Origin: a virus
Virus record (IMG/VR): IMGVR_UViG_3300024518_004839
Coordinates: 1 to 44,796 of that record
DNA length: 44,796 nt
Direction: 5' to 3' (one strand)
Shown here: positions 1-44,796 of the stretch, one piece after another
Position numbering within the stretch: the first letter of the stretch is position 1
Layout: each line of letters opens with the position of its first letter
Made by a program: the position numbers and the translations under genes
The notes under the pieces: generated by a model
Told to the model about the DNA's origin: nothing
Databases searched by the model: none
What the model saw: only the letters and a program-made list of their open reading frames with translations

Positions 1-127
1 ACCAGAAATGTTCTACCGCCGTGCCCGGCTACTTGTCGTGCATTTTATACAGGTGCTTCGCGTTCTCGTTCATCAGCGGGGCGAGCGCCTTCTTCTCGAT
101 AGCGGAGAAGGAAGACATGATGCGCGA
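1..127. repeat. Perfect 127-bp inverted copy of 2168-2294 at the contig edge
   Basis: Positions 1-127 are the exact reverse complement of 2168-2294 and hence of the last 127 bases of the window. The first difference is at 128 (opposite 2167), after which the copies drift apart by scattered substitutions. The segment covers the 3' end and downstream flank of the 101-residue helical gene. Exactly 127 bp is a common largest k-mer of assemblers, and the match starts at base 1, so the edge probably marks a graph branch. A true inverted duplication in one molecule cannot be excluded. Confidence 0.85.
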
Positions 128-334
128 GCGGATCTTGTGGAGGTTGTGTTCAGCCTGCTGTTCGCGCCACCATGCGCGGACCTCCGGGTCTATGGACATC
201 GTCCCCATTGAACGGTCTAGCTTCTCCAAGCAGAGGAGCAGGTACCGCGTCACCTTCTCGTTCTCGGCAATGAGCCCGAGCGTTTTGATGAGGGGGGTTT
301 CACTCTCCTGGTCACCGCTCATACCGTCGCTCAT
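29..334 (-). CDS. Unknown 101-residue helical protein, inverted diverged copy
   Basis: Paralogue or allele of the gene at 1961-2266, same length. The C-terminal ~55 residues are essentially identical, while the N-terminal half carries scattered conservative changes (SDGMSGDQES against TDGMSSDQDS, and I/L, F/Y, M/L exchanges). The protein is charged and predicted largely helical, with a Trp pair near the middle and a Lys/Asp C-terminus; no signal peptide, membrane segment or known motif is visible. The ATG at 334 overlaps the dockerin gene stop by four bases (ATGA), so the two genes are probably coupled; an ATG two codons upstream is also possible. In the other branch of the map this slot after the dockerin gene is taken by the unrelated gene 42543-42824. 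Function unknown. Confidence 0.7.
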   Translation of the reverse strand: MSDGMSGDQESETPLIKTLGLIAENEKVTRYLLLCLEKLDRSMGTMSIDPEVRAWWREQQAEHNLHKIRSRIMSSFSAIEKKALAPLMNENAKHLYKMHDK

Positions 335-1143
335 GGGCACACCGCCTCGTTGCAGTCGAGCCCCGTCTGGTCACCTCCACACTCAGCCGTTGGTTCCGGT
401 AGAGGCGTGCCCGACGCGAACAGGTAGTCAAGCACAGTCATTGTGTCCGTCAAAGTCAAATCGCCGGAGTCGTTCGCGTCGACCGCCGCTATGCACTCCG
501 GTGGTGCGCCGAGGAACATGACCTCAAGGGTGCGGACCGCATCGACGAGGTCGATCTCCCCGTTCTGGTTCGCATCCCCGCGCATGAATGGGAATTGGTT
601 CGAGATGTTGAGGTCGAGACCAATCGACGTGGTGGGGGCTTCGACGACCGAACCGTCCGGAAGCTGGAGGATGACGTCGTACCCCAAGGGAGGGCTCAGG
701 CCAGGAATCCCCTCGACCACCAAAGGAATCGCCGCTCCCGCCTGGGTCGGCTCCACGAAGAAGGTCGCCGTGAACACCTCGCCAGGGGCGTGAAGTATGG
801 TTGTCGGTGGGATCAACTCCGTGATGTACCCGACGAGCATCCCTTGGTCCCGTGGTGTCCAGTTGAAGAAGTCGGGTCCTGCGCCGGCGTTGGTCGCCAG
901 GAGTTCTCCGATCGGGAACGCGGAGATGGCTGTCATCGAGTTCGTATCGAAGAGGATGGGGATCGAGGCGCCGAGAACACCGTCCGCGTCCACGAAATCG
1001 ACCGAGACGTGGATCTTGCCGAGCCCCCCGGGGTGAGCGAACCCCTCCTGCGTGATCGAGACGGTAGAAGAGGGGGTCTGCGCCAGCGAGGCCGACAGCC
1101 ATGCTAGACACAAACCCCCAGCGACGAGCGAAAAAGGTCTCAT
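331..1143 (-). CDS. Secreted cohesin/dockerin-like protein, dockerin variant 1
   Basis: A 270-residue exported protein. Residues 1-22 form a signal peptide (Arg at 2, hydrophobic core, cleavage after an Ala-Ser-Leu-Ala type site). Residues ~25-170 are beta-rich and resemble cohesin-like domains. Residues ~188-245 hold a dockerin type I pair of calcium-binding loops (DANQNGEID and DANDSGDLT, each followed by a helix). A short Cys-rich tail (CGG...C...CP) ends the protein. I chose the ATG at 1143 because the signal peptide starts there and AAGGGGG lies just upstream; an ATG at 1182 would add 13 residues. The first 192 codons are identical to the copy at 42833-43645, the rest only ~60% by eye. 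Known relatives of this architecture are bacterial secreted proteins, often planctomycetal; its role in a phage is unknown (possibly an accessory gene altering the host surface, or a virion decoration). Confidence 0.75.
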   Translation of the reverse strand: MRPFSLVAGGLCLAWLSASLAQTPSSTVSITQEGFAHPGGLGKIHVSVDFVDADGVLGASIPILFDTNSMTAISAFPIGELLATNAGAGPDFFNWTPRDQGMLVGYITELIPPTTILHAPGEVFTATFFVEPTQAGAAIPLVVEGIPGLSPPLGYDVILQLPDGSVVEAPTTSIGLDLNISNQFPFMRGDANQNGEIDLVDAVRTLEVMFLGAPPECIAAVDANDSGDLTLTDTMTVLDYLFASGTPLPEPTAECGGDQTGLDCNEAVCP

Positions 1144-1352
1144 TTGGCCCCCTTGCGGTTGAGGGACACGGTACAGGAGCATCTCCCTACGGGACCCTGC
1201 TTTTTTAGATGGAACGACACCGTGGCAGAGCGTCGATTCTCTCCTGATGAGTGAGCTCCCCTTCCGGGGGAGGAGACAAGGAGGCGCTCCGCGCCGAGTT
1301 CTGCATGGCTGCGCCGCCTAAAACCCGTCGCTTCTTCAAGCAACTGCCGGTT

Positions 1353-1556
1353 TCAGGACAGCGCGCCGATCTGCATCGGCAGGGAGAGACCGCCACTTTC
1401 TCCGACGCGAATCAGGCGTTTACCGTTCGGCGTGAGCTCGAGAGGGTAATCCGCGGATTCCGTCCGCATGGCTTGCGTCGCCGAGGTTTTCTTGGGAAGA
1501 TTTCCTCGGCGTTCGTTTGCACCGAGGAGCGTACGCCGGCCCTGGTCGGGTGTCAA
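1353..1556 (-). CDS. Possible small protein, 67 residues (doubtful)
   Basis: An open frame with a TTG start and weak upstream AAGAG. An internal ATG at 1469 would give about 38 residues. The C-terminal half (ADYPLELTPNGKRLIRVGES) has protein-like composition, while the N-terminal half is rich in Arg/Lys/Thr and less convincing. It lies between two genes read in the same direction and repeats identically at 43855-44058. No family recognised. The frame crosses the hairpin at 1479-1511, and its start coincides with a candidate -35 box, which lowers confidence. Confidence 0.25.
   Translation of the reverse strand: MTPDQGRRTLLGANERRGNLPKKTSATQAMRTESADYPLELTPNGKRLIRVGESGGLSLPMQIGALS
1479..1511. 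other. Long perfect-arm inverted repeat (CGCCGAGG / CCTCGGCG)
   Basis: Eight-base arms CGCCGAGG (1479-1486) and CCTCGGCG (1504-1511) enclose 17 bases whose inner part (TTCTT facing AAGA) can partly extend the stem. There is no following T-run on either strand, so it is not a standard terminator. It could be an mRNA structure upstream of the dockerin gene or a protein site. The second copy lies at 43981-44013. Confidence 0.5.
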
Positions 1557-1601
1557 TGGCGCAATGCTCTTGACGGACTTCGGGCTTCGCTCCTCAACTT
1601 T

Positions 1602-1934
1602 TCACTCCTCCCCCATCAACATCGCGAGCATGTTCGGCGTCCGTGGAGACCACGGCTTTCGTGCAACGACAGGCTTGTCGATCCGTGTCGATCTCAGGTC
1701 GGGTAGCTTCCGGGTGAAGCCAACCGCCTGCCGCCACCATGTTCTATCGCTCTTCCCCCCCTCGGCGTCCTCGAGTACCCCAGCCACCATCACGCGGTAC
1801 GTCTTCACCATCGGGACGAGACGAGATGCAGCGGTATGCAACGGGACGGGACGAATGTTGTAGATCGCGACACCTGCACCGGTGACGTTCGGGCGGTTCG
1901 TTTCCCAGTTCCAGCGGATAAAATCTCCAGACAT
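1602..1934 (-). CDS. Unknown 110-residue protein, first gene of the minus-strand accessory unit
   Basis: ATG at 1934 with AAGGGGG seven bases upstream, a strong ribosome site. The protein has an aromatic N-terminus (FIRWNWET), a central beta-like stretch (VKTYRVMVAGVLED) and a basic C-terminal half ending in acidic GEE. No signal peptide, membrane segment or known motif is visible, and I do not recognise the family. The start lies only 26 bp from the divergent start of the gene at 1961, so promoters for at least one direction must lie inside the opposite gene. An identical copy is at 44104-44436. Confidence 0.6.
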   Translation of the reverse strand: MSGDFIRWNWETNRPNVTGAGVAIYNIRPVPLHTAASRLVPMVKTYRVMVAGVLEDAEGGKSDRTWWRQAVGFTRKLPDLRSTRIDKPVVARKPWSPRTPNMLAMLMGEE

Positions 1935-1960
1935 GAGCCCCCTTACAGAAACAAGGCCGG

Positions 1961-2266
1961 ATGACCGATGGCATGAGCAGTGACCAAGACAGCGAAACCC
2001 CCCTCATCAAAACGATCGGGCTGATCGAAGAGAACGAGAAAGTGACGCGATTTCTGTTACTCTGCCTGGAGAAGATGGATCGAGCGATGGGGACGATGTC
2101 CATAGACCCCGAGGTCCGCGCGTGGTGGCGCGAGCAGCAGGCTGAACACAACCTCCACAAGATCCGATCGCGCATCATGTCTTCCTTCTCCGCTATCGAG
2201 AAGAAGGCGCTCGCCCCGCTGATGAACGAGAACGCGAAGCACCTGTATAAAATGCACGACAAGTAG
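1961..2266 (+). CDS. Unknown 101-residue helical protein, plus-strand copy
   Basis: Starts at ATG 1961 with AAGG upstream; a second in-frame ATG lies at 1973. The sequence is charged and helical (SETPLIKT, LIEENEKVTRFLLLC, WWREQQAEHNLHKIRSR) with no membrane segment or metal motif. It could be a small regulatory or protein-binding protein, but nothing identifies it. It heads the plus-strand early region and is divergent from the 110-residue gene. Identical copy at 44463-44768; diverged inverted copy at 29-334. Retention of the same C-terminal half in all copies, with a changing N-terminal half, is the notable feature. Confidence 0.65.
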   Translation: MTDGMSSDQDSETPLIKTIGLIEENEKVTRFLLLCLEKMDRAMGTMSIDPEVRAWWREQQAEHNLHKIRSRIMSSFSAIEKKALAPLMNENAKHLYKMHDK

Positions 2267-2341
2267 CCGGGCACGGCGGTAGAACATTTCTGGTGCGCTG
2301 GAAATGGGAAAGAGACCCCTCAGTCTTTGTGCCGTGCCCGG
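2267..2341. repeat. 10-bp perfect inverted repeat flanking the spacer after the 101-residue gene
   Basis: CCGGGCACGG at 2267-2276 and its exact reverse complement CCGTGCCCGG at 2332-2341, separated by 55 bases. The left arm directly follows the stop codon; the right arm ends 22 bp before the next start. There is no T-run. It may fold in the message, bind a protein, or be chance in GC-rich DNA. The inverted contig-edge copy carries the left arm only. Confidence 0.5.
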
Positions 2342-2362
2342 TGTTTAAAGAGGAGGTGAAGG

Positions 2363-2581
2363 ATGAGTGAGCAAGACTTCTGCCCTGAGTGTGGGACACC
2401 CGACGAGGGCGATGAACCGTGCGGGCACTGGGAATGGAAAGAGGAGTGCCTCCAGGAGAAACTCCGCGAGGTGCGGGACGCGCTGGAGAATGCCGCGCCC
2501 GATGACGGGTCGCTACTCAACGCCCGCGAGGTCGTGTTCAGCGCGTGGCTCGACAAGCAGATCGAGGTGAAGGATGAGTAG
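2363..2581 (+). CDS. Small acidic zinc-ribbon-like protein, 72 residues
   Basis: ATG at 2363 behind an excellent ribosome site (AGAGGAGGTGAAGG). The N-terminus has a CPECG knuckle followed by GHWEW and a further Cys, which could bind a metal ion; the rest is a charged helix ending EVKDE. First of three tiny genes joined by the same overlapping start sequence (GAGGTGAAGGATGAGTA), so translation is coupled. The last eight bases overlap the next gene. Phage early proteins of this kind often act on host enzymes, but no specific role can be read here. Confidence 0.7.
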   Translation: MSEQDFCPECGTPDEGDEPCGHWEWKEECLQEKLREVRDALENAAPDDGSLLNAREVVFSAWLDKQIEVKDE

Positions 2582-2789
2582 CGGCTACGACAAGGTGCGA
2601 GACATGGACGACAAGCTCGCCGAAGCCAAGGGCTACGAGAGAGCCCTCCGCGAGGTGCGGGACAAGGTGAGAGAGATGCGAGCTATGGCTTATGCTGAAA
2701 ACAACAACCGAGCATGGGAGGTTCTGGATGACCTCCTGGCCAGGTTCGAGCGGTGGCTGGTAGGGCAGAACGAGGTGAAGGATGAGTAA
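2574..2789 (+). CDS. Small coiled-coil-like protein, 71 residues
   Basis: ATG at 2574 overlaps the previous stop by eight bases and uses the AGGTGAAGG ribosome site located in the previous gene's last codons. The protein is almost wholly helical and highly charged, with heptad-like spacing (RDMDDKLAEAK, LREVRDKVREM) and a W-rich amphipathic end. The C-terminal EVKDE is the same as in the preceding protein because the shared ribosome-site DNA encodes it. No known family; probably a small protein-binding early protein. Confidence 0.65.
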   Translation: MSSGYDKVRDMDDKLAEAKGYERALREVRDKVREMRAMAYAENNNRAWEVLDDLLARFERWLVGQNEVKDE

Positions 2790-3021
2790 GTGCAGCGCCA
2801 AAATCATGCTGGTCGATCGGCACGGGAACGTCGACAACATCATCCTGAACGACTTCGACCCAGATCTCGACAAGGACGGGCTACAGGGGCACATCGACGA
2901 CCACGAAAACGAAGGCTCCTTCTGGGTCCTGTTCGTCATGCACAACGGAGAGTACCACCCAGCCGCGTCGTGGAACGGGCACCTCGTGTCAGTGTTCCCA
3001 TCGTGGGAGCCCCCAGAATGA
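2782..3021 (+). CDS. Unknown 79-residue protein
   Basis: ATG at 2782 follows the third copy of the GAGGTGAAGG start cassette and overlaps the previous stop. The protein mixes short beta strands (AKIMLVDRHGN, FWVLFVMHNGEY) with an Asp/His-rich middle (DFDPDLDKDG, HIDDHENEG) and may be a compact alpha/beta fold. The central Asp cluster resembles a calcium loop by eye, but a single loop is not evidence of binding. Last gene before the non-coding control region. Family not recognised. Confidence 0.6.
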   Translation: MSKCSAKIMLVDRHGNVDNIILNDFDPDLDKDGLQGHIDDHENEGSFWVLFVMHNGEYHPAASWNGHLVSVFPSWEPPE

Positions 3022-3210
3022 AGCCCCCAGAAGACCCTGTTCCCAGACTCCTAATCCCTCCTGGATTCGCTTGCACGATCAGGTAGCATCAAACGAGCGA
3101 ACAGCGCAGCAAATTCGCGAGGCTACGTCGATTTTTCCCCATCCCAGCAAACCCCCCTCCCGCCAACCAACCTCCTCTCCCCATTCCAACCCCAATTTCA
3201 TCATCAAAAT

Positions 3211-3226
3211 TGTTCCACGGGAAACA
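3211..3226. promoter_or_regulatory. parS-like ParB-binding palindrome
   Basis: TGTTCCACGGGAAACA compared with the widely conserved chromosomal parS TGTTNCACGTGAAACA: one difference, G for T at position 10, which weakens the central CACGTG. Both conserved outer half-sites are intact. No parA or parB gene is visible in the window, so a host ParB would be the partner if the site works. It sits in the non-coding control region, 114 bp before the tandem repeats. Confidence 0.5.
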
Positions 3227-3339
3227 TCTCAGCTCCCGCCACAGATCGACCCCGACCCAAAAGATGGGACCACCCCCCACTCAACGCCCCACAGGTGACC
3301 CGATCCCATCCACGAAGAACCATCCATGCCACAAGACGT

Positions 3340-3381
3340 CCATAACAGGTCACCACTGCCCTATAACAGTGCACCACTGCC
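3340..3381 (+). repeat. Two tandem 21-bp repeats (iteron-like)
   Basis: Units 3340-3360 and 3361-3381 share ATAACAG followed by two variable bases and CACCACTGCC; they differ at three or four positions. Degenerate pieces flank them (CCACAAGAC before, CCACAAAACAGGGC after). Such tandem repeats typically bind an initiator or repressor. The winged-helix-like protein at 6877-7332 is a candidate ligand, but nothing here proves that. Confidence 0.55.
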
Positions 3382-3715
3382 ACAAAACAGGGCATGCGAT
3401 CGGCCACGGAAGGATCACTTACCCCACGAACCTAATTTGGATGAACCCGTGCCCCCCCTGCCGACCCAAACGTGGAGGGCAGAGCTGTCCCTCGAGGCTA
3501 TCGTGACTGACGTAACAAACGCGCACCCCACTAGTCTCGAGGCTGAGTGATCCCCAATGCCCCCGCTCTCTCATCGCAGAGCAACGACTAGGCGTGGTAT
3601 GTTGGCGATGCGATGGGGTTGATTCGGTAGGGGTGCTACCCGGTATCCTGATCTGATTCGGGCGGTGTTGTGGTGGTAGCCCGCACGTCGCATGGTTATT
3701 CGCGGATGTAGCGGG

Positions 3716-3743
3716 TTGACATATTCCCGGTAATCGGTATGAT
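3716..3743 (+). promoter_or_regulatory. Near-consensus sigma70 promoter for the early genes
   Basis: Perfect -35 TTGACA (3716-3721), 16-bp spacer, -10 TATGAT (3738-3743, five of six). Transcription would begin near 3750, about 48 bases before the gene at 3798. The leader contains AGGGTTCGC facing GCGACCCT, able to form a bulged hairpin at 3751-3773. This is the clearest promoter I found and implies early transcription by host RNA polymerase. Confidence 0.75.
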
Positions 3744-3797
3744 GGCATCGTAGGGTTCGCTTCCTGCGACCCTCTTGCATCGTGGAAGGATGCTGCA

Positions 3798-4034
3798 ATG
3801 ACTCCCGAGTGTCAGATTGACCTGTTTCTGGCGGATCCTTGTGTCCCGTACTGGGCCAAGGATGTGGCCAAGTCTGCAATGGCGCGTGACCCTGTGGATG
3901 CGTTGAATTGGTTGCGTGCTTTGGTGCCGATCTTCAAGGCGCGCGCGGATGCTGTCTTCGCGTCGGATGATTGCTTGAAGAGGGTTCGCTTCCCGGTTCT
4001 CGAGACTCCTCCTGAGTTTGACGGGGGGGCGTGA
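3798..4034 (+). CDS. Unknown 78-residue protein, first early-operon gene
   Basis: ATG at 3798, ribosome site GGAAGGA nine bases upstream, directly behind the strong promoter. The protein is mostly helical (CQIDLFLADP, AKDVAKSAMARDPVDALNWL, PIFKARADAVF) with a Pro-rich acidic tail. No metal site, membrane segment or known family. Its position as first gene behind the strongest promoter suggests an immediate-early role, possibly acting on a host process. Its stop overlaps the next start (TGATG). Confidence 0.65.
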   Translation: MTPECQIDLFLADPCVPYWAKDVAKSAMARDPVDALNWLRALVPIFKARADAVFASDDCLKRVRFPVLETPPEFDGGA

Positions 4035-4216
4035 TGCCTTGCGACCAATGCGAGATGCTCAACATCAACGGTCTGAACTGTCACGAGACCGGATGCCCGA
4101 ACGAACGGAGAGACCGTCTCCGCCCCGAATGCCCGGAATGCTCCCGAGTCTTCAATCTGATGGACGCGACCGATGCTGATGAATGGTCATTCGGCCACGA
4201 TTGCGAGGTCTCCTGA
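4034..4216 (+). CDS. Small Cys-rich zinc-binding-like protein, 60 residues
   Basis: ATG at 4034, reached through a TGATG overlap, with a GGGGGG run upstream. CDQC, C-HETGC and CPEC give five to six Cys plus His residues arranged as two possible zinc knuckles; the C-terminus has another His-Asp-Cys. Cytoplasmic. The protein ends in a second TGATG overlap with the next gene, so 3798-4446 is one coupled unit closed by a terminator. Function unknown; likely a small zinc-stabilised binding protein. Confidence 0.65.
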   Translation: MPCDQCEMLNINGLNCHETGCPNERRDRLRPECPECSRVFNLMDATDADEWSFGHDCEVS

Positions 4217-4446
4217 TGTGTAGGTTTACCGACGCTCTCGAAGCGAACTATGGACCCGACTGGCCCGAATCCGAGGAATTCGCGAGCGATATGCTTGGGA
4301 TGGGTCTCGGCAACCCCGGCATCTGCTTGTCATGCAAGGAACCGCAAGAGGGATGCGAGCCAGATGCCGCGAAGTACCCTTGCGAGGGATGTGGCGCGCG
4401 TGAAGTCTACGGAGTCTCCGAGATCGCTCTCAATTGCATTCTCTAG
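4216..4446 (+). CDS. Small zinc-ribbon-like protein, 76 residues
   Basis: ATG at 4216 shares its A with the previous TGA. The N-terminal half is an acidic helix (FTDALEANYGPDWPESEEF). The C-terminal half has CLSC ... CEP ... CEGCG, a four-Cys zinc-ribbon-like arrangement. Proteins with this N-terminal pattern occur as uncharacterised small phage proteins; I cannot give a role. Last gene of the first early unit, followed 14 bases later by a strong terminator. Confidence 0.65.
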   Translation: MCRFTDALEANYGPDWPESEEFASDMLGMGLGNPGICLSCKEPQEGCEPDAAKYPCEGCGAREVYGVSEIALNCIL

Positions 4447-4459
4447 CCTCAACAGCCGA

Positions 4460-4493
4460 GCCCCTCGGGAATGGTCCCGGGGGGCGTTCTTTT
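4460..4493 (+). terminator. Rho-independent terminator after first early unit
   Basis: Stem GCCCCTCGGGA (4460-4470), loop ATGG, stem TCCCGGGGGGC (4475-4485), then GTTCTTTT. One mismatch in an otherwise complete 11-bp GC-rich stem. Confidence 0.85.
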
Positions 4494-4521
4494 GGCCAGA
4501 ATCATCGTGGAAGGATGAACA

Positions 4522-5073
4522 ATGGCAAAACTCGACGGGAAGATTCTCGACCTACTCTTGACCGCAGCATCGAAGGATTCGACGCGATTCCAGATGCATT
4601 CGGTCTTTCTCGACCCTGAGGACGATCACGTCGCAGCCGTCGCGACCGATGGCAAGCGGATGGTGCTCGCTCAATGCGAAGGGAACGGAATCGAAACCCC
4701 TGTGATCGTCTCCGCGGAACACAAGGGAGCGATGAACCGGAAGGCAAGCGGAGCGACTCATTTTAGCTCTGATGACCTCGGTCGCGTCTCTATCCTCGAT
4801 GGCCAGACACAAGCGGCCGTTCTCGTGGATGGGGTCGTCGGCACCTATCCCCAGTACAAGCGCGTTCTCGAGGGGCTCGACAAGGACCGATCCGACACTG
4901 TGATGCGCTTCAATCCGCGCTTGTTGGGCGAGATGTTGATGAAGCTCTCCCAAGCTGGGGTCGAGATCGTCGAAATAACGCCATCGGAGGATGGGAAGGG
5001 TCCCATCAAGCTAGAGCCCCTCGGTCAGTACAAGGGAGATGTGACCGTCATCCTGATGCCGATCGTCAGATAG
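4522..5073 (+). CDS. Small sliding-clamp-like protein (DnaN-like, about half size)
   Basis: At 183 residues this resembles the bacterial DNA polymerase III beta clamp but is about half its ~366-residue length. Visible marks are AVATDGKRM (residues 39-47; the beta clamp has ATDGHR), LVDGVVGTYPQYKRV (101-115; beta VDGRFPDYRRV), FNPRLLGEML (130-139; beta SPRFVLDVL) and a C-terminal ILMPIVR (177-183; beta VVMPMRL). A clamp encircles DNA and tethers polymerases. With about one and a half domains, this one would need more subunits to close a ring, or it may instead interfere with the host clamp. ATG at 4522 follows GGAAGGATGAACA. It stands alone between two terminators. Family resemblance is by eye. 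Confidence 0.65.
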   Translation: MAKLDGKILDLLLTAASKDSTRFQMHSVFLDPEDDHVAAVATDGKRMVLAQCEGNGIETPVIVSAEHKGAMNRKASGATHFSSDDLGRVSILDGQTQAAVLVDGVVGTYPQYKRVLEGLDKDRSDTVMRFNPRLLGEMLMKLSQAGVEIVEITPSEDGKGPIKLEPLGQYKGDVTVILMPIVR

Positions 5074-5092
5074 TGTCAGATAGTATCAGATA
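5065..5092 (+). repeat. Three TCAGATA repeats at 10-bp spacing
   Basis: TCAGATA begins at 5066, 5076 and 5086, once per helical turn, overlapping the clamp gene's stop and ending at the terminator. The spacing would place bound proteins on one DNA face. It may also be slippage debris, since the first copies contain the stop codon TAG twice. Confidence 0.6.
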
Positions 5093-5117
5093 CCCCGGGG
5101 AGCGATCCCCGGGGCTT
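5093..5117 (+). terminator. Terminator hairpin after the clamp-like gene
   Basis: Perfect nine-base stem CCCCGGGGA / TCCCCGGGG around GCGA, followed by CTTTCCC. The T-run is short but the stem is very stable. It separates the clamp gene from 5137 onward. Confidence 0.75.
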
Positions 5118-5136
5118 TCCCGTGGAAGGGGAGACA

Positions 5137-5490
5137 ATGAGTTACAAGAAATGGCGCGAGCAAACGATCAGCGAGCTCGGGCACATCGGCATCGGATATG
5201 ACCTCGCAGTTTGGCTTTTGCGACAAGCGACGACGATCCAGCGGATCAGCGAGATAGAATGCTCGATTGATGTTGGCGAAGCGGAACTCGATAGGCTGCA
5301 ACGGCGCTCGGATAGCGCAGTTGCGCGAGTGACCGAACGGCTGCAAGAGTGGGGGCAAGGGCACACGGTCAGCTTCCAAGGTGATCCTCGGGGATGCCCG
5401 TTCAAGATCACCCACCGCAAGCCGGGCGAATCGTTCGACCGCGAGATCGCCATTCCTGGCCGTGGATTGCCATCGCGGTGCTTCCGATGA
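5137..5490 (+). CDS. Unknown 117-residue protein with coiled-coil segment
   Basis: ATG at 5137 with AAGGGGAG eight bases upstream. An N-terminal helical half (WREQTISELGHIGIG) leads to a probable coiled coil (ISEIECSIDVGEAELDRLQRR), then a basic C-terminal half with TVSFQGDPRG and several His/Arg. No known motif. It overlaps the next gene by four bases (ATGA). It may be a small DNA- or protein-binding early protein; family unknown. Confidence 0.6.
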   Translation: MSYKKWREQTISELGHIGIGYDLAVWLLRQATTIQRISEIECSIDVGEAELDRLQRRSDSAVARVTERLQEWGQGHTVSFQGDPRGCPFKITHRKPGESFDREIAIPGRGLPSRCFR

Positions 5491-5675
5491 TGACCCCAGA
5501 TGCCCGCGCCGCGGCTCTCAAGACGCTACTGGAGGGGGTCGGTGATGAGCAGTTCATCGCCGACCTCGCTCGTTTCCTCTCCAGCGAACAAGCAGAGGCG
5601 TTCGTCTGCGACTTCTGTGGATTCGAGCTCCCCTCCGATGGTGATGAGGGGGGCGCCTATGGTGACCTTCGGTGA
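5487..5675 (+). CDS. Small zinc-knuckle protein, 62 residues
   Basis: Two adjacent ATGs at 5487 and 5490, the first overlapping the previous stop (ATGATGA). A helical N-terminus (ARAAALKTLLEGVGDEQFIADL) is followed by CDFCG, a single CxxC knuckle, and an acidic tail. With one CxxC it would need a partner chain to bind zinc tetrahedrally. Part of a tightly packed group of small Cys-containing genes. Confidence 0.6.
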   Translation: MMTPDARAAALKTLLEGVGDEQFIADLARFLSSEQAEAFVCDFCGFELPSDGDEGGAYGDLR

Positions 5676-5919
5676 TTGCCCCCGGTGCGGGGAGACCGGC
5701 AAGGAAATGCGCATCGCCGGCCAGCACAAGGGAATGTGCCTCCAGTGTTCAACCCGCATCAATACGATGGCCTGGCGAGCTCGCGAGGGGAGCCGAGAGC
5801 GGAAGCGTGAGATCGATCGGGAATGCTACGCTCGAGAGCGTGCCCGCGCAGTCCTCGATGAGCGCATGAAAGAGATGCAGAAGGATGTCCGCAAGGACCG
5901 CGAGAAAGGAAACCGGTAA
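5659..5919 (+). CDS. Zinc-ribbon protein with long basic helix, 86 residues
   Basis: I chose the ATG at 5659 (GATGAGGGGGG upstream) because the zinc ribbon begins four codons later; a frame open from 5500 has no support. CPRCG and CLQC form a four-Cys ribbon, followed by a ~50-residue highly charged helix (RERKREIDRE, DERMKEMQKD). That layout suits nucleic-acid or protein binding. It overlaps the previous gene by 17 bases. Specific function unknown. Confidence 0.65.
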   Translation: MVTFGDCPRCGETGKEMRIAGQHKGMCLQCSTRINTMAWRAREGSRERKREIDRECYARERARAVLDERMKEMQKDVRKDREKGNR

Positions 5920-5987
5920 TCAGCATCCCAAGACTACGCATCGACCGCTTTTACGTCACTCGGAGACCCTCGGAACCGCATCCCATC

Positions 5988-6125
5988 GTGGTTTCGCTCA
6001 AAACGACCGAACCCGACCTGGATGGAAACGTACTGGTGACCGACACAATGACCGGATTCGATTTCGTCGCAAACGCCTCACAGCTACGACCGAGGAGCAG
6101 TAGGAGGAATTTCCTCTCCCTGTGA
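5988..6125 (+). CDS. Possible small protein, 45 residues (start uncertain)
   Basis: The frame from 5919 to 6125 reads as plausible protein throughout (LRIDRFYVTRRPSEPHPIVV, DLDGNVLVTDTMTGFDFVAN) but lacks ATG, GTG or TTG before GTG 5988. A rare ATC start at 5919, overlapping the previous TAA and preceded by AAAGGA, would give 68 residues. Beta-like strands and an Arg-rich tail; no known family. Without a gene here 5920-6149 would be empty. It ends 24 bp before a strong terminator. Confidence 0.35.
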   Translation: MVSLKTTEPDLDGNVLVTDTMTGFDFVANASQLRPRSSRRNFLSL

Positions 6126-6149
6126 ACTGACAATCAATCTTGTGGATCG

Positions 6150-6203
6150 CCCCCCGTTTCGCGTACGATATCCCTCCTGGGTATCAGCGAACGGGGGGTT
6201 TTT
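6150..6203 (+). terminator. Strong long-stem terminator
   Basis: CCCCCCGTTTCGC (6150-6162) pairs with GCGAACGGGGGG (6187-6198), with an inner GATATCC/GGTATC stem, followed by TTTTT (6199-6203). It closes the 5137-6125 unit. The next gene begins only two bases after the T-run. Confidence 0.85.
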
Positions 6204-6204
6204 C

Positions 6205-6612
6205 GTGCAAGATGAGGTGTTAACCGAGCTCGTGTTCCAATTGAGCCGCATCGCCGATGCGCTCGAGAAGCAAGAAGTGTCCGGAATTGTGTCCGAACGT
6301 ACGGGGGGCAAGGGGAGCGACCTGCCGGTCGTCAGCGCGACGCCAGTCGATGGGGGTGGATACCACTGGGATATCCCCGAAGACGCAGGGAAAGGCTACT
6401 GCCGGGACTGTAACGGCCGCGTCTATTGGATCCTGAGCCCCGGGGGGAAGAAGATCATGCTCAACGGAGACGGCACATCCCATTTCTCCTCGTGCCCAGT
6501 CAAGAACGCAGCCAAGGAGCTCGATACCGACCCTGCCGAGCCACCCCCGGAGTTCAAGTCCCGCCACGCGACAGAACAGGAACCCAAGTTCGATACCGAG
6601 GTGCCGTTTTGA
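6205..6612 (+). CDS. Zinc-finger-like protein, 135 residues
   Basis: The frame opens at 6142, but its first part is the terminator, so I take GTG 6205, preceded by the GGGGGG of the terminator stem acting as ribosome site. An N-terminal helix (DEVLTELVFQLSRIADALEK) precedes a linker and a C-terminal module CRDCNGRVYW ... HFSSCP, a Cys2-His-Cys arrangement for one zinc ion. The tail is acidic. It may bind DNA or a protein partner. A start buried against a terminator stem is unusual and could make expression sensitive to read-through. The stop overlaps the next TTG start. Confidence 0.6.
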   Translation: MQDEVLTELVFQLSRIADALEKQEVSGIVSERTGGKGSDLPVVSATPVDGGGYHWDIPEDAGKGYCRDCNGRVYWILSPGGKKIMLNGDGTSHFSSCPVKNAAKELDTDPAEPPPEFKSRHATEQEPKFDTEVPF

Positions 6613-6812
6613 ACCTCCAAGGAGAGCGGAGCCCGTCCGCCAAGCTGACCACCGAGCAAGCGCAAGGGATCCTGGCCCTCCGACCCGCAAAGTGGGAGGA
6701 CCGGCGCATCACCCCCTTCTGCAAGGAAGTGGCGAAGACCTACGGGGTCAGCACCGCGACGATTGTCCGGATCTGGCGCCGCGACGCCTGGGCGCACCTC
6801 GAAATCAAATAG
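6609..6812 (+). CDS. Small helix-turn-helix protein, 67 residues
   Basis: TTG start at 6609 overlaps the previous TGA; GAGGTG lies six bases upstream. The C-terminal 40 residues read as a homeodomain-like helix-turn-helix (ITPFCKEVAKTYGVSTATIV, then RIWRRDAW), as in small resolvase-type or Mor-like DNA-binding proteins. It probably binds DNA as a transcriptional or replication regulator. No ligand domain is present, and its target is not shown by the sequence. Confidence 0.65.
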   Translation: MNLQGERSPSAKLTTEQAQGILALRPAKWEDRRITPFCKEVAKTYGVSTATIVRIWRRDAWAHLEIK

Positions 6813-6822
6813 CCTACCCCCC

Positions 6823-6864
6823 GGGGCGGTTCGGGCAGGGATGTTTCCGGGCCGCCCCTTCTTT
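6823..6864 (+). terminator. Terminator after the HTH gene
   Basis: GGGGCGG...CGG (6823-6834) pairs with CCG...CCGCCCC (6847-6858), followed by TTCTTT. Stem interrupted by a small internal loop. Confidence 0.75.
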
Positions 6865-6876
6865 GAGGAGCAATCG

Positions 6877-7332
6877 ATGATTCCGTACGGGTGTTTCGGA
6901 GCTACGATGCCGGCCCCTGCCGTGCCATCTGAGCCCAGCCCAGCGCCCTCCAAAATTGGCACACACATCTCCTCGGGGTCGGTAGGTGCTTCCACCATCT
7001 ACCGGCCCCTCCTTCATCGAAAGGATGTCATGAGCACCGCTCTACTGACCGCCAACGCCTACAACCTCGAGCAGGGGATCCGCCTCCCGTTCCTGGTCCT
7101 GTCCTTCCACGCCGATGAGGACGGAAGGGTCGAGATCCCGAAGGCACAGCTCGCGCGAGACTGCGGATTGACCACCGCCGCCGGTCTCCACGCCAAACTC
7201 GAACGACTCTCCGGGGTCGGCGTCATCGACTGGCCGATCAAGGGGCGGAGCTCCAAGCTCATCGAGTGCCGCCTTGCGCTCCTCTCCGCAGCACCGGTCG
7301 CAGCCTGGGACGAAGAGGAGGTCGAGGCATGA
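6877..7332 (+). CDS. Winged-helix-like DNA-binding protein, candidate replication initiator
   Basis: ATG at 6877 follows GAGGAG; a second good start (ATG 7030, GAAAGGATGTC) would remove a Pro/Ser-rich N-terminus. The C-terminal ~100 residues resemble the winged-helix domain of phage replication initiators: a hydrophobic helix (FLVLSFHADEDGRVEI), AQLARDCGLTTAAGLHAKLE as turn-helix, and a wing (VIDWPIKGRSSK). No ATPase or helicase loader domain is fused. It starts the recombination/replication-type gene block and could bind the repeats at 3340-3381. Its stop overlaps the next gene (ATGA). Confidence 0.55.
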   Translation: MIPYGCFGATMPAPAVPSEPSPAPSKIGTHISSGSVGASTIYRPLLHRKDVMSTALLTANAYNLEQGIRLPFLVLSFHADEDGRVEIPKAQLARDCGLTTAAGLHAKLERLSGVGVIDWPIKGRSSKLIECRLALLSAAPVAAWDEEEVEA

Positions 7333-7880
7333 CCACCCTCTACGAGCTGACCGATCGACTCCAAGAACTACTCCAGTGGGCAGAGACCGACGAGGTGGTC
7401 GAAGGGATCCCCGAGTCAGACCTCGAGATCTGGATGGAGGAGGTCGAGAGAGAGATCGGCCAAGCCGGCAAAGCGATCGAGGACAAGCTCGAGCTCTGCG
7501 GCCAGGTGGTTCGGCAACTCGAGGCGGACGAAGCCGCGCTCAAGGCCGAGAAGGACCGCTTCGGAGCCCGCGAGAAGGCGACCAAGAACCACCGCGAGCG
7601 GCTCAAGAACTACATGGTTCAGGCGATCCGCATCAATGTCCTGACAGACACCAAGGGACGGCTGCGCGTGAAGACCGCGACGATGCTGACCTGGGTACAG
7701 AAGAACCCGCCATCGGTCGACGCCGACAACTGTGACCTGTTCGAGCTCCCCGAGCAGTTCGTCGAATTCGTCCCCAAGGTGAAGTCGAGCGAGCTGATGG
7801 CCCACATCAAAGAGAGCGGGGGCGAGCTTCCGAAAGGCGCCGCGCTGAAGGAGGAGAAGTGGCATCTACGCATGAAGTGA
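7329..7880 (+). CDS. Gp157-like coiled-coil protein
   Basis: At 183 residues it resembles siphovirus Gp157-type proteins (Pfam Gp157), frequent next to phage recombination genes. The start MTTLYELTDRLQELL, the central acidic coiled coil (ELCGQVVRQLEADEAALKAE), the KNHRERLKNYMVQAI block and a beta-rich C-terminus fit that family in length and order. Its biochemical role is not established; a link to DNA metabolism is inferred from context, here upstream of ERF and RusA-like genes. ATG at 7329 by ATGA overlap with the winged-helix gene. Confidence 0.7.
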   Translation: MTTLYELTDRLQELLQWAETDEVVEGIPESDLEIWMEEVEREIGQAGKAIEDKLELCGQVVRQLEADEAALKAEKDRFGAREKATKNHRERLKNYMVQAIRINVLTDTKGRLRVKTATMLTWVQKNPPSVDADNCDLFELPEQFVEFVPKVKSSELMAHIKESGGELPKGAALKEEKWHLRMK

Positions 7881-8107
7881 AGCGGAGCATCCGGGATCGA
7901 ATCGCGCGGCTCGACGAAGACATCGACTGGTTCGCGAAGATGATCAAGCAGACCGCGGAAAAGGAAGCCCTCGGCTACTACCAGGGGCACCACGAAGCGA
8001 TGCAAGCGCACCGTCGCAACCTACAAGCGATCTGGCACGGGCTCCAAGTCATCGAGCTCGTGCCTGGGTCGAGCCCCCGAACCCTTGAGCGTGATTACTA
8101 CGTTTGA
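7859..8107 (+). CDS. Unknown 82-residue helical protein
   Basis: GTG start at 7859 with AAGGAGGAG five bases upstream, overlapping the Gp157-like gene by 22 bases. Helical and charged (IRDRIARLDEDIDWFAKMI, HHEAMQAHRRNLQAIWHG) with several His. No known motif. Position in the recombination block suggests a minor DNA-metabolism partner, but this is only association. Confidence 0.6.
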   Translation: MASTHEVKRSIRDRIARLDEDIDWFAKMIKQTAEKEALGYYQGHHEAMQAHRRNLQAIWHGLQVIELVPGSSPRTLERDYYV

Positions 8108-8113
8108 GCAGAT

Positions 8114-8656
8114 TTGGAGACACCTCTAATCTCCTACGATAATTTTAGATACCCCCCTGGCTGGAAGGATCTCGTCGCCAAGCTCGAGGCGTCAGAGCGA
8201 AGCCTTGCGATGGCTGCGAACAAGGCCAAGGACAAGGGAAAGATACAGGCCAAGCGGCACAGTGGGCCACCGATCGGGGCGGCGAGAGAGTGTGAGATCA
8301 GGGGCAGCATCTACGCCTGGACACTCGCCAACCTCGAACAGCTCTGCATCGTGACGAACACCAAGATGGCATTCCTCGCGTCACAGATGGTCGAAACGTG
8401 CGTCCAGCTCTGGCATGACAACCCGTGGGATGCCGAACTCTACCTGAAGCGGTGCGAAGACCCGAAAGAGGCGCACGTTTCGATCTCTCCCGAACGGGAC
8501 GGACCGCCGTACCTCGCCGACTTTGGTGGAAGCGAATCGCGAGACCTCCGGATGTTCTACGTTGCAGCGCACCGGTGCTTGCAGCACACCAACCCGACAG
8601 ACCTCGCGAAGCGCATCTTCGAAGTACAGAGAGAGGTGGAGAATGGGCAGGATTGA
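8114..8656 (+). CDS. Unknown 180-residue protein of the recombination block
   Basis: Best start is TTG 8114 with weak GAGCAGA upstream; ATG 8210 is the next option. Central helices (AWTLANLEQLCIVTNTKMAF, WHDNPWDAELYLKRC) and an acidic C-terminal half. No family recognised. An N-terminal Lys-rich segment (NKAKDKGKIQAK) could contact nucleic acid. Overlaps the small zinc-ribbon gene by 14 bases. Confidence 0.55.
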   Translation: METPLISYDNFRYPPGWKDLVAKLEASERSLAMAANKAKDKGKIQAKRHSGPPIGAARECEIRGSIYAWTLANLEQLCIVTNTKMAFLASQMVETCVQLWHDNPWDAELYLKRCEDPKEAHVSISPERDGPPYLADFGGSESRDLRMFYVAAHRCLQHTNPTDLAKRIFEVQREVENGQD

Positions 8657-8804
8657 CGATTGGGATCAAGAAATGGTCACACTTCTGTGTCTGGAATGCG
8701 GACGCCCGCACGATTTCGAAATCGACTCACCACAGGCTACGGGGGTGTTCGATGTGTTTTGCCCCGATCGGGACTGTGAAGATTCTTACATGGTGAAACT
8801 GTGA
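8643..8804 (+). CDS. Tiny zinc-ribbon protein, 53 residues
   Basis: ATG at 8643 with GAGGTGGAGA upstream, inside the end of the previous gene. CLECGRPHDFEI ... CPDRDC supplies four Cys in a minimal zinc ribbon, plus Asp/Glu-rich flanks. One of at least seven small Cys-knuckle proteins in the early region. Role unknown. Confidence 0.6.
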   Translation: MGRIDDWDQEMVTLLCLECGRPHDFEIDSPQATGVFDVFCPDRDCEDSYMVKL

Positions 8805-8810
8805 CCAGCG

Positions 8811-9362
8811 ATGAGTGAGAAGCTGGAGCTACGACAGCTCGAGGGGGGCTTGACCAAGCGGCAGAAGGAGGTGGCTCGAGCCCTCGCGATCGAGCTCACC
8901 GCCAAAGCGATCCAGGAGGAGTCTGTGACCGACGTCGGCGCGCACTCCTACGAGGACATCTTCAAGCTCACGCAGACCGAGAGCTTCGTCAAGTGGCAGG
9001 AAGAGACCCTCAACACGCCGACCAAGCACGGGCACCCCGGGGAGAAGGTCGCGCACCTACTCGTGACCCTGAACCAAAGCGAGCTCGTGCTCGCCGCGGT
9101 GTCTGGCTACATCGATTTCATCCGCCGGCAACTCGATGTCGCCAGCGACAACGTCAAATATGTGATGAACGCCGTCTTCCAAGCGTACGACGGTGAGATC
9201 ACGGGGCTGAAAATCAAAGACAAGGAAGGCAAGGAATGGCAGGTATACACCGCATCCTCGACCCCCGATTCCGTAGTCCTGAGACGCAAGAAGGGGAAAC
9301 ACAAACGCCCGTCCAAGAAGTCTCGCACCACGTCCGCGTCGAGGAAACGCAGTACCCGCTGA
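8811..9362 (+). CDS. Unknown 183-residue protein with very basic tail
   Basis: ATG at 8811 with no strong ribosome site; translation may be coupled to the gene ending at 8804. Helical N-terminus (LTKRQKEVARALAIELTAKA), a central KHGHPGEKVAHLL segment, and a long Lys/Arg/Ser tail (LRRKKGKHKRPSKKSR) suited to nucleic-acid contact. The tail region is read in a second frame as the N-terminus of the ERF gene, with a 127-base overlap. No family recognised. Confidence 0.6.
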   Translation: MSEKLELRQLEGGLTKRQKEVARALAIELTAKAIQEESVTDVGAHSYEDIFKLTQTESFVKWQEETLNTPTKHGHPGEKVAHLLVTLNQSELVLAAVSGYIDFIRRQLDVASDNVKYVMNAVFQAYDGEITGLKIKDKEGKEWQVYTASSTPDSVVLRRKKGKHKRPSKKSRTTSASRKRSTR

Positions 9363-10078
9363 CGTCTCTTTCCTGCTCCAAGGTGTTCGCGGCACTCGCT
9401 GAAGCACAGATGGAGATCGGGAACGCGCACAAGGACAAGACGAACCCGCACTATAAGTCGAGCTATGCCGACCTCGCGTCAATCCGTGACGCGACACGCG
9501 AGCCGTTCGCGAAAAACGAACTCTGTCTGACTCAGCTCGTGTGCCCAATGGGCGGGCGCTCCATGCTGGTGACGATCCTCGGGCACTCAAGCGGGGAATG
9601 GCTGCGGTCGTACCTTCCGATCGAGCCGACCAAGCGCGACCCCCAAGGGGTGGGTTCCGCGATCACCTACGCCCGCCGGCAGTCGCACGCGGCAATCGCA
9701 GGGGTGGCACCCGACGACGACGACGGGAACGCCGCGAGCGCCAAGCCGACGAGAAGGGTGGCGCCCCCCAAGTCGAACGAGGATTTGATCCTTACCAAGT
9801 CTGAGAAAGCCTCGGTGAAGGACGTACGGCAGCCCGACACCCCCATCTCGATCGCCGAGAAGGGGCGGATCCTCAAATTCGTCGAAACCTTCTACCCGCA
9901 CGCGGCCGAAGCCTTCGTCGCGTACTGCTTCCGGGTAAAATACTTCCCAGACGCCCCGAAGAAGTCCTTCTCGTGGAAGAAGGTCACGCGGGGGATGGCA
10001 ACGGAACTTGAGATCGCTTTCAAGAGTCAGGGGACTCGTGACAAGGCAATCGCCGCGTACGAAAAGGCGGGCGAATAA
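9236..10078 (+). CDS. erf: ERF-family single-strand annealing recombinase
   Basis: A 280-residue protein. Residues ~47-165 match the ERF pattern: SKVFAALAEAQMEIGNAHKD, TNPHYKSSYADLASI, CLTQLVCPMGG and VGSAITYARRQSHAA. ERF proteins form rings that anneal complementary strands and, in phage P22, support circularisation and recombination of linear DNA. The C-terminal third is a Lys-rich domain of unknown type. The ATG at 9236 has AAGGCAAGGA upstream and lies 127 bases inside the previous gene; no start codon after the overlap would keep the domain intact. Confidence 0.85.
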   Translation: MAGIHRILDPRFRSPETQEGETQTPVQEVSHHVRVEETQYPLTSLSCSKVFAALAEAQMEIGNAHKDKTNPHYKSSYADLASIRDATREPFAKNELCLTQLVCPMGGRSMLVTILGHSSGEWLRSYLPIEPTKRDPQGVGSAITYARRQSHAAIAGVAPDDDDGNAASAKPTRRVAPPKSNEDLILTKSEKASVKDVRQPDTPISIAEKGRILKFVETFYPHAAEAFVAYCFRVKYFPDAPKKSFSWKKVTRGMATELEIAFKSQGTRDKAIAAYEKAGE

Positions 10079-10086
10079 GGGGGGAA

Positions 10087-10680
10087 ATGAGCTTCGCGGA
10101 AACGCGGATCATTTATGGGGAAACACCAGCCTACGAACCGGAAGATGAGATCATCTACGGGGAGAGGGTCGCCGAGCTTGTCATTCGTAAGGGATGGATC
10201 TCACCGAACTACCTCTATGGCGCGCACTGGGCGCGCTCGCGGGTACTACGAGACGAGCTCAATCAACAGGTTGCGAACCACATCATCCAACTGCCGCTCG
10301 AGGAGCGCGCACGCGCAGTCTTACGGGAGCCGGTCGCACGGCTGCTACGAATTACGATCTACCAAATACAGGGGAGGTTCCCCGATGTCGACAACCTGCT
10401 CGGGGGGCTCAAGCACCTCATCGACGCGCTAAAGAAAGTGCGGTACAAGTTCTCTTCCCCTACGAGCTCGAGCTACCGCCCGAAGGTAATCTCTTCGCTC
10501 AACGGGAACGGGCTCATCTGGGACGACGCGCCGAAGTACCTTCGCATCGCTGAAGTGTTCATCCAGCGGCACGAACGCGGTACGGCGCTCGGAAAGAACC
10601 CGAAGTACGACAAGAAAACATCGAACTATGTGAACATCGAAGTGTTTGAGTTTCCAGAAGAGGAGCTCACGGACGAGTGA
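10087..10680 (+). CDS. rusA: RusA-like Holliday junction resolvase
   Basis: A 197-residue protein. RusA-type acidic motif PDVDNLLGGLKHLIDAL (99-115) with Asp100, Asp102 and Asp113 as likely metal ligands, and NGLIWDDAPK (141-150) with the paired Asp. The fold cuts four-way junctions; with ERF it could resolve recombination intermediates and branched DNA before packaging. RusA proteins are usually ~120-140 residues; this one has an N-terminal extension of ~35 and a C-terminal extension. ATG at 10087 with AAGGGGGGAA upstream. Confidence 0.8.
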   Translation: MSFAETRIIYGETPAYEPEDEIIYGERVAELVIRKGWISPNYLYGAHWARSRVLRDELNQQVANHIIQLPLEERARAVLREPVARLLRITIYQIQGRFPDVDNLLGGLKHLIDALKKVRYKFSSPTSSSYRPKVISSLNGNGLIWDDAPKYLRIAEVFIQRHERGTALGKNPKYDKKTSNYVNIEVFEFPEEELTDE

Positions 10681-10711
10681 CCGGGGGGAATACACTTGTC
10701 CTTTTCGATAG

Positions 10712-10745
10712 CCCCGGGGGTTTTGGTGATGCTTGGCCCCCGGGG
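10712..10745 (+). terminator. Hairpin after the RusA-like gene, probable terminator
   Basis: CCCCGGGGG (10712-10720) pairs with CCCCCGGGG (10737-10745). The left arm is itself a CCCCGGGG palindrome followed by TTTT, so it can act alone as a short terminator hairpin. It separates RusA from the last early gene. Confidence 0.6.
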
Positions 10746-10765
10746 TACTCTAGGACGGAGAGACG

Positions 10766-11386
10766 ATGATCGCCGCTCTCTTCGTCCAGAAAAACGGAGC
10801 GTATTTCGACCTCCCCGACGTAGACCCCTGGGATGAGGAGAGGGACGCGCGGCTCTACAGTGGCCCGCATCCCGTCGTCGCACACCCTCCATGCTCGCGG
10901 TGGTGCCGGCTCGCTGGTCTTGTAGAAGCCCGGTGGGGGCACAAGAAAGGCGAGGACGATGGATGTTTCGAGTCCGCCCTAGATTCCGTCCATCGCTACG
11001 GCGGGGTTCTTGAGCATCCCGCCTATTCGGACGCCTTCCCTCGATACGGGATACCGAGCCCGGAAACTGGCATACAGGCTTGGCAGAGAACCATTGATGG
11101 CGGGTTTGTCACCTACGTTGAGCAGCACGCCTATGGGCACCTCGCCAAGAAAGCCACTTGGCTCTACGCCTTCGGGATGGACGACCCCCCGCCCTTACGA
11201 TGGACTTTCGTAGCCGATAACGACTCAACCGCCCTGGTTTCCTGGTGCGGGAATCATGTCAAGTCGGGAGAGGTTCGGCCGCGGGTCGGCAAGAAGGCGG
11301 CATCCGCTACGCCCGAGGCGTTCCGGTCAATCCTTATCGAGATCGCCCGCGCTGTACCTCAGACAGAGCCCGGAGAGCGGTCATAG
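10766..11386 (+). CDS. Conserved phage protein with PPC motif, function unproven
   Basis: At 206 residues this belongs, as I recall it, to a widespread uncharacterised phage protein type starting MIAALFV...GAYFDLPDVDPWDEERDAR. AHPPCSRWCRLAG (39-51) recalls the PPC motif of C5-cytosine methyltransferases, and GGVLEHPAYSDAF and AYGHLAKKATWLYAFG are further conserved-looking blocks. However, no SAM-binding FxGxG motif is visible, so methyltransferase activity is not shown; a base-modifying or nuclease role is possible. ATG at 10766 has GACGGAGAG upstream. It ends 53 bases inside the 3' end of the giant late gene, which runs towards it. Confidence 0.65.
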   Translation: MIAALFVQKNGAYFDLPDVDPWDEERDARLYSGPHPVVAHPPCSRWCRLAGLVEARWGHKKGEDDGCFESALDSVHRYGGVLEHPAYSDAFPRYGIPSPETGIQAWQRTIDGGFVTYVEQHAYGHLAKKATWLYAFGMDDPPPLRWTFVADNDSTALVSWCGNHVKSGEVRPRVGKKAASATPEAFRSILIEIARAVPQTEPGERS

Positions 11387-14300
11387 ATTCCGCTACCCTG
11401 CCCTCGTCTTCATCGTTTCTCTCGGTAGTACCAAGTAGGCGGCGAGCCTTGACCGCATCCCCCTGAGCAATGGCGCGCTCGATCGCCTCCCTGTTGCGAC
11501 CCGCCCGGGTGATGAGTTGGTTGTACCGCCGGTCGAGATCGATCGACGTCAGGCGGAGACCCGTCACGAAGGGGACCAACCGCTCCCACGCGGTGCGCTC
11601 GTCGAGCCCCATCTCCTTCCCGAACGACTCCGACGCGGTGCGGTAGAGGCGCCCAAGTTGCGTCTGGTTCAGAAGGTGATAGCGATAGCCGTTCACCCTG
11701 TACATCGTCTCGTCGCCGACCTGTACCTGGCGCAGTTGCAAGAACTCTCGAACCACCGGCACGTCGAGGATGATCTTGCGGACGTCCGAGTCTTCCACGA
11801 TGTCGCGGTTGAAGAAGAAGTCTTTCCCCGCCGCGAGCTCGAAGGGGAGTTTCGCCAGCGGGTTCAAGCGACCGATGAGCTCCTTCATGGTGCCCTCGCG
11901 GAAGCCACCGGTGCGCCACCGGGTCAAATCCCCGATGAAGGACAGATCCTCCGCCGCGATCAGGTTCGCCCCACGCCAGACCTGCATCTTCCCGTTCTTG
12001 ATCTGCGGGAAGAACTGCCACCCCTCACGCACGAAGCCGGGGATCAGCTCCTCGATCGGGCTCTCGTCGTCGCGGAGAAGTTGCTGCGTCTTGCCGAGCC
12101 CAGAGATCAGGCCCGGTCGCTGGTACATCGTCTCGAGCATCAGAGGGATGTTGAAGCGAGCGAAGGTATAGAACGGGAACATCCGCCGCATCGCCTGCCG
12201 CTCGAACGGGGTCAGCGCGTGCGCGTAATCGAACATGTATTTCTGTGCGAAGCGCATCGCCTCGGGCGCCGCCATCCCCCGCTCCATCCCCTCGATGAAG
12301 ATGTTCAGACGGAAGTAGTTGTCGGCCTTGCCCCCAAGGTTGTTCGCGACCTCTTTCGCGGCGTTGACGCCACGGAGCGCGAAGTTCGCATTCCACGGGG
12401 AGAGCCGCGGGTCGGTGACCCCTGCGACGTTGATCTGGGTAAGCCCGATCTTCTCTCCGAAGTCGACGATCCCCCCGTGACGTTTGAATACATCGAGGAG
12501 GAACTTCCGTTCGTGCTCGACACCGTTGATGAGCATAGTGCCATCGGCACCCTTCATCAGTTGAACGATGTCCCAGTTGCGCGAGACGTTCATCCCCTTG
12601 AGCCCGATCGCCATCATCATGCGGACCGCACCGTCGAGCACGTTCCGCAAGTGAAAGGCGGGCCAGGGCGCGGTCTGCAACCACTTGAAACTATTCGTGA
12701 ACCAGTCGAAGGGCTTGAGCATCGCCTTCGCCGGCCCGACGATGACATTGTCCTGGACGATGAGATCGTTGATGAGACGACCCGCCCACGCCGGCACGAA
12801 GAACTCTTTCTCGAGCGGCACCCCGTCCGGACTCACGGCCCCCTCGAACTTGTGGAATCGGACCCGCACGAGCTCATCCTTGGTGCCCGCCACCTTCTCG
12901 AGCGCCTTCTCTGCCCCCTCGATCCCCTGGTCGGCGTGTAGCGGGAGGTGTCCACGAGCGAACGCCCCGAGCGCGAGCTCCGGCGGGGTAAGTTGCTTCT
13001 GGACCCCCGAGCCGAACGCCCGAACGTCGGGATACGCCTTCTGCCCGAGGTACTCCATCACCTGGGCCGCTTCGATCGCATTCAGTTGGTCGAGGCGAGA
13101 GCGACCTGTCAGCGCGAAGATTAGGGATCCCTGTTCGACCGGGTCCTTCGTGATCCCGCGGAGTTGCTCGGTGATCCCTTTGACCTGGCTCTCGAGCGCC
13201 GGCGCCCCGAGGAGATTCTTCGATAGAACCTCGGCGGAGTTGAGGTGGCCGACGATCTCCTGCACAGCATCGTTCAATTCGATCTGTTCGAGGGTCGTAC
13301 CGAGGCTGGGGTGGGAGAGAACAGTCCCCTCGGGTATGACGAAGAGAATCTCCCCCCCTTCTGGAGAAATCCGCTCTATCCCTACCACGCCTGCGTCTGA
13401 GAGGATTTCGAGGGCACGCTGGTCAGTGCCGGCGCCCGCGAGGTCGACCCCGAGCCGGGCGTTTACCTGGCGCGCGCTGGTCGAGAGGATCCGAGACCAC
13501 TCTTCGCCGGTGCCCTCCCACTGGATGACGCCCATCTTCTCGGCCAGGGATGCCGCATTATCGTCGAAGACCCGCCCGCCGCCGATCTCCCCCCCGACGA
13601 GCTTGGCCCGCTGGAGCGCCTCGATGTCCTCGATCGCGCCGCCCCGCACGAGCTCCGCCCGCGCCCGGAGGAACCGGACCTCTGAGGCCGAGGGGAGAGA
13701 GGCGAGGATCTGGACCAAACCGTCATGCTCTGCGGCCAAGACCTGCATCTTGTAGTAGTTGTGCATCTGGGCCATCGAGTGCCAGCGTTCGGTCTCGCCG
13801 GGGCCGAAGCCGAGATTGAGAGCCTTCTTCCGGCGGAGATCGGGGAGCACCAGATTATTGAAGAGCTCAAGCTCCTTCCGCGCGAACGCCCGCGTCTCGA
13901 TGAGGTCGGTGTGCTGCTGGATCAGATCGACGGTTTGCCCCTGGACCGCGGTAGTCCGCGACGCTCGCAACTTCGAGAACGCCTCGGAGCCGGAATACCT
14001 CCCAAGGGACTCCGCCAGATCCACCGACGAGCCCGCCGCGAGCCCCACGTTGCCGGTTAGCCCTGGCCGCTTACCGCGCACTCCGAGGCGCCAAATCCAG
14101 TATTGGCCCCGAGCCTTGCCAGGGCGGAAGACATCGAGGAATGCCTCATATGACTCTATTTCCTGCGGACTGAGCTCGCCGCGGCTGAAACGCTGTAGAA
14201 GGTCGCCATTCGCCGATCCGGCCACGCCCTCTAAAATCTCGTTCGGGTCCCCGAGCTGCACGCCGAGCTTCTCGTACTCCGATTGCACCGTCTCCTCGAG

Positions 14301-17300
14301 GCGGGAGAGGAATCGCTGCATGTCGCGGGAGAGCCCGCCCTCGCGAAGGCGACCGACCGCGAGCTCGACTTGGTCCGCGAGCTCATCGAGCCCGAACCCG
14401 GGGGGAAGCGGCTCCCCGCGCAAGCTCGCCTCGACCATCTGCGCCGCCGCGCGAGCCGCCTGCTCCTGCTGGGCTGCTACATCTGACAGGCTAGTCGCGA
14501 CTGGTCCTAACGCCCCGGATTCGAGAATCGACTGCTGGAGCTCCTTCGTGACGTCCCCGAAGTTGGTCTGAAGGCCGAGCCGCTCGAGCCGCGCGAGCCG
14601 CTCCCGGGCGGTGAGCTGGAACGCTTCGAGCCAAGCAGCCTCTTCGACGACGCGCTGCGTGACCGCCTGGACGTCCGCCGCCGGCAAGAGGGCTTCCGCC
14701 CCCAGTGCCTCAATGAAGGTACGAGGGTCGCGCCCCGAGGCCAGATCCGCCGCCTTTGCGGCAACGTCGGACATGAAAACCTCATCGAGGGCAATCTCCC
14801 GGGCCAGAAGTGGGAATTCCTCCATGACGTCGATCGCGGCTTGCTGGATGGCCGCCTGGTCTGGCGGCTCAATCCCGAAGTTGAGCTGACGGAGGGCGCG
14901 GTGGGACGCGACGTCCCCCGAGTCCAGGGGCGAAGAACTCATCGCCCGGCGGACCTCCTGGAGCACCTCTTCTGCGTCATCGGGGCGCACCCCCTTGAGG
15001 TGCTTCTCCCACGGGCCACGGAGAGCCTTGTTTGTGGGGCCGCTTGCCCACACCTTCTCGACCGCTTGCGCCCAGTCGAGCTCATTCACCCCGCCGAGGC
15101 GGAGGAACTCGTCCGTTGCGGCCACCTGGAGCCAGTCCGCGAGCACGTCCCGTTGAGACTCGGCGGTCCACTCCGGTTGAGGGCCAAGCCGCGCCGCGTA
15201 GCGATCGGCGATCCCGCCGGTGTTGTCGCTCATTCGGTCGAGGATCCGAACCTGCTCTTGGAGCGCCTCGATCGGGGCTTGGATCTGGGTCATCTCTTGG
15301 TCGAGGAGCTTGATCGCGTCCTCGGCGGTCTTCGCCTGAGCGGTGCCGAGCTCAAGTTTCCGCTTCACGAACGCCGCTTCGACCTCCTTCGGCATCTTGT
15401 TCAGGTCGCCCCGGAGGTCATCCCATAGCTTGAGGAAGGACCCGACGATCGGGTCGTCCTTCAACCACTCAAGAGCGAGCTCGCGGCCGGCGCCAGATTC
15501 GGGGAGCGGCTTGAGGAGCTTCTCGACCCTCGCCTCGACCGAGGCGGAGAGGGCGCGGACGCTGTCGGTAAGCTCTTCGATCCCCTCGAGGACCCCCGCG
15601 ATCTGCTCCGGGGTCGCTTCCGTGATCGCCTTCACCGAACCGGTGACCGTCAGCATCTCCCGGGTGAGTGCCTTCGAGTCGCGGAAGAGCTCCGCGATCT
15701 TCTGGTTCGACGCGATGATCTCGTCGGAGAAGTCGCGGGAGAGCCCCGCCATGATCTCGTTCGCTTCTGGGTCCTGGAGTAGCTCCCTGATCCCGTCATC
15801 GAATTCGTTGACCGCGTCCTGCAAAAGCTCGTGGGCTTCGGTCGTGTCCACCTCGGAGTAGCCGCGCCGGGCGCGCGAAGTGTCGACCGCGGCCTGGAAG
15901 TCGCTCACCAACGCCCGGAAATCCTCTGGCCTACGCCCTGAGACCTCCGCCGCGCGCGCCGCGACACTCTTTACCCTGGCCGTCATCGCTCGGATGATGC
16001 CCTCTTCGGCATCGCGAATTACCGAGGGGCTGTCCATGACTGACCGGGTCAGGGAGTCACCGATGAGCTTCTCGCTCCGCATTTTCTTGATGACCTTGGC
16101 GGGGTCTGCCGCGGTGGCTGCGTCCTTGAACGCCGAGTAGAAGCCAGAAGCCCGCCCGCCGTAGCTCGTCTGCACCAGACCATTGACGCCCTCGAGCACG
16201 TTCCAGTTCGCCCCCGAGCGGAATGCCGCCGGCGTGTTGATGATGTCCATGAGGGTCCCGAAGAGCGCGTTGTCGTCTTTCGCGAACGCGCGGACCGACT
16301 TTGCCACCCGAGAAGAGACCGACTTCCGAAGCTCGGCGGACTTGGCGCCGCCGCTCGCGACGTAAGGGCTCTCCGAGAAGAACTTCAAGCCGAGCTCTGC
16401 CCCAGTCTCCTGCTTCTTCGCGATGAACTCGAAGAGCTCGCCGCGCGCCTCCCGAGTGAACTTACCGAACGGGATGACCGGGAGACCGCGGCTGCGACGG
16501 TAGTCCTCCGCCTGCTTCGCGAGCCATCCGGTGCGTCCGTAATCGCTCGAGATCACATCGAGAACGGCCCGGGCTTCGTCACCCTTCCCCGCCGTCTTGA
16601 GACTGGTGTATTCCTTGAGCTTCCGAATGAATGCCGAGTTGCCGATGTCTGCGGAGAGTAACCGTCCGCCCTTGGTGATCGTATCTTCGATCATCTGAAC
16701 CGGGAGGAAGCGCGCGAACATCGTCGCCATCTCGAAGTCGAAGCCGTCCCACCGAGATGTCACGCTCTGAACAAGTTCGTTCCCCTGGCGGTTCTTCATC
16801 ATCGCGAAGAGCTCTTGCGCCCACTCCTCGACCAAGCCGTCGACCTCATCGCCGAGCTGGAGACCCTTGGTCCCTACGTCCTCGAGCACCGATTCAAGGA
16901 TGACCATCCGCGCCGCGGACTCGCCACCCTGGTCTGCCGCCTTGAAGAACTGCGGCCCCACCTTGGAGGGGAGCACGAGGCCCCGAGCGGTGCCAGCCTC
17001 GCCGGCCCGACCGAAGAGCTCCGACACCCGAGCGACCAACCGCGAGGAGAGCTCCGACGCGAACTCGAGATCACCCTCGGGGGACTTACCAACGAATTGT
17101 TTGATCTTCTGAATGAGCCCGTCCGGTGTGTCCACCCCGAGCTTCTCCCGTGCCCGCTCAACGATGGCGGTGTACTCGTCGGCGACCTGATTCATCATCT
17201 CGTGGATCGTCGCACGCCCCGCGTCGATGTCCTGAATGATCGCAGCGTCGAGAGAGTCCTCCCCGTGGATGAGAGCGATGTTCAGAACATCGGGGTTCTG

Positions 17301-19673
17301 CTCAAGCCAGTCGGTCGCGGACTCCCACTCCCCACGCTGCACGCGCCCGAGAAGCTCCTCGAACTGAGGGAGGTTCTTCAAGAGGACTTGCGAGCGCCAG
17401 ACCTCGGGGCCGAGCGTCTTCCGCTCAATCGACCGGAGGATGTCCGTACCGAACTTGCCGCGCGGACCGTACTCCGCCTCGAGGAGCTTATGCACCTGGC
17501 GCGGGTGAACCGCGAAGCCGTCCTGAAGACGGGAGACGAACAGTCGTTCGATCCGCGCGCGCTCCGCAGTAAGCCTCCGGTTGTAGATCAGCCCGAAGAC
17601 GTTCTTCACCGGCTTGAGACCGAAGCCCCCTTGGTCGCGGGGACGGGTCGCTTCCGACCGCGTCATGTTCCGTGAACGGATGAACGGGTCATCGTCAGAG
17701 AAGCGCGCGAACTTGCCCTGACGCAACGAGACATTCAGGGTCTTTTCGTAGCCCTCGAATTGAGATGGGAGGTAGTAGTCGAGGAATGCGACATCGAGTC
17801 CCTCTTCTGCCAAGAGGTCCCACTCGCGGTTGAAAAGCTCCTGCGTGTTGCGGGCCATCTCGACGATCTGCTCCCTGGTCTCGACTGCCAAGTGGTCGAG
17901 CCTCGCATCGCCAAGAATGATGCTTCCGAGCTTTGTTTCCTGATAGCTCTCTCCTGCCTTGTCAGAGAAGAACTTCTTTCCGCCACGCCGCCAAAGGGTC
18001 GCCGCATCCTCCTCTGCCGTCATCGCGTCGAAGAGAACGTCTTGCTCGACCTCCGTTAGCGCACGGCCAGTCTTCGAGCCGTCCTTGATGGTGAGGATCT
18101 TCTTGGTCTCCTCAAGGATGGTGGTCGCCTCGCGCGCCATCGCTACTGCGCGATCCTTGAACATCTCCCGAAGCCACGGGCTCCGCCCCAGGGTTGCCCC
18201 GAAGGCGTGCTTCACCATCTCCGCGCCGTTACTCACCGCTTCGAAGACGAACGCGACTTTGTTCTGTAGAAATTTCGTGATCGCCTGAATCGGAGCGGGG
18301 GAGTCATTGACCAAGAATCGCCAAGAGTCTGACGCCGCTTCCATCATCTTGAACTTGGTAGCGTCCATCCACTGCGCGCGGATCCCGAACTCTGGGCCGA
18401 AGGGAACCTTCAGCTTCAGCCCCCCTTGGTCGAGCATCTTCTGCACGGTCGCCTTGAGCGGGATGTCTCCCGTGCGCGCCGCTTCCCGCGGGCCGGAGAT
18501 GTACTTCTTCAGGTTGTCGAACGTGTAATCGATCCCGTCCCGACCCATGAGGTCTTCGAAGACCGTGCGGGCGATGTGTGGGTCAACGCCGAACGTCGCG
18601 AGGGCGGTATCGATGTCCCCGTCCGCGCGCCGAAGAGCCGAGTCCCAAGTGTCGTGCCCCCGCTCACGGATGAGACGGTCGAAGGTCACCTCGACGTCTT
18701 TGCGCATCGCCCCCTGGATCGCGAACTTCTGCTGCGCCTCGAGAAGCTCGTCGGGGGTCTCTTTGAGTAGGGCGTCAGAGATCCCGGTGTCCGCCTTCTT
18801 CCGCTCGAACAGATCAGCAAGCGCACGCACCCGGTCGCGGGCGTTCGTCGGGAGGTCTTTTACTTCGTCGAGACCTAACCTTGCCGCCGCTGTCGCCTCG
18901 TCTGACAGCTTGGTCGCAATCTCATCCAGTACCCTCAACGGGGTTTGTCGAGTCCCCCCAGCGAAGGCAACTTTCCCGACCTTGAGCGTTGCGCTACCGG
19001 CTGCACGGCCCGCCGCTCGAGCGGCGACCGCGCCAGTGCCGAGCGTCAGATACGTCGTCGGGTCGAAGATGACGTCGGCCGCGAAGCCGAGCACCTCGCG
19101 CGACCACTTGCCGACCCCGTCTTGAGAGTCCCACCCCATATTGTCGAAGACGTCGGAGAAGGTCTGCTTGTCCTGCAAGGTGAAGCCACGCCACGCCTCA
19201 AGGAACGGGTTCGTTTCTTCGGTCTCCCCCTGGATGAGGTTCACCGTGGCATCGACCGCGCCGGCAATGGCGTAGTTGAACACCTGGAAAAGCTCAAGGA
19301 GCCGAAGGAAGCCCGACGACTCGGTCTCGTCGCGGGGGACGAACACAGAATCGTTGTCGCCGCGCCGCACCCGGTTCCGCCCGACTCGCTGGAACTGCGC
19401 ACGCTCTTCGTCGGTAAGGTTCGCCTGCCCTTGGAACGCTGTCCCGCGCAACGGGACCGGCGACCCTTGATAGCTCGCGCGTTGGAGCTCGGTCACCATC
19501 GTCGCCTGCGCCAGCTTCGGAGTGATGAGCCCGGCATTCTGGAGAGCGATCAGGGATTGGACGTAGGGGCGTGCCTGCCTCTGCGGCAACGGGCGAAGCC
19601 GTGTCGGGAGAGCCTGCGCGCCAGCCGCCGCACCATCTTGAGCGAGGTAATACTCGTCGAGCCCGGCGGCCAT
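11334..19673 (-). CDS. Giant virion protein, 2779 residues, probable ejection protein
   Basis: Last late gene, starting just after the stop of 19674-21329. By gene order (hub, then four internal-type proteins) it matches the position of P22 gp16 or T7 gp16, large proteins carried in the capsid and ejected with DNA. The N-terminus has hydrophobic stretches (NYAIAGAVDATVNLIQG, VLGFAADVIFDPTTYLTLG); the middle is long, helical and Glu/Ala-rich. The last ~450 residues form a well-ordered block (NSFKWLQTAPWPAFHLRNVL, RMFPFYTFARFNIPLMLETM) that may meet the membrane. I see no clear lysozyme or polymerase motif, although an unrecognised enzymatic domain is possible in so large a chain. It might instead be a tape measure, but the P22-like order argues against that. 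Confidence 0.7.
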   Translation of the reverse strand: MAAGLDEYYLAQDGAAAGAQALPTRLRPLPQRQARPYVQSLIALQNAGLITPKLAQATMVTELQRASYQGSPVPLRGTAFQGQANLTDEERAQFQRVGRNRVRRGDNDSVFVPRDETESSGFLRLLELFQVFNYAIAGAVDATVNLIQGETEETNPFLEAWRGFTLQDKQTFSDVFDNMGWDSQDGVGKWSREVLGFAADVIFDPTTYLTLGTGAVAARAAGRAAGSATLKVGKVAFAGGTRQTPLRVLDEIATKLSDEATAAARLGLDEVKDLPTNARDRVRALADLFERKKADTGISDALLKETPDELLEAQQKFAIQGAMRKDVEVTFDRLIRERGHDTWDSALRRADGDIDTALATFGVDPHIARTVFEDLMGRDGIDYTFDNLKKYISGPREAARTGDIPLKATVQKMLDQGGLKLKVPFGPEFGIRAQWMDATKFKMMEAASDSWRFLVNDSPAPIQAITKFLQNKVAFVFEAVSNGAEMVKHAFGATLGRSPWLREMFKDRAVAMAREATTILEETKKILTIKDGSKTGRALTEVEQDVLFDAMTAEEDAATLWRRGGKKFFSDKAGESYQETKLGSIILGDARLDHLAVETREQIVEMARNTQELFNREWDLLAEEGLDVAFLDYYLPSQFEGYEKTLNVSLRQGKFARFSDDDPFIRSRNMTRSEATRPRDQGGFGLKPVKNVFGLIYNRRLTAERARIERLFVSRLQDGFAVHPRQVHKLLEAEYGPRGKFGTDILRSIERKTLGPEVWRSQVLLKNLPQFEELLGRVQRGEWESATDWLEQNPDVLNIALIHGEDSLDAAIIQDIDAGRATIHEMMNQVADEYTAIVERAREKLGVDTPDGLIQKIKQFVGKSPEGDLEFASELSSRLVARVSELFGRAGEAGTARGLVLPSKVGPQFFKAADQGGESAARMVILESVLEDVGTKGLQLGDEVDGLVEEWAQELFAMMKNRQGNELVQSVTSRWDGFDFEMATMFARFLPVQMIEDTITKGGRLLSADIGNSAFIRKLKEYTSLKTAGKGDEARAVLDVISSDYGRTGWLAKQAEDYRRSRGLPVIPFGKFTREARGELFEFIAKKQETGAELGLKFFSESPYVASGGAKSAELRKSVSSRVAKSVRAFAKDDNALFGTLMDIINTPAAFRSGANWNVLEGVNGLVQTSYGGRASGFYSAFKDAATAADPAKVIKKMRSEKLIGDSLTRSVMDSPSVIRDAEEGIIRAMTARVKSVAARAAEVSGRRPEDFRALVSDFQAAVDTSRARRGYSEVDTTEAHELLQDAVNEFDDGIRELLQDPEANEIMAGLSRDFSDEIIASNQKIAELFRDSKALTREMLTVTGSVKAITEATPEQIAGVLEGIEELTDSVRALSASVEARVEKLLKPLPESGAGRELALEWLKDDPIVGSFLKLWDDLRGDLNKMPKEVEAAFVKRKLELGTAQAKTAEDAIKLLDQEMTQIQAPIEALQEQVRILDRMSDNTGGIADRYAARLGPQPEWTAESQRDVLADWLQVAATDEFLRLGGVNELDWAQAVEKVWASGPTNKALRGPWEKHLKGVRPDDAEEVLQEVRRAMSSSPLDSGDVASHRALRQLNFGIEPPDQAAIQQAAIDVMEEFPLLAREIALDEVFMSDVAAKAADLASGRDPRTFIEALGAEALLPAADVQAVTQRVVEEAAWLEAFQLTARERLARLERLGLQTNFGDVTKELQQSILESGALGPVATSLSDVAAQQEQAARAAAQMVEASLRGEPLPPGFGLDELADQVELAVGRLREGGLSRDMQRFLSRLEETVQSEYEKLGVQLGDPNEILEGVAGSANGDLLQRFSRGELSPQEIESYEAFLDVFRPGKARGQYWIWRLGVRGKRPGLTGNVGLAAGSSVDLAESLGRYSGSEAFSKLRASRTTAVQGQTVDLIQQHTDLIETRAFARKELELFNNLVLPDLRRKKALNLGFGPGETERWHSMAQMHNYYKMQVLAAEHDGLVQILASLPSASEVRFLRARAELVRGGAIEDIEALQRAKLVGGEIGGGRVFDDNAASLAEKMGVIQWEGTGEEWSRILSTSARQVNARLGVDLAGAGTDQRALEILSDAGVVGIERISPEGGEILFVIPEGTVLSHPSLGTTLEQIELNDAVQEIVGHLNSAEVLSKNLLGAPALESQVKGITEQLRGITKDPVEQGSLIFALTGRSRLDQLNAIEAAQVMEYLGQKAYPDVRAFGSGVQKQLTPPELALGAFARGHLPLHADQGIEGAEKALEKVAGTKDELVRVRFHKFEGAVSPDGVPLEKEFFVPAWAGRLINDLIVQDNVIVGPAKAMLKPFDWFTNSFKWLQTAPWPAFHLRNVLDGAVRMMMAIGLKGMNVSRNWDIVQLMKGADGTMLINGVEHERKFLLDVFKRHGGIVDFGEKIGLTQINVAGVTDPRLSPWNANFALRGVNAAKEVANNLGGKADNYFRLNIFIEGMERGMAAPEAMRFAQKYMFDYAHALTPFERQAMRRMFPFYTFARFNIPLMLETMYQRPGLISGLGKTQQLLRDDESPIEELIPGFVREGWQFFPQIKNGKMQVWRGANLIAAEDLSFIGDLTRWRTGGFREGTMKELIGRLNPLAKLPFELAAGKDFFFNRDIVEDSDVRKIILDVPVVREFLQLRQVQVGDETMYRVNGYRYHLLNQTQLGRLYRTASESFGKEMGLDERTAWERLVPFVTGLRLTSIDLDRRYNQLITRAGRNREAIERAIAQGDAVKARRLLGTTERNDEDEGRVAESMTALRALSEVQRGRSR

Positions 19674-21329
19674 TTAACGCTGACCTTGCAGCCGCGGATC
19701 GACCTGCCCGCCCAAGAGTAGCTGCAAGAGAAGCGGATCGATTCCCTGCCCCTGTTGCTGCGGCTGCCCCGGGAGAGTCTGCTGCACCTGTCCCCGAAAG
19801 ACTTGTTGCTCGGGCGGTGGCGATCGGGACCCTCTGTCTGGGAGCGTCTGCTCCGCCGCCGCGGCCGGCCCTCCGCCCCGGAAGACCTGGAGTAGCTCGA
19901 AGGCATCGTTAAAACCCGATTGGTAGTTGCTGTCTTGAGCCCCTCCCGACTGAGAGAGTCCCTGCTGCTCAACGGTCAGCGTCGACTCTGGGCCACTCGA
20001 GCTCAAGGTCTGGGCGATCCCGGAAGCATCGGTCTCTCCGCCGAGCCGCTGGTCGAACTGCGCGCTCAGACCCGACAAGTCGGTCGGCTGCCCGCCGCCG
20101 GTGATCTGGTTGTTGAGCGCCTGAAGGTCGCCGCCGATGGTCTCGCCGAACGACGGTTGCACCGGTGCGGGCGGCCCCGTTGGCACGAAGTCTTTCGGGA
20201 ATCCATCCGCTCCAATGTTGCTCGGCTGTTCACCCTGGAGGAGCCGGAAGAGCTTCTCTTCCTCGGTGAGCTCAACGGTGCGCGTCGTCTGCTCGCCAGT
20301 CTTCTCGCGGGTGCGGGTTCGGTTCTCGAACTCAGATTCAGACGCGCCGTCGATGATCTCGAGGCCGCGGGAGATCTCCTCTTCGGTCAACTCATCGGAG
20401 ATAAGCCGCTCCAGAAACGTCCCCTCGGTGTCGGTGTCGATCTTGGCGAGGATCTCGGGAGTAATGCCGGCGTCGGGGAACGCCTTCTGCAAGCCTTCGT
20501 CGAGACCGTGGATGTCGATGGCGTTCTCGATCTCGAACTCTCGGAGGAACTCGTGGATGACCGCGAGTGACTTCTCGTCACGCTCAACTTCCTTGGTAAG
20601 GTCGTCGCTGATGACCCCGTTCGGGTTGTTCCTGGCGTAGAAGAACTGCGCTTTCTCGATCTCCACCGCACGCCCCGGGTTTGTGCCGAGACGGTTTCGC
20701 ATCTTCCGGAGCTCCGTAAAGATCCGGTTTGCGATCTGGTCATCAGTTGCCGTGACGCTTTGCCCCGACTCGATCTGATCGTTCTGCTGGTTCCGCAACT
20801 CAAGCTCGAGCGCCGAGAGCTTCGGGAAGAAGTCGGTATTCAGGTACGCGCGGATCGTGTTCGCCTCGTCGACCTCGAACTCCGGATCACCCGGGAGCCT
20901 TGATTTCGGGCGCGGGCGCCGTTGAGCGTCGAGCGCGAACGGCGCGATCCGGTCGAGGTTTGCCGGGTCGAAGCTCCCATCGAGTACCTGCGCGAGTTGC
21001 GTAGCCCCCTCATCGAGCGAGAGGATGATGTCGTTCTTCCCCTGCGCGCGGTCCGCGACCTGCTCTTGGTTGCCCTGGCGCTTGTTCTGGTCCTCGGCGC
21101 GCTTGTCTTGATTCTCCGCGCGCTCTCGTTCTTTCGCCTCGCGCTCAATCGCGTTCTCTAGAATCTTGAGTTGCGCCTTCGAAATCTTCCGATCGGTTTC
21201 CTTATCCTTTCGGCTTTCGAGATATTGCAGGTAAGCGATGAGGGCGTCGCTGACCCCGGTCACGAGAGACCCGGCCGGCCCCGTCGTCGAGCCGCTGCCT
21301 CGCTGCCGTGCTTTTGCGAGAGTAGGCAT
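19674..21329 (-). CDS. Probable internal/ejection protein, 551 residues, Gln/Glu-rich
   Basis: ATG at 21329 behind AAAAAGGAGGCGAG, a strong ribosome site. The first ~130 residues form a highly charged coiled coil (KAQLKILENAIEREAKERER and on). Helical regions follow, and then a low-complexity C-terminal third rich in Gln, Gly and Pro. Low-complexity Gln/Gly-rich proteins just before the largest late gene are typical of podovirus internal proteins. It stops directly before the giant gene's ATG, so they are co-translated. Confidence 0.6.
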   Translation of the reverse strand: MPTLAKARQRGSGSTTGPAGSLVTGVSDALIAYLQYLESRKDKETDRKISKAQLKILENAIEREAKERERAENQDKRAEDQNKRQGNQEQVADRAQGKNDIILSLDEGATQLAQVLDGSFDPANLDRIAPFALDAQRRPRPKSRLPGDPEFEVDEANTIRAYLNTDFFPKLSALELELRNQQNDQIESGQSVTATDDQIANRIFTELRKMRNRLGTNPGRAVEIEKAQFFYARNNPNGVISDDLTKEVERDEKSLAVIHEFLREFEIENAIDIHGLDEGLQKAFPDAGITPEILAKIDTDTEGTFLERLISDELTEEEISRGLEIIDGASESEFENRTRTREKTGEQTTRTVELTEEEKLFRLLQGEQPSNIGADGFPKDFVPTGPPAPVQPSFGETIGGDLQALNNQITGGGQPTDLSGLSAQFDQRLGGETDASGIAQTLSSSGPESTLTVEQQGLSQSGGAQDSNYQSGFNDAFELLQVFRGGGPAAAAEQTLPDRGSRSPPPEQQVFRGQVQQTLPGQPQQQGQGIDPLLLQLLLGGQVDPRLQGQR

Positions 21330-21341
21330 CTCGCCTCCTTT

Positions 21342-21965
21342 TTAGGTAAAGAAAAACTGCGACTGAAGGTTGCTCGGAAGCTGTTCCTGTAAGTTGATCG
21401 GCGCCCCCAGTGGTTGGTTCTGGTTTGCTGCCAACTGCTCTGGGGTTAATTCACCATGGGTTGCGTCCTGCCCCAGGATCCCGAGGTTCGCACCGATACC
21501 AAGTCGCTCGCTGAGAAGCTGTGCGCCCAAGCCGAATCCCTCGGTGAGAGCTTGCGGACGTGCCTGGATCGCCGCGGAGTCTACGGTCTGACGAAGTGCC
21601 TGCTGCTCGAGCCCCTGCTGTTGTTGGAGCGCGCGGTCGAAAAACTCTGATTGAGCAGACCCCTGGTCGATCCCGGTCGCGGCGAGGGAGCGGAGAGAGT
21701 CAAACTCGCGACGCTCTCGCACCTTGCCGAGTTGCTCTTGCCCAATCTCGAAGATCTCGTTCGGGTCGAACGGGGCGCCCTGGTTCTGCTCGAGCGCGCC
21801 AAGGATTCGCTGCATCAACGGGTCGTTCTGGAACGCCGCGCGAAGGGTGGCACGGGTAGAATTCTCGATGCTGCGCTCTTGGCGACGCGCGTCCGCTCGT
21901 TGGTCGTTATCGAACGCTCCGGCCGCTCCCCCAACGACTAGGCCAGCGAGGACGTCATATACCAT
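21342..21965 (-). CDS. Probable internal/ejection protein, 207 residues
   Basis: ATG at 21965 shares its A with the previous TAA. An N-terminal glycine-rich hydrophobic stretch (VLAGLVVGGAAGAF) is followed by a charged helix, then Gln/Leu-rich sequence (QQQQGLEQQALRQ). A glycine-zipper-like N-terminus with a Gln-rich tail recalls P22 gp7/gp20-type ejection proteins in character, not in sequence. Role inferred from position. Confidence 0.55.
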   Translation of the reverse strand: MVYDVLAGLVVGGAAGAFDNDQRADARRQERSIENSTRATLRAAFQNDPLMQRILGALEQNQGAPFDPNEIFEIGQEQLGKVRERREFDSLRSLAATGIDQGSAQSEFFDRALQQQQGLEQQALRQTVDSAAIQARPQALTEGFGLGAQLLSERLGIGANLGILGQDATHGELTPEQLAANQNQPLGAPINLQEQLPSNLQSQFFFT

Positions 21966-22636
21966 TAGACTGTCGCTCCCGCCGAGCTGAAGAGTGAGTT
22001 AAGGAAGCTCGCGCCCTGGCCCGCGACTTGGTTCGAGAACGCACGGTTCGCCATCGCCGACTGGAGTGCCACGTTCGCTGCGCTCTGCCCCGCACCTCCG
22101 AAGTTCGTCACCCGGCTAAGAGACTCGTTGAGGTTCCGACCTGGCGCGTTGCTGTTATTCAACTGCTGCCCGATCTGTTCGTTCCCGAACTGCTGCAACT
22201 GCGCCTCGTTCTCTGGCGTAATCGCCTGCGTGTTCAGTAGGTGGAACAGGTTCTCTCGCGCCGCGAAGACGCCAGGGTCAAGGCCGCCATTGGGACCGTC
22301 AACCAAGGTGCCTTGAGCGAGGAACCTCGAGCGAGGGTCTTCGATCCCGCCCACGAAATCATTGCCCGGGTTGTTCTTGAGCACATTCCCCGAGGCAATC
22401 CCCAAGAGCGAGCGGAGCTGCCCTTGCGTGATTTCGAAATTGCGGCTCCTCGTCCGCTGGTCTCGCTTGGCTGCCTGGATTTGATCGAAGAAGCTGGCGG
22501 CTCCCTGCCCGAGCTGAACGCCCGTGCCGAAGCCTCCGAAGCCGCCCGCGCCAGAGGCAGCACCCGAGCCTGCGGAGCCACTGGCTTCGTTACCGCCGCC
22601 TGCCGACTGAGAGGCTGGCTGTCCGAAACTTGCCAT
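21965..22636 (-). CDS. Probable internal/ejection protein, 223 residues, Gly/Ser/Ala-rich
   Basis: ATG at 22636 (TAATG overlap, AGGTG upstream) is preferred over a TTG five codons earlier. The N-terminal 45 residues are a Gly/Ala/Ser low-complexity segment (SGSAGSGAASGAGGFGG). The remainder is Asn/Gln-rich helix (LQQFGNEQIGQQLNNS). Composition resembles the next two late proteins, consistent with a set of co-packaged internal proteins. Confidence 0.55.
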   Translation of the reverse strand: MASFGQPASQSAGGGNEASGSAGSGAASGAGGFGGFGTGVQLGQGAASFFDQIQAAKRDQRTRSRNFEITQGQLRSLLGIASGNVLKNNPGNDFVGGIEDPRSRFLAQGTLVDGPNGGLDPGVFAARENLFHLLNTQAITPENEAQLQQFGNEQIGQQLNNSNAPGRNLNESLSRVTNFGGAGQSAANVALQSAMANRAFSNQVAGQGASFLNSLFSSAGATV

Positions 22637-23253
22637 TAGATCACCTGCCAAACGAACTTGTCGGATGTGTGTAGGTCCGTGTTCACTGCGTATTCAACCA
22701 TCGTAGTGAACGCCTGAGTGCCACCGTCTCCGTACTCGACCCGCAGACCCGTGAAGAACCCGCCCGACGTGATCGTCGAATCGACACGAAGCGGAGGACG
22801 GTCCGTGCTTTGGTTGTCCTGCATCGAAAGTAGCGCGTTCATCTCGCAAGTGTCTGGTCGCGTGGCCTTCACCAAAGAGATGTTCACGAAGGCGACGCCG
22901 TTCGCCAAGGAAACTTCCCCCAGTTCCCACGGGTGGCGCACCTCAACGTCGATGAAGACCGACGAAGCGGTCCACTTCGCGAGCGAGAGCGCGGGTACTG
23001 TCCACTTCAGATCGAGAGTCTTCTGGATCAGGATCAGCCCCGAGGGGACGGTGCCAAGCGTATGCTCAAGCTCGAGCTCTCCGGAGAAGCCGATCGAGAC
23101 CGGCGACCAATTGACGAACCGGGAGGGAACGATCGCTCTTTCGTCGAGCCGCGCCCGGAGCCTCTCTGCCATCTTCTGGGTGGTCGGGACCCCGGCGCTG
23201 ATCTCGGGACGCTGCGTCAGGTCCCTGAAGCCTCCGCGGGTGCCTTCGGTCAT
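22636..23253 (-). CDS. Tail-associated structural protein, 205 residues
   Basis: ATG at 23253 (ATGA overlap with the hub gene, GGAGG upstream) replaces a longer frame that would lie inside the hub gene. The N-terminus is helical (TQKMAERLRARLDERA), followed by an all-beta body (FVNWSPVSIGFSGELELEH, ASSVFIDVEVRHP). Such a helix-then-beta layout suits a tail knob, needle or short-fibre attachment protein. No specific family recognised. Confidence 0.55.
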   Translation of the reverse strand: MTEGTRGGFRDLTQRPEISAGVPTTQKMAERLRARLDERAIVPSRFVNWSPVSIGFSGELELEHTLGTVPSGLILIQKTLDLKWTVPALSLAKWTASSVFIDVEVRHPWELGEVSLANGVAFVNISLVKATRPDTCEMNALLSMQDNQSTDRPPLRVDSTITSGGFFTGLRVEYGDGGTQAFTTMVEYAVNTDLHTSDKFVWQVI

Positions 23254-26200
23254 CTGGTCCTCCGGGGACCACGGGTCCGGTACCGGAGGATGGCTCGCTG
23301 GATGTCCAGCTCCTTCGACCGGTCGGTCCCCGAGAGGATTTCGTATTGCGAACGACGTCCGCGCTTGCGGTAGCTGAACCCGTAATCGGGATGCTGCCCC
23401 GTCGATGCGTGCTCTGTCGCGTCGTGCGCCGCTACCGCCGTCGAGGATTGGTCGACGAACATCCGGAACACCGCGTCGAGGTCCGCTTGCAGAACGTCCT
23501 GGTCGTTGACGAACGTCATCCCACTGAAGACGTAATCGAAGCCCTCGCCCTGTGGTGAGTACCACTGGGATAGGTACCGCCGGCGCTGCGAGCCCACCAT
23601 GACCAACGCGCGATCGTGGGCGATACCGGACGTCGTGAAGTGGTCGAACCACAGCTCATAGGGAGAGACGTGCGTGACCTTCCGAATCGTCGTCAAGAGG
23701 ACGTCAGAGTCGGAATGGAAGAGCGGGTGATCGACCGGGTCGCCAGCGAACGCCCCGCTGTAAGTCGCCTCCGTGTAGAAGACGATCAAGGCCGGCATCC
23801 CCACAATGTCGACGTGCCAATCCTGAGTCGTCGACTTCATCCCATAGGTGAGAAGGTTCCCGCCGGTGGTGATGAACTCCGTCGCGCGCGCGTAATCGTG
23901 TTCGAAGTCTGACGCCGCGCTATCTGAGTCGTACGCCTCGCGCCCCGTTCCCTGCTTGTAGATCCAGGAGGGTCCCCCGATGAGTGAATGCTCGCCGCGG
24001 ATCCCTGTCCCCTCGTGGCCCGTCGAGATCGAGTCGTGCGCAAACTCGTACTTCGACCAACGACCGAGCTCGTAGGAGAACGTGTAGATCGTGTCCCGTT
24101 GGGTCAGCGCGACCGCGTTCGGGATCGACATCCAGATCTGCTTCTTCCGCGCATTGTGCGAGAGCTGAATCCCCTGGAGTTGCGCCACAGTCAGCGCGTC
24201 CATCGTCTGGCGGATCGACTGGGAGCTCACGTCCTGGATCTCGACTCCGTCCGTCGCGTAAACGGCGCGATCTGGGGAGACGAAAAATGCGCGGTTGTCC
24301 GCGAGCGTTGACGCACGGGAGCCGATACAACCCCGCCCCTGGTGGACTACCACCGGCTGCTCTCCGGTTTCCGTGGCATCGTCTCTGACCGCCCAGATCG
24401 AGCGTTCCTTCAAGATCAGTAGGCGACCGAAGAGTGCCACCAAGGCTACGACCTTATCGGAGTCGTCATCGTTCAACTGCCAGAGGTTCGTTGGCGGGAA
24501 GCTCTCATGCAAAAGCGGCTTCGAGTAGTAGACCCAACCCGGGTGGAGACCCGCGCCGCCGACGACCAACGTCCGCCCCGCGATCGTCGCGGTAGTGAAC
24601 TCTTCCGGCGGGTGGTTATCGATGACCTCGAGCGGCTGCAAGACGAGATCAGACTCCGCCAGACCCGAAGTGAACGTGACTGTCGGCCCCTCGGGAGGCA
24701 CGAGTTTCGGCTTCGGGAGTTGCTGCTCGAGGTACCAAAGGTCCCCGGTCTGCGCCTCCCGGTAGATGTTGATTGTGTCGTAATCTTCGCCATTGATCGT
24801 CAGGAAGAACGAGAGATCGATGTCGAGCGTGTCGTGTCCCCCGCCGGTCGTTCCCGCCGTCGCAAGCGGCATCGCGGAAAGGTTCGACTCTTGCCCGGTG
24901 AGCGAGTTGTAGGTGCTCAACCGGTAGCTATAGGCGGTCGCCGCGACAAGCCCGCCGGCCCCTGCCGAGGAAACCGCATTGTCCAGGGTGATGAACGGGA
25001 CCCCGTAGCCGACCCTGGCGATCCCCATCGGGAACACCTTGAGCGGTCCCATCCCCTCGCCGAAGAGCACCGTTCGATCCTTCGTGTCGATCCCGCCAAC
25101 CCCCGCGGTCGGGCGACCGAGCATCCTGGAACCCACCGGCCAATGACCAGCACCAGCATCGACGTCGTACCGCCAGACCCCACCGTCCTTGACGACGTCG
25201 AGCGTCTGTTGGGTCCGATCGCCGATCGTTCGCGCCCCCGCATGGATTCCGTAGGTCGCCGATCGCTCTCCGCCGATCATGTGCGGAATACCGCTCCAGC
25301 GGCTCTCCCCGCGCCACGGAGACGTGCGGAGGGTGTGAACCCCTGTCTTGTTGTCGCGGACCTGGAGGAGCCTCTCTCGCCCGTCATCCATCGTCTCTGT
25401 CGTCAGCGAGCTCGCCACCGCGGGATCGAAGCTCAGAACCAACGACGCCGGCCACGTCAGTTGGCCATCGGGGGGGTAGGTGTCGAGCGCGATGATCGCC
25501 GCAGAGTTCGCGGGCCGCCCCCCCTGGATGTTCCCGTGGATGCGAACGTCGGTCAGATCGAAGCGGACGGTTTCGGCCTCCGGGGCCAGGGTCCCGACGA
25601 CAACCTGGTCGAGGGCCATCGGTCTCCCGGTGAGGTTTGAAGTTCCCGAGCTCGTCCAGACTCCCGCAGTATCGACCCACGGCTCGAGAAGGGTTGTTCC
25701 TGCCGCAAAGTCGGTCTCGACGAAGAAGGCGAATCGGTAGTCGGTATCGAACGCCAGATCCGCCGAAACCCGCGAAACACGGGTGATCCCGCCGCCAGGA
25801 GCGATGATTCGGCAGTACGCGAACATCCGGAATCCCGAGACCGAGGGCGCAGCAACGGTGATCGCCCAATCCTCTTGCGGAGCCTCGGCGGTACCCGACG
25901 CGATGATGTTCCCGGCGGTCACGAAGGCGTCATCGCCAGGTGGCGGAGCCTTCACGTTTACGCCACAGATAACCCCCCAAGCCTCCGTTTCGTCGACCCG
26001 AACGGTTGTCGCGTTCACGGTCGCGCCCGAGTTCGGGGACACGAGAAGCTCTCCGCCGACTACCGTCACCGGTGGAGGATTCAGGAGAAACGCTCCCGCT
26101 CCGCTGCTCGTGTATGCCGACTTACCGAGGGCCGCCACTTCGTACCCGAGACCCTCCGGTTGCATCACCAAGAGGACGTCGTCATACGCCGAGACAAGGT

Positions 26201-27044
26201 CGAAGCGTTGCGGGATCATCTCCCACCGGTGGACCGTGAAATCGTCACCGGTGTCGACCTCAAAGATGATGACCTGGCCAATCGTCCCGATGAACGGGTA
26301 TCGCCAATCATCCTGATTCGCGAGCGCGACCGCACCGACCGCGAGGAAGTGCGTCCCCGAGGGGGAGACTTCAAGGTCAAGGATCGCTGAAGTCGTCTGG
26401 CGGGAGGTCGAGTTCGACCCATTCATGTAGTAGCGGAGGATCTGGTTGGTGTGGTCCGAATTCATGTTCCACTCGATGCAGAACACGTCATCGATGCTGT
26501 TCCAGTCCTCGTCTACCCCCTCCTGCACGATCGATTGGTCAGCGAAGACCGCGCCCGTCGCTCCGTCGACCGATCGCCAATGGAAGGTGAAGCGGAAATT
26601 GTCCTGCGTGTTGTGCTCGAGGAACATCGCCCAGCCGCCCGTTTGCCCACTGGCTGCCCCGAAGTCTGTCGAGTCACCGGTCGAGCTCGCAATGCACCAG
26701 CGGGAACCGGTCGCCCATTCCGCCAGCCGCTCGAGGTCGAGGTGCGTGACGTACGCGCGGACCACGACGCCGGTCACCGTCGCAAGCCCCGCATCGGTTG
26801 CGGTGTCGAGCGCGAGCGCGTCAGAGGACCAGTCGCTTTGCGTGCAAGAGTCGTCCTCGTAAGAGATCGCCTTGTGGGGGAGGATCTCCTCGATCGCACG
26901 AACCATTGGCGCGCGCCCGCGCACGGAGCGGTATGTGAAATCGACGTTCTTCACGTCCTCGGCAGACCAACGCGGGGACGCCGCACCCTTGCGGGTATCG
27001 AAGAGCCCTTGGAATTCGGTCTGCTCGCGCTCCTGGTATCCCAT
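23250..27044 (-). CDS. Tail hub / stabilisation-type protein with N-terminal LamG-like domain
   Basis: At 1264 residues it begins at ATG 27044 (TAATG overlap); a TTG six codons upstream is less likely. Residues ~75-285 look like a concanavalin/LamG sandwich (WAMFLEHNTQDNFRFTFHWR, GTIGQVIIFEV). The region around 790-1000 matches beta-propeller tail hubs of the P22 gp10 kind: AGRTLVVGGAG, VYYSKPLLHESFPP, FGRLLILKERSIWAVRDD, GCIGSRASTLADNRAFFVSP, RAVYATDGVEIQDVS. Such hubs close the portal channel and anchor fibres. At ~470 residues gp10 is far smaller, so the sugar-binding-type insert and further beta domains are additions, perhaps for receptor binding. Confidence 0.65.
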   Translation of the reverse strand: MGYQEREQTEFQGLFDTRKGAASPRWSAEDVKNVDFTYRSVRGRAPMVRAIEEILPHKAISYEDDSCTQSDWSSDALALDTATDAGLATVTGVVVRAYVTHLDLERLAEWATGSRWCIASSTGDSTDFGAASGQTGGWAMFLEHNTQDNFRFTFHWRSVDGATGAVFADQSIVQEGVDEDWNSIDDVFCIEWNMNSDHTNQILRYYMNGSNSTSRQTTSAILDLEVSPSGTHFLAVGAVALANQDDWRYPFIGTIGQVIIFEVDTGDDFTVHRWEMIPQRFDLVSAYDDVLLVMQPEGLGYEVAALGKSAYTSSGAGAFLLNPPPVTVVGGELLVSPNSGATVNATTVRVDETEAWGVICGVNVKAPPPGDDAFVTAGNIIASGTAEAPQEDWAITVAAPSVSGFRMFAYCRIIAPGGGITRVSRVSADLAFDTDYRFAFFVETDFAAGTTLLEPWVDTAGVWTSSGTSNLTGRPMALDQVVVGTLAPEAETVRFDLTDVRIHGNIQGGRPANSAAIIALDTYPPDGQLTWPASLVLSFDPAVASSLTTETMDDGRERLLQVRDNKTGVHTLRTSPWRGESRWSGIPHMIGGERSATYGIHAGARTIGDRTQQTLDVVKDGGVWRYDVDAGAGHWPVGSRMLGRPTAGVGGIDTKDRTVLFGEGMGPLKVFPMGIARVGYGVPFITLDNAVSSAGAGGLVAATAYSYRLSTYNSLTGQESNLSAMPLATAGTTGGGHDTLDIDLSFFLTINGEDYDTINIYREAQTGDLWYLEQQLPKPKLVPPEGPTVTFTSGLAESDLVLQPLEVIDNHPPEEFTTATIAGRTLVVGGAGLHPGWVYYSKPLLHESFPPTNLWQLNDDDSDKVVALVALFGRLLILKERSIWAVRDDATETGEQPVVVHQGRGCIGSRASTLADNRAFFVSPDRAVYATDGVEIQDVSSQSIRQTMDALTVAQLQGIQLSHNARKKQIWMSIPNAVALTQRDTIYTFSYELGRWSKYEFAHDSISTGHEGTGIRGEHSLIGGPSWIYKQGTGREAYDSDSAASDFEHDYARATEFITTGGNLLTYGMKSTTQDWHVDIVGMPALIVFYTEATYSGAFAGDPVDHPLFHSDSDVLLTTIRKVTHVSPYELWFDHFTTSGIAHDRALVMVGSQRRRYLSQWYSPQGEGFDYVFSGMTFVNDQDVLQADLDAVFRMFVDQSSTAVAAHDATEHASTGQHPDYGFSYRKRGRRSQYEILSGTDRSKELDIQRAILRYRTRGPRRTR

Positions 27045-28645
27045 TACTGGCTTCTTCCCCAAAGACCGCCGCCCGAAGGCTGCTGGCCTGCGCTCTCAGA
27101 GTTGATGCCGTCGAATGACCGGACCGTGGTTGTGGTCCCGGCGGTCCCCTCAAAACTCGGAGAGATGACGTACCCGGCGAGAGACCCGCGCGTCTCCTGC
27201 CCGGTGATCTGGTAGATACGCCACTCGTCCAGACTCGAGATCAGGAAGTCATTGATGTGACCAGAATCGGCGGTCGTGAACGCCACGAAGTCATCGCCTT
27301 CTCCATGCTGTGAGTCACCCCACTGCATCGAGCCAGAGGTGAGCACGGCGGCGAGCTCGTCAACCTGGCCGGCAAGTGCGGTCGCGGCATCCTCGCTTGC
27401 GAGCGCGTAGCAATTAGACCCGACATGGAAGCACCGGAGGTCCGCAATCGTCAAAGGCGACTGAGTGCCCGGCACGAAGACGGTCTCAACGCCGAGCGAC
27501 TTCCAGAAGTTAGCGCCACCAACAGTTGAGTCGATCATACTTTCGTACTCGGCGGCGACCCAATCCGCAGAGAGGGCCGTGCCCTGAACGAAGCGCGCCT
27601 CGTCACCGTACGTCTGCCCCGGGCACGACAGGCCGGTACCTCGACCGATCCCGATGCGCATGTCCTCAACCGTGATCGCAAACGAAGTAAGCTGGTTCAC
27701 TTGCGCGCCGTCAACGTACATCGTGTAGGTGTTGGCGGTGTCGTCGTACACGCCGTCGAACCTATGCCACACCGTCGATGTGCTCGGTGTGATCTGCGTG
27801 TTGAAGTTGTGGACGGTGAGGTCGTCCTCGGCGCAGTAGATGTTGATGTCGTCGGTGTCCGCATTGTCCATAACGAGCTGGAAACCTGGCGTTGTAGAGT
27901 CACCCTCGTTTACCATCCCGAAGACGTACTGAGAGTTGAGCGTGGGGTTCGTCGCGTTCGCCTTCCACCAGTAGGACATCGAGAAGTCTTGCGTGTCCAG
28001 CGTTAGCGCGTCGTTGATCATCGCGTAGGTGCTCTCACTCGCGGTGCCAGTCATGGAGTAGGCACCACTCGCACCACTGAGCACCCACGAGATAGCCGTG
28101 TCATGCACGCCACTCGCGAACTGGTCAGCGCACGTCTCGGTGCCTGGCCCGAACGGAGGGGGTGGCGCGCCGATATCCGCCGTGAGGAAGGGGAAGAAGT
28201 AGTTCCCCTGTCCGCTTGAGTCAGGCTGGTTCGGCTCGCTTACGTCGGGGTCTTCGTTGAGGTGGCAGACGAAGCCGAAGCCCCCGTCAGCGTAGGCTGA
28301 GAACGTGCCCGTCGTGGTGATGTCCGACTGGTCGGTCGTGATCGACGAGTCGCCGTAGAACATGTAGACCGTGAGGTCTGCCGCAGCGGTCGGGTCGAAC
28401 TTGATCCACACCTTGAGCGCGCCAGTCGCCGCGACGTAGCTGATGAGCTCGTGCGGGATCTGGGTTATCATCATGTCGTCAGTGAAAAACGCAATGTCGT
28501 AACCGCTTGACGAGGTGACCTCGCCACCGTTTGCCGTGTCAGCGATGTCGCTATCGACGACCGTGAGCGCAGCGGGGAGGTCGGTCAGGTCGCTGCCGAT
28601 GTGCGTCGAGTTGCAGATTAGTTCTTTGTAAAAGCCAAATGCCAT
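27044..28645 (-). CDS. DUF2341/LamG-domain adhesin, probable tail fibre
   Basis: A 533-residue protein. Residues ~8-105 fit DUF2341 (HIGSDLTDLPAALTVVDSDI, YDIAFFTDD, HELISYVAATGALKVWIKF, VYMFYGDSS). Residues ~170-370 form a LamG-like lectin fold (ALTLDTQDFSMSYWWKA, TVWHRFDGVYDDTANTYTMY). The pair is common in secreted or surface glycan-binding proteins. Placed between adaptor and hub, it is a good candidate for a receptor-binding fibre. ATG at 28645 by TAATG overlap. Confidence 0.65.
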   Translation of the reverse strand: MAFGFYKELICNSTHIGSDLTDLPAALTVVDSDIADTANGGEVTSSSGYDIAFFTDDMMITQIPHELISYVAATGALKVWIKFDPTAAADLTVYMFYGDSSITTDQSDITTTGTFSAYADGGFGFVCHLNEDPDVSEPNQPDSSGQGNYFFPFLTADIGAPPPPFGPGTETCADQFASGVHDTAISWVLSGASGAYSMTGTASESTYAMINDALTLDTQDFSMSYWWKANATNPTLNSQYVFGMVNEGDSTTPGFQLVMDNADTDDINIYCAEDDLTVHNFNTQITPSTSTVWHRFDGVYDDTANTYTMYVDGAQVNQLTSFAITVEDMRIGIGRGTGLSCPGQTYGDEARFVQGTALSADWVAAEYESMIDSTVGGANFWKSLGVETVFVPGTQSPLTIADLRCFHVGSNCYALASEDAATALAGQVDELAAVLTSGSMQWGDSQHGEGDDFVAFTTADSGHINDFLISSLDEWRIYQITGQETRGSLAGYVISPSFEGTAGTTTTVRSFDGINSESAGQQPSGGGLWGRSQ

Positions 28646-29580
28646 TAGACCCCCGTGATCCGGTCAGTCGGCCAGTAGGAATCCTGGCGCCCGAAGGGGT
28701 TTCGGCTCCGTCTCCGGTCCGATCCCAAGCGGCGCGCGACCCCGGCGTTATGCCGTCCAAACTGGCGCATGTTGTCGAGCCCCCGTTGGAACTCTCCGAA
28801 CGCCATCGCCTTGACCGAGTCCTGCTCGAACTCGAACTCGTACGCGCGGTACTTCGCGCCCGCGACAATCACCGGGTGGAATCGCTCGGGGATCCCCGTG
28901 GCTGCCTCCATCTCGTCCCCGTCTGTCGCCGTGAAGCGAGGCCGGCGCCAATACTCGATGGCGTAGGCGCGATCTTCGTCCGGTGGCGGGTAGAGGATGA
29001 TCTCGACGTTCCCCGAAGCATCGACGCCGCGCGCCCACCACTCACCGGGGATCCCGCCGATGACCACGAACGGGTCGGGCCAAAGACGCTGCCGGGTGTG
29101 ACCGTCACGCTTGCCGAGGACTTGGGGGAAGAGGTAGTCGACCACGTCGATCACCGACTCGACGTCAGAGCCGAGGGTTACCTTGTCCTGGATGAACTGG
29201 AACGCCGAGGCGGTACCCGACGCATCGATGATCTCAGAATCGAGAGTCAGAGTAGACGTAGACTGGACGTACGCCGTCACCTCGTAGACGTTCGCCCCAG
29301 CGAGCTTGATGAGCCCGCCGACGTACTCGTCTGCAAGCGCCTGAGACGCGACGTTCCCGGTGTCGAGAACGGTAGTCGTCGCTCCTTTGGTCCACGTCGT
29401 CGTGCCGACAATGTCAGCGCGGGAAGTGAACGTCCCCGAGTCCAGATCCCACGGCCATCGACCTGCCCCGTGGATGTCACGGATCGCGTCGTCGATGAAG
29501 TTCAGGACTTGAGTATCAATCTCCCCCGAGATCGCCCCCAGGGAGTCCCTCACTCGCTCTTTTACGTTTCCGAGGTTCAC
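28645..29580 (-). CDS. Phage adaptor (head-to-tail connector) protein
   Basis: A 311-residue protein. The N-terminal helices (VKERVRDSLGAISGEIDTQV, FIDDAIRDIHGAGRWPWDL), the beta middle and the C-terminal IPERFHPVIVAGAKYRAYEF ... FGEFQRGLDNMR are typical of podovirus/siphovirus adaptor proteins that sit under the portal (P22 gp4-like role). GTG at 29580 is the first good start; it overlaps the previous gene by 65 bases. Position after capsid and before hub agrees. Confidence 0.7.
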   Translation of the reverse strand: MNLGNVKERVRDSLGAISGEIDTQVLNFIDDAIRDIHGAGRWPWDLDSGTFTSRADIVGTTTWTKGATTTVLDTGNVASQALADEYVGGLIKLAGANVYEVTAYVQSTSTLTLDSEIIDASGTASAFQFIQDKVTLGSDVESVIDVVDYLFPQVLGKRDGHTRQRLWPDPFVVIGGIPGEWWARGVDASGNVEIILYPPPDEDRAYAIEYWRRPRFTATDGDEMEAATGIPERFHPVIVAGAKYRAYEFEFEQDSVKAMAFGEFQRGLDNMRQFGRHNAGVARRLGSDRRRSRNPFGRQDSYWPTDRITGV

Positions 29581-29884
29581 GGACGACTCTCGCTTTCCGT
29601 GGACCTGCCGGCTTCTTCGGCTTCGGTGGCTGCTCGAACGGCTCGACCTTCGCCGTCTCGGGCTGGATCGGCTCCGCTTCGTGATCGCCGCTCGCCTCTA
29701 GCCGCAGGTTCTCGAGCTTTGCTTGGTGTCGCTCGTCATCGTTGGCGAGCTGTGAGGTCGTCCGCACGGGCGGTTCGACCGGTCCTTTTTCTGGCCCGGG
29801 TGGTCTCCCCCGAAGCGCAGCGATCCGGAGTTCATACTCCGCCGCGCGCCTTCGAAGTTCCGCTTTTGTGTTCTTCCGAACCAC
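29516..29884 (-). CDS. Unknown charged Pro/Lys-rich protein, 122 residues
   Basis: GTG at 29884 with AAAGGAG seven bases upstream. Basic and disordered-looking: an Arg-rich N-terminal helix (KNTKAELRRRAAEYELRIAA), a Pro/Glu middle (EPIQPETAKVEPFEQPPK) and a Lys/Arg tail. It overlaps the adaptor gene by 65 bases in another frame. It could be a head-associated DNA-binding or assembly factor. No family recognised. Confidence 0.5.
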   Translation of the reverse strand: MVRKNTKAELRRRAAEYELRIAALRGRPPGPEKGPVEPPVRTTSQLANDDERHQAKLENLRLEASGDHEAEPIQPETAKVEPFEQPPKPKKPAGPRKARVVREPRKRKRASEGLPGGDLGGD

Positions 29885-29900
29885 TGCCGAGCTCCTTTGC

Positions 29901-29937
29901 CAAAAAGTGGGGGGAGGGCGATGTCAACCCCCCCCCC
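29901..29937 (-). terminator. Hairpin with T-run after the capsid-decoration gene
   Basis: On the minus strand a run of G (29937-29928) faces CCCCCC (29914-29909), followed by ACTTTTTG (29908-29901). Placed just after the gene ending at 29953, it may reduce transcription beyond the heavily needed capsid genes. Confidence 0.65.
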
Positions 29938-29952
29938 AGAAGAGGATGCGAA

Positions 29953-30519
29953 TTAAACGAGGTCGCCGAACGGGCAAGCGTCGTCGATCCATCCACCGGT
30001 ATCACCGATGAGAATGAAAACATCGCGCTTGTCTTCGGCAGTCGTTGCCCCCGACGCTCCGACCTGGAAGGCCAAAACGTAAACATCACCCGCGGTCTCC
30101 GACACCGGCGGAGTGACCTCAATGAGCGCCCCGGCGGTCGTCGAAGCGCCGTATGCAGTCAAGTGGGCATCGTCCGTGGCGTCAGTGACCGGCACGGCGG
30201 CGGGTCCCCAAGTCTGAACGACACCCCACTCGCCATCCGGAATGTCACCAACGGCAACGCCGAGAGCTGTCGACTCTCCTGCGGTGCCAGCGGCTGCATT
30301 GGTCTGGATCGAGTAGAGAATTGCCTGGACCGGGTTCACGCCCTCGAGCGGGCCGCGAGAGGTGGCGAACGGGTCGATCGTCTGCGACTCCGTGGTAGTC
30401 AACGAACCACTCGGGGTCGCGTCAGTTTCGACAACCGAACCGCCAGTAATCAAAGCCCCGGAAAGGTTCCGGAACGTAGCAAAGCGCCGATTGTACGGAT
30501 CAATTGTGTGCATACTCAT
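29953..30519 (-). CDS. Probable capsid-associated (decoration-like) protein, 188 residues
   Basis: ATG at 30519 with GGAAGGGGG upstream. Beta-rich, Ala/Thr/Gly-rich sequence (LITGGSVVETDATPSGSLTT, DVYVLAFQVGASGATTAED) without Cys clusters; similar small beta proteins directly after the capsid gene decorate or cement heads. It is followed by the only terminator inside the late unit, consistent with matched high expression with the capsid protein. Family not identified. Confidence 0.5.
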   Translation of the reverse strand: MSMHTIDPYNRRFATFRNLSGALITGGSVVETDATPSGSLTTTESQTIDPFATSRGPLEGVNPVQAILYSIQTNAAAGTAGESTALGVAVGDIPDGEWGVVQTWGPAAVPVTDATDDAHLTAYGASTTAGALIEVTPPVSETAGDVYVLAFQVGASGATTAEDKRDVFILIGDTGGWIDDACPFGDLV

Positions 30520-30531
30520 GGTTCCCCCTTC

Positions 30532-31536
30532 CTACAGCGGGCAATCGTGGAGGAGTCCCTGACGTGCGCGGTTCGAGCAAGAGAGCTCGCCCTTCCACAT
30601 GATCCGGCTGAACCGTACCCACTGGCGCTCTGCCTCGCGGAACGGGGTCGGAGTCATGTCGACGTCGCGGTGAACGTTCAGGTTGATGTAGTTGCTGTTC
30701 AGGAAGAGCAGCGTGTCATCCGGTACGTCTCGGTCGAAGAGGACCGTAGTCGCCCGGAACATGAGAGACTCGAATCCAGCATCCGCGGCGAGCGTGTTCA
30801 CAAACCGTTGATTCGTGACGAGCTGGCCTTCGTATGCTTCGTAGGAGTCCTGGGCGGCAAGGATCAGATCCGGCGAGTCTGCACCGCGCGAACAATCCAG
30901 GTAGATCGTGCGCATCGCGTCGATCATCGTTCCCGCGCCTGCTCCAGCGAAGTTCGTAAACTGGTTCTGCCACCAAGTGTTACCAGTCGACGCGATCCCG
31001 CCATAGGCGCGCGTCATGTTCGTATCCTGGAGGAAGTCGAACATCCCGGTGATCTTGAGAGGGTCGGGTGTTGCGGTACCGCGAGCAGCCAGCGCGCCGG
31101 TGTAGCCGTTGTTGATGATGTCCGAGTTGATCTGCTCGCGGAACGAAATCTCCGCTTGCTTCACCTTGGCTTCAAGCAACGAAACGACGCGGGACTCGCC
31201 CATGTTGTCGGTCTCGTGATCGCGCGAGATGACGACCGGCGCCTGGTACTTCTTGGCAACGAACGTCGCGGGGGCAATGCCCTCGGTCGGCTCGGTAAGA
31301 AGATCGTCGTAGCCGCTGAACGCCTGCACCTGAGAGGCTGCATACATCAGCGGAACTTCAATGCTCTGACCACCGTCGAAGAACTTCTTTCGGTCGTTCT
31401 GCGTCAACCACCAGAGGGTGGGAGTTGCATCACTGAAGTTATCGACGATCTGCTTCTGAAACTTCTGAAGCGTCGTGGTCAGGAGCGCATTGTAGCTAGA
31501 GAGGTTGGTCCCTAGCGTCGGATCGATCATCGGCAT
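30532..31536 (-). CDS. Major capsid protein (HK97-like fold)
   Basis: At 334 residues it has the usual length. ATG at 31536 with CAAAGGAGCT upstream. Long N-terminal helix (LTTTLQKFQKQIVDNFSDAT), E-loop-like stretch (SIEVPLMYAASQVQAFSGYD), a spine helix region (EAKVKQAEISFREQINSDII), and a C-terminal P-domain part with TTVLFDRDVPDDTLLFLNSN. Directly after the scaffold gene, the classic pair. Assembles the icosahedral head. Confidence 0.8.
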   Translation of the reverse strand: MPMIDPTLGTNLSSYNALLTTTLQKFQKQIVDNFSDATPTLWWLTQNDRKKFFDGGQSIEVPLMYAASQVQAFSGYDDLLTEPTEGIAPATFVAKKYQAPVVISRDHETDNMGESRVVSLLEAKVKQAEISFREQINSDIINNGYTGALAARGTATPDPLKITGMFDFLQDTNMTRAYGGIASTGNTWWQNQFTNFAGAGAGTMIDAMRTIYLDCSRGADSPDLILAAQDSYEAYEGQLVTNQRFVNTLAADAGFESLMFRATTVLFDRDVPDDTLLFLNSNYINLNVHRDVDMTPTPFREAERQWVRFSRIMWKGELSCSNRARQGLLHDCPL

Positions 31537-31552
31537 CGATCAGCTCCTTTGT

Positions 31553-32470
31553 TTAATCGTTAACAAACTCAATCGGTCCCCTGATCCCCAGGTCTTCCTT
31601 CGCTTGCGCCCACGCGCCCTCGACTGATGTTGGGGGTGTGTGCGCCGGCGTAGTTGCCCCAGGAGGAGCGCCGACAGGAAGGGGCGGAGAGCTCGACGCG
31701 GCGCCCTGCTCGCCAGTTGCTTCGACTTGGACTTGCTGTTCCGCCGCGTCGGCAGGAGGGGCTTGCGCCTTCTCCTTTTCAACCATGCCAGAAGCAACGT
31801 AGTAGAGGTTTTCGAGCGAAAGCCCGGGGTTGGTCTGGTTCGCGGACTGCATAGCTTCGTGAACGTTCCGCCAGTCGGGGTGGTCCTGTTGGAACTGTGC
31901 CACTTCCACCGCCTGCGCTTTCGCACGGGCATCCGCTTCCATCGCTTCCACGCGCTTCGCAAGGTCACTCTGGCTTGGGTCTGACTCGCCAACCCCGGTA
32001 GCGCCCGGGGCAACGGATGAGATCGGGTTATTCGTTTCCAATAAGGGGTCCGGAGAGACGCCGAGGGCTTGAGCTTTCTGGCGGTAATGCTTCGCCAGAT
32101 CGCCGCTCTCCCGGGCCTTCAGGAACTCATTAAAATCCGAGTCCTTCATCACCTCGCGGAACACACCCGCCAACTGAACGTCACTCTCGAGGGCGCGCCG
32201 TTGGGCTTCGATACCCTGGCTCGTCTTCGTCAAGTGGGCGTTTCGTTGCGCAATGTCTTCACGCACGGCGGCTTGATCTTCCGGCGAGAGCTTGGCAAGA
32301 GCCTCCGCCAGTCGAGGAGTAATACCGCCGTCCTGGAGCGATTTGTCCGGTGTCGAATCCGGTGCCGTTGCCGCGGCTTCCGGTTGTTCGCCCGTGACCA
32401 TCGTCTCTTGGGTCGTCACAGCTAGTCCCTTCATCGCTGGTGTCTCAACTTGCGGCAATGGTAGTCCCAT
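31553..32470 (-). CDS. Scaffolding protein
   Basis: A 305-residue acidic, helical, Ala/Gln-rich protein directly upstream of the capsid gene. Repeated helix segments (AALVE/AE-type, EDIAQRNAHLTKTSQGIEAQ, DLAKRVEAMEADARAKAQAV) and a disordered Pro-rich region before a conserved-looking C-terminal helix (VEGAWAQAKEDLG) match phage scaffolds, which guide capsid assembly and are released or degraded. ATG at 32470 has no clear ribosome site; ATG 32434 is an alternative. Confidence 0.75.
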   Translation of the reverse strand: MGLPLPQVETPAMKGLAVTTQETMVTGEQPEAAATAPDSTPDKSLQDGGITPRLAEALAKLSPEDQAAVREDIAQRNAHLTKTSQGIEAQRRALESDVQLAGVFREVMKDSDFNEFLKARESGDLAKHYRQKAQALGVSPDPLLETNNPISSVAPGATGVGESDPSQSDLAKRVEAMEADARAKAQAVEVAQFQQDHPDWRNVHEAMQSANQTNPGLSLENLYYVASGMVEKEKAQAPPADAAEQQVQVEATGEQGAASSSPPLPVGAPPGATTPAHTPPTSVEGAWAQAKEDLGIRGPIEFVND

Positions 32471-32511
32471 CGGCAGTTTGAGAGCATCACGGGGCGATGA
32501 TGTTTGAGAGG

Positions 32512-34650
32512 CTAGAGGACTTTGACGAGGATCAGGGGGATGAGGCCGGTTGTAGAGCTTATGCTTGTGGTAGCGGCAAGGATCGCCGTGGTGTCTACCA
32601 AGATGAGGTCGACGACCGTGTCTACGGCCGCCAGATTCGCCAGGATCAAGGTGGTGTCGGTCTGGATGGAATCGACCACGGTGTCGACGGTGTCGACCTT
32701 GCCCTCGATGGTGGTGAGGGTGGCGGGCAACGTGGCGTTGGTATCTGTGAGCACCGCATCGACGAACTCAGCCAAGGACCCGGCGGTCCCGGTATGGTCC
32801 CCCACCGCTTCCGTTAGAACGGCGTCTGCGATTGCCGCGGCGGTCGGGCCGGCCGAGGTCACGAAGAGGAAGGACACCGCGCAGAGCTTGTTATTCCCGG
32901 GCAGCGTCCCCGATGAAGTCACCGTGATAGGGATCGTCCACCAGCCCGTGTTGTCGACTTTCGTTCCGACCGTCCCGGTGACGTACGCCGACCCGTCGTC
33001 TGCCTGGGCCACCTGGATCGTGTCCCCTACCCCGAGTTGATTGAGGATGAACCCGGCATCGAAAGAGTTGTCTGTCGTTTGCGAGATGTAGATGTTGGTC
33101 ACCGAGCCTGGCGTCGCACTGTCGAGGCGCACATCTCCGGCCCCCGGGTCCGCCGCCACCGTAGAGGTATCGAACCCCCACGACGCAGTGATTAAGCCAG
33201 AGGAGAGACCGGAGCTGTCAGCGGCAGCCTCCAAGGAGTCGGTCTCGTTGTTGAAGGTGTCCCAGTCAGGAGTCGCACTCTTGGAAACCATGTTCGCGAT
33301 GATGCTGTCGTCAGTCACGTCGGCACCAACGACCGCGGCACTCACCAGATGATCGAGACCGATATCGACCAACGCCGTATCGACTTCGGTGTTTACCTGC
33401 GCGGTCGAGATGTTGTTCAGCGCGCTAATCTGCGCCGGGATGTCCGTTGTGGTGTCTGCCGCAATCACGGTCGTCTGTACCGCGATCCCGTCGACTACCG
33501 TATCTACCGTGGCAAGGTTAGCGGCGGTCGCAAGCAAGGCGTGCTCCGCTGGGAGGGTCGTCGAGGTATCTATCTCGATGGCTGTGGTCTGAACTGCGAT
33601 GCCGTCGACTACCGTATCGACGGTCGCAAGGTTAGCGGCGGTCGCAAGCAGTGCGTGCTCCGCTGGCAACGTCGTTCCAGTGTCGATCTCTATTGCCGTG
33701 GTCTGGACTGCGATGCCGTCGACTACGGTGTCTACCGTCGCTAAGTTCGCGGCGGTCGCAAGCAGCGCGTGTTCGGCTGGCAACGTCGTTCCCGTGTCGA
33801 TTTCGATGGCTGTGGTCTGGACTGCGATGCCATCAACTACCGTATCTACCGTGGCGAGGTTAGCGGCGGTCGCAAGCAGTGCGTGCTCCGCTGGGAGGGT
33901 CGTCCCCGTGTCGATTTCGATGGCTGTGGTCTGGACGGCGATGCCGTCGACTACCGTATCTATCGTGGCAACGTCAGTTATCAAGGACTGTAGGTCGGCG
34001 TCGAGCGCCAGCGTCGTTATCGTGCTGTCGATGTCCTGGAGCATCCTGCCCATAGAATTCGCTGCGACGTGACCGGCTTTGAGTTCATCCCAGATCAGAT
34101 CGATGAATGCAGCATTGGTGCCGCCAGCGAAGGCCCGTACGTCCGCGGGGAACAGTCCCGCGCTGTGCGTGCTCAGGACAACCCCGTCGACCATCCGCAC
34201 GTCTGCCGGGGTCTTTCCTGCGTCGTGCGTGTCGAGCGCGACTCCGTCGATCCGACGTAGGTCCGAAGGCATGTAGCCCGCCGCGGTCGTCGCGATAGCG
34301 GTGTCTTCGATCGCTGTGACGTCCGCGCCAATACCCAGGCCATGGTAGGCACTCGCGTTCCCGTAGGTGTGAAAGGTATATACGACTTCGTCAAAGTTCG
34401 TAGAATCCTCGATGAACAGAGTCACGGTCGCCGCCTGCATCTCCGTGGCGGTGATCGTTATCCGGTATAGACCGTTGCCGACTTCTCCGGGGGTATTGGT
34501 GGCGGTAGTGAACCCGCCGCCATCCTTGTCGATGTTCGCAGTCCCGGCTTTGCCCCAGTTGGTGCCAGTTATACCCGCGTTGGATCTCTCTTCCCAAAAG
34601 AAGTGAGTATGCGCAACACCGTATTCAGCAAGCGTGGTGTAGTGAGGCAC
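32512..34650 (-). CDS. Fibre-like protein with 38-residue tandem repeats
   Basis: A 712-residue protein. GTG at 34650 overlaps the previous TAG (TAGTG). N-terminal ~105 residues are a beta domain (GLYRITITATEMQAATVTLF, YTFHTYGNASAYHGLG) like attachment domains of phage fibres or baseplate proteins. A central region follows with four near-identical 38-residue repeats (VDTVVDGIAVQTTAIEIDTG, TTLPAEHALLATAANLAT) that should form a fibrous stalk. After another beta domain, weaker VDTVVD repeats end the chain. Probably a side fibre or spike; its place before the scaffold gene is unusual for a tail fibre, so a head fibre is also possible. Confidence 0.6.
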   Translation of the reverse strand: MPHYTTLAEYGVAHTHFFWEERSNAGITGTNWGKAGTANIDKDGGGFTTATNTPGEVGNGLYRITITATEMQAATVTLFIEDSTNFDEVVYTFHTYGNASAYHGLGIGADVTAIEDTAIATTAAGYMPSDLRRIDGVALDTHDAGKTPADVRMVDGVVLSTHSAGLFPADVRAFAGGTNAAFIDLIWDELKAGHVAANSMGRMLQDIDSTITTLALDADLQSLITDVATIDTVVDGIAVQTTAIEIDTGTTLPAEHALLATAANLATVDTVVDGIAVQTTAIEIDTGTTLPAEHALLATAANLATVDTVVDGIAVQTTAIEIDTGTTLPAEHALLATAANLATVDTVVDGIAVQTTAIEIDTSTTLPAEHALLATAANLATVDTVVDGIAVQTTVIAADTTTDIPAQISALNNISTAQVNTEVDTALVDIGLDHLVSAAVVGADVTDDSIIANMVSKSATPDWDTFNNETDSLEAAADSSGLSSGLITASWGFDTSTVAADPGAGDVRLDSATPGSVTNIYISQTTDNSFDAGFILNQLGVGDTIQVAQADDGSAYVTGTVGTKVDNTGWWTIPITVTSSGTLPGNNKLCAVSFLFVTSAGPTAAAIADAVLTEAVGDHTGTAGSLAEFVDAVLTDTNATLPATLTTIEGKVDTVDTVVDSIQTDTTLILANLAAVDTVVDLILVDTTAILAATTSISSTTGLIPLILVKVL
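33490..33951 (-). repeat. 114-bp tandem repeats inside the fibre-like gene
   Basis: The marker GTCGAC (or ATCAAC in one unit) recurs at 33490, 33604, 33718, 33832 and 33946, exactly 114 bp apart, giving four full units plus flanks. Units differ mostly at synonymous sites. The length is a multiple of three, so gain or loss of units keeps frame and would change the stalk length. Confidence 0.9.
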
Positions 34651-35048
34651 TAATTGACCTGCTTACGCATCTTGAGGCGCGGGTCTGCGATAATTACCCG
34701 ATGATTCAAAAGCCGCATCGCTTTTATCCACCGCTGCACTGGCTTCTTCGCCGCCGCGCCGGGGAGGATCTCCCAGACCACGAACCCATCCCCGCCCTTG
34801 CCGGTGAGGTTAGTGATCATCACGCGACTCCGTTTCGGCCAAAGAGACGCGGGCACGAGCCCCGGGCTGTGGAGCCAAACACACCTGAACGTCTTGCAGT
34901 CCATCGGGCGGTCCTCGTAGACCTTGCACCCGAGGGCGGCTTTCACGTCACAGTTCGGGCACCACTCCCCGGTGCTCTTGAGCCCTTCGATCTCCGCGGC
35001 AAAACAGCACGCCTTGCAGTCTCCGCAGAATCGCTCAGTTTCCTGCAC
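34650..35048 (-). CDS. YkgJ-like Cys-cluster protein, 132 residues
   Basis: FCGDCKACCFAAEI near the N-terminus (CxxCxxCC) followed by CPNC, C-KVYEDRP-DC-TFRC matches the YkgJ/UPF0153 zinc-or-iron-chelating pattern, with eight or more conserved Cys. The remainder is a small alpha/beta region. I prefer GTG 35048 (14-base overlap with the previous stop) over TTG 35081, which would overlap more deeply. Family function is not firmly known (metal cluster binding). A metal-cluster protein between membrane genes and virion genes is unexpected; it might be a maturation or host-modifying factor. Confidence 0.7.
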   Translation of the reverse strand: MQETERFCGDCKACCFAAEIEGLKSTGEWCPNCDVKAALGCKVYEDRPMDCKTFRCVWLHSPGLVPASLWPKRSRVMITNLTGKGGDGFVVWEILPGAAAKKPVQRWIKAMRLLNHRVIIADPRLKMRKQVN

Positions 35049-35235
35049 GCGCGATCCCGTAGTCGTGGAGTGCCCGGCCAAGGATGTAGACCCCGCACAG
35101 GCCCGCGAAGTACCACGTCTGCACTTGCGAAACCCCTAAAGATCCACCAGCCAGAAGAGCGGTGGCCCCGAATGCGAACGCTTGAGCTTTCCGCGAGCCC
35201 TGCCCGAAGGTTGCGATCTCAGTTAGAAGTTTCAT
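35035..35235 (-). CDS. Small membrane protein, 66 residues, holin-like
   Basis: ATG at 35235 by ATGA overlap. After a short basic N-terminus (MKLLTEIATFGQGSRKAQ) two hydrophobic segments follow (AFGATALLAGGSLGV and TWYFAGLCGVYILG), ending basic. Size and topology fit a class II/III-type holin or other small phage membrane protein. It stands next to a lipoprotein and a one-pass membrane protein, a plausible lysis set, though no endolysin is adjacent. Confidence 0.55.
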   Translation of the reverse strand: MKLLTEIATFGQGSRKAQAFAFGATALLAGGSLGVSQVQTWYFAGLCGVYILGRALHDYGIARAGN

Positions 35236-35579
35236 GCCAGTTCCACTCCGGTTGGGATCTCCATGTTTCGGTTCTGAAGCTCCGCCAACAGCTTCGCCTT
35301 CTCAGCCGCGAGCTTCCGACGCTTCGCTTCCGCCATCGCGGCGACCATCGCTGCAACGCCAGTCCCGGCGACCCACGGGTTTGTATTCGCGGCCTCGGTC
35401 GATTGCGTGATGACGTCGAGCTCCGCGTCGATCCGATCGATCGCGGCAAGCGTATCGTCGACCGTCGCGGGCCGCAGTTCCCCGGTGATCGGGTCAACGA
35501 CCGGCTGCCCCACCTTCGGCGTCGGCTCGAAAAGAGCACAACCCGACAGCAGCACAACAAGCAGAAGCGTCATTCTCAT
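35232..35579 (-). CDS. Small lipoprotein, spanin-like
   Basis: ATG at 35579 behind AAGGAGCAAACC. Signal sequence MRMTLLLVVLLSGC with a lipobox (LLSGC), so Cys14 is the likely lipidated residue. A Pro-rich linker leads to a helix with NPWVAGTGVAAMVAAMAEAK, a possible second membrane segment, then a charged coiled coil (KRRKLAAEKAKLLAELQNR). Lipid anchor plus second membrane segment resembles a unimolecular spanin, which joins inner and outer membranes at lysis and implies a diderm host. Function inferred. Confidence 0.6.
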   Translation of the reverse strand: MRMTLLLVVLLSGCALFEPTPKVGQPVVDPITGELRPATVDDTLAAIDRIDAELDVITQSTEAANTNPWVAGTGVAAMVAAMAEAKRRKLAAEKAKLLAELQNRNMEIPTGVELA

Positions 35580-35887
35580 GGTTTGCTCCTTACTGTTTCC
35601 TTCAAATCCATAAAAGCTATGGTCAAAGCCTCGAATGCACGAGCCTGCTCTTCGAGCGTCCTCATCAACCGGCCCATCACATCGATCGAACGATCTTGCA
35701 CCCCGTGGCACGATTCGATTCGCTGTATCGCGACAATCTCCAGACGGTCCGCCTGCACTTGAAGAAACTTGTCGTGCATGTAAAGGTAGGTGAGGAACGC
35801 ACCGACGATGAGTATCACCGAGGCCCATTGCGGGGCACCGTTAAAAGTACGGCTGGCAGCCTTCACTGCGTCTGATTGCACTGACAT
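35576..35887 (-). CDS. One-pass membrane protein with coiled coil, 103 residues
   Basis: One transmembrane segment (APQWASVILIVGAFLTYLYM) near the N-terminus followed by a long helix/coiled coil (FLQVQADRLEIVAIQRIESC, LMRTLEEQARAFEAL). Topology fits an inner-membrane spanin or small holin. ATG at 35887 is preceded by GGGCGGT; ATG 35905 would add six residues. It overlaps the lipoprotein gene by four bases, the usual tight pairing of spanin-type genes. Confidence 0.55.
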   Translation of the reverse strand: MSVQSDAVKAASRTFNGAPQWASVILIVGAFLTYLYMHDKFLQVQADRLEIVAIQRIESCHGVQDRSIDVMGRLMRTLEEQARAFEALTIAFMDLKETVRSKP

Positions 35888-35889
35888 CT

Positions 35890-36111
35890 TTACGGTACCG
35901 CCCATCGCGTAATGTCAGTCAGTTGGTCGCTGCCGTCATACGTCAGATCGATCTCGATGACCGTTCCGTCAGCGTTGGTCAACGTAACCTTCGTGAGGTT
36001 GGACCCCGTCCACGTCAGCTCCGCCGCTGGGTTCCAGAGGTTGAAGTTCGGCGCGATCTTCTCCGCCGCAACGACTCCGCGGCTACGCGGGCTGTCCCAG
36101 TCGGTAACCAT
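35890..36111 (-). CDS. Unknown 73-residue beta-rich protein
   Basis: ATG at 36111 by TAATG overlap. Sequence LTWTGSNLTKVTLTNADGTV and EIDLTYDGSDQLTDITRW is regular beta hairpin; no Cys clusters or membrane segment. The repeated pattern recalls short phage structural proteins that describe a linear beta domain. Possibly a minor virion component. Family unknown. Confidence 0.55.
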   Translation of the reverse strand: MVTDWDSPRSRGVVAAEKIAPNFNLWNPAAELTWTGSNLTKVTLTNADGTVIEIDLTYDGSDQLTDITRWAVP

Positions 36112-36362
36112 TATCCATTGGTCCCGGTGGTGCGGAGCTTCGCCCGCTTCATGCCGAGGATTGCGGATTCAACGACCGAGTTCGTACCTGGAGAAGCCTC
36201 GCCGACGCTCAGAGACTCCACCTTCCCTGAAAGCGTGTACCCCAGCTCTCCGGCATGGATCGAATCGACTTCGACCTCGAGGGTCAGGGTCACCACCGAT
36301 GGGATGGTCAGGTTCGAGAGCTCTGGCGGCTGCTCCGGGCATTGCAGAGTGACGGTCTTCAT
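36111..36362 (-). CDS. Unknown 83-residue protein
   Basis: ATG at 36362. A beta-strand core (SVVTLTLEVEVDSIHAGELG, YTLSGKVESLSVGEA) and a basic C-terminus (MKRAKLRTTG). No known motif. Coupled to the next gene through TAATG; separated by one base from the preceding zinc-ribbon gene. Probably a small virion or assembly protein, judged from position only. Confidence 0.55.
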   Translation of the reverse strand: MKTVTLQCPEQPPELSNLTIPSVVTLTLEVEVDSIHAGELGYTLSGKVESLSVGEASPGTNSVVESAILGMKRAKLRTTGTNG

Positions 36363-36363
36363 C

Positions 36364-36612
36364 TCAGTGCCAATCTACCTTCATCTGCCCGTTCGCTCGG
36401 GTCTCGATGTCTCGGATGACCTGCTTTTGATGCGCACGACTCGTGATGTTCGCGGCGAGCTGTTCGTTCCACCCCGTGAACTTGAACTCGTCGATGTGCG
36501 GCGCCTGCCCGTGCTTCTCAACGGTCATGCAGGAATCGCACCGCTTCGGCCAAATGCGGTTAGCTTCGATTTGGCCGCCACAGTCCTCGCACGCGCCCGC
36601 GGGGGTTTTCAT
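36364..36612 (-). CDS. Zinc-ribbon protein in the late operon, 82 residues
   Basis: ATG at 36612 by ATGA overlap. N-terminal CEDCGGQIEANRIWPKRCDSC is a four-Cys zinc ribbon of the DksA/TraR-like C4 style in its second half, followed by a charged helical C-terminus (SRAHQKQVIRDIETRANGQ). The TraR/DksA coiled coil with its acidic tip is absent. Role unknown; late position suggests assembly or late control. Confidence 0.6.
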   Translation of the reverse strand: MKTPAGACEDCGGQIEANRIWPKRCDSCMTVEKHGQAPHIDEFKFTGWNEQLAANITSRAHQKQVIRDIETRANGQMKVDWH

Positions 36613-36956
36613 TTCTTGCGCTTCTTCCCGGCAGATGTTGCGCGTTTCGCCGCTGCACGACTGCGCATCTCCCGCAACGCCTTCGTGCGGGCGAGGGCGC
36701 GGGTCGCCTTGTTCGTCTTCGACTTCGATCCGGTCTTGAATGACTGCTTGTCGAGATCCTTCGTAGACTTGGTGACAAGGTTGTCGATGTTCGCCTTGTT
36801 GTTCGCCGCGGCCTTCTTGAGCTTCGAACTCGACCTTGCCAAGCCCTGCTTCTCTGACCCCGCCGTAATTCGCTCAACCCTGGAGACCGTACCGCGCCGC
36901 TTCCTGCGCTTGTCGGCGGTCTTCGAGTGCAGAGTCGCGCGCTTCTTCTTCGCCAT
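36609..36956 (-). CDS. Very basic Lys/Arg/Ala-rich protein, histone-like in composition
   Basis: 115 residues, with more than a third Lys or Arg and hardly any acidic or aromatic residues (MAKKKRATLHSKTADKRRKR, AAAKRATSAGKKRKK). It probably binds DNA non-specifically and could condense the genome in the head or help packaging. Composition resembles bacterial histone H1-like proteins rather than any phage family I know. ATG at 36956 by TAATG overlap with the portal gene. Confidence 0.6.
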   Translation of the reverse strand: MAKKKRATLHSKTADKRRKRRGTVSRVERITAGSEKQGLARSSSKLKKAAANNKANIDNLVTKSTKDLDKQSFKTGSKSKTNKATRALARTKALREMRSRAAAKRATSAGKKRKK

Positions 36957-39013
36957 TACTGGAAGCCCCCTCTCAGTACCTCTTGGATGTTCGCGCCGGT
37001 CGCGCCACCTGATGAGATCTGGTCTTGCGGTGTGTTCCCTCCGCCCGTCGCGAAGATCCCTGCGCCGCCCCCTGGGTTGTTGGAGTTACCTGGCGCGGGT
37101 CCTGGAGACCCTCCCCCTTGGCGCTCCTTCTGAACCGCCTCTTGACCTTCGGCGGACTGCTGCTGCGCGAGCGCCATCGCCCGGTGCGCCTCGATATGAT
37201 TGTTGAGCCGCTCGAGCGTACTGGGCGACCGTAGAGTGTCGACTTCTTCGAGTTGTCTCTCGTGGACGTGTATGTGCCAAGCGTGGTCGTCCACTTGGTT
37301 CGGCGCCAGGACCACTCCCTTGCGGAGCATCTGGAACCATTCGTGACCGGGGTCCATCGGCGGTTCCGCCTGCGGAAACACCCGGAGATCTTTCACCCCC
37401 AGTTCCTTGGCGAGGTCCGTCAGGACGGGCACGATGTCGATGATGGGTACCGGGCTCCCCACCTGGGAGTACGGGGTCAACACCTGAAGCGCCTGCGCGG
37501 CCTTTTGCATCCGGGTCTCCCCGGTGCTTGCAGCCATTTCTTCGATGTTGCATTTCCACAAATACGGACCGGCCAACTTTGACCCGTCGTATTTTACCCA
37601 CTGCAAGTCTCCGCGATCGCCGGTGATCTTTACGACTCGTTCTTTCGAGTAGTACCGTTCCATCACCGAGCGAACGTCGTCTGCGAACTCTTCCAAGGGA
37701 GACTGAATTCTCCCGCCGAGAGCGGACCGGCGCCCGTTTGACGCGCCAGAGATTCGATTGATCTCGGCGGCCGGGCGTTCGCCAGGTCGTGAGCCCCCTA
37801 GGTCGAACTCGCTTGTTCCGGAGATTTGAGTCCATCGTTGCATCGCCTCCGATGTGAAAGCGTAGGAGTCCGTCGAAACATTAGCGTCAGGGATCGGCTC
37901 GATCGCGCCGCGGATCGGTTGACCGTCGCCCTTTACCGGGACGATCGTCCCGTCCATTGGGTTGCGCAGAGCCTCCATCGACTCTTCGTCAATCTTCGAT
38001 GAGTCGTAGGCGTATTTACGTTTGAAGCGAGAGAGGTGGTCGAGCCGCTGCGAAATCGTGAGGTTGTATTCCTCGACCAAGTTCAGCCACGGGACCATCG
38101 GCGACTGGTTCCAGAATGTCTCGTTGTCGTCGGTCATGTGGATGACGTAGAAGGGGAACCGCTGCACCGGGAGCTTCATGTCGAACACCCCGAGGAAGCC
38201 CGTGTGCCCTGGCGCGACGATGTAGACCTTGCGGTCAACGATGTCCCAGATCTGGATCAGGCGGACCATCGTCTGCTCGGGATCCTTCTCGAACTTCTCT
38301 TTGTAGGTGTCGATCGTCATCCCGCGCGGCATGTCGTACTCGTTCGCCGAGAGGTTGTCGGTTCCCTTGTACTGCTTGTCTGCCTTGACCGCCTCGAGGT
38401 TCCGGACGTACTCGACTCCGCACCAGAGGGCATCGTCAAGGCCGGTCGCGTTCGGATCGATGAGGAAGTTGTAGGGGCGGATCGGGAGGGCGTAGATCTG
38501 ACCGGGCTTCACCCCGAGCGGAAGGTCGGAGTTTGACTTCGGACCCGGCTCATCGATCGCGACGGGGGTCTCTGCCTGCTCTCCGCCGGCACTGACGGGG
38601 ACAAGCCCCTGATCGTAGAACCCGAGTTGCCAGATCCCGACCCCGTAGTGCAGCCCGTCGTAGGTCGCGCGCTTGAGGGTCTTCTTGAACTTGACGTTGC
38701 GGAGCTCCGCTGTGATTGCCGCTTCGACGGTGGGCGCCTGCTCCTCCGACTCTTCGCTAAGTGCCTCGGCGTGGAACACCGGGTTCTCGTGAACGAGAGA
38801 GGGGATGATCGACTCGTACCAAGCGAACGGGAAGTTCACCTGGAGCTGCATTCCCCCCTCGTCCCAGTTGGTCGGAGGGTCGCTACGGTAGTAGTTGTAG
38901 GTGTCCTGCCACAGGTTGATCTCTCGATCCCTACGCTCCTGCGCCATCTTGGCGTTGAGCAATAGGCGCTCGAGCCTCTCCCTGGAGGTTGGCCTGCCCG
39001 TCATGTACGGCAT
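36956..39013 (-). CDS. Portal protein
   Basis: 685 residues, the size of P22-type portals. N-terminal helices (RERLERLLLNAKMAQERRDR) and NYYRSDPPTNWDEGGMQLQV, followed by WYESIIPSLVHENPVFHAEA, YDGLHYGVGIWQLGF, NFLIDPNATGLDDALWCGVE and FPFYVIHMTDDNETFWNQSP are typical of podovirus portals. The C-terminal part is Gln/Gly/Pro-rich. Forms the dodecameric DNA channel at one head vertex and is contacted by the terminase. ATG at 39013, coupled to the preceding 94-residue gene; an ATG three codons later is possible. Confidence 0.8.
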   Translation of the reverse strand: MPYMTGRPTSRERLERLLLNAKMAQERRDREINLWQDTYNYYRSDPPTNWDEGGMQLQVNFPFAWYESIIPSLVHENPVFHAEALSEESEEQAPTVEAAITAELRNVKFKKTLKRATYDGLHYGVGIWQLGFYDQGLVPVSAGGEQAETPVAIDEPGPKSNSDLPLGVKPGQIYALPIRPYNFLIDPNATGLDDALWCGVEYVRNLEAVKADKQYKGTDNLSANEYDMPRGMTIDTYKEKFEKDPEQTMVRLIQIWDIVDRKVYIVAPGHTGFLGVFDMKLPVQRFPFYVIHMTDDNETFWNQSPMVPWLNLVEEYNLTISQRLDHLSRFKRKYAYDSSKIDEESMEALRNPMDGTIVPVKGDGQPIRGAIEPIPDANVSTDSYAFTSEAMQRWTQISGTSEFDLGGSRPGERPAAEINRISGASNGRRSALGGRIQSPLEEFADDVRSVMERYYSKERVVKITGDRGDLQWVKYDGSKLAGPYLWKCNIEEMAASTGETRMQKAAQALQVLTPYSQVGSPVPIIDIVPVLTDLAKELGVKDLRVFPQAEPPMDPGHEWFQMLRKGVVLAPNQVDDHAWHIHVHERQLEEVDTLRSPSTLERLNNHIEAHRAMALAQQQSAEGQEAVQKERQGGGSPGPAPGNSNNPGGGAGIFATGGGNTPQDQISSGGATGANIQEVLRGGFQ

Positions 39014-39019
39014 CGGAGG

Positions 39020-39304
39020 TTACCCGCTACCGATGATGCGTGTGCTACCGCCGCTCGAGAGCTTGTCGATCGACTTCTTCGAGGCGGTCTTCCGTTCGTT
39101 CGTCACTGAACCGCCCATGACGATGCCGTCATGCTTGATGAGCGACTTCGTGCTCTTGACGCCTTTTTTGCTCGACGCCGAGCCGATGATCCGACCGTCC
39201 GGTCCGCTATTCGGCGGGACTTCTTCGAAGCCCTGCTTCTTGCGCACGAATGGCTTTGTCATGAGCGGCTTCGAGGTAAAGAACTTGTCTTGCTTGAATC
39301 CCAT
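39020..39304 (-). CDS. Unknown basic 94-residue protein
   Basis: ATG at 39304 by TGATG overlap. Low-complexity Lys/Ser/Gly sequence with two IIGSG/IIGSAS motifs (RIIGSASSKKGVKS, TRIIGSG) and no clear fold. Placed between terminase and portal, where small head-completion or packaging helpers are common. No family recognised. Confidence 0.5.
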   Translation of the reverse strand: MGFKQDKFFTSKPLMTKPFVRKKQGFEEVPPNSGPDGRIIGSASSKKGVKSTKSLIKHDGIVMGGSVTNERKTASKKSIDKLSSGGSTRIIGSG

Positions 39305-39516
39305 CAGGATCTCCGTTCAGAGATGTTCGAACCGTGGCGCGCACCCCGACGTTTCGACTGCTCGACCTCGCGAATTGCCATCCGCACTGAGTTCTCGAAC
39401 AGTCCCCCTTGCGAGTAGATCATCGTAGCGACGTCGGCCACGTTTTGGAGGTCCGCCTCGTTCACCCCGAGTTCGGCGGCTCTCATCCGTACCTTGGTCG
39501 CTGTCGTGTCTTTCAT
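39304..39516 (-). CDS. Unknown 70-residue helical protein
   Basis: ATG at 39516 by ATGA overlap with the large terminase stop. Two helices (KVRMRAAELGVNEADLQNVA, LFENSVRMAIREVEQSKRR) and a basic tail. Helix-turn-helix-like size but no certain motif. May assist packaging; inferred from its place only. Confidence 0.5.
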   Translation of the reverse strand: MKDTTATKVRMRAAELGVNEADLQNVADVATMIYSQGGLFENSVRMAIREVEQSKRRGARHGSNISERRS

Positions 39517-41042
39517 CGCGCTGAGTACCCCTGTCTTCGATGTCTTCGTTTGTTCTCGAGCAAGCGGAGATCGTACTCGCCGGTCCCCGGCTGGCTGCGC
39601 GCCGGCCTGTCCCGGGTCTTCCCCGGTGGCGTTGCGATCCGCGTCAGCATCTCGAGCGCGTCCATGAGGTCGCGGTACGACGACCTCGGAAACTGCAAGA
39701 GCTCCATGCGCAACTCTTCGCAGCCCTGGTGAAGATACAGCCTCGCGAACTGCAACTCCGGCACCAATCCGAGGATGCGGGCGTTCTTTGACTTGTTACC
39801 GTGAGAGAGCGCAATCACAGGGATCCGCAAGTCTCGCTCTTCCAGGAGCTCTCTCAGGTTTTTGATCATCCACTCTTGGCCGCCGACGACCCCCTCGAAC
39901 CCGATCTTCTGGACCCGCCATCGGAGCGCCAAAGCGATGACGTGCTCGAGCATCTCGTCCGGTTTCATGCGGGAGCGGACCGCGTCGAGGACGTAGAGCT
40001 TCCCCTTGTTCCCCATCGACGTCATGGCGCCGACGACGATTCCGGTCGCATCCTCGCCATCCCATGCCGGGTCAACCGCCAAGTAGGTGAAGTTGTGCAT
40101 CCTCGTCAGGAAGTGATCGCGGTCCCCTTCCCACGTTCTCTTATCGATGAGCTCTTTGGGGAAGATTGCGGATGCACTATCGACGGGCTCGTTCATCATC
40201 TGAGACGAGAACACCCATTCGCCCATCGTCGTTCGCATTTCGGCGAGGAGCTTCTTCGTGAACTTCTGCGGGAAGATGACCTTGCCGTCCTCGATCGCCT
40301 TGCGGATGTGAACGTCATAGTAGGCGCCGAGCTTCTCCATGATGTAATTGTAGAGGTCTTGCCAATGCCACCGAGTACCAATGACGATCAGCATCCCGAC
40401 AAAGGGGTCTTCATCAGAGGGCGGCTCGAGGAGTGCCTGAAGCTCTTGGAATTTCTGTTTGGACTTACGAATTCCGTCCTCAGTCCGGACCGTCCTATCC
40501 GAGACCGGGTCGTCCAAAATCATAATGTCGGGATGTCGACCCGCTGTACTCTCCTCAATCGATTTGGCTTCGACAGTCGGGGTACGAACGAGACGGGTGC
40601 GATTGACGATGATGGCCGAACGGTTCCACACCTTTTTCTCATCAGGGACCAGCCCCGGCCAATACTTCCGAAGGACGGCGTTCCCCTCGAGGTGGTCCTT
40701 GACCTCGCGCAAGAATGCCTCGGCGAGATCCTGGGTCTCGTTAAAGATCGCGATCGTCCGATTCGGATCCTTGACGATCAGCCAGATGACCCATCCGACA
40801 GTGACGAGTGATGATTTGAGGTGACCACGCGGGAGGAGAAAGAGCTTCTTCTTCTTCCCCGACGTCCCGTCGATGAGCCTTGAGACTTCGCCGTGCAAGT
40901 TGTGGTCGAGATCCTTGTACCCAAGGACGTGCTCGCAGAAGAACATGTGATCGGCTTCGGCACGCCTCTTGAACTCGACGTGGAGTTCCTCGACCTCGAG
41001 GGCCGCGAGACGAGCCTCCATCTGGAGACGGGTCTCCTTCAA
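39513..41042 (-). CDS. terL: Terminase large subunit
   Basis: A 509-residue packaging motor. ATPase: Walker A-like LLPRGHLKSSL (69-79), Walker B ILDDP (176-180), a motif III-like VIGTRWHWQDLY (221-232). Nuclease: YLAVDPAWDGEDATG (321-335) with the first catalytic Asp, a second acidic position in FEGVVGG (~384-390), and SSYRDLMDALEM towards the end with the last Asp. It cuts concatemers and pumps DNA through the portal. ATG at 41042 overlaps the small subunit stop (ATGA). Confidence 0.9.
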   Translation of the reverse strand: MKETRLQMEARLAALEVEELHVEFKRRAEADHMFFCEHVLGYKDLDHNLHGEVSRLIDGTSGKKKKLFLLPRGHLKSSLVTVGWVIWLIVKDPNRTIAIFNETQDLAEAFLREVKDHLEGNAVLRKYWPGLVPDEKKVWNRSAIIVNRTRLVRTPTVEAKSIEESTAGRHPDIMILDDPVSDRTVRTEDGIRKSKQKFQELQALLEPPSDEDPFVGMLIVIGTRWHWQDLYNYIMEKLGAYYDVHIRKAIEDGKVIFPQKFTKKLLAEMRTTMGEWVFSSQMMNEPVDSASAIFPKELIDKRTWEGDRDHFLTRMHNFTYLAVDPAWDGEDATGIVVGAMTSMGNKGKLYVLDAVRSRMKPDEMLEHVIALALRWRVQKIGFEGVVGGQEWMIKNLRELLEERDLRIPVIALSHGNKSKNARILGLVPELQFARLYLHQGCEELRMELLQFPRSSYRDLMDALEMLTRIATPPGKTRDRPARSQPGTGEYDLRLLENKRRHRRQGYSAR

Positions 41043-41542
41043 TCTTCACCGCCGAAGTGCCGCTCCTCGGCAACGACGGTCCCATCGGGTGTCTGCCGGA
41101 GGGTCCGCTGAAGTCGCAACTTCTCGTCAAGGTTCGCGCTCAACGACTCCCCGGCTGGGGTGGTGGGATCGTTCGGGGCCTTGGCGATCCCCATCGCGCG
41201 ATCGACGAGGTACTTGAGCGCCGTTAGGCGGGTGATGTTGTCGGCGACTTCGATCCCGGTCTTCTGGCACAGCTTCGTCGCCTCGGTGAGGTCGTCGATC
41301 TTCTGGAGGTACTCGAAAACGCGGTTCTCTTGCCACGTCGCGATCTTCTCCGCGCGCTGGAGGGCGGCGACCTTGAATTCGTCAGGCCACCGGTTGATGA
41401 CGGAGATCTCCGCCTCGCTCCCTTCGGCGCGGATCGTCTCGACGAACGTAGCCCAGGAGTCGGGCCAGGTTGCCCAACGGACCTCGAGTCGCTTCTGCGT
41501 GACCATGTGCAAGTCGCGATTGAGCGCGGGTAGGTTCGACAT
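41039..41542 (-). CDS. terS: Terminase small subunit
   Basis: 167 residues from ATG 41542 (AGGGAAG upstream); an upstream open frame would cross the neighbouring gene and is rejected. Helical throughout (LEVRWATWPDSWATFVETIR, FKVAALQRAEKIATWQENRV, NITRLTALKYLVDRAMGIAK) with a disordered acidic C-terminus. Directly before TerL and of usual length, it should recognise the packaging site and recruit the motor. Assignment rests mainly on position and helical character, as sequence motifs are weak in this family. Confidence 0.7.
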   Translation of the reverse strand: MSNLPALNRDLHMVTQKRLEVRWATWPDSWATFVETIRAEGSEAEISVINRWPDEFKVAALQRAEKIATWQENRVFEYLQKIDDLTEATKLCQKTGIEVADNITRLTALKYLVDRAMGIAKAPNDPTTPAGESLSANLDEKLRLQRTLRQTPDGTVVAEERHFGGED

Positions 41543-41622
41543 CACCACTTCCCTGCTGCGAGGTAGACCTCTCGGTACATCTTGATCCGACGCCTCAACC
41601 ACAGGACGTATCCGATCGACAT
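41542..41622 (-). CDS. 26-residue coupled micro-gene before the small terminase
   Basis: ATG at 41622 shares its A with the TGA of the preceding gene, and its own TGA shares its A with the ATG of the small terminase (TGATG at both ends), filling the gap exactly. The peptide starts MSIGYVLWLRRR and ends LAAGKW: one hydrophobic stretch, an Arg triplet and an amphipathic end. It may work as a coupling leader or as a small membrane-active peptide. Too short for family assignment. Confidence 0.5.
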   Translation of the reverse strand: MSIGYVLWLRRRIKMYREVYLAAGKW

Positions 41623-41870
41623 CAGACCGGCGCGGTCGCGAGCCACTGGATCCAGGAAAGGATCGTCGGCACGCCCGGGAACGGATCGCCCGCCCCCCAG
41701 ACGATCGGGGCACCCTCTGCTCCGTGGTCTCTCGCGATGACGGTGATCGTCGTCTCGTCCTGGAGAAGCTGAATCGTGATGCTGACCTGAACGTCAGGGT
41801 AGATGGTCGCGAGCCGTGCTTGCAGCGCAACCCGTGCAGCCTCGAGGTCGGCGAGCTCAGGGAACATCAT
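41622..41870 (-). CDS. Unknown 82-residue protein
   Basis: Double ATG at 41870 with AGGGGGGA upstream, overlapping the previous stop (ATGA). N-terminal helix (ELADLEAARVALQARLATIY) then beta strands (VQVSITIQLLQDETTITVIA) and a hydrophobic C-terminus. Possibly an assembly or small tail-type protein; the alpha/beta pattern identifies no family. Confidence 0.55.
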   Translation of the reverse strand: MMFPELADLEAARVALQARLATIYPDVQVSITIQLLQDETTITVIARDHGAEGAPIVWGAGDPFPGVPTILSWIQWLATAPV

Positions 41871-42214
41871 TCCCCCCTTCGGCGGATGAGTTCGATGCAC
41901 TTGTCGACGCCGGAATCGAACGCGGCGTGACCGGTGCGTGACCGCTTCAGCATGTAGATGACCTCGGCGCGCTCAAGCTCCGCGGTGTGCGACGCCACGT
42001 CATTGATGTGCCCACGGCATGACTTGCATGGGATGTGGGTCGCGTCGAACGGTTCCGGGATGTCGTCGCGTAAGCCTTCAGCTACGATCCGTTCATTGTC
42101 GCCGATCCGCTGGTTGATCGAAACAATCCCGTAGATCATCACGCCGATCAGAGTTACCAGCAGGACGATCATCGCGATCCCAAGGTAATTGGTCGCGGTT
42201 CTTTCTTCAGTCAT
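41867..42214 (-). CDS. One-pass membrane protein with CxxC, 115 residues
   Basis: ATG at 42214 by ATGA overlap; a longer frame (to 42415) lies inside the neighbouring gene. Transmembrane segment IAMIVLLVTLIGVMIYGIVS (residues ~13-32), then helix, CKSCRGH and a final Cys in a basic helix (HTAELERAEVIYMLKRSR). Membrane-anchored cytoplasmic or periplasmic domain; could belong to the lysis set with the next protein. Family unknown. Confidence 0.55.
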   Translation of the reverse strand: MTEERTATNYLGIAMIVLLVTLIGVMIYGIVSINQRIGDNERIVAEGLRDDIPEPFDATHIPCKSCRGHINDVASHTAELERAEVIYMLKRSRTGHAAFDSGVDKCIELIRRRGE

Positions 42215-42546
42215 GATTTCCCATCGTTTTGCCAGAGTAGCCAGCCGACCGCGCCGCCAAGTAGCATCCCGGGGACACCGCCCCCGATGACGTACGACGA
42301 CGAGACTGACAAGGCCGCTCCGGCCGCGACTCCCCACCATCCTTCGATGATGGGCTTCACGTTTGTTTTCCGAACTGCGTGGATCGCCGCGAACCCGATG
42401 CCGCCAGCAATCCATTCTGTTTCTCGGATGATGCTCGAGTAGGTATTCCCCTCGACGTCATCAAGCAAGAAACCAAGGTCAGTAAGGGCAATCCCGGTAG
42501 CGAAGAGCGCGAGTGTCGCGACCGCTACCTTCTTCCCCTTGCTCAC
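42211..42546 (-). CDS. Multi-pass membrane protein, 111 residues, holin candidate
   Basis: Three hydrophobic segments: VAVATLALFATGIALTDLGF, WIAGGIGFAAIHAV and VAAGAALSVSSSY...GMLLGGAVGWLLW, with a basic N-terminus (MSKGKKV). Size and topology fit a class I holin, which would permeabilise the inner membrane at lysis. ATG at 42546; overlaps both neighbours by four bases. No endolysin gene is adjacent. Confidence 0.55.
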   Translation of the reverse strand: MSKGKKVAVATLALFATGIALTDLGFLLDDVEGNTYSSIIRETEWIAGGIGFAAIHAVRKTNVKPIIEGWWGVAAGAALSVSSSYVIGGGVPGMLLGGAVGWLLWQNDGKS

Positions 42547-42824
42547 TGCCAGTACCGCGCAAGGAGACCCTCGCAGATCTCGACCGTCTTTCGCACGTCG
42601 TGCCGTTGCGCGGTGGCGAATGCATCGTGCGCGCGCTCCACGAAGACGAAAGCCTGGTCAGGCCCCTCGAGCTCGGGGCGTGCCGACAACCCTGCCGCTC
42701 TCAGGTGCGCGATCGAGACCGTCGACTGGAGCAAGATCACTTGTAGTTCGTTGACGGGGTTCTCGTCGGTGTGCTGCGCTCCAAGGGTCACGCACGCGCG
42801 TAGGGCTTGTTCGTATGCTGTCAT
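42543..42824 (-). CDS. Unknown 93-residue helical protein
   Basis: ATG at 42824 is chosen for its GAGGAG ribosome site and because it lies nine bases after the dockerin gene stop; longer starts would overlap that gene. All-helical with two to three Cys (LRACVTLGAQHTDENPVNEL, FVFVERAHDAFATAQRHD, ICEGLLARYWQ). The N-terminal helical repeat form is reminiscent of small Acb2/Thoeris-type or DUF-class phage proteins (xLGxxHTxxxPVNEL), but I cannot confirm an assignment. It occupies the slot that the 101-residue gene holds in the left variant. Confidence 0.55.
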   Translation of the reverse strand: MTAYEQALRACVTLGAQHTDENPVNELQVILLQSTVSIAHLRAAGLSARPELEGPDQAFVFVERAHDAFATAQRHDVRKTVEICEGLLARYWQ

Positions 42825-42832
42825 CGCTCTCC

Positions 42833-43645
42833 TCATGGACAAGTGGTATTGGCGCACGGAAGACCGACTTGGTCGCCGCCGCACTCTGCGTAGGGCTCCG
42901 CGATCGGAGTGCCCGTTCCGAACAGATGATCGAGGATCAGGAGGGTGTCAACCAGCGAGACCGTTCCTGATGCGTCCGCGTCGATCGCCGACAGGCACAG
43001 CGGGGGAGTCCCCAGGAACATGAATTCGAGGGTGTGGACCGCATCGACAAGGTCTCGAGCCCCGTTGGCGTTCGCATCCCCGCGCATGAATGGGAATTGG
43101 TTCGAGATGTTGAGGTCGAGACCAATCGACGTGGTGGGGGCTTCGACGACCGAACCGTCCGGAAGCTGGAGGATGACGTCGTACCCCAAGGGAGGGCTCA
43201 GGCCAGGAATCCCCTCGACCACCAAAGGAATCGCCGCTCCCGCCTGGGTCGGCTCCACGAAGAAGGTCGCCGTGAACACCTCGCCAGGGGCGTGAAGTAT
43301 GGTTGTCGGTGGGATCAACTCCGTGATGTACCCGACGAGCATCCCTTGGTCCCGTGGTGTCCAGTTGAAGAAGTCGGGTCCTGCGCCGGCGTTGGTCGCC
43401 AGGAGTTCTCCGATCGGGAACGCGGAGATGGCTGTCATCGAGTTCGTATCGAAGAGGATGGGGATCGAGGCGCCGAGAACACCGTCCGCGTCCACGAAAT
43501 CGACCGAGACGTGGATCTTGCCGAGCCCCCCGGGGTGAGCGAACCCCTCCTGCGTGATCGAGACGGTAGAAGAGGGGGTCTGCGCCAGCGAGGCCGACAG
43601 CCATGCTAGACACAAACCCCCAGCGACGAGCGAAAAAGGTCTCAT
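42833..43645 (-). CDS. Secreted cohesin/dockerin-like protein, dockerin variant 2
   Basis: A 270-residue protein. Signal peptide and cohesin-like domain (residues 1-192) are identical to the copy at 331-1143; ATG at 43645 has the same AAGGGGG site. From residue 193 the dockerin differs: DANANGARD and DADASGTVS loops, with LVDAVHTLEFMFLG in place of LVDAVRTLEVMFLG. The Cys-rich tail is kept in outline (AECGGDQVGLPC...CP). The first loop lacks the usual hydrophobic residue after the glycine (ARD, not EID). An exported calcium-binding adaptor is the likely biochemical nature; its partner is unknown. It is followed by 42543-42824 rather than by the 101-residue gene. Confidence 0.75.
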   Translation of the reverse strand: MRPFSLVAGGLCLAWLSASLAQTPSSTVSITQEGFAHPGGLGKIHVSVDFVDADGVLGASIPILFDTNSMTAISAFPIGELLATNAGAGPDFFNWTPRDQGMLVGYITELIPPTTILHAPGEVFTATFFVEPTQAGAAIPLVVEGIPGLSPPLGYDVILQLPDGSVVEAPTTSIGLDLNISNQFPFMRGDANANGARDLVDAVHTLEFMFLGTPPLCLSAIDADASGTVSLVDTLLILDHLFGTGTPIAEPYAECGGDQVGLPCANTTCP

Positions 43646-44103
43646 TTGGCCCCCTTGCGGTTGAGGGACACGGTACAGGAGCATCTCCCTACGGGACCCT
43701 GCTTTTTTAGATGGAACGACACCGTGGCAGAGCGTCGATTCTCTCCTGATGAGTGAGCTCCCCTTCCGGGGGAGGAGACAAGGAGGCGCTCCGCGCCGAG
43801 TTCTGCATGGCTGCGCCGCCTAAAACCCGTCGCTTCTTCAAGCAACTGCCGGTTTCAGGACAGCGCGCCGATCTGCATCGGCAGGGAGAGACCGCCACTT
43901 TCTCCGACGCGAATCAGGCGTTTACCGTTCGGCGTGAGCTCGAGAGGGTAATCCGCGGATTCCGTCCGCATGGCTTGCGTCGCCGAGGTTTTCTTGGGAA
44001 GATTTCCTCGGCGTTCGTTTGCACCGAGGAGCGTACGCCGGCCCTGGTCGGGTGTCAATGGCGCAATGCTCTTGACGGACTTCGGGCTTCGCTCCTCAAC
44101 TTT
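43646..44103. other. Spacer, right copy of 1144-1601
   Basis: Identical to the left spacer: same hairpin (43981-44013), same candidate minus-strand -35/-10 (44058-44053 and 44035-44030) and same doubtful short frame. Nothing further is seen. Confidence 0.5.
43855..44058 (-). CDS. Possible small protein, right copy (doubtful)
   Basis: Identical to 1353-1556: TTG start, weak ribosome site, 67 residues, no family. It overlaps the hairpin and candidate promoter and is kept only as a possibility. Confidence 0.25.
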   Translation of the reverse strand: MTPDQGRRTLLGANERRGNLPKKTSATQAMRTESADYPLELTPNGKRLIRVGESGGLSLPMQIGALS

Positions 44104-44436
44104 TCACTCCTCCCCCATCAACATCGCGAGCATGTTCGGCGTCCGTGGAGACCACGGCTTTCGTGCAACGACAGGCTTGTCGATCCGTGTCGATCTCAGG
44201 TCGGGTAGCTTCCGGGTGAAGCCAACCGCCTGCCGCCACCATGTTCTATCGCTCTTCCCCCCCTCGGCGTCCTCGAGTACCCCAGCCACCATCACGCGGT
44301 ACGTCTTCACCATCGGGACGAGACGAGATGCAGCGGTATGCAACGGGACGGGACGAATGTTGTAGATCGCGACACCTGCACCGGTGACGTTCGGGCGGTT
44401 CGTTTCCCAGTTCCAGCGGATAAAATCTCCAGACAT
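44104..44436 (-). CDS. Unknown 110-residue protein, right copy
   Basis: Identical to 1602-1934, with the same AAGGGGG ribosome site and the same 26-bp divergent gap to the next gene. On the closed map this is the first minus-strand gene upstream of the dockerin gene and the late genes, so transcription of the late region may start near or before it. Confidence 0.6.
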   Translation of the reverse strand: MSGDFIRWNWETNRPNVTGAGVAIYNIRPVPLHTAASRLVPMVKTYRVMVAGVLEDAEGGKSDRTWWRQAVGFTRKLPDLRSTRIDKPVVARKPWSPRTPNMLAMLMGEE

Positions 44437-44462
44437 GAGCCCCCTTACAGAAACAAGGCCGG

Positions 44463-44768
44463 ATGACCGATGGCATGAGCAGTGACCAAGACAGCGAAAC
44501 CCCCCTCATCAAAACGATCGGGCTGATCGAAGAGAACGAGAAAGTGACGCGATTTCTGTTACTCTGCCTGGAGAAGATGGATCGAGCGATGGGGACGATG
44601 TCCATAGACCCCGAGGTCCGCGCGTGGTGGCGCGAGCAGCAGGCTGAACACAACCTCCACAAGATCCGATCGCGCATCATGTCTTCCTTCTCCGCTATCG
44701 AGAAGAAGGCGCTCGCCCCGCTGATGAACGAGAACGCGAAGCACCTGTATAAAATGCACGACAAGTAG
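44463..44768 (+). CDS. Unknown 101-residue helical protein, right copy
   Basis: Identical to 1961-2266, including flanks up to the end of the window. On a closed map it is the same locus as the left plus-strand copy and directly precedes the early genes. Confidence 0.65.
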   Translation: MTDGMSSDQDSETPLIKTIGLIEENEKVTRFLLLCLEKMDRAMGTMSIDPEVRAWWREQQAEHNLHKIRSRIMSSFSAIEKKALAPLMNENAKHLYKMHDK

Positions 44769-44796
44769 CCGGGCACGGCGGTAGAACATTTCTGGT

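Follow-up and report, generated by a model that had tools for sequence, protein, structure and literature searches.

Introduction

Type I dockerins (Pfam: PF00404), as in clostridial cellulosomes, are modules with two calcium loops and F-helices, whose specificity is determined by positions 10, 11, 17, 18 and 22 of either repeat (PMC5748583). Outside cellulosomes, cohesin- and dockerin-containing proteins of freshwater Planctomycetes have been proposed to build a hypothetical 'planctosome' (PMC6461901). Dockerins in phages as such are already known, and BFVD holds viral proteins named 'Dockerin type 1'; our search of the open-access literature found no report of phage cohesin-dockerin proteins, and Planctomycete-type cohesin-dockerin cargo and its mosaic spread in phages appear undescribed in that literature.

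Here we analyse a viral contig of 44,796 nucleotides (IMG/VR record IMGVR_UViG_3300024518_004839, positions 1 to 44,796), in the following called the window, which carries two forms of a small gene for a signal peptide, a cohesin-like core and a C-terminal dockerin. We consider it probable that the window combines DNA from two different phages, referred to as phage 1 and phage 2. The features that enter the argument are:

1-127, no strand: 127-mer, putative assembly branch node; reverse complement of 2168-2294 and of 44670-44796 (contig-end rule in PMC10914622)
29-334, minus strand: gene X', homologous to X and identical to it at the 3' end; overlap (ATGA) with the stop codon of the dockerin-B gene
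331-567, minus strand: dockerin B, encoded by the last 78 codons of the gene and attributed to phage 2
568-1062, minus strand: shared cohesin-like core, residues ~28-192; same in both window copies, with 937-1062 also the same in the second contig, G001
1063-1143, minus strand: region encoding the phage 1 signal peptide; in G001 the same core follows another signal peptide
1144-1960, no strand: divergent intergenic region of phage 1, between the cohesin-dockerin gene and X
1961-2266, plus strand: gene X (101 residues), which opens the early operon on this strand
9236-10078, plus strand: ERF single-strand annealing protein, which may have mediated the mosaic recombination
28239-28336, minus strand: 98-bp segment within the DUF2341 tail gene (27044-28645) that recurs unchanged at the right end of G001
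39513-41042, minus strand: terminase large subunit of phage 1 (phrog_38; phrog_2 in G001)
42833-43069, minus strand: dockerin A, C-terminal 78 codons, phage 1; contiguous within the 42,502-bp circle
43070-44796, no strand: second copy of 568-2294, an exact 1,727-bp identity where the contig overruns its own circle

Results

Two gene copies and the ends of the contig

The genes at 331-1143 and 42833-43645 both lie on the minus strand, both encode 270 residues, and are exactly alike over codons 1-192, with codon 193 the earliest to differ. Beyond this point identity falls to 63% between the DNA of 331-567 and its counterpart left of the second copy, and the C-terminal 86 residues of the two proteins are 64% identical. 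At the break, dS rises from 0 to ~1.6, far beyond chance, and it is at this level, with synonymous sites near saturation, that the last 78 codons show a dN/dS of 0.22. The first-pass annotation had described 192 identical codons, a diverged stretch of 78 codons and a break at 568/43070, all of which exact comparison bears out; its reading of the gene product as an export signal, a cohesin-like part and a dockerin is likewise backed by the profile and structure matches described below.

The identity is not confined to the gene. Window 568-2294 equals 43070-44796 with zero mismatches (1,727 bp, offset 42,502), and thereby extends 1.15 kb beyond gene 331-1143, through 817 bp of intergenic DNA and then gene X, whose 101-residue product gave no convincing match in a family search. 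The contig consists of a 42,502-bp circle (568-43069) and 567 additional bases at its left end and is most simply explained as a circle that the assembler overran, with the 567 bases as an extra left arm. Reverse-complemented, its first 127 bases match exactly both 2168-2294 and its right end (44670-44796). By the published rule for contig ends, one reverse-complement 127-mer at both ends is expected for a branch at k=127 (PMC10914622); since the two ends here are the same 127-mer in reverse complement, both look like one de Bruijn branch node with k = 127. The 567-bp arm contains the alternative dockerin end (331-567) and gene X', which is ~15-25% diverged from X in its 5' part and identical to it over the last 127 bp. 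By itself, this arm links the minus to the plus orientation of the genome, and it fits no closed path without the second contig described below.

Two further genes of the window stand out by their size or composition. A 712-residue protein of the structural region, with no clear family (32512-34650, minus strand), contains tandem 114-bp (38-residue) repeats at 33430-33999, and a 2,779-residue protein without a convincing family match closes the late operon (11334-19673).

A second phage contig sharing part of the core

The only IMG/VR relative of the shared N-terminal part is found on IMGVR_UViG_3300024518_002449 (G001, 28,753 bp), which probably comes from the same assembly or sample as the window. 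At its left end, 126 bp repeat window 937-1062, a part of the core, without change and lead into a different signal peptide; at its right end, 98 bp are identical to the reverse complement of 28239-28336, in the DUF2341 tail gene. Besides these two ends, the contigs have no other 20-mer in common, and their terminase and major head protein families differ (phrog_2 and phrog_1328 in G001, phrog_38 and phrog_9953 in the window phage). The overlaps of 126 and 98 bp correspond to k-1 of 127 and 99, rather than exactly to k. Searches of IMG/VR with X, the dockerin pair and a 1,270-residue structural protein (23250-27062) returned no relatives, a terminase relative (L010) carries no cohesin-dockerin gene of the window type, and the phage and plasmid record collections, in each of which one form was searched, gave no match to the 270-residue proteins.

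With G001, the arm finds a place in a closed path of 55.6 kb, which runs from G001 through window 28238 to 2168 in reverse, X', dockerin B and the core, and back into G001. Both gene joins tested along it stay in frame (263 and 534 residues), the orientations fit and, judged from ORF positions, the early and late operons each keep one direction. G001 has its own member of the structural family phrog_578/3287, which also occurs in the window backbone, and this makes it doubtful that the whole 26-kb backbone is shared. On these topological grounds, G001 most likely represents phage 2, and with it the source of the 567-bp arm. The gene assembled at 331-1143 is then most likely an assembly chimera, in which the dockerin of phage 2 and the signal peptide of phage 1 surround a core that belongs to both, and the real alleles are likely signal peptide 1, core and dockerin A in phage 1, and signal peptide 2, core and dockerin B in phage 2. 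If these alleles are as proposed, the identical DNA measures 495 bp and has diverged sequence on both sides, with limits at the signal-peptide and dockerin boundaries.

Two other observations concern the relationship of these genomes. The DUF2341 tail gene is itself mosaic (window 27044-28645, L009:13944-14353), with a diverged 5' part (~53-66% protein identity) followed by the 98 bp identical between the phages. An 82-residue gene of the window (41622-41870) has a homolog of 62% identity directly upstream of the G001 cohesin gene (L008:183-434), the order being reversed in the window phage.

Dockerin, cohesin-like core and their Planctomycete homologs

A profile of the C-terminal module matches dockerins with an E-value of 1.5e-6, and the top 27 PDB matches of a dockerin A model (mean pLDDT 78.7) are all dockerins (TMt 0.35-0.84), with both helices present in the model (15-27 and 47-59). 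As judged from profile and model, the C-terminal module truly has the dockerin fold, and it belongs with the dockerins at the ends of ~150 Planctomycete proteins. In both A and B, repeat 1 has Asp/Asn at all five calcium-loop positions considered (1, 3, 5, 9 and 12), while repeat 2 has Asp/Asn at positions 1, 3 and 12, Ser at 5 and Ser/Thr at 9. Dockerin B scores 15.9-18.4 bits against PF00404 and does not reach its curated cut-off (22.9 bits), PF00404 found no match in the full-length protein with dockerin A at an E-value of 0.1, and a search of NCBIfam gave none; in a wider dockerin alignment, 11 of the 14 members match PF00404 at E-values of 0.01 or lower. For the core, a profile was built from 8 sequences, Planctomycete homologs among them, and all of its matches in the PDB, weak as they are (best E-value 0.0017), are cohesin complex or scaffoldin entries, by which the shared core is classed as cohesin-like. 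An AF2 model of the whole protein was discarded (pLDDT 33).

The nearest bacterial dockerin module comes from Planctomycetes bacterium UBA4800, in whose genome we found 149 matches. Within the fetched loci, mostly from UBA4800, 41 of 42 dockerin copies sit at the extreme C-terminus, within 14 residues of the end of the ORF. The module therefore has the marks of a host-type C-terminal tag, with many copies per genome at the very end of proteins, and the phage module likewise ends its protein. In Planctomycete proteins, too, this dockerin occurs together with several core-like domains, and the phage protein looks like a reduced host-type protein. From its host-type dockerin tag and cohesin-dockerin design we infer a Planctomycete host, perhaps for both phages.

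Proteins with the Planctomycete-type dockerin tag are encoded on 3 further IMG/VR contigs. On one of these, G397, a terminase is present, and on G395 a 304-residue protein of the same cohesin-dockerin design adjoins a subtilase with cohesin and dockerin. L049 (IMGVR_UViG_3300023278_002223), from a contig that is classed as viral and in which no PF03237 terminase was found, carries a cluster of probably secreted proteins, namely a dockerin lipoprotein, a subtilase-cohesin-dockerin protein, a cohesin-dockerin protein and a cohesin lipoprotein. The contig of L051 (IMGVR_UViG_3300022218_000001) has a terminase and encodes, side by side, two small and probably secreted proteins, which bear a dockerin of Planctomycete type. 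The fetched stretches of 19 ERF relatives contain neither cohesin nor dockerin.

Alternative origins of the two forms

The contig can also be taken at its word. It joins signal peptide 1, core and dockerin B exactly as written, and the 1,727-bp identity takes in the intergenic region and the X of phage 1 itself, as would be expected if the population of phage 1 truly varied, some genomes having acquired dockerin B by recombination at the RGDAN codons. Such a genome would contain X as well as X', and only an inverted head-to-head structure would allow it to close; moreover, the contig stops on either side at a k-mer branch node and the arm has a complete alternative home in G001, and we regard such variation as unlikely. 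A literal reading of the sequence further allows for both forms in one genome, as two cohesin-dockerin genes ~42.5 kb apart on a real 1.7-kb direct repeat, but the two stretches of 1,727 bp do not differ at a single base, the 42,502-bp circle closes seamlessly and the contig breaks off on either side exactly at one common 127-mer, all of which makes this very improbable. Least probable of all, to a degree that we would be most surprised to see it confirmed, is a programmed inversion or cassette switching of C-terminal modules as in the invertible segments of phage tail-fibre genes: a constant N-terminus with alternative C-termini is what such a system would produce, and X and X' flank the unit as inverted repeats, but the junction sequence has no further copy in either orientation, neither the window nor G001 holds a further dockerin cassette, and no invertase was seen among the genes scanned, which cover part of the ORFs. 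The paired recombination sites and invertase that characterise tail-fibre cassettes are thus not found, there being no second junction and no such recombinase in the scanned genes.

Whatever their origin, the two C-termini differ at 31 of 86 residues, which may suggest an adaptive diversification of cohesin-binding specificity; the first-pass annotation had suggested diversification of a binding specificity for the case of population variation. The difference between A and B is under purifying selection (dN/dS 0.22 at a dS of 1.6), the canonical cohesin-contact positions (10, 11, 17, 18 and 22 per repeat, in a mapping made in this analysis) are the same at 8 of 10 sites, and the differences fall where host copies vary too (p = 0.0003). 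Together, these observations argue against a changed specificity, to which we assign a very low probability, and the proposal is not supported for a module that is a general C-terminal tag, with its 149 copies in one Planctomycete genome. Of the module swapping suggested at the same time, a modular break at a domain boundary is supported, as is a core shared, over the 126 bp visible, with the otherwise different contig G001; that the window shows the same gene of one phage in two forms is not supported. The chimeric assembly join that had been named as one possible refutation is in part what we find: the junction bears the marks of an assembler join of two phages, while both C-termini are probably real.

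Discussion

Under the favoured two-phage origin, two tailed phages in one sample would possess mosaic versions of one small secreted gene, with a cohesin-like middle domain identical at the DNA level and a signal peptide and C-terminal dockerin from different lineages. The 567 bases with dockerin B and X' would stem from phage 2, and the assembler would have attached them to the left end of the phage 1 circle because the two phages do not differ in the core or at the end of gene X over a length of its k or more. Domain-level mosaicism between the phages is supported, and its simplest cause would be a recent homologous recombination through which the core came to be shared, plausibly helped by the ERF-type annealing protein; phage 1 also encodes a Gp157/Gam-like protein and a RusA-like resolvase.

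The protein itself would be exported and may act as a miniature adaptor scaffoldin, its dockerin docking it into cohesin-dockerin complexes of the host envelope and its own cohesin perhaps binding dockerin-tagged host proteins. This adaptor function, in which the dockerin docks and the cohesin captures, is suggested by the design of the protein, and we put it forward tentatively. More speculative still, and on balance rather unlikely as a whole, is the general picture in which Planctomycetota phages carry a host-like mini-scaffoldin of one cohesin and one dockerin and trade its cohesin domain as a cassette between unrelated phages, where it is combined with differing modules for export and docking, so as to enter or block host cohesin-dockerin surface complexes.

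Two consequences follow for work on such sequences. The contig is corrected to one in which two phages are apparently joined, and identical domains of co-occurring phages can create false 'module swaps'. Phage-borne cohesin-dockerin proteins match a C-terminal tag on ~150 proteins of one Planctomycete and, if they act in host surface complexes, would provide a straightforward way to probe what the hypothetical 'planctosome' does.

Among known systems, the type I dockerins of clostridial cellulosomes resemble the phage module in their two calcium loops and F-helices, and solved dockerins match it by profile and fold. The phage module differs from them in a cysteine-containing tail that ends in C-x4-CP and in the absence of Ser-Thr at positions 10/11, and a single copy falls below the Pfam cut-off. 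The 'Dockerin type 1' protein A0A8S5M688 (Myoviridae sp. ctCL221) is likewise a dockerin fold in a phage protein, but its likeness is limited to a weak structural match to the phage dockerin (E-value 0.03, 28% identity). As in ERF/Red-like phage mosaicism, identical blocks lie beside strongly diverged flanks and an ERF is encoded in the window genome; in contrast to classical mosaicism, the blocks here match domain boundaries inside a secreted cargo gene. The Planctomycete cohesin/dockerin proteins of the hypothetical, non-cellulosomal 'planctosome' (PMC6461901) share with the phage protein the combination of a signal peptide, cohesin-like domain(s) and a dockerin in one chain, and those at L042, L043, L044 and L048 carry several cohesin-like domains with the same terminal dockerin; compared with these proteins of ~500-2000 residues, the phage-borne form has one cohesin-like unit and a length of 263-270 residues.
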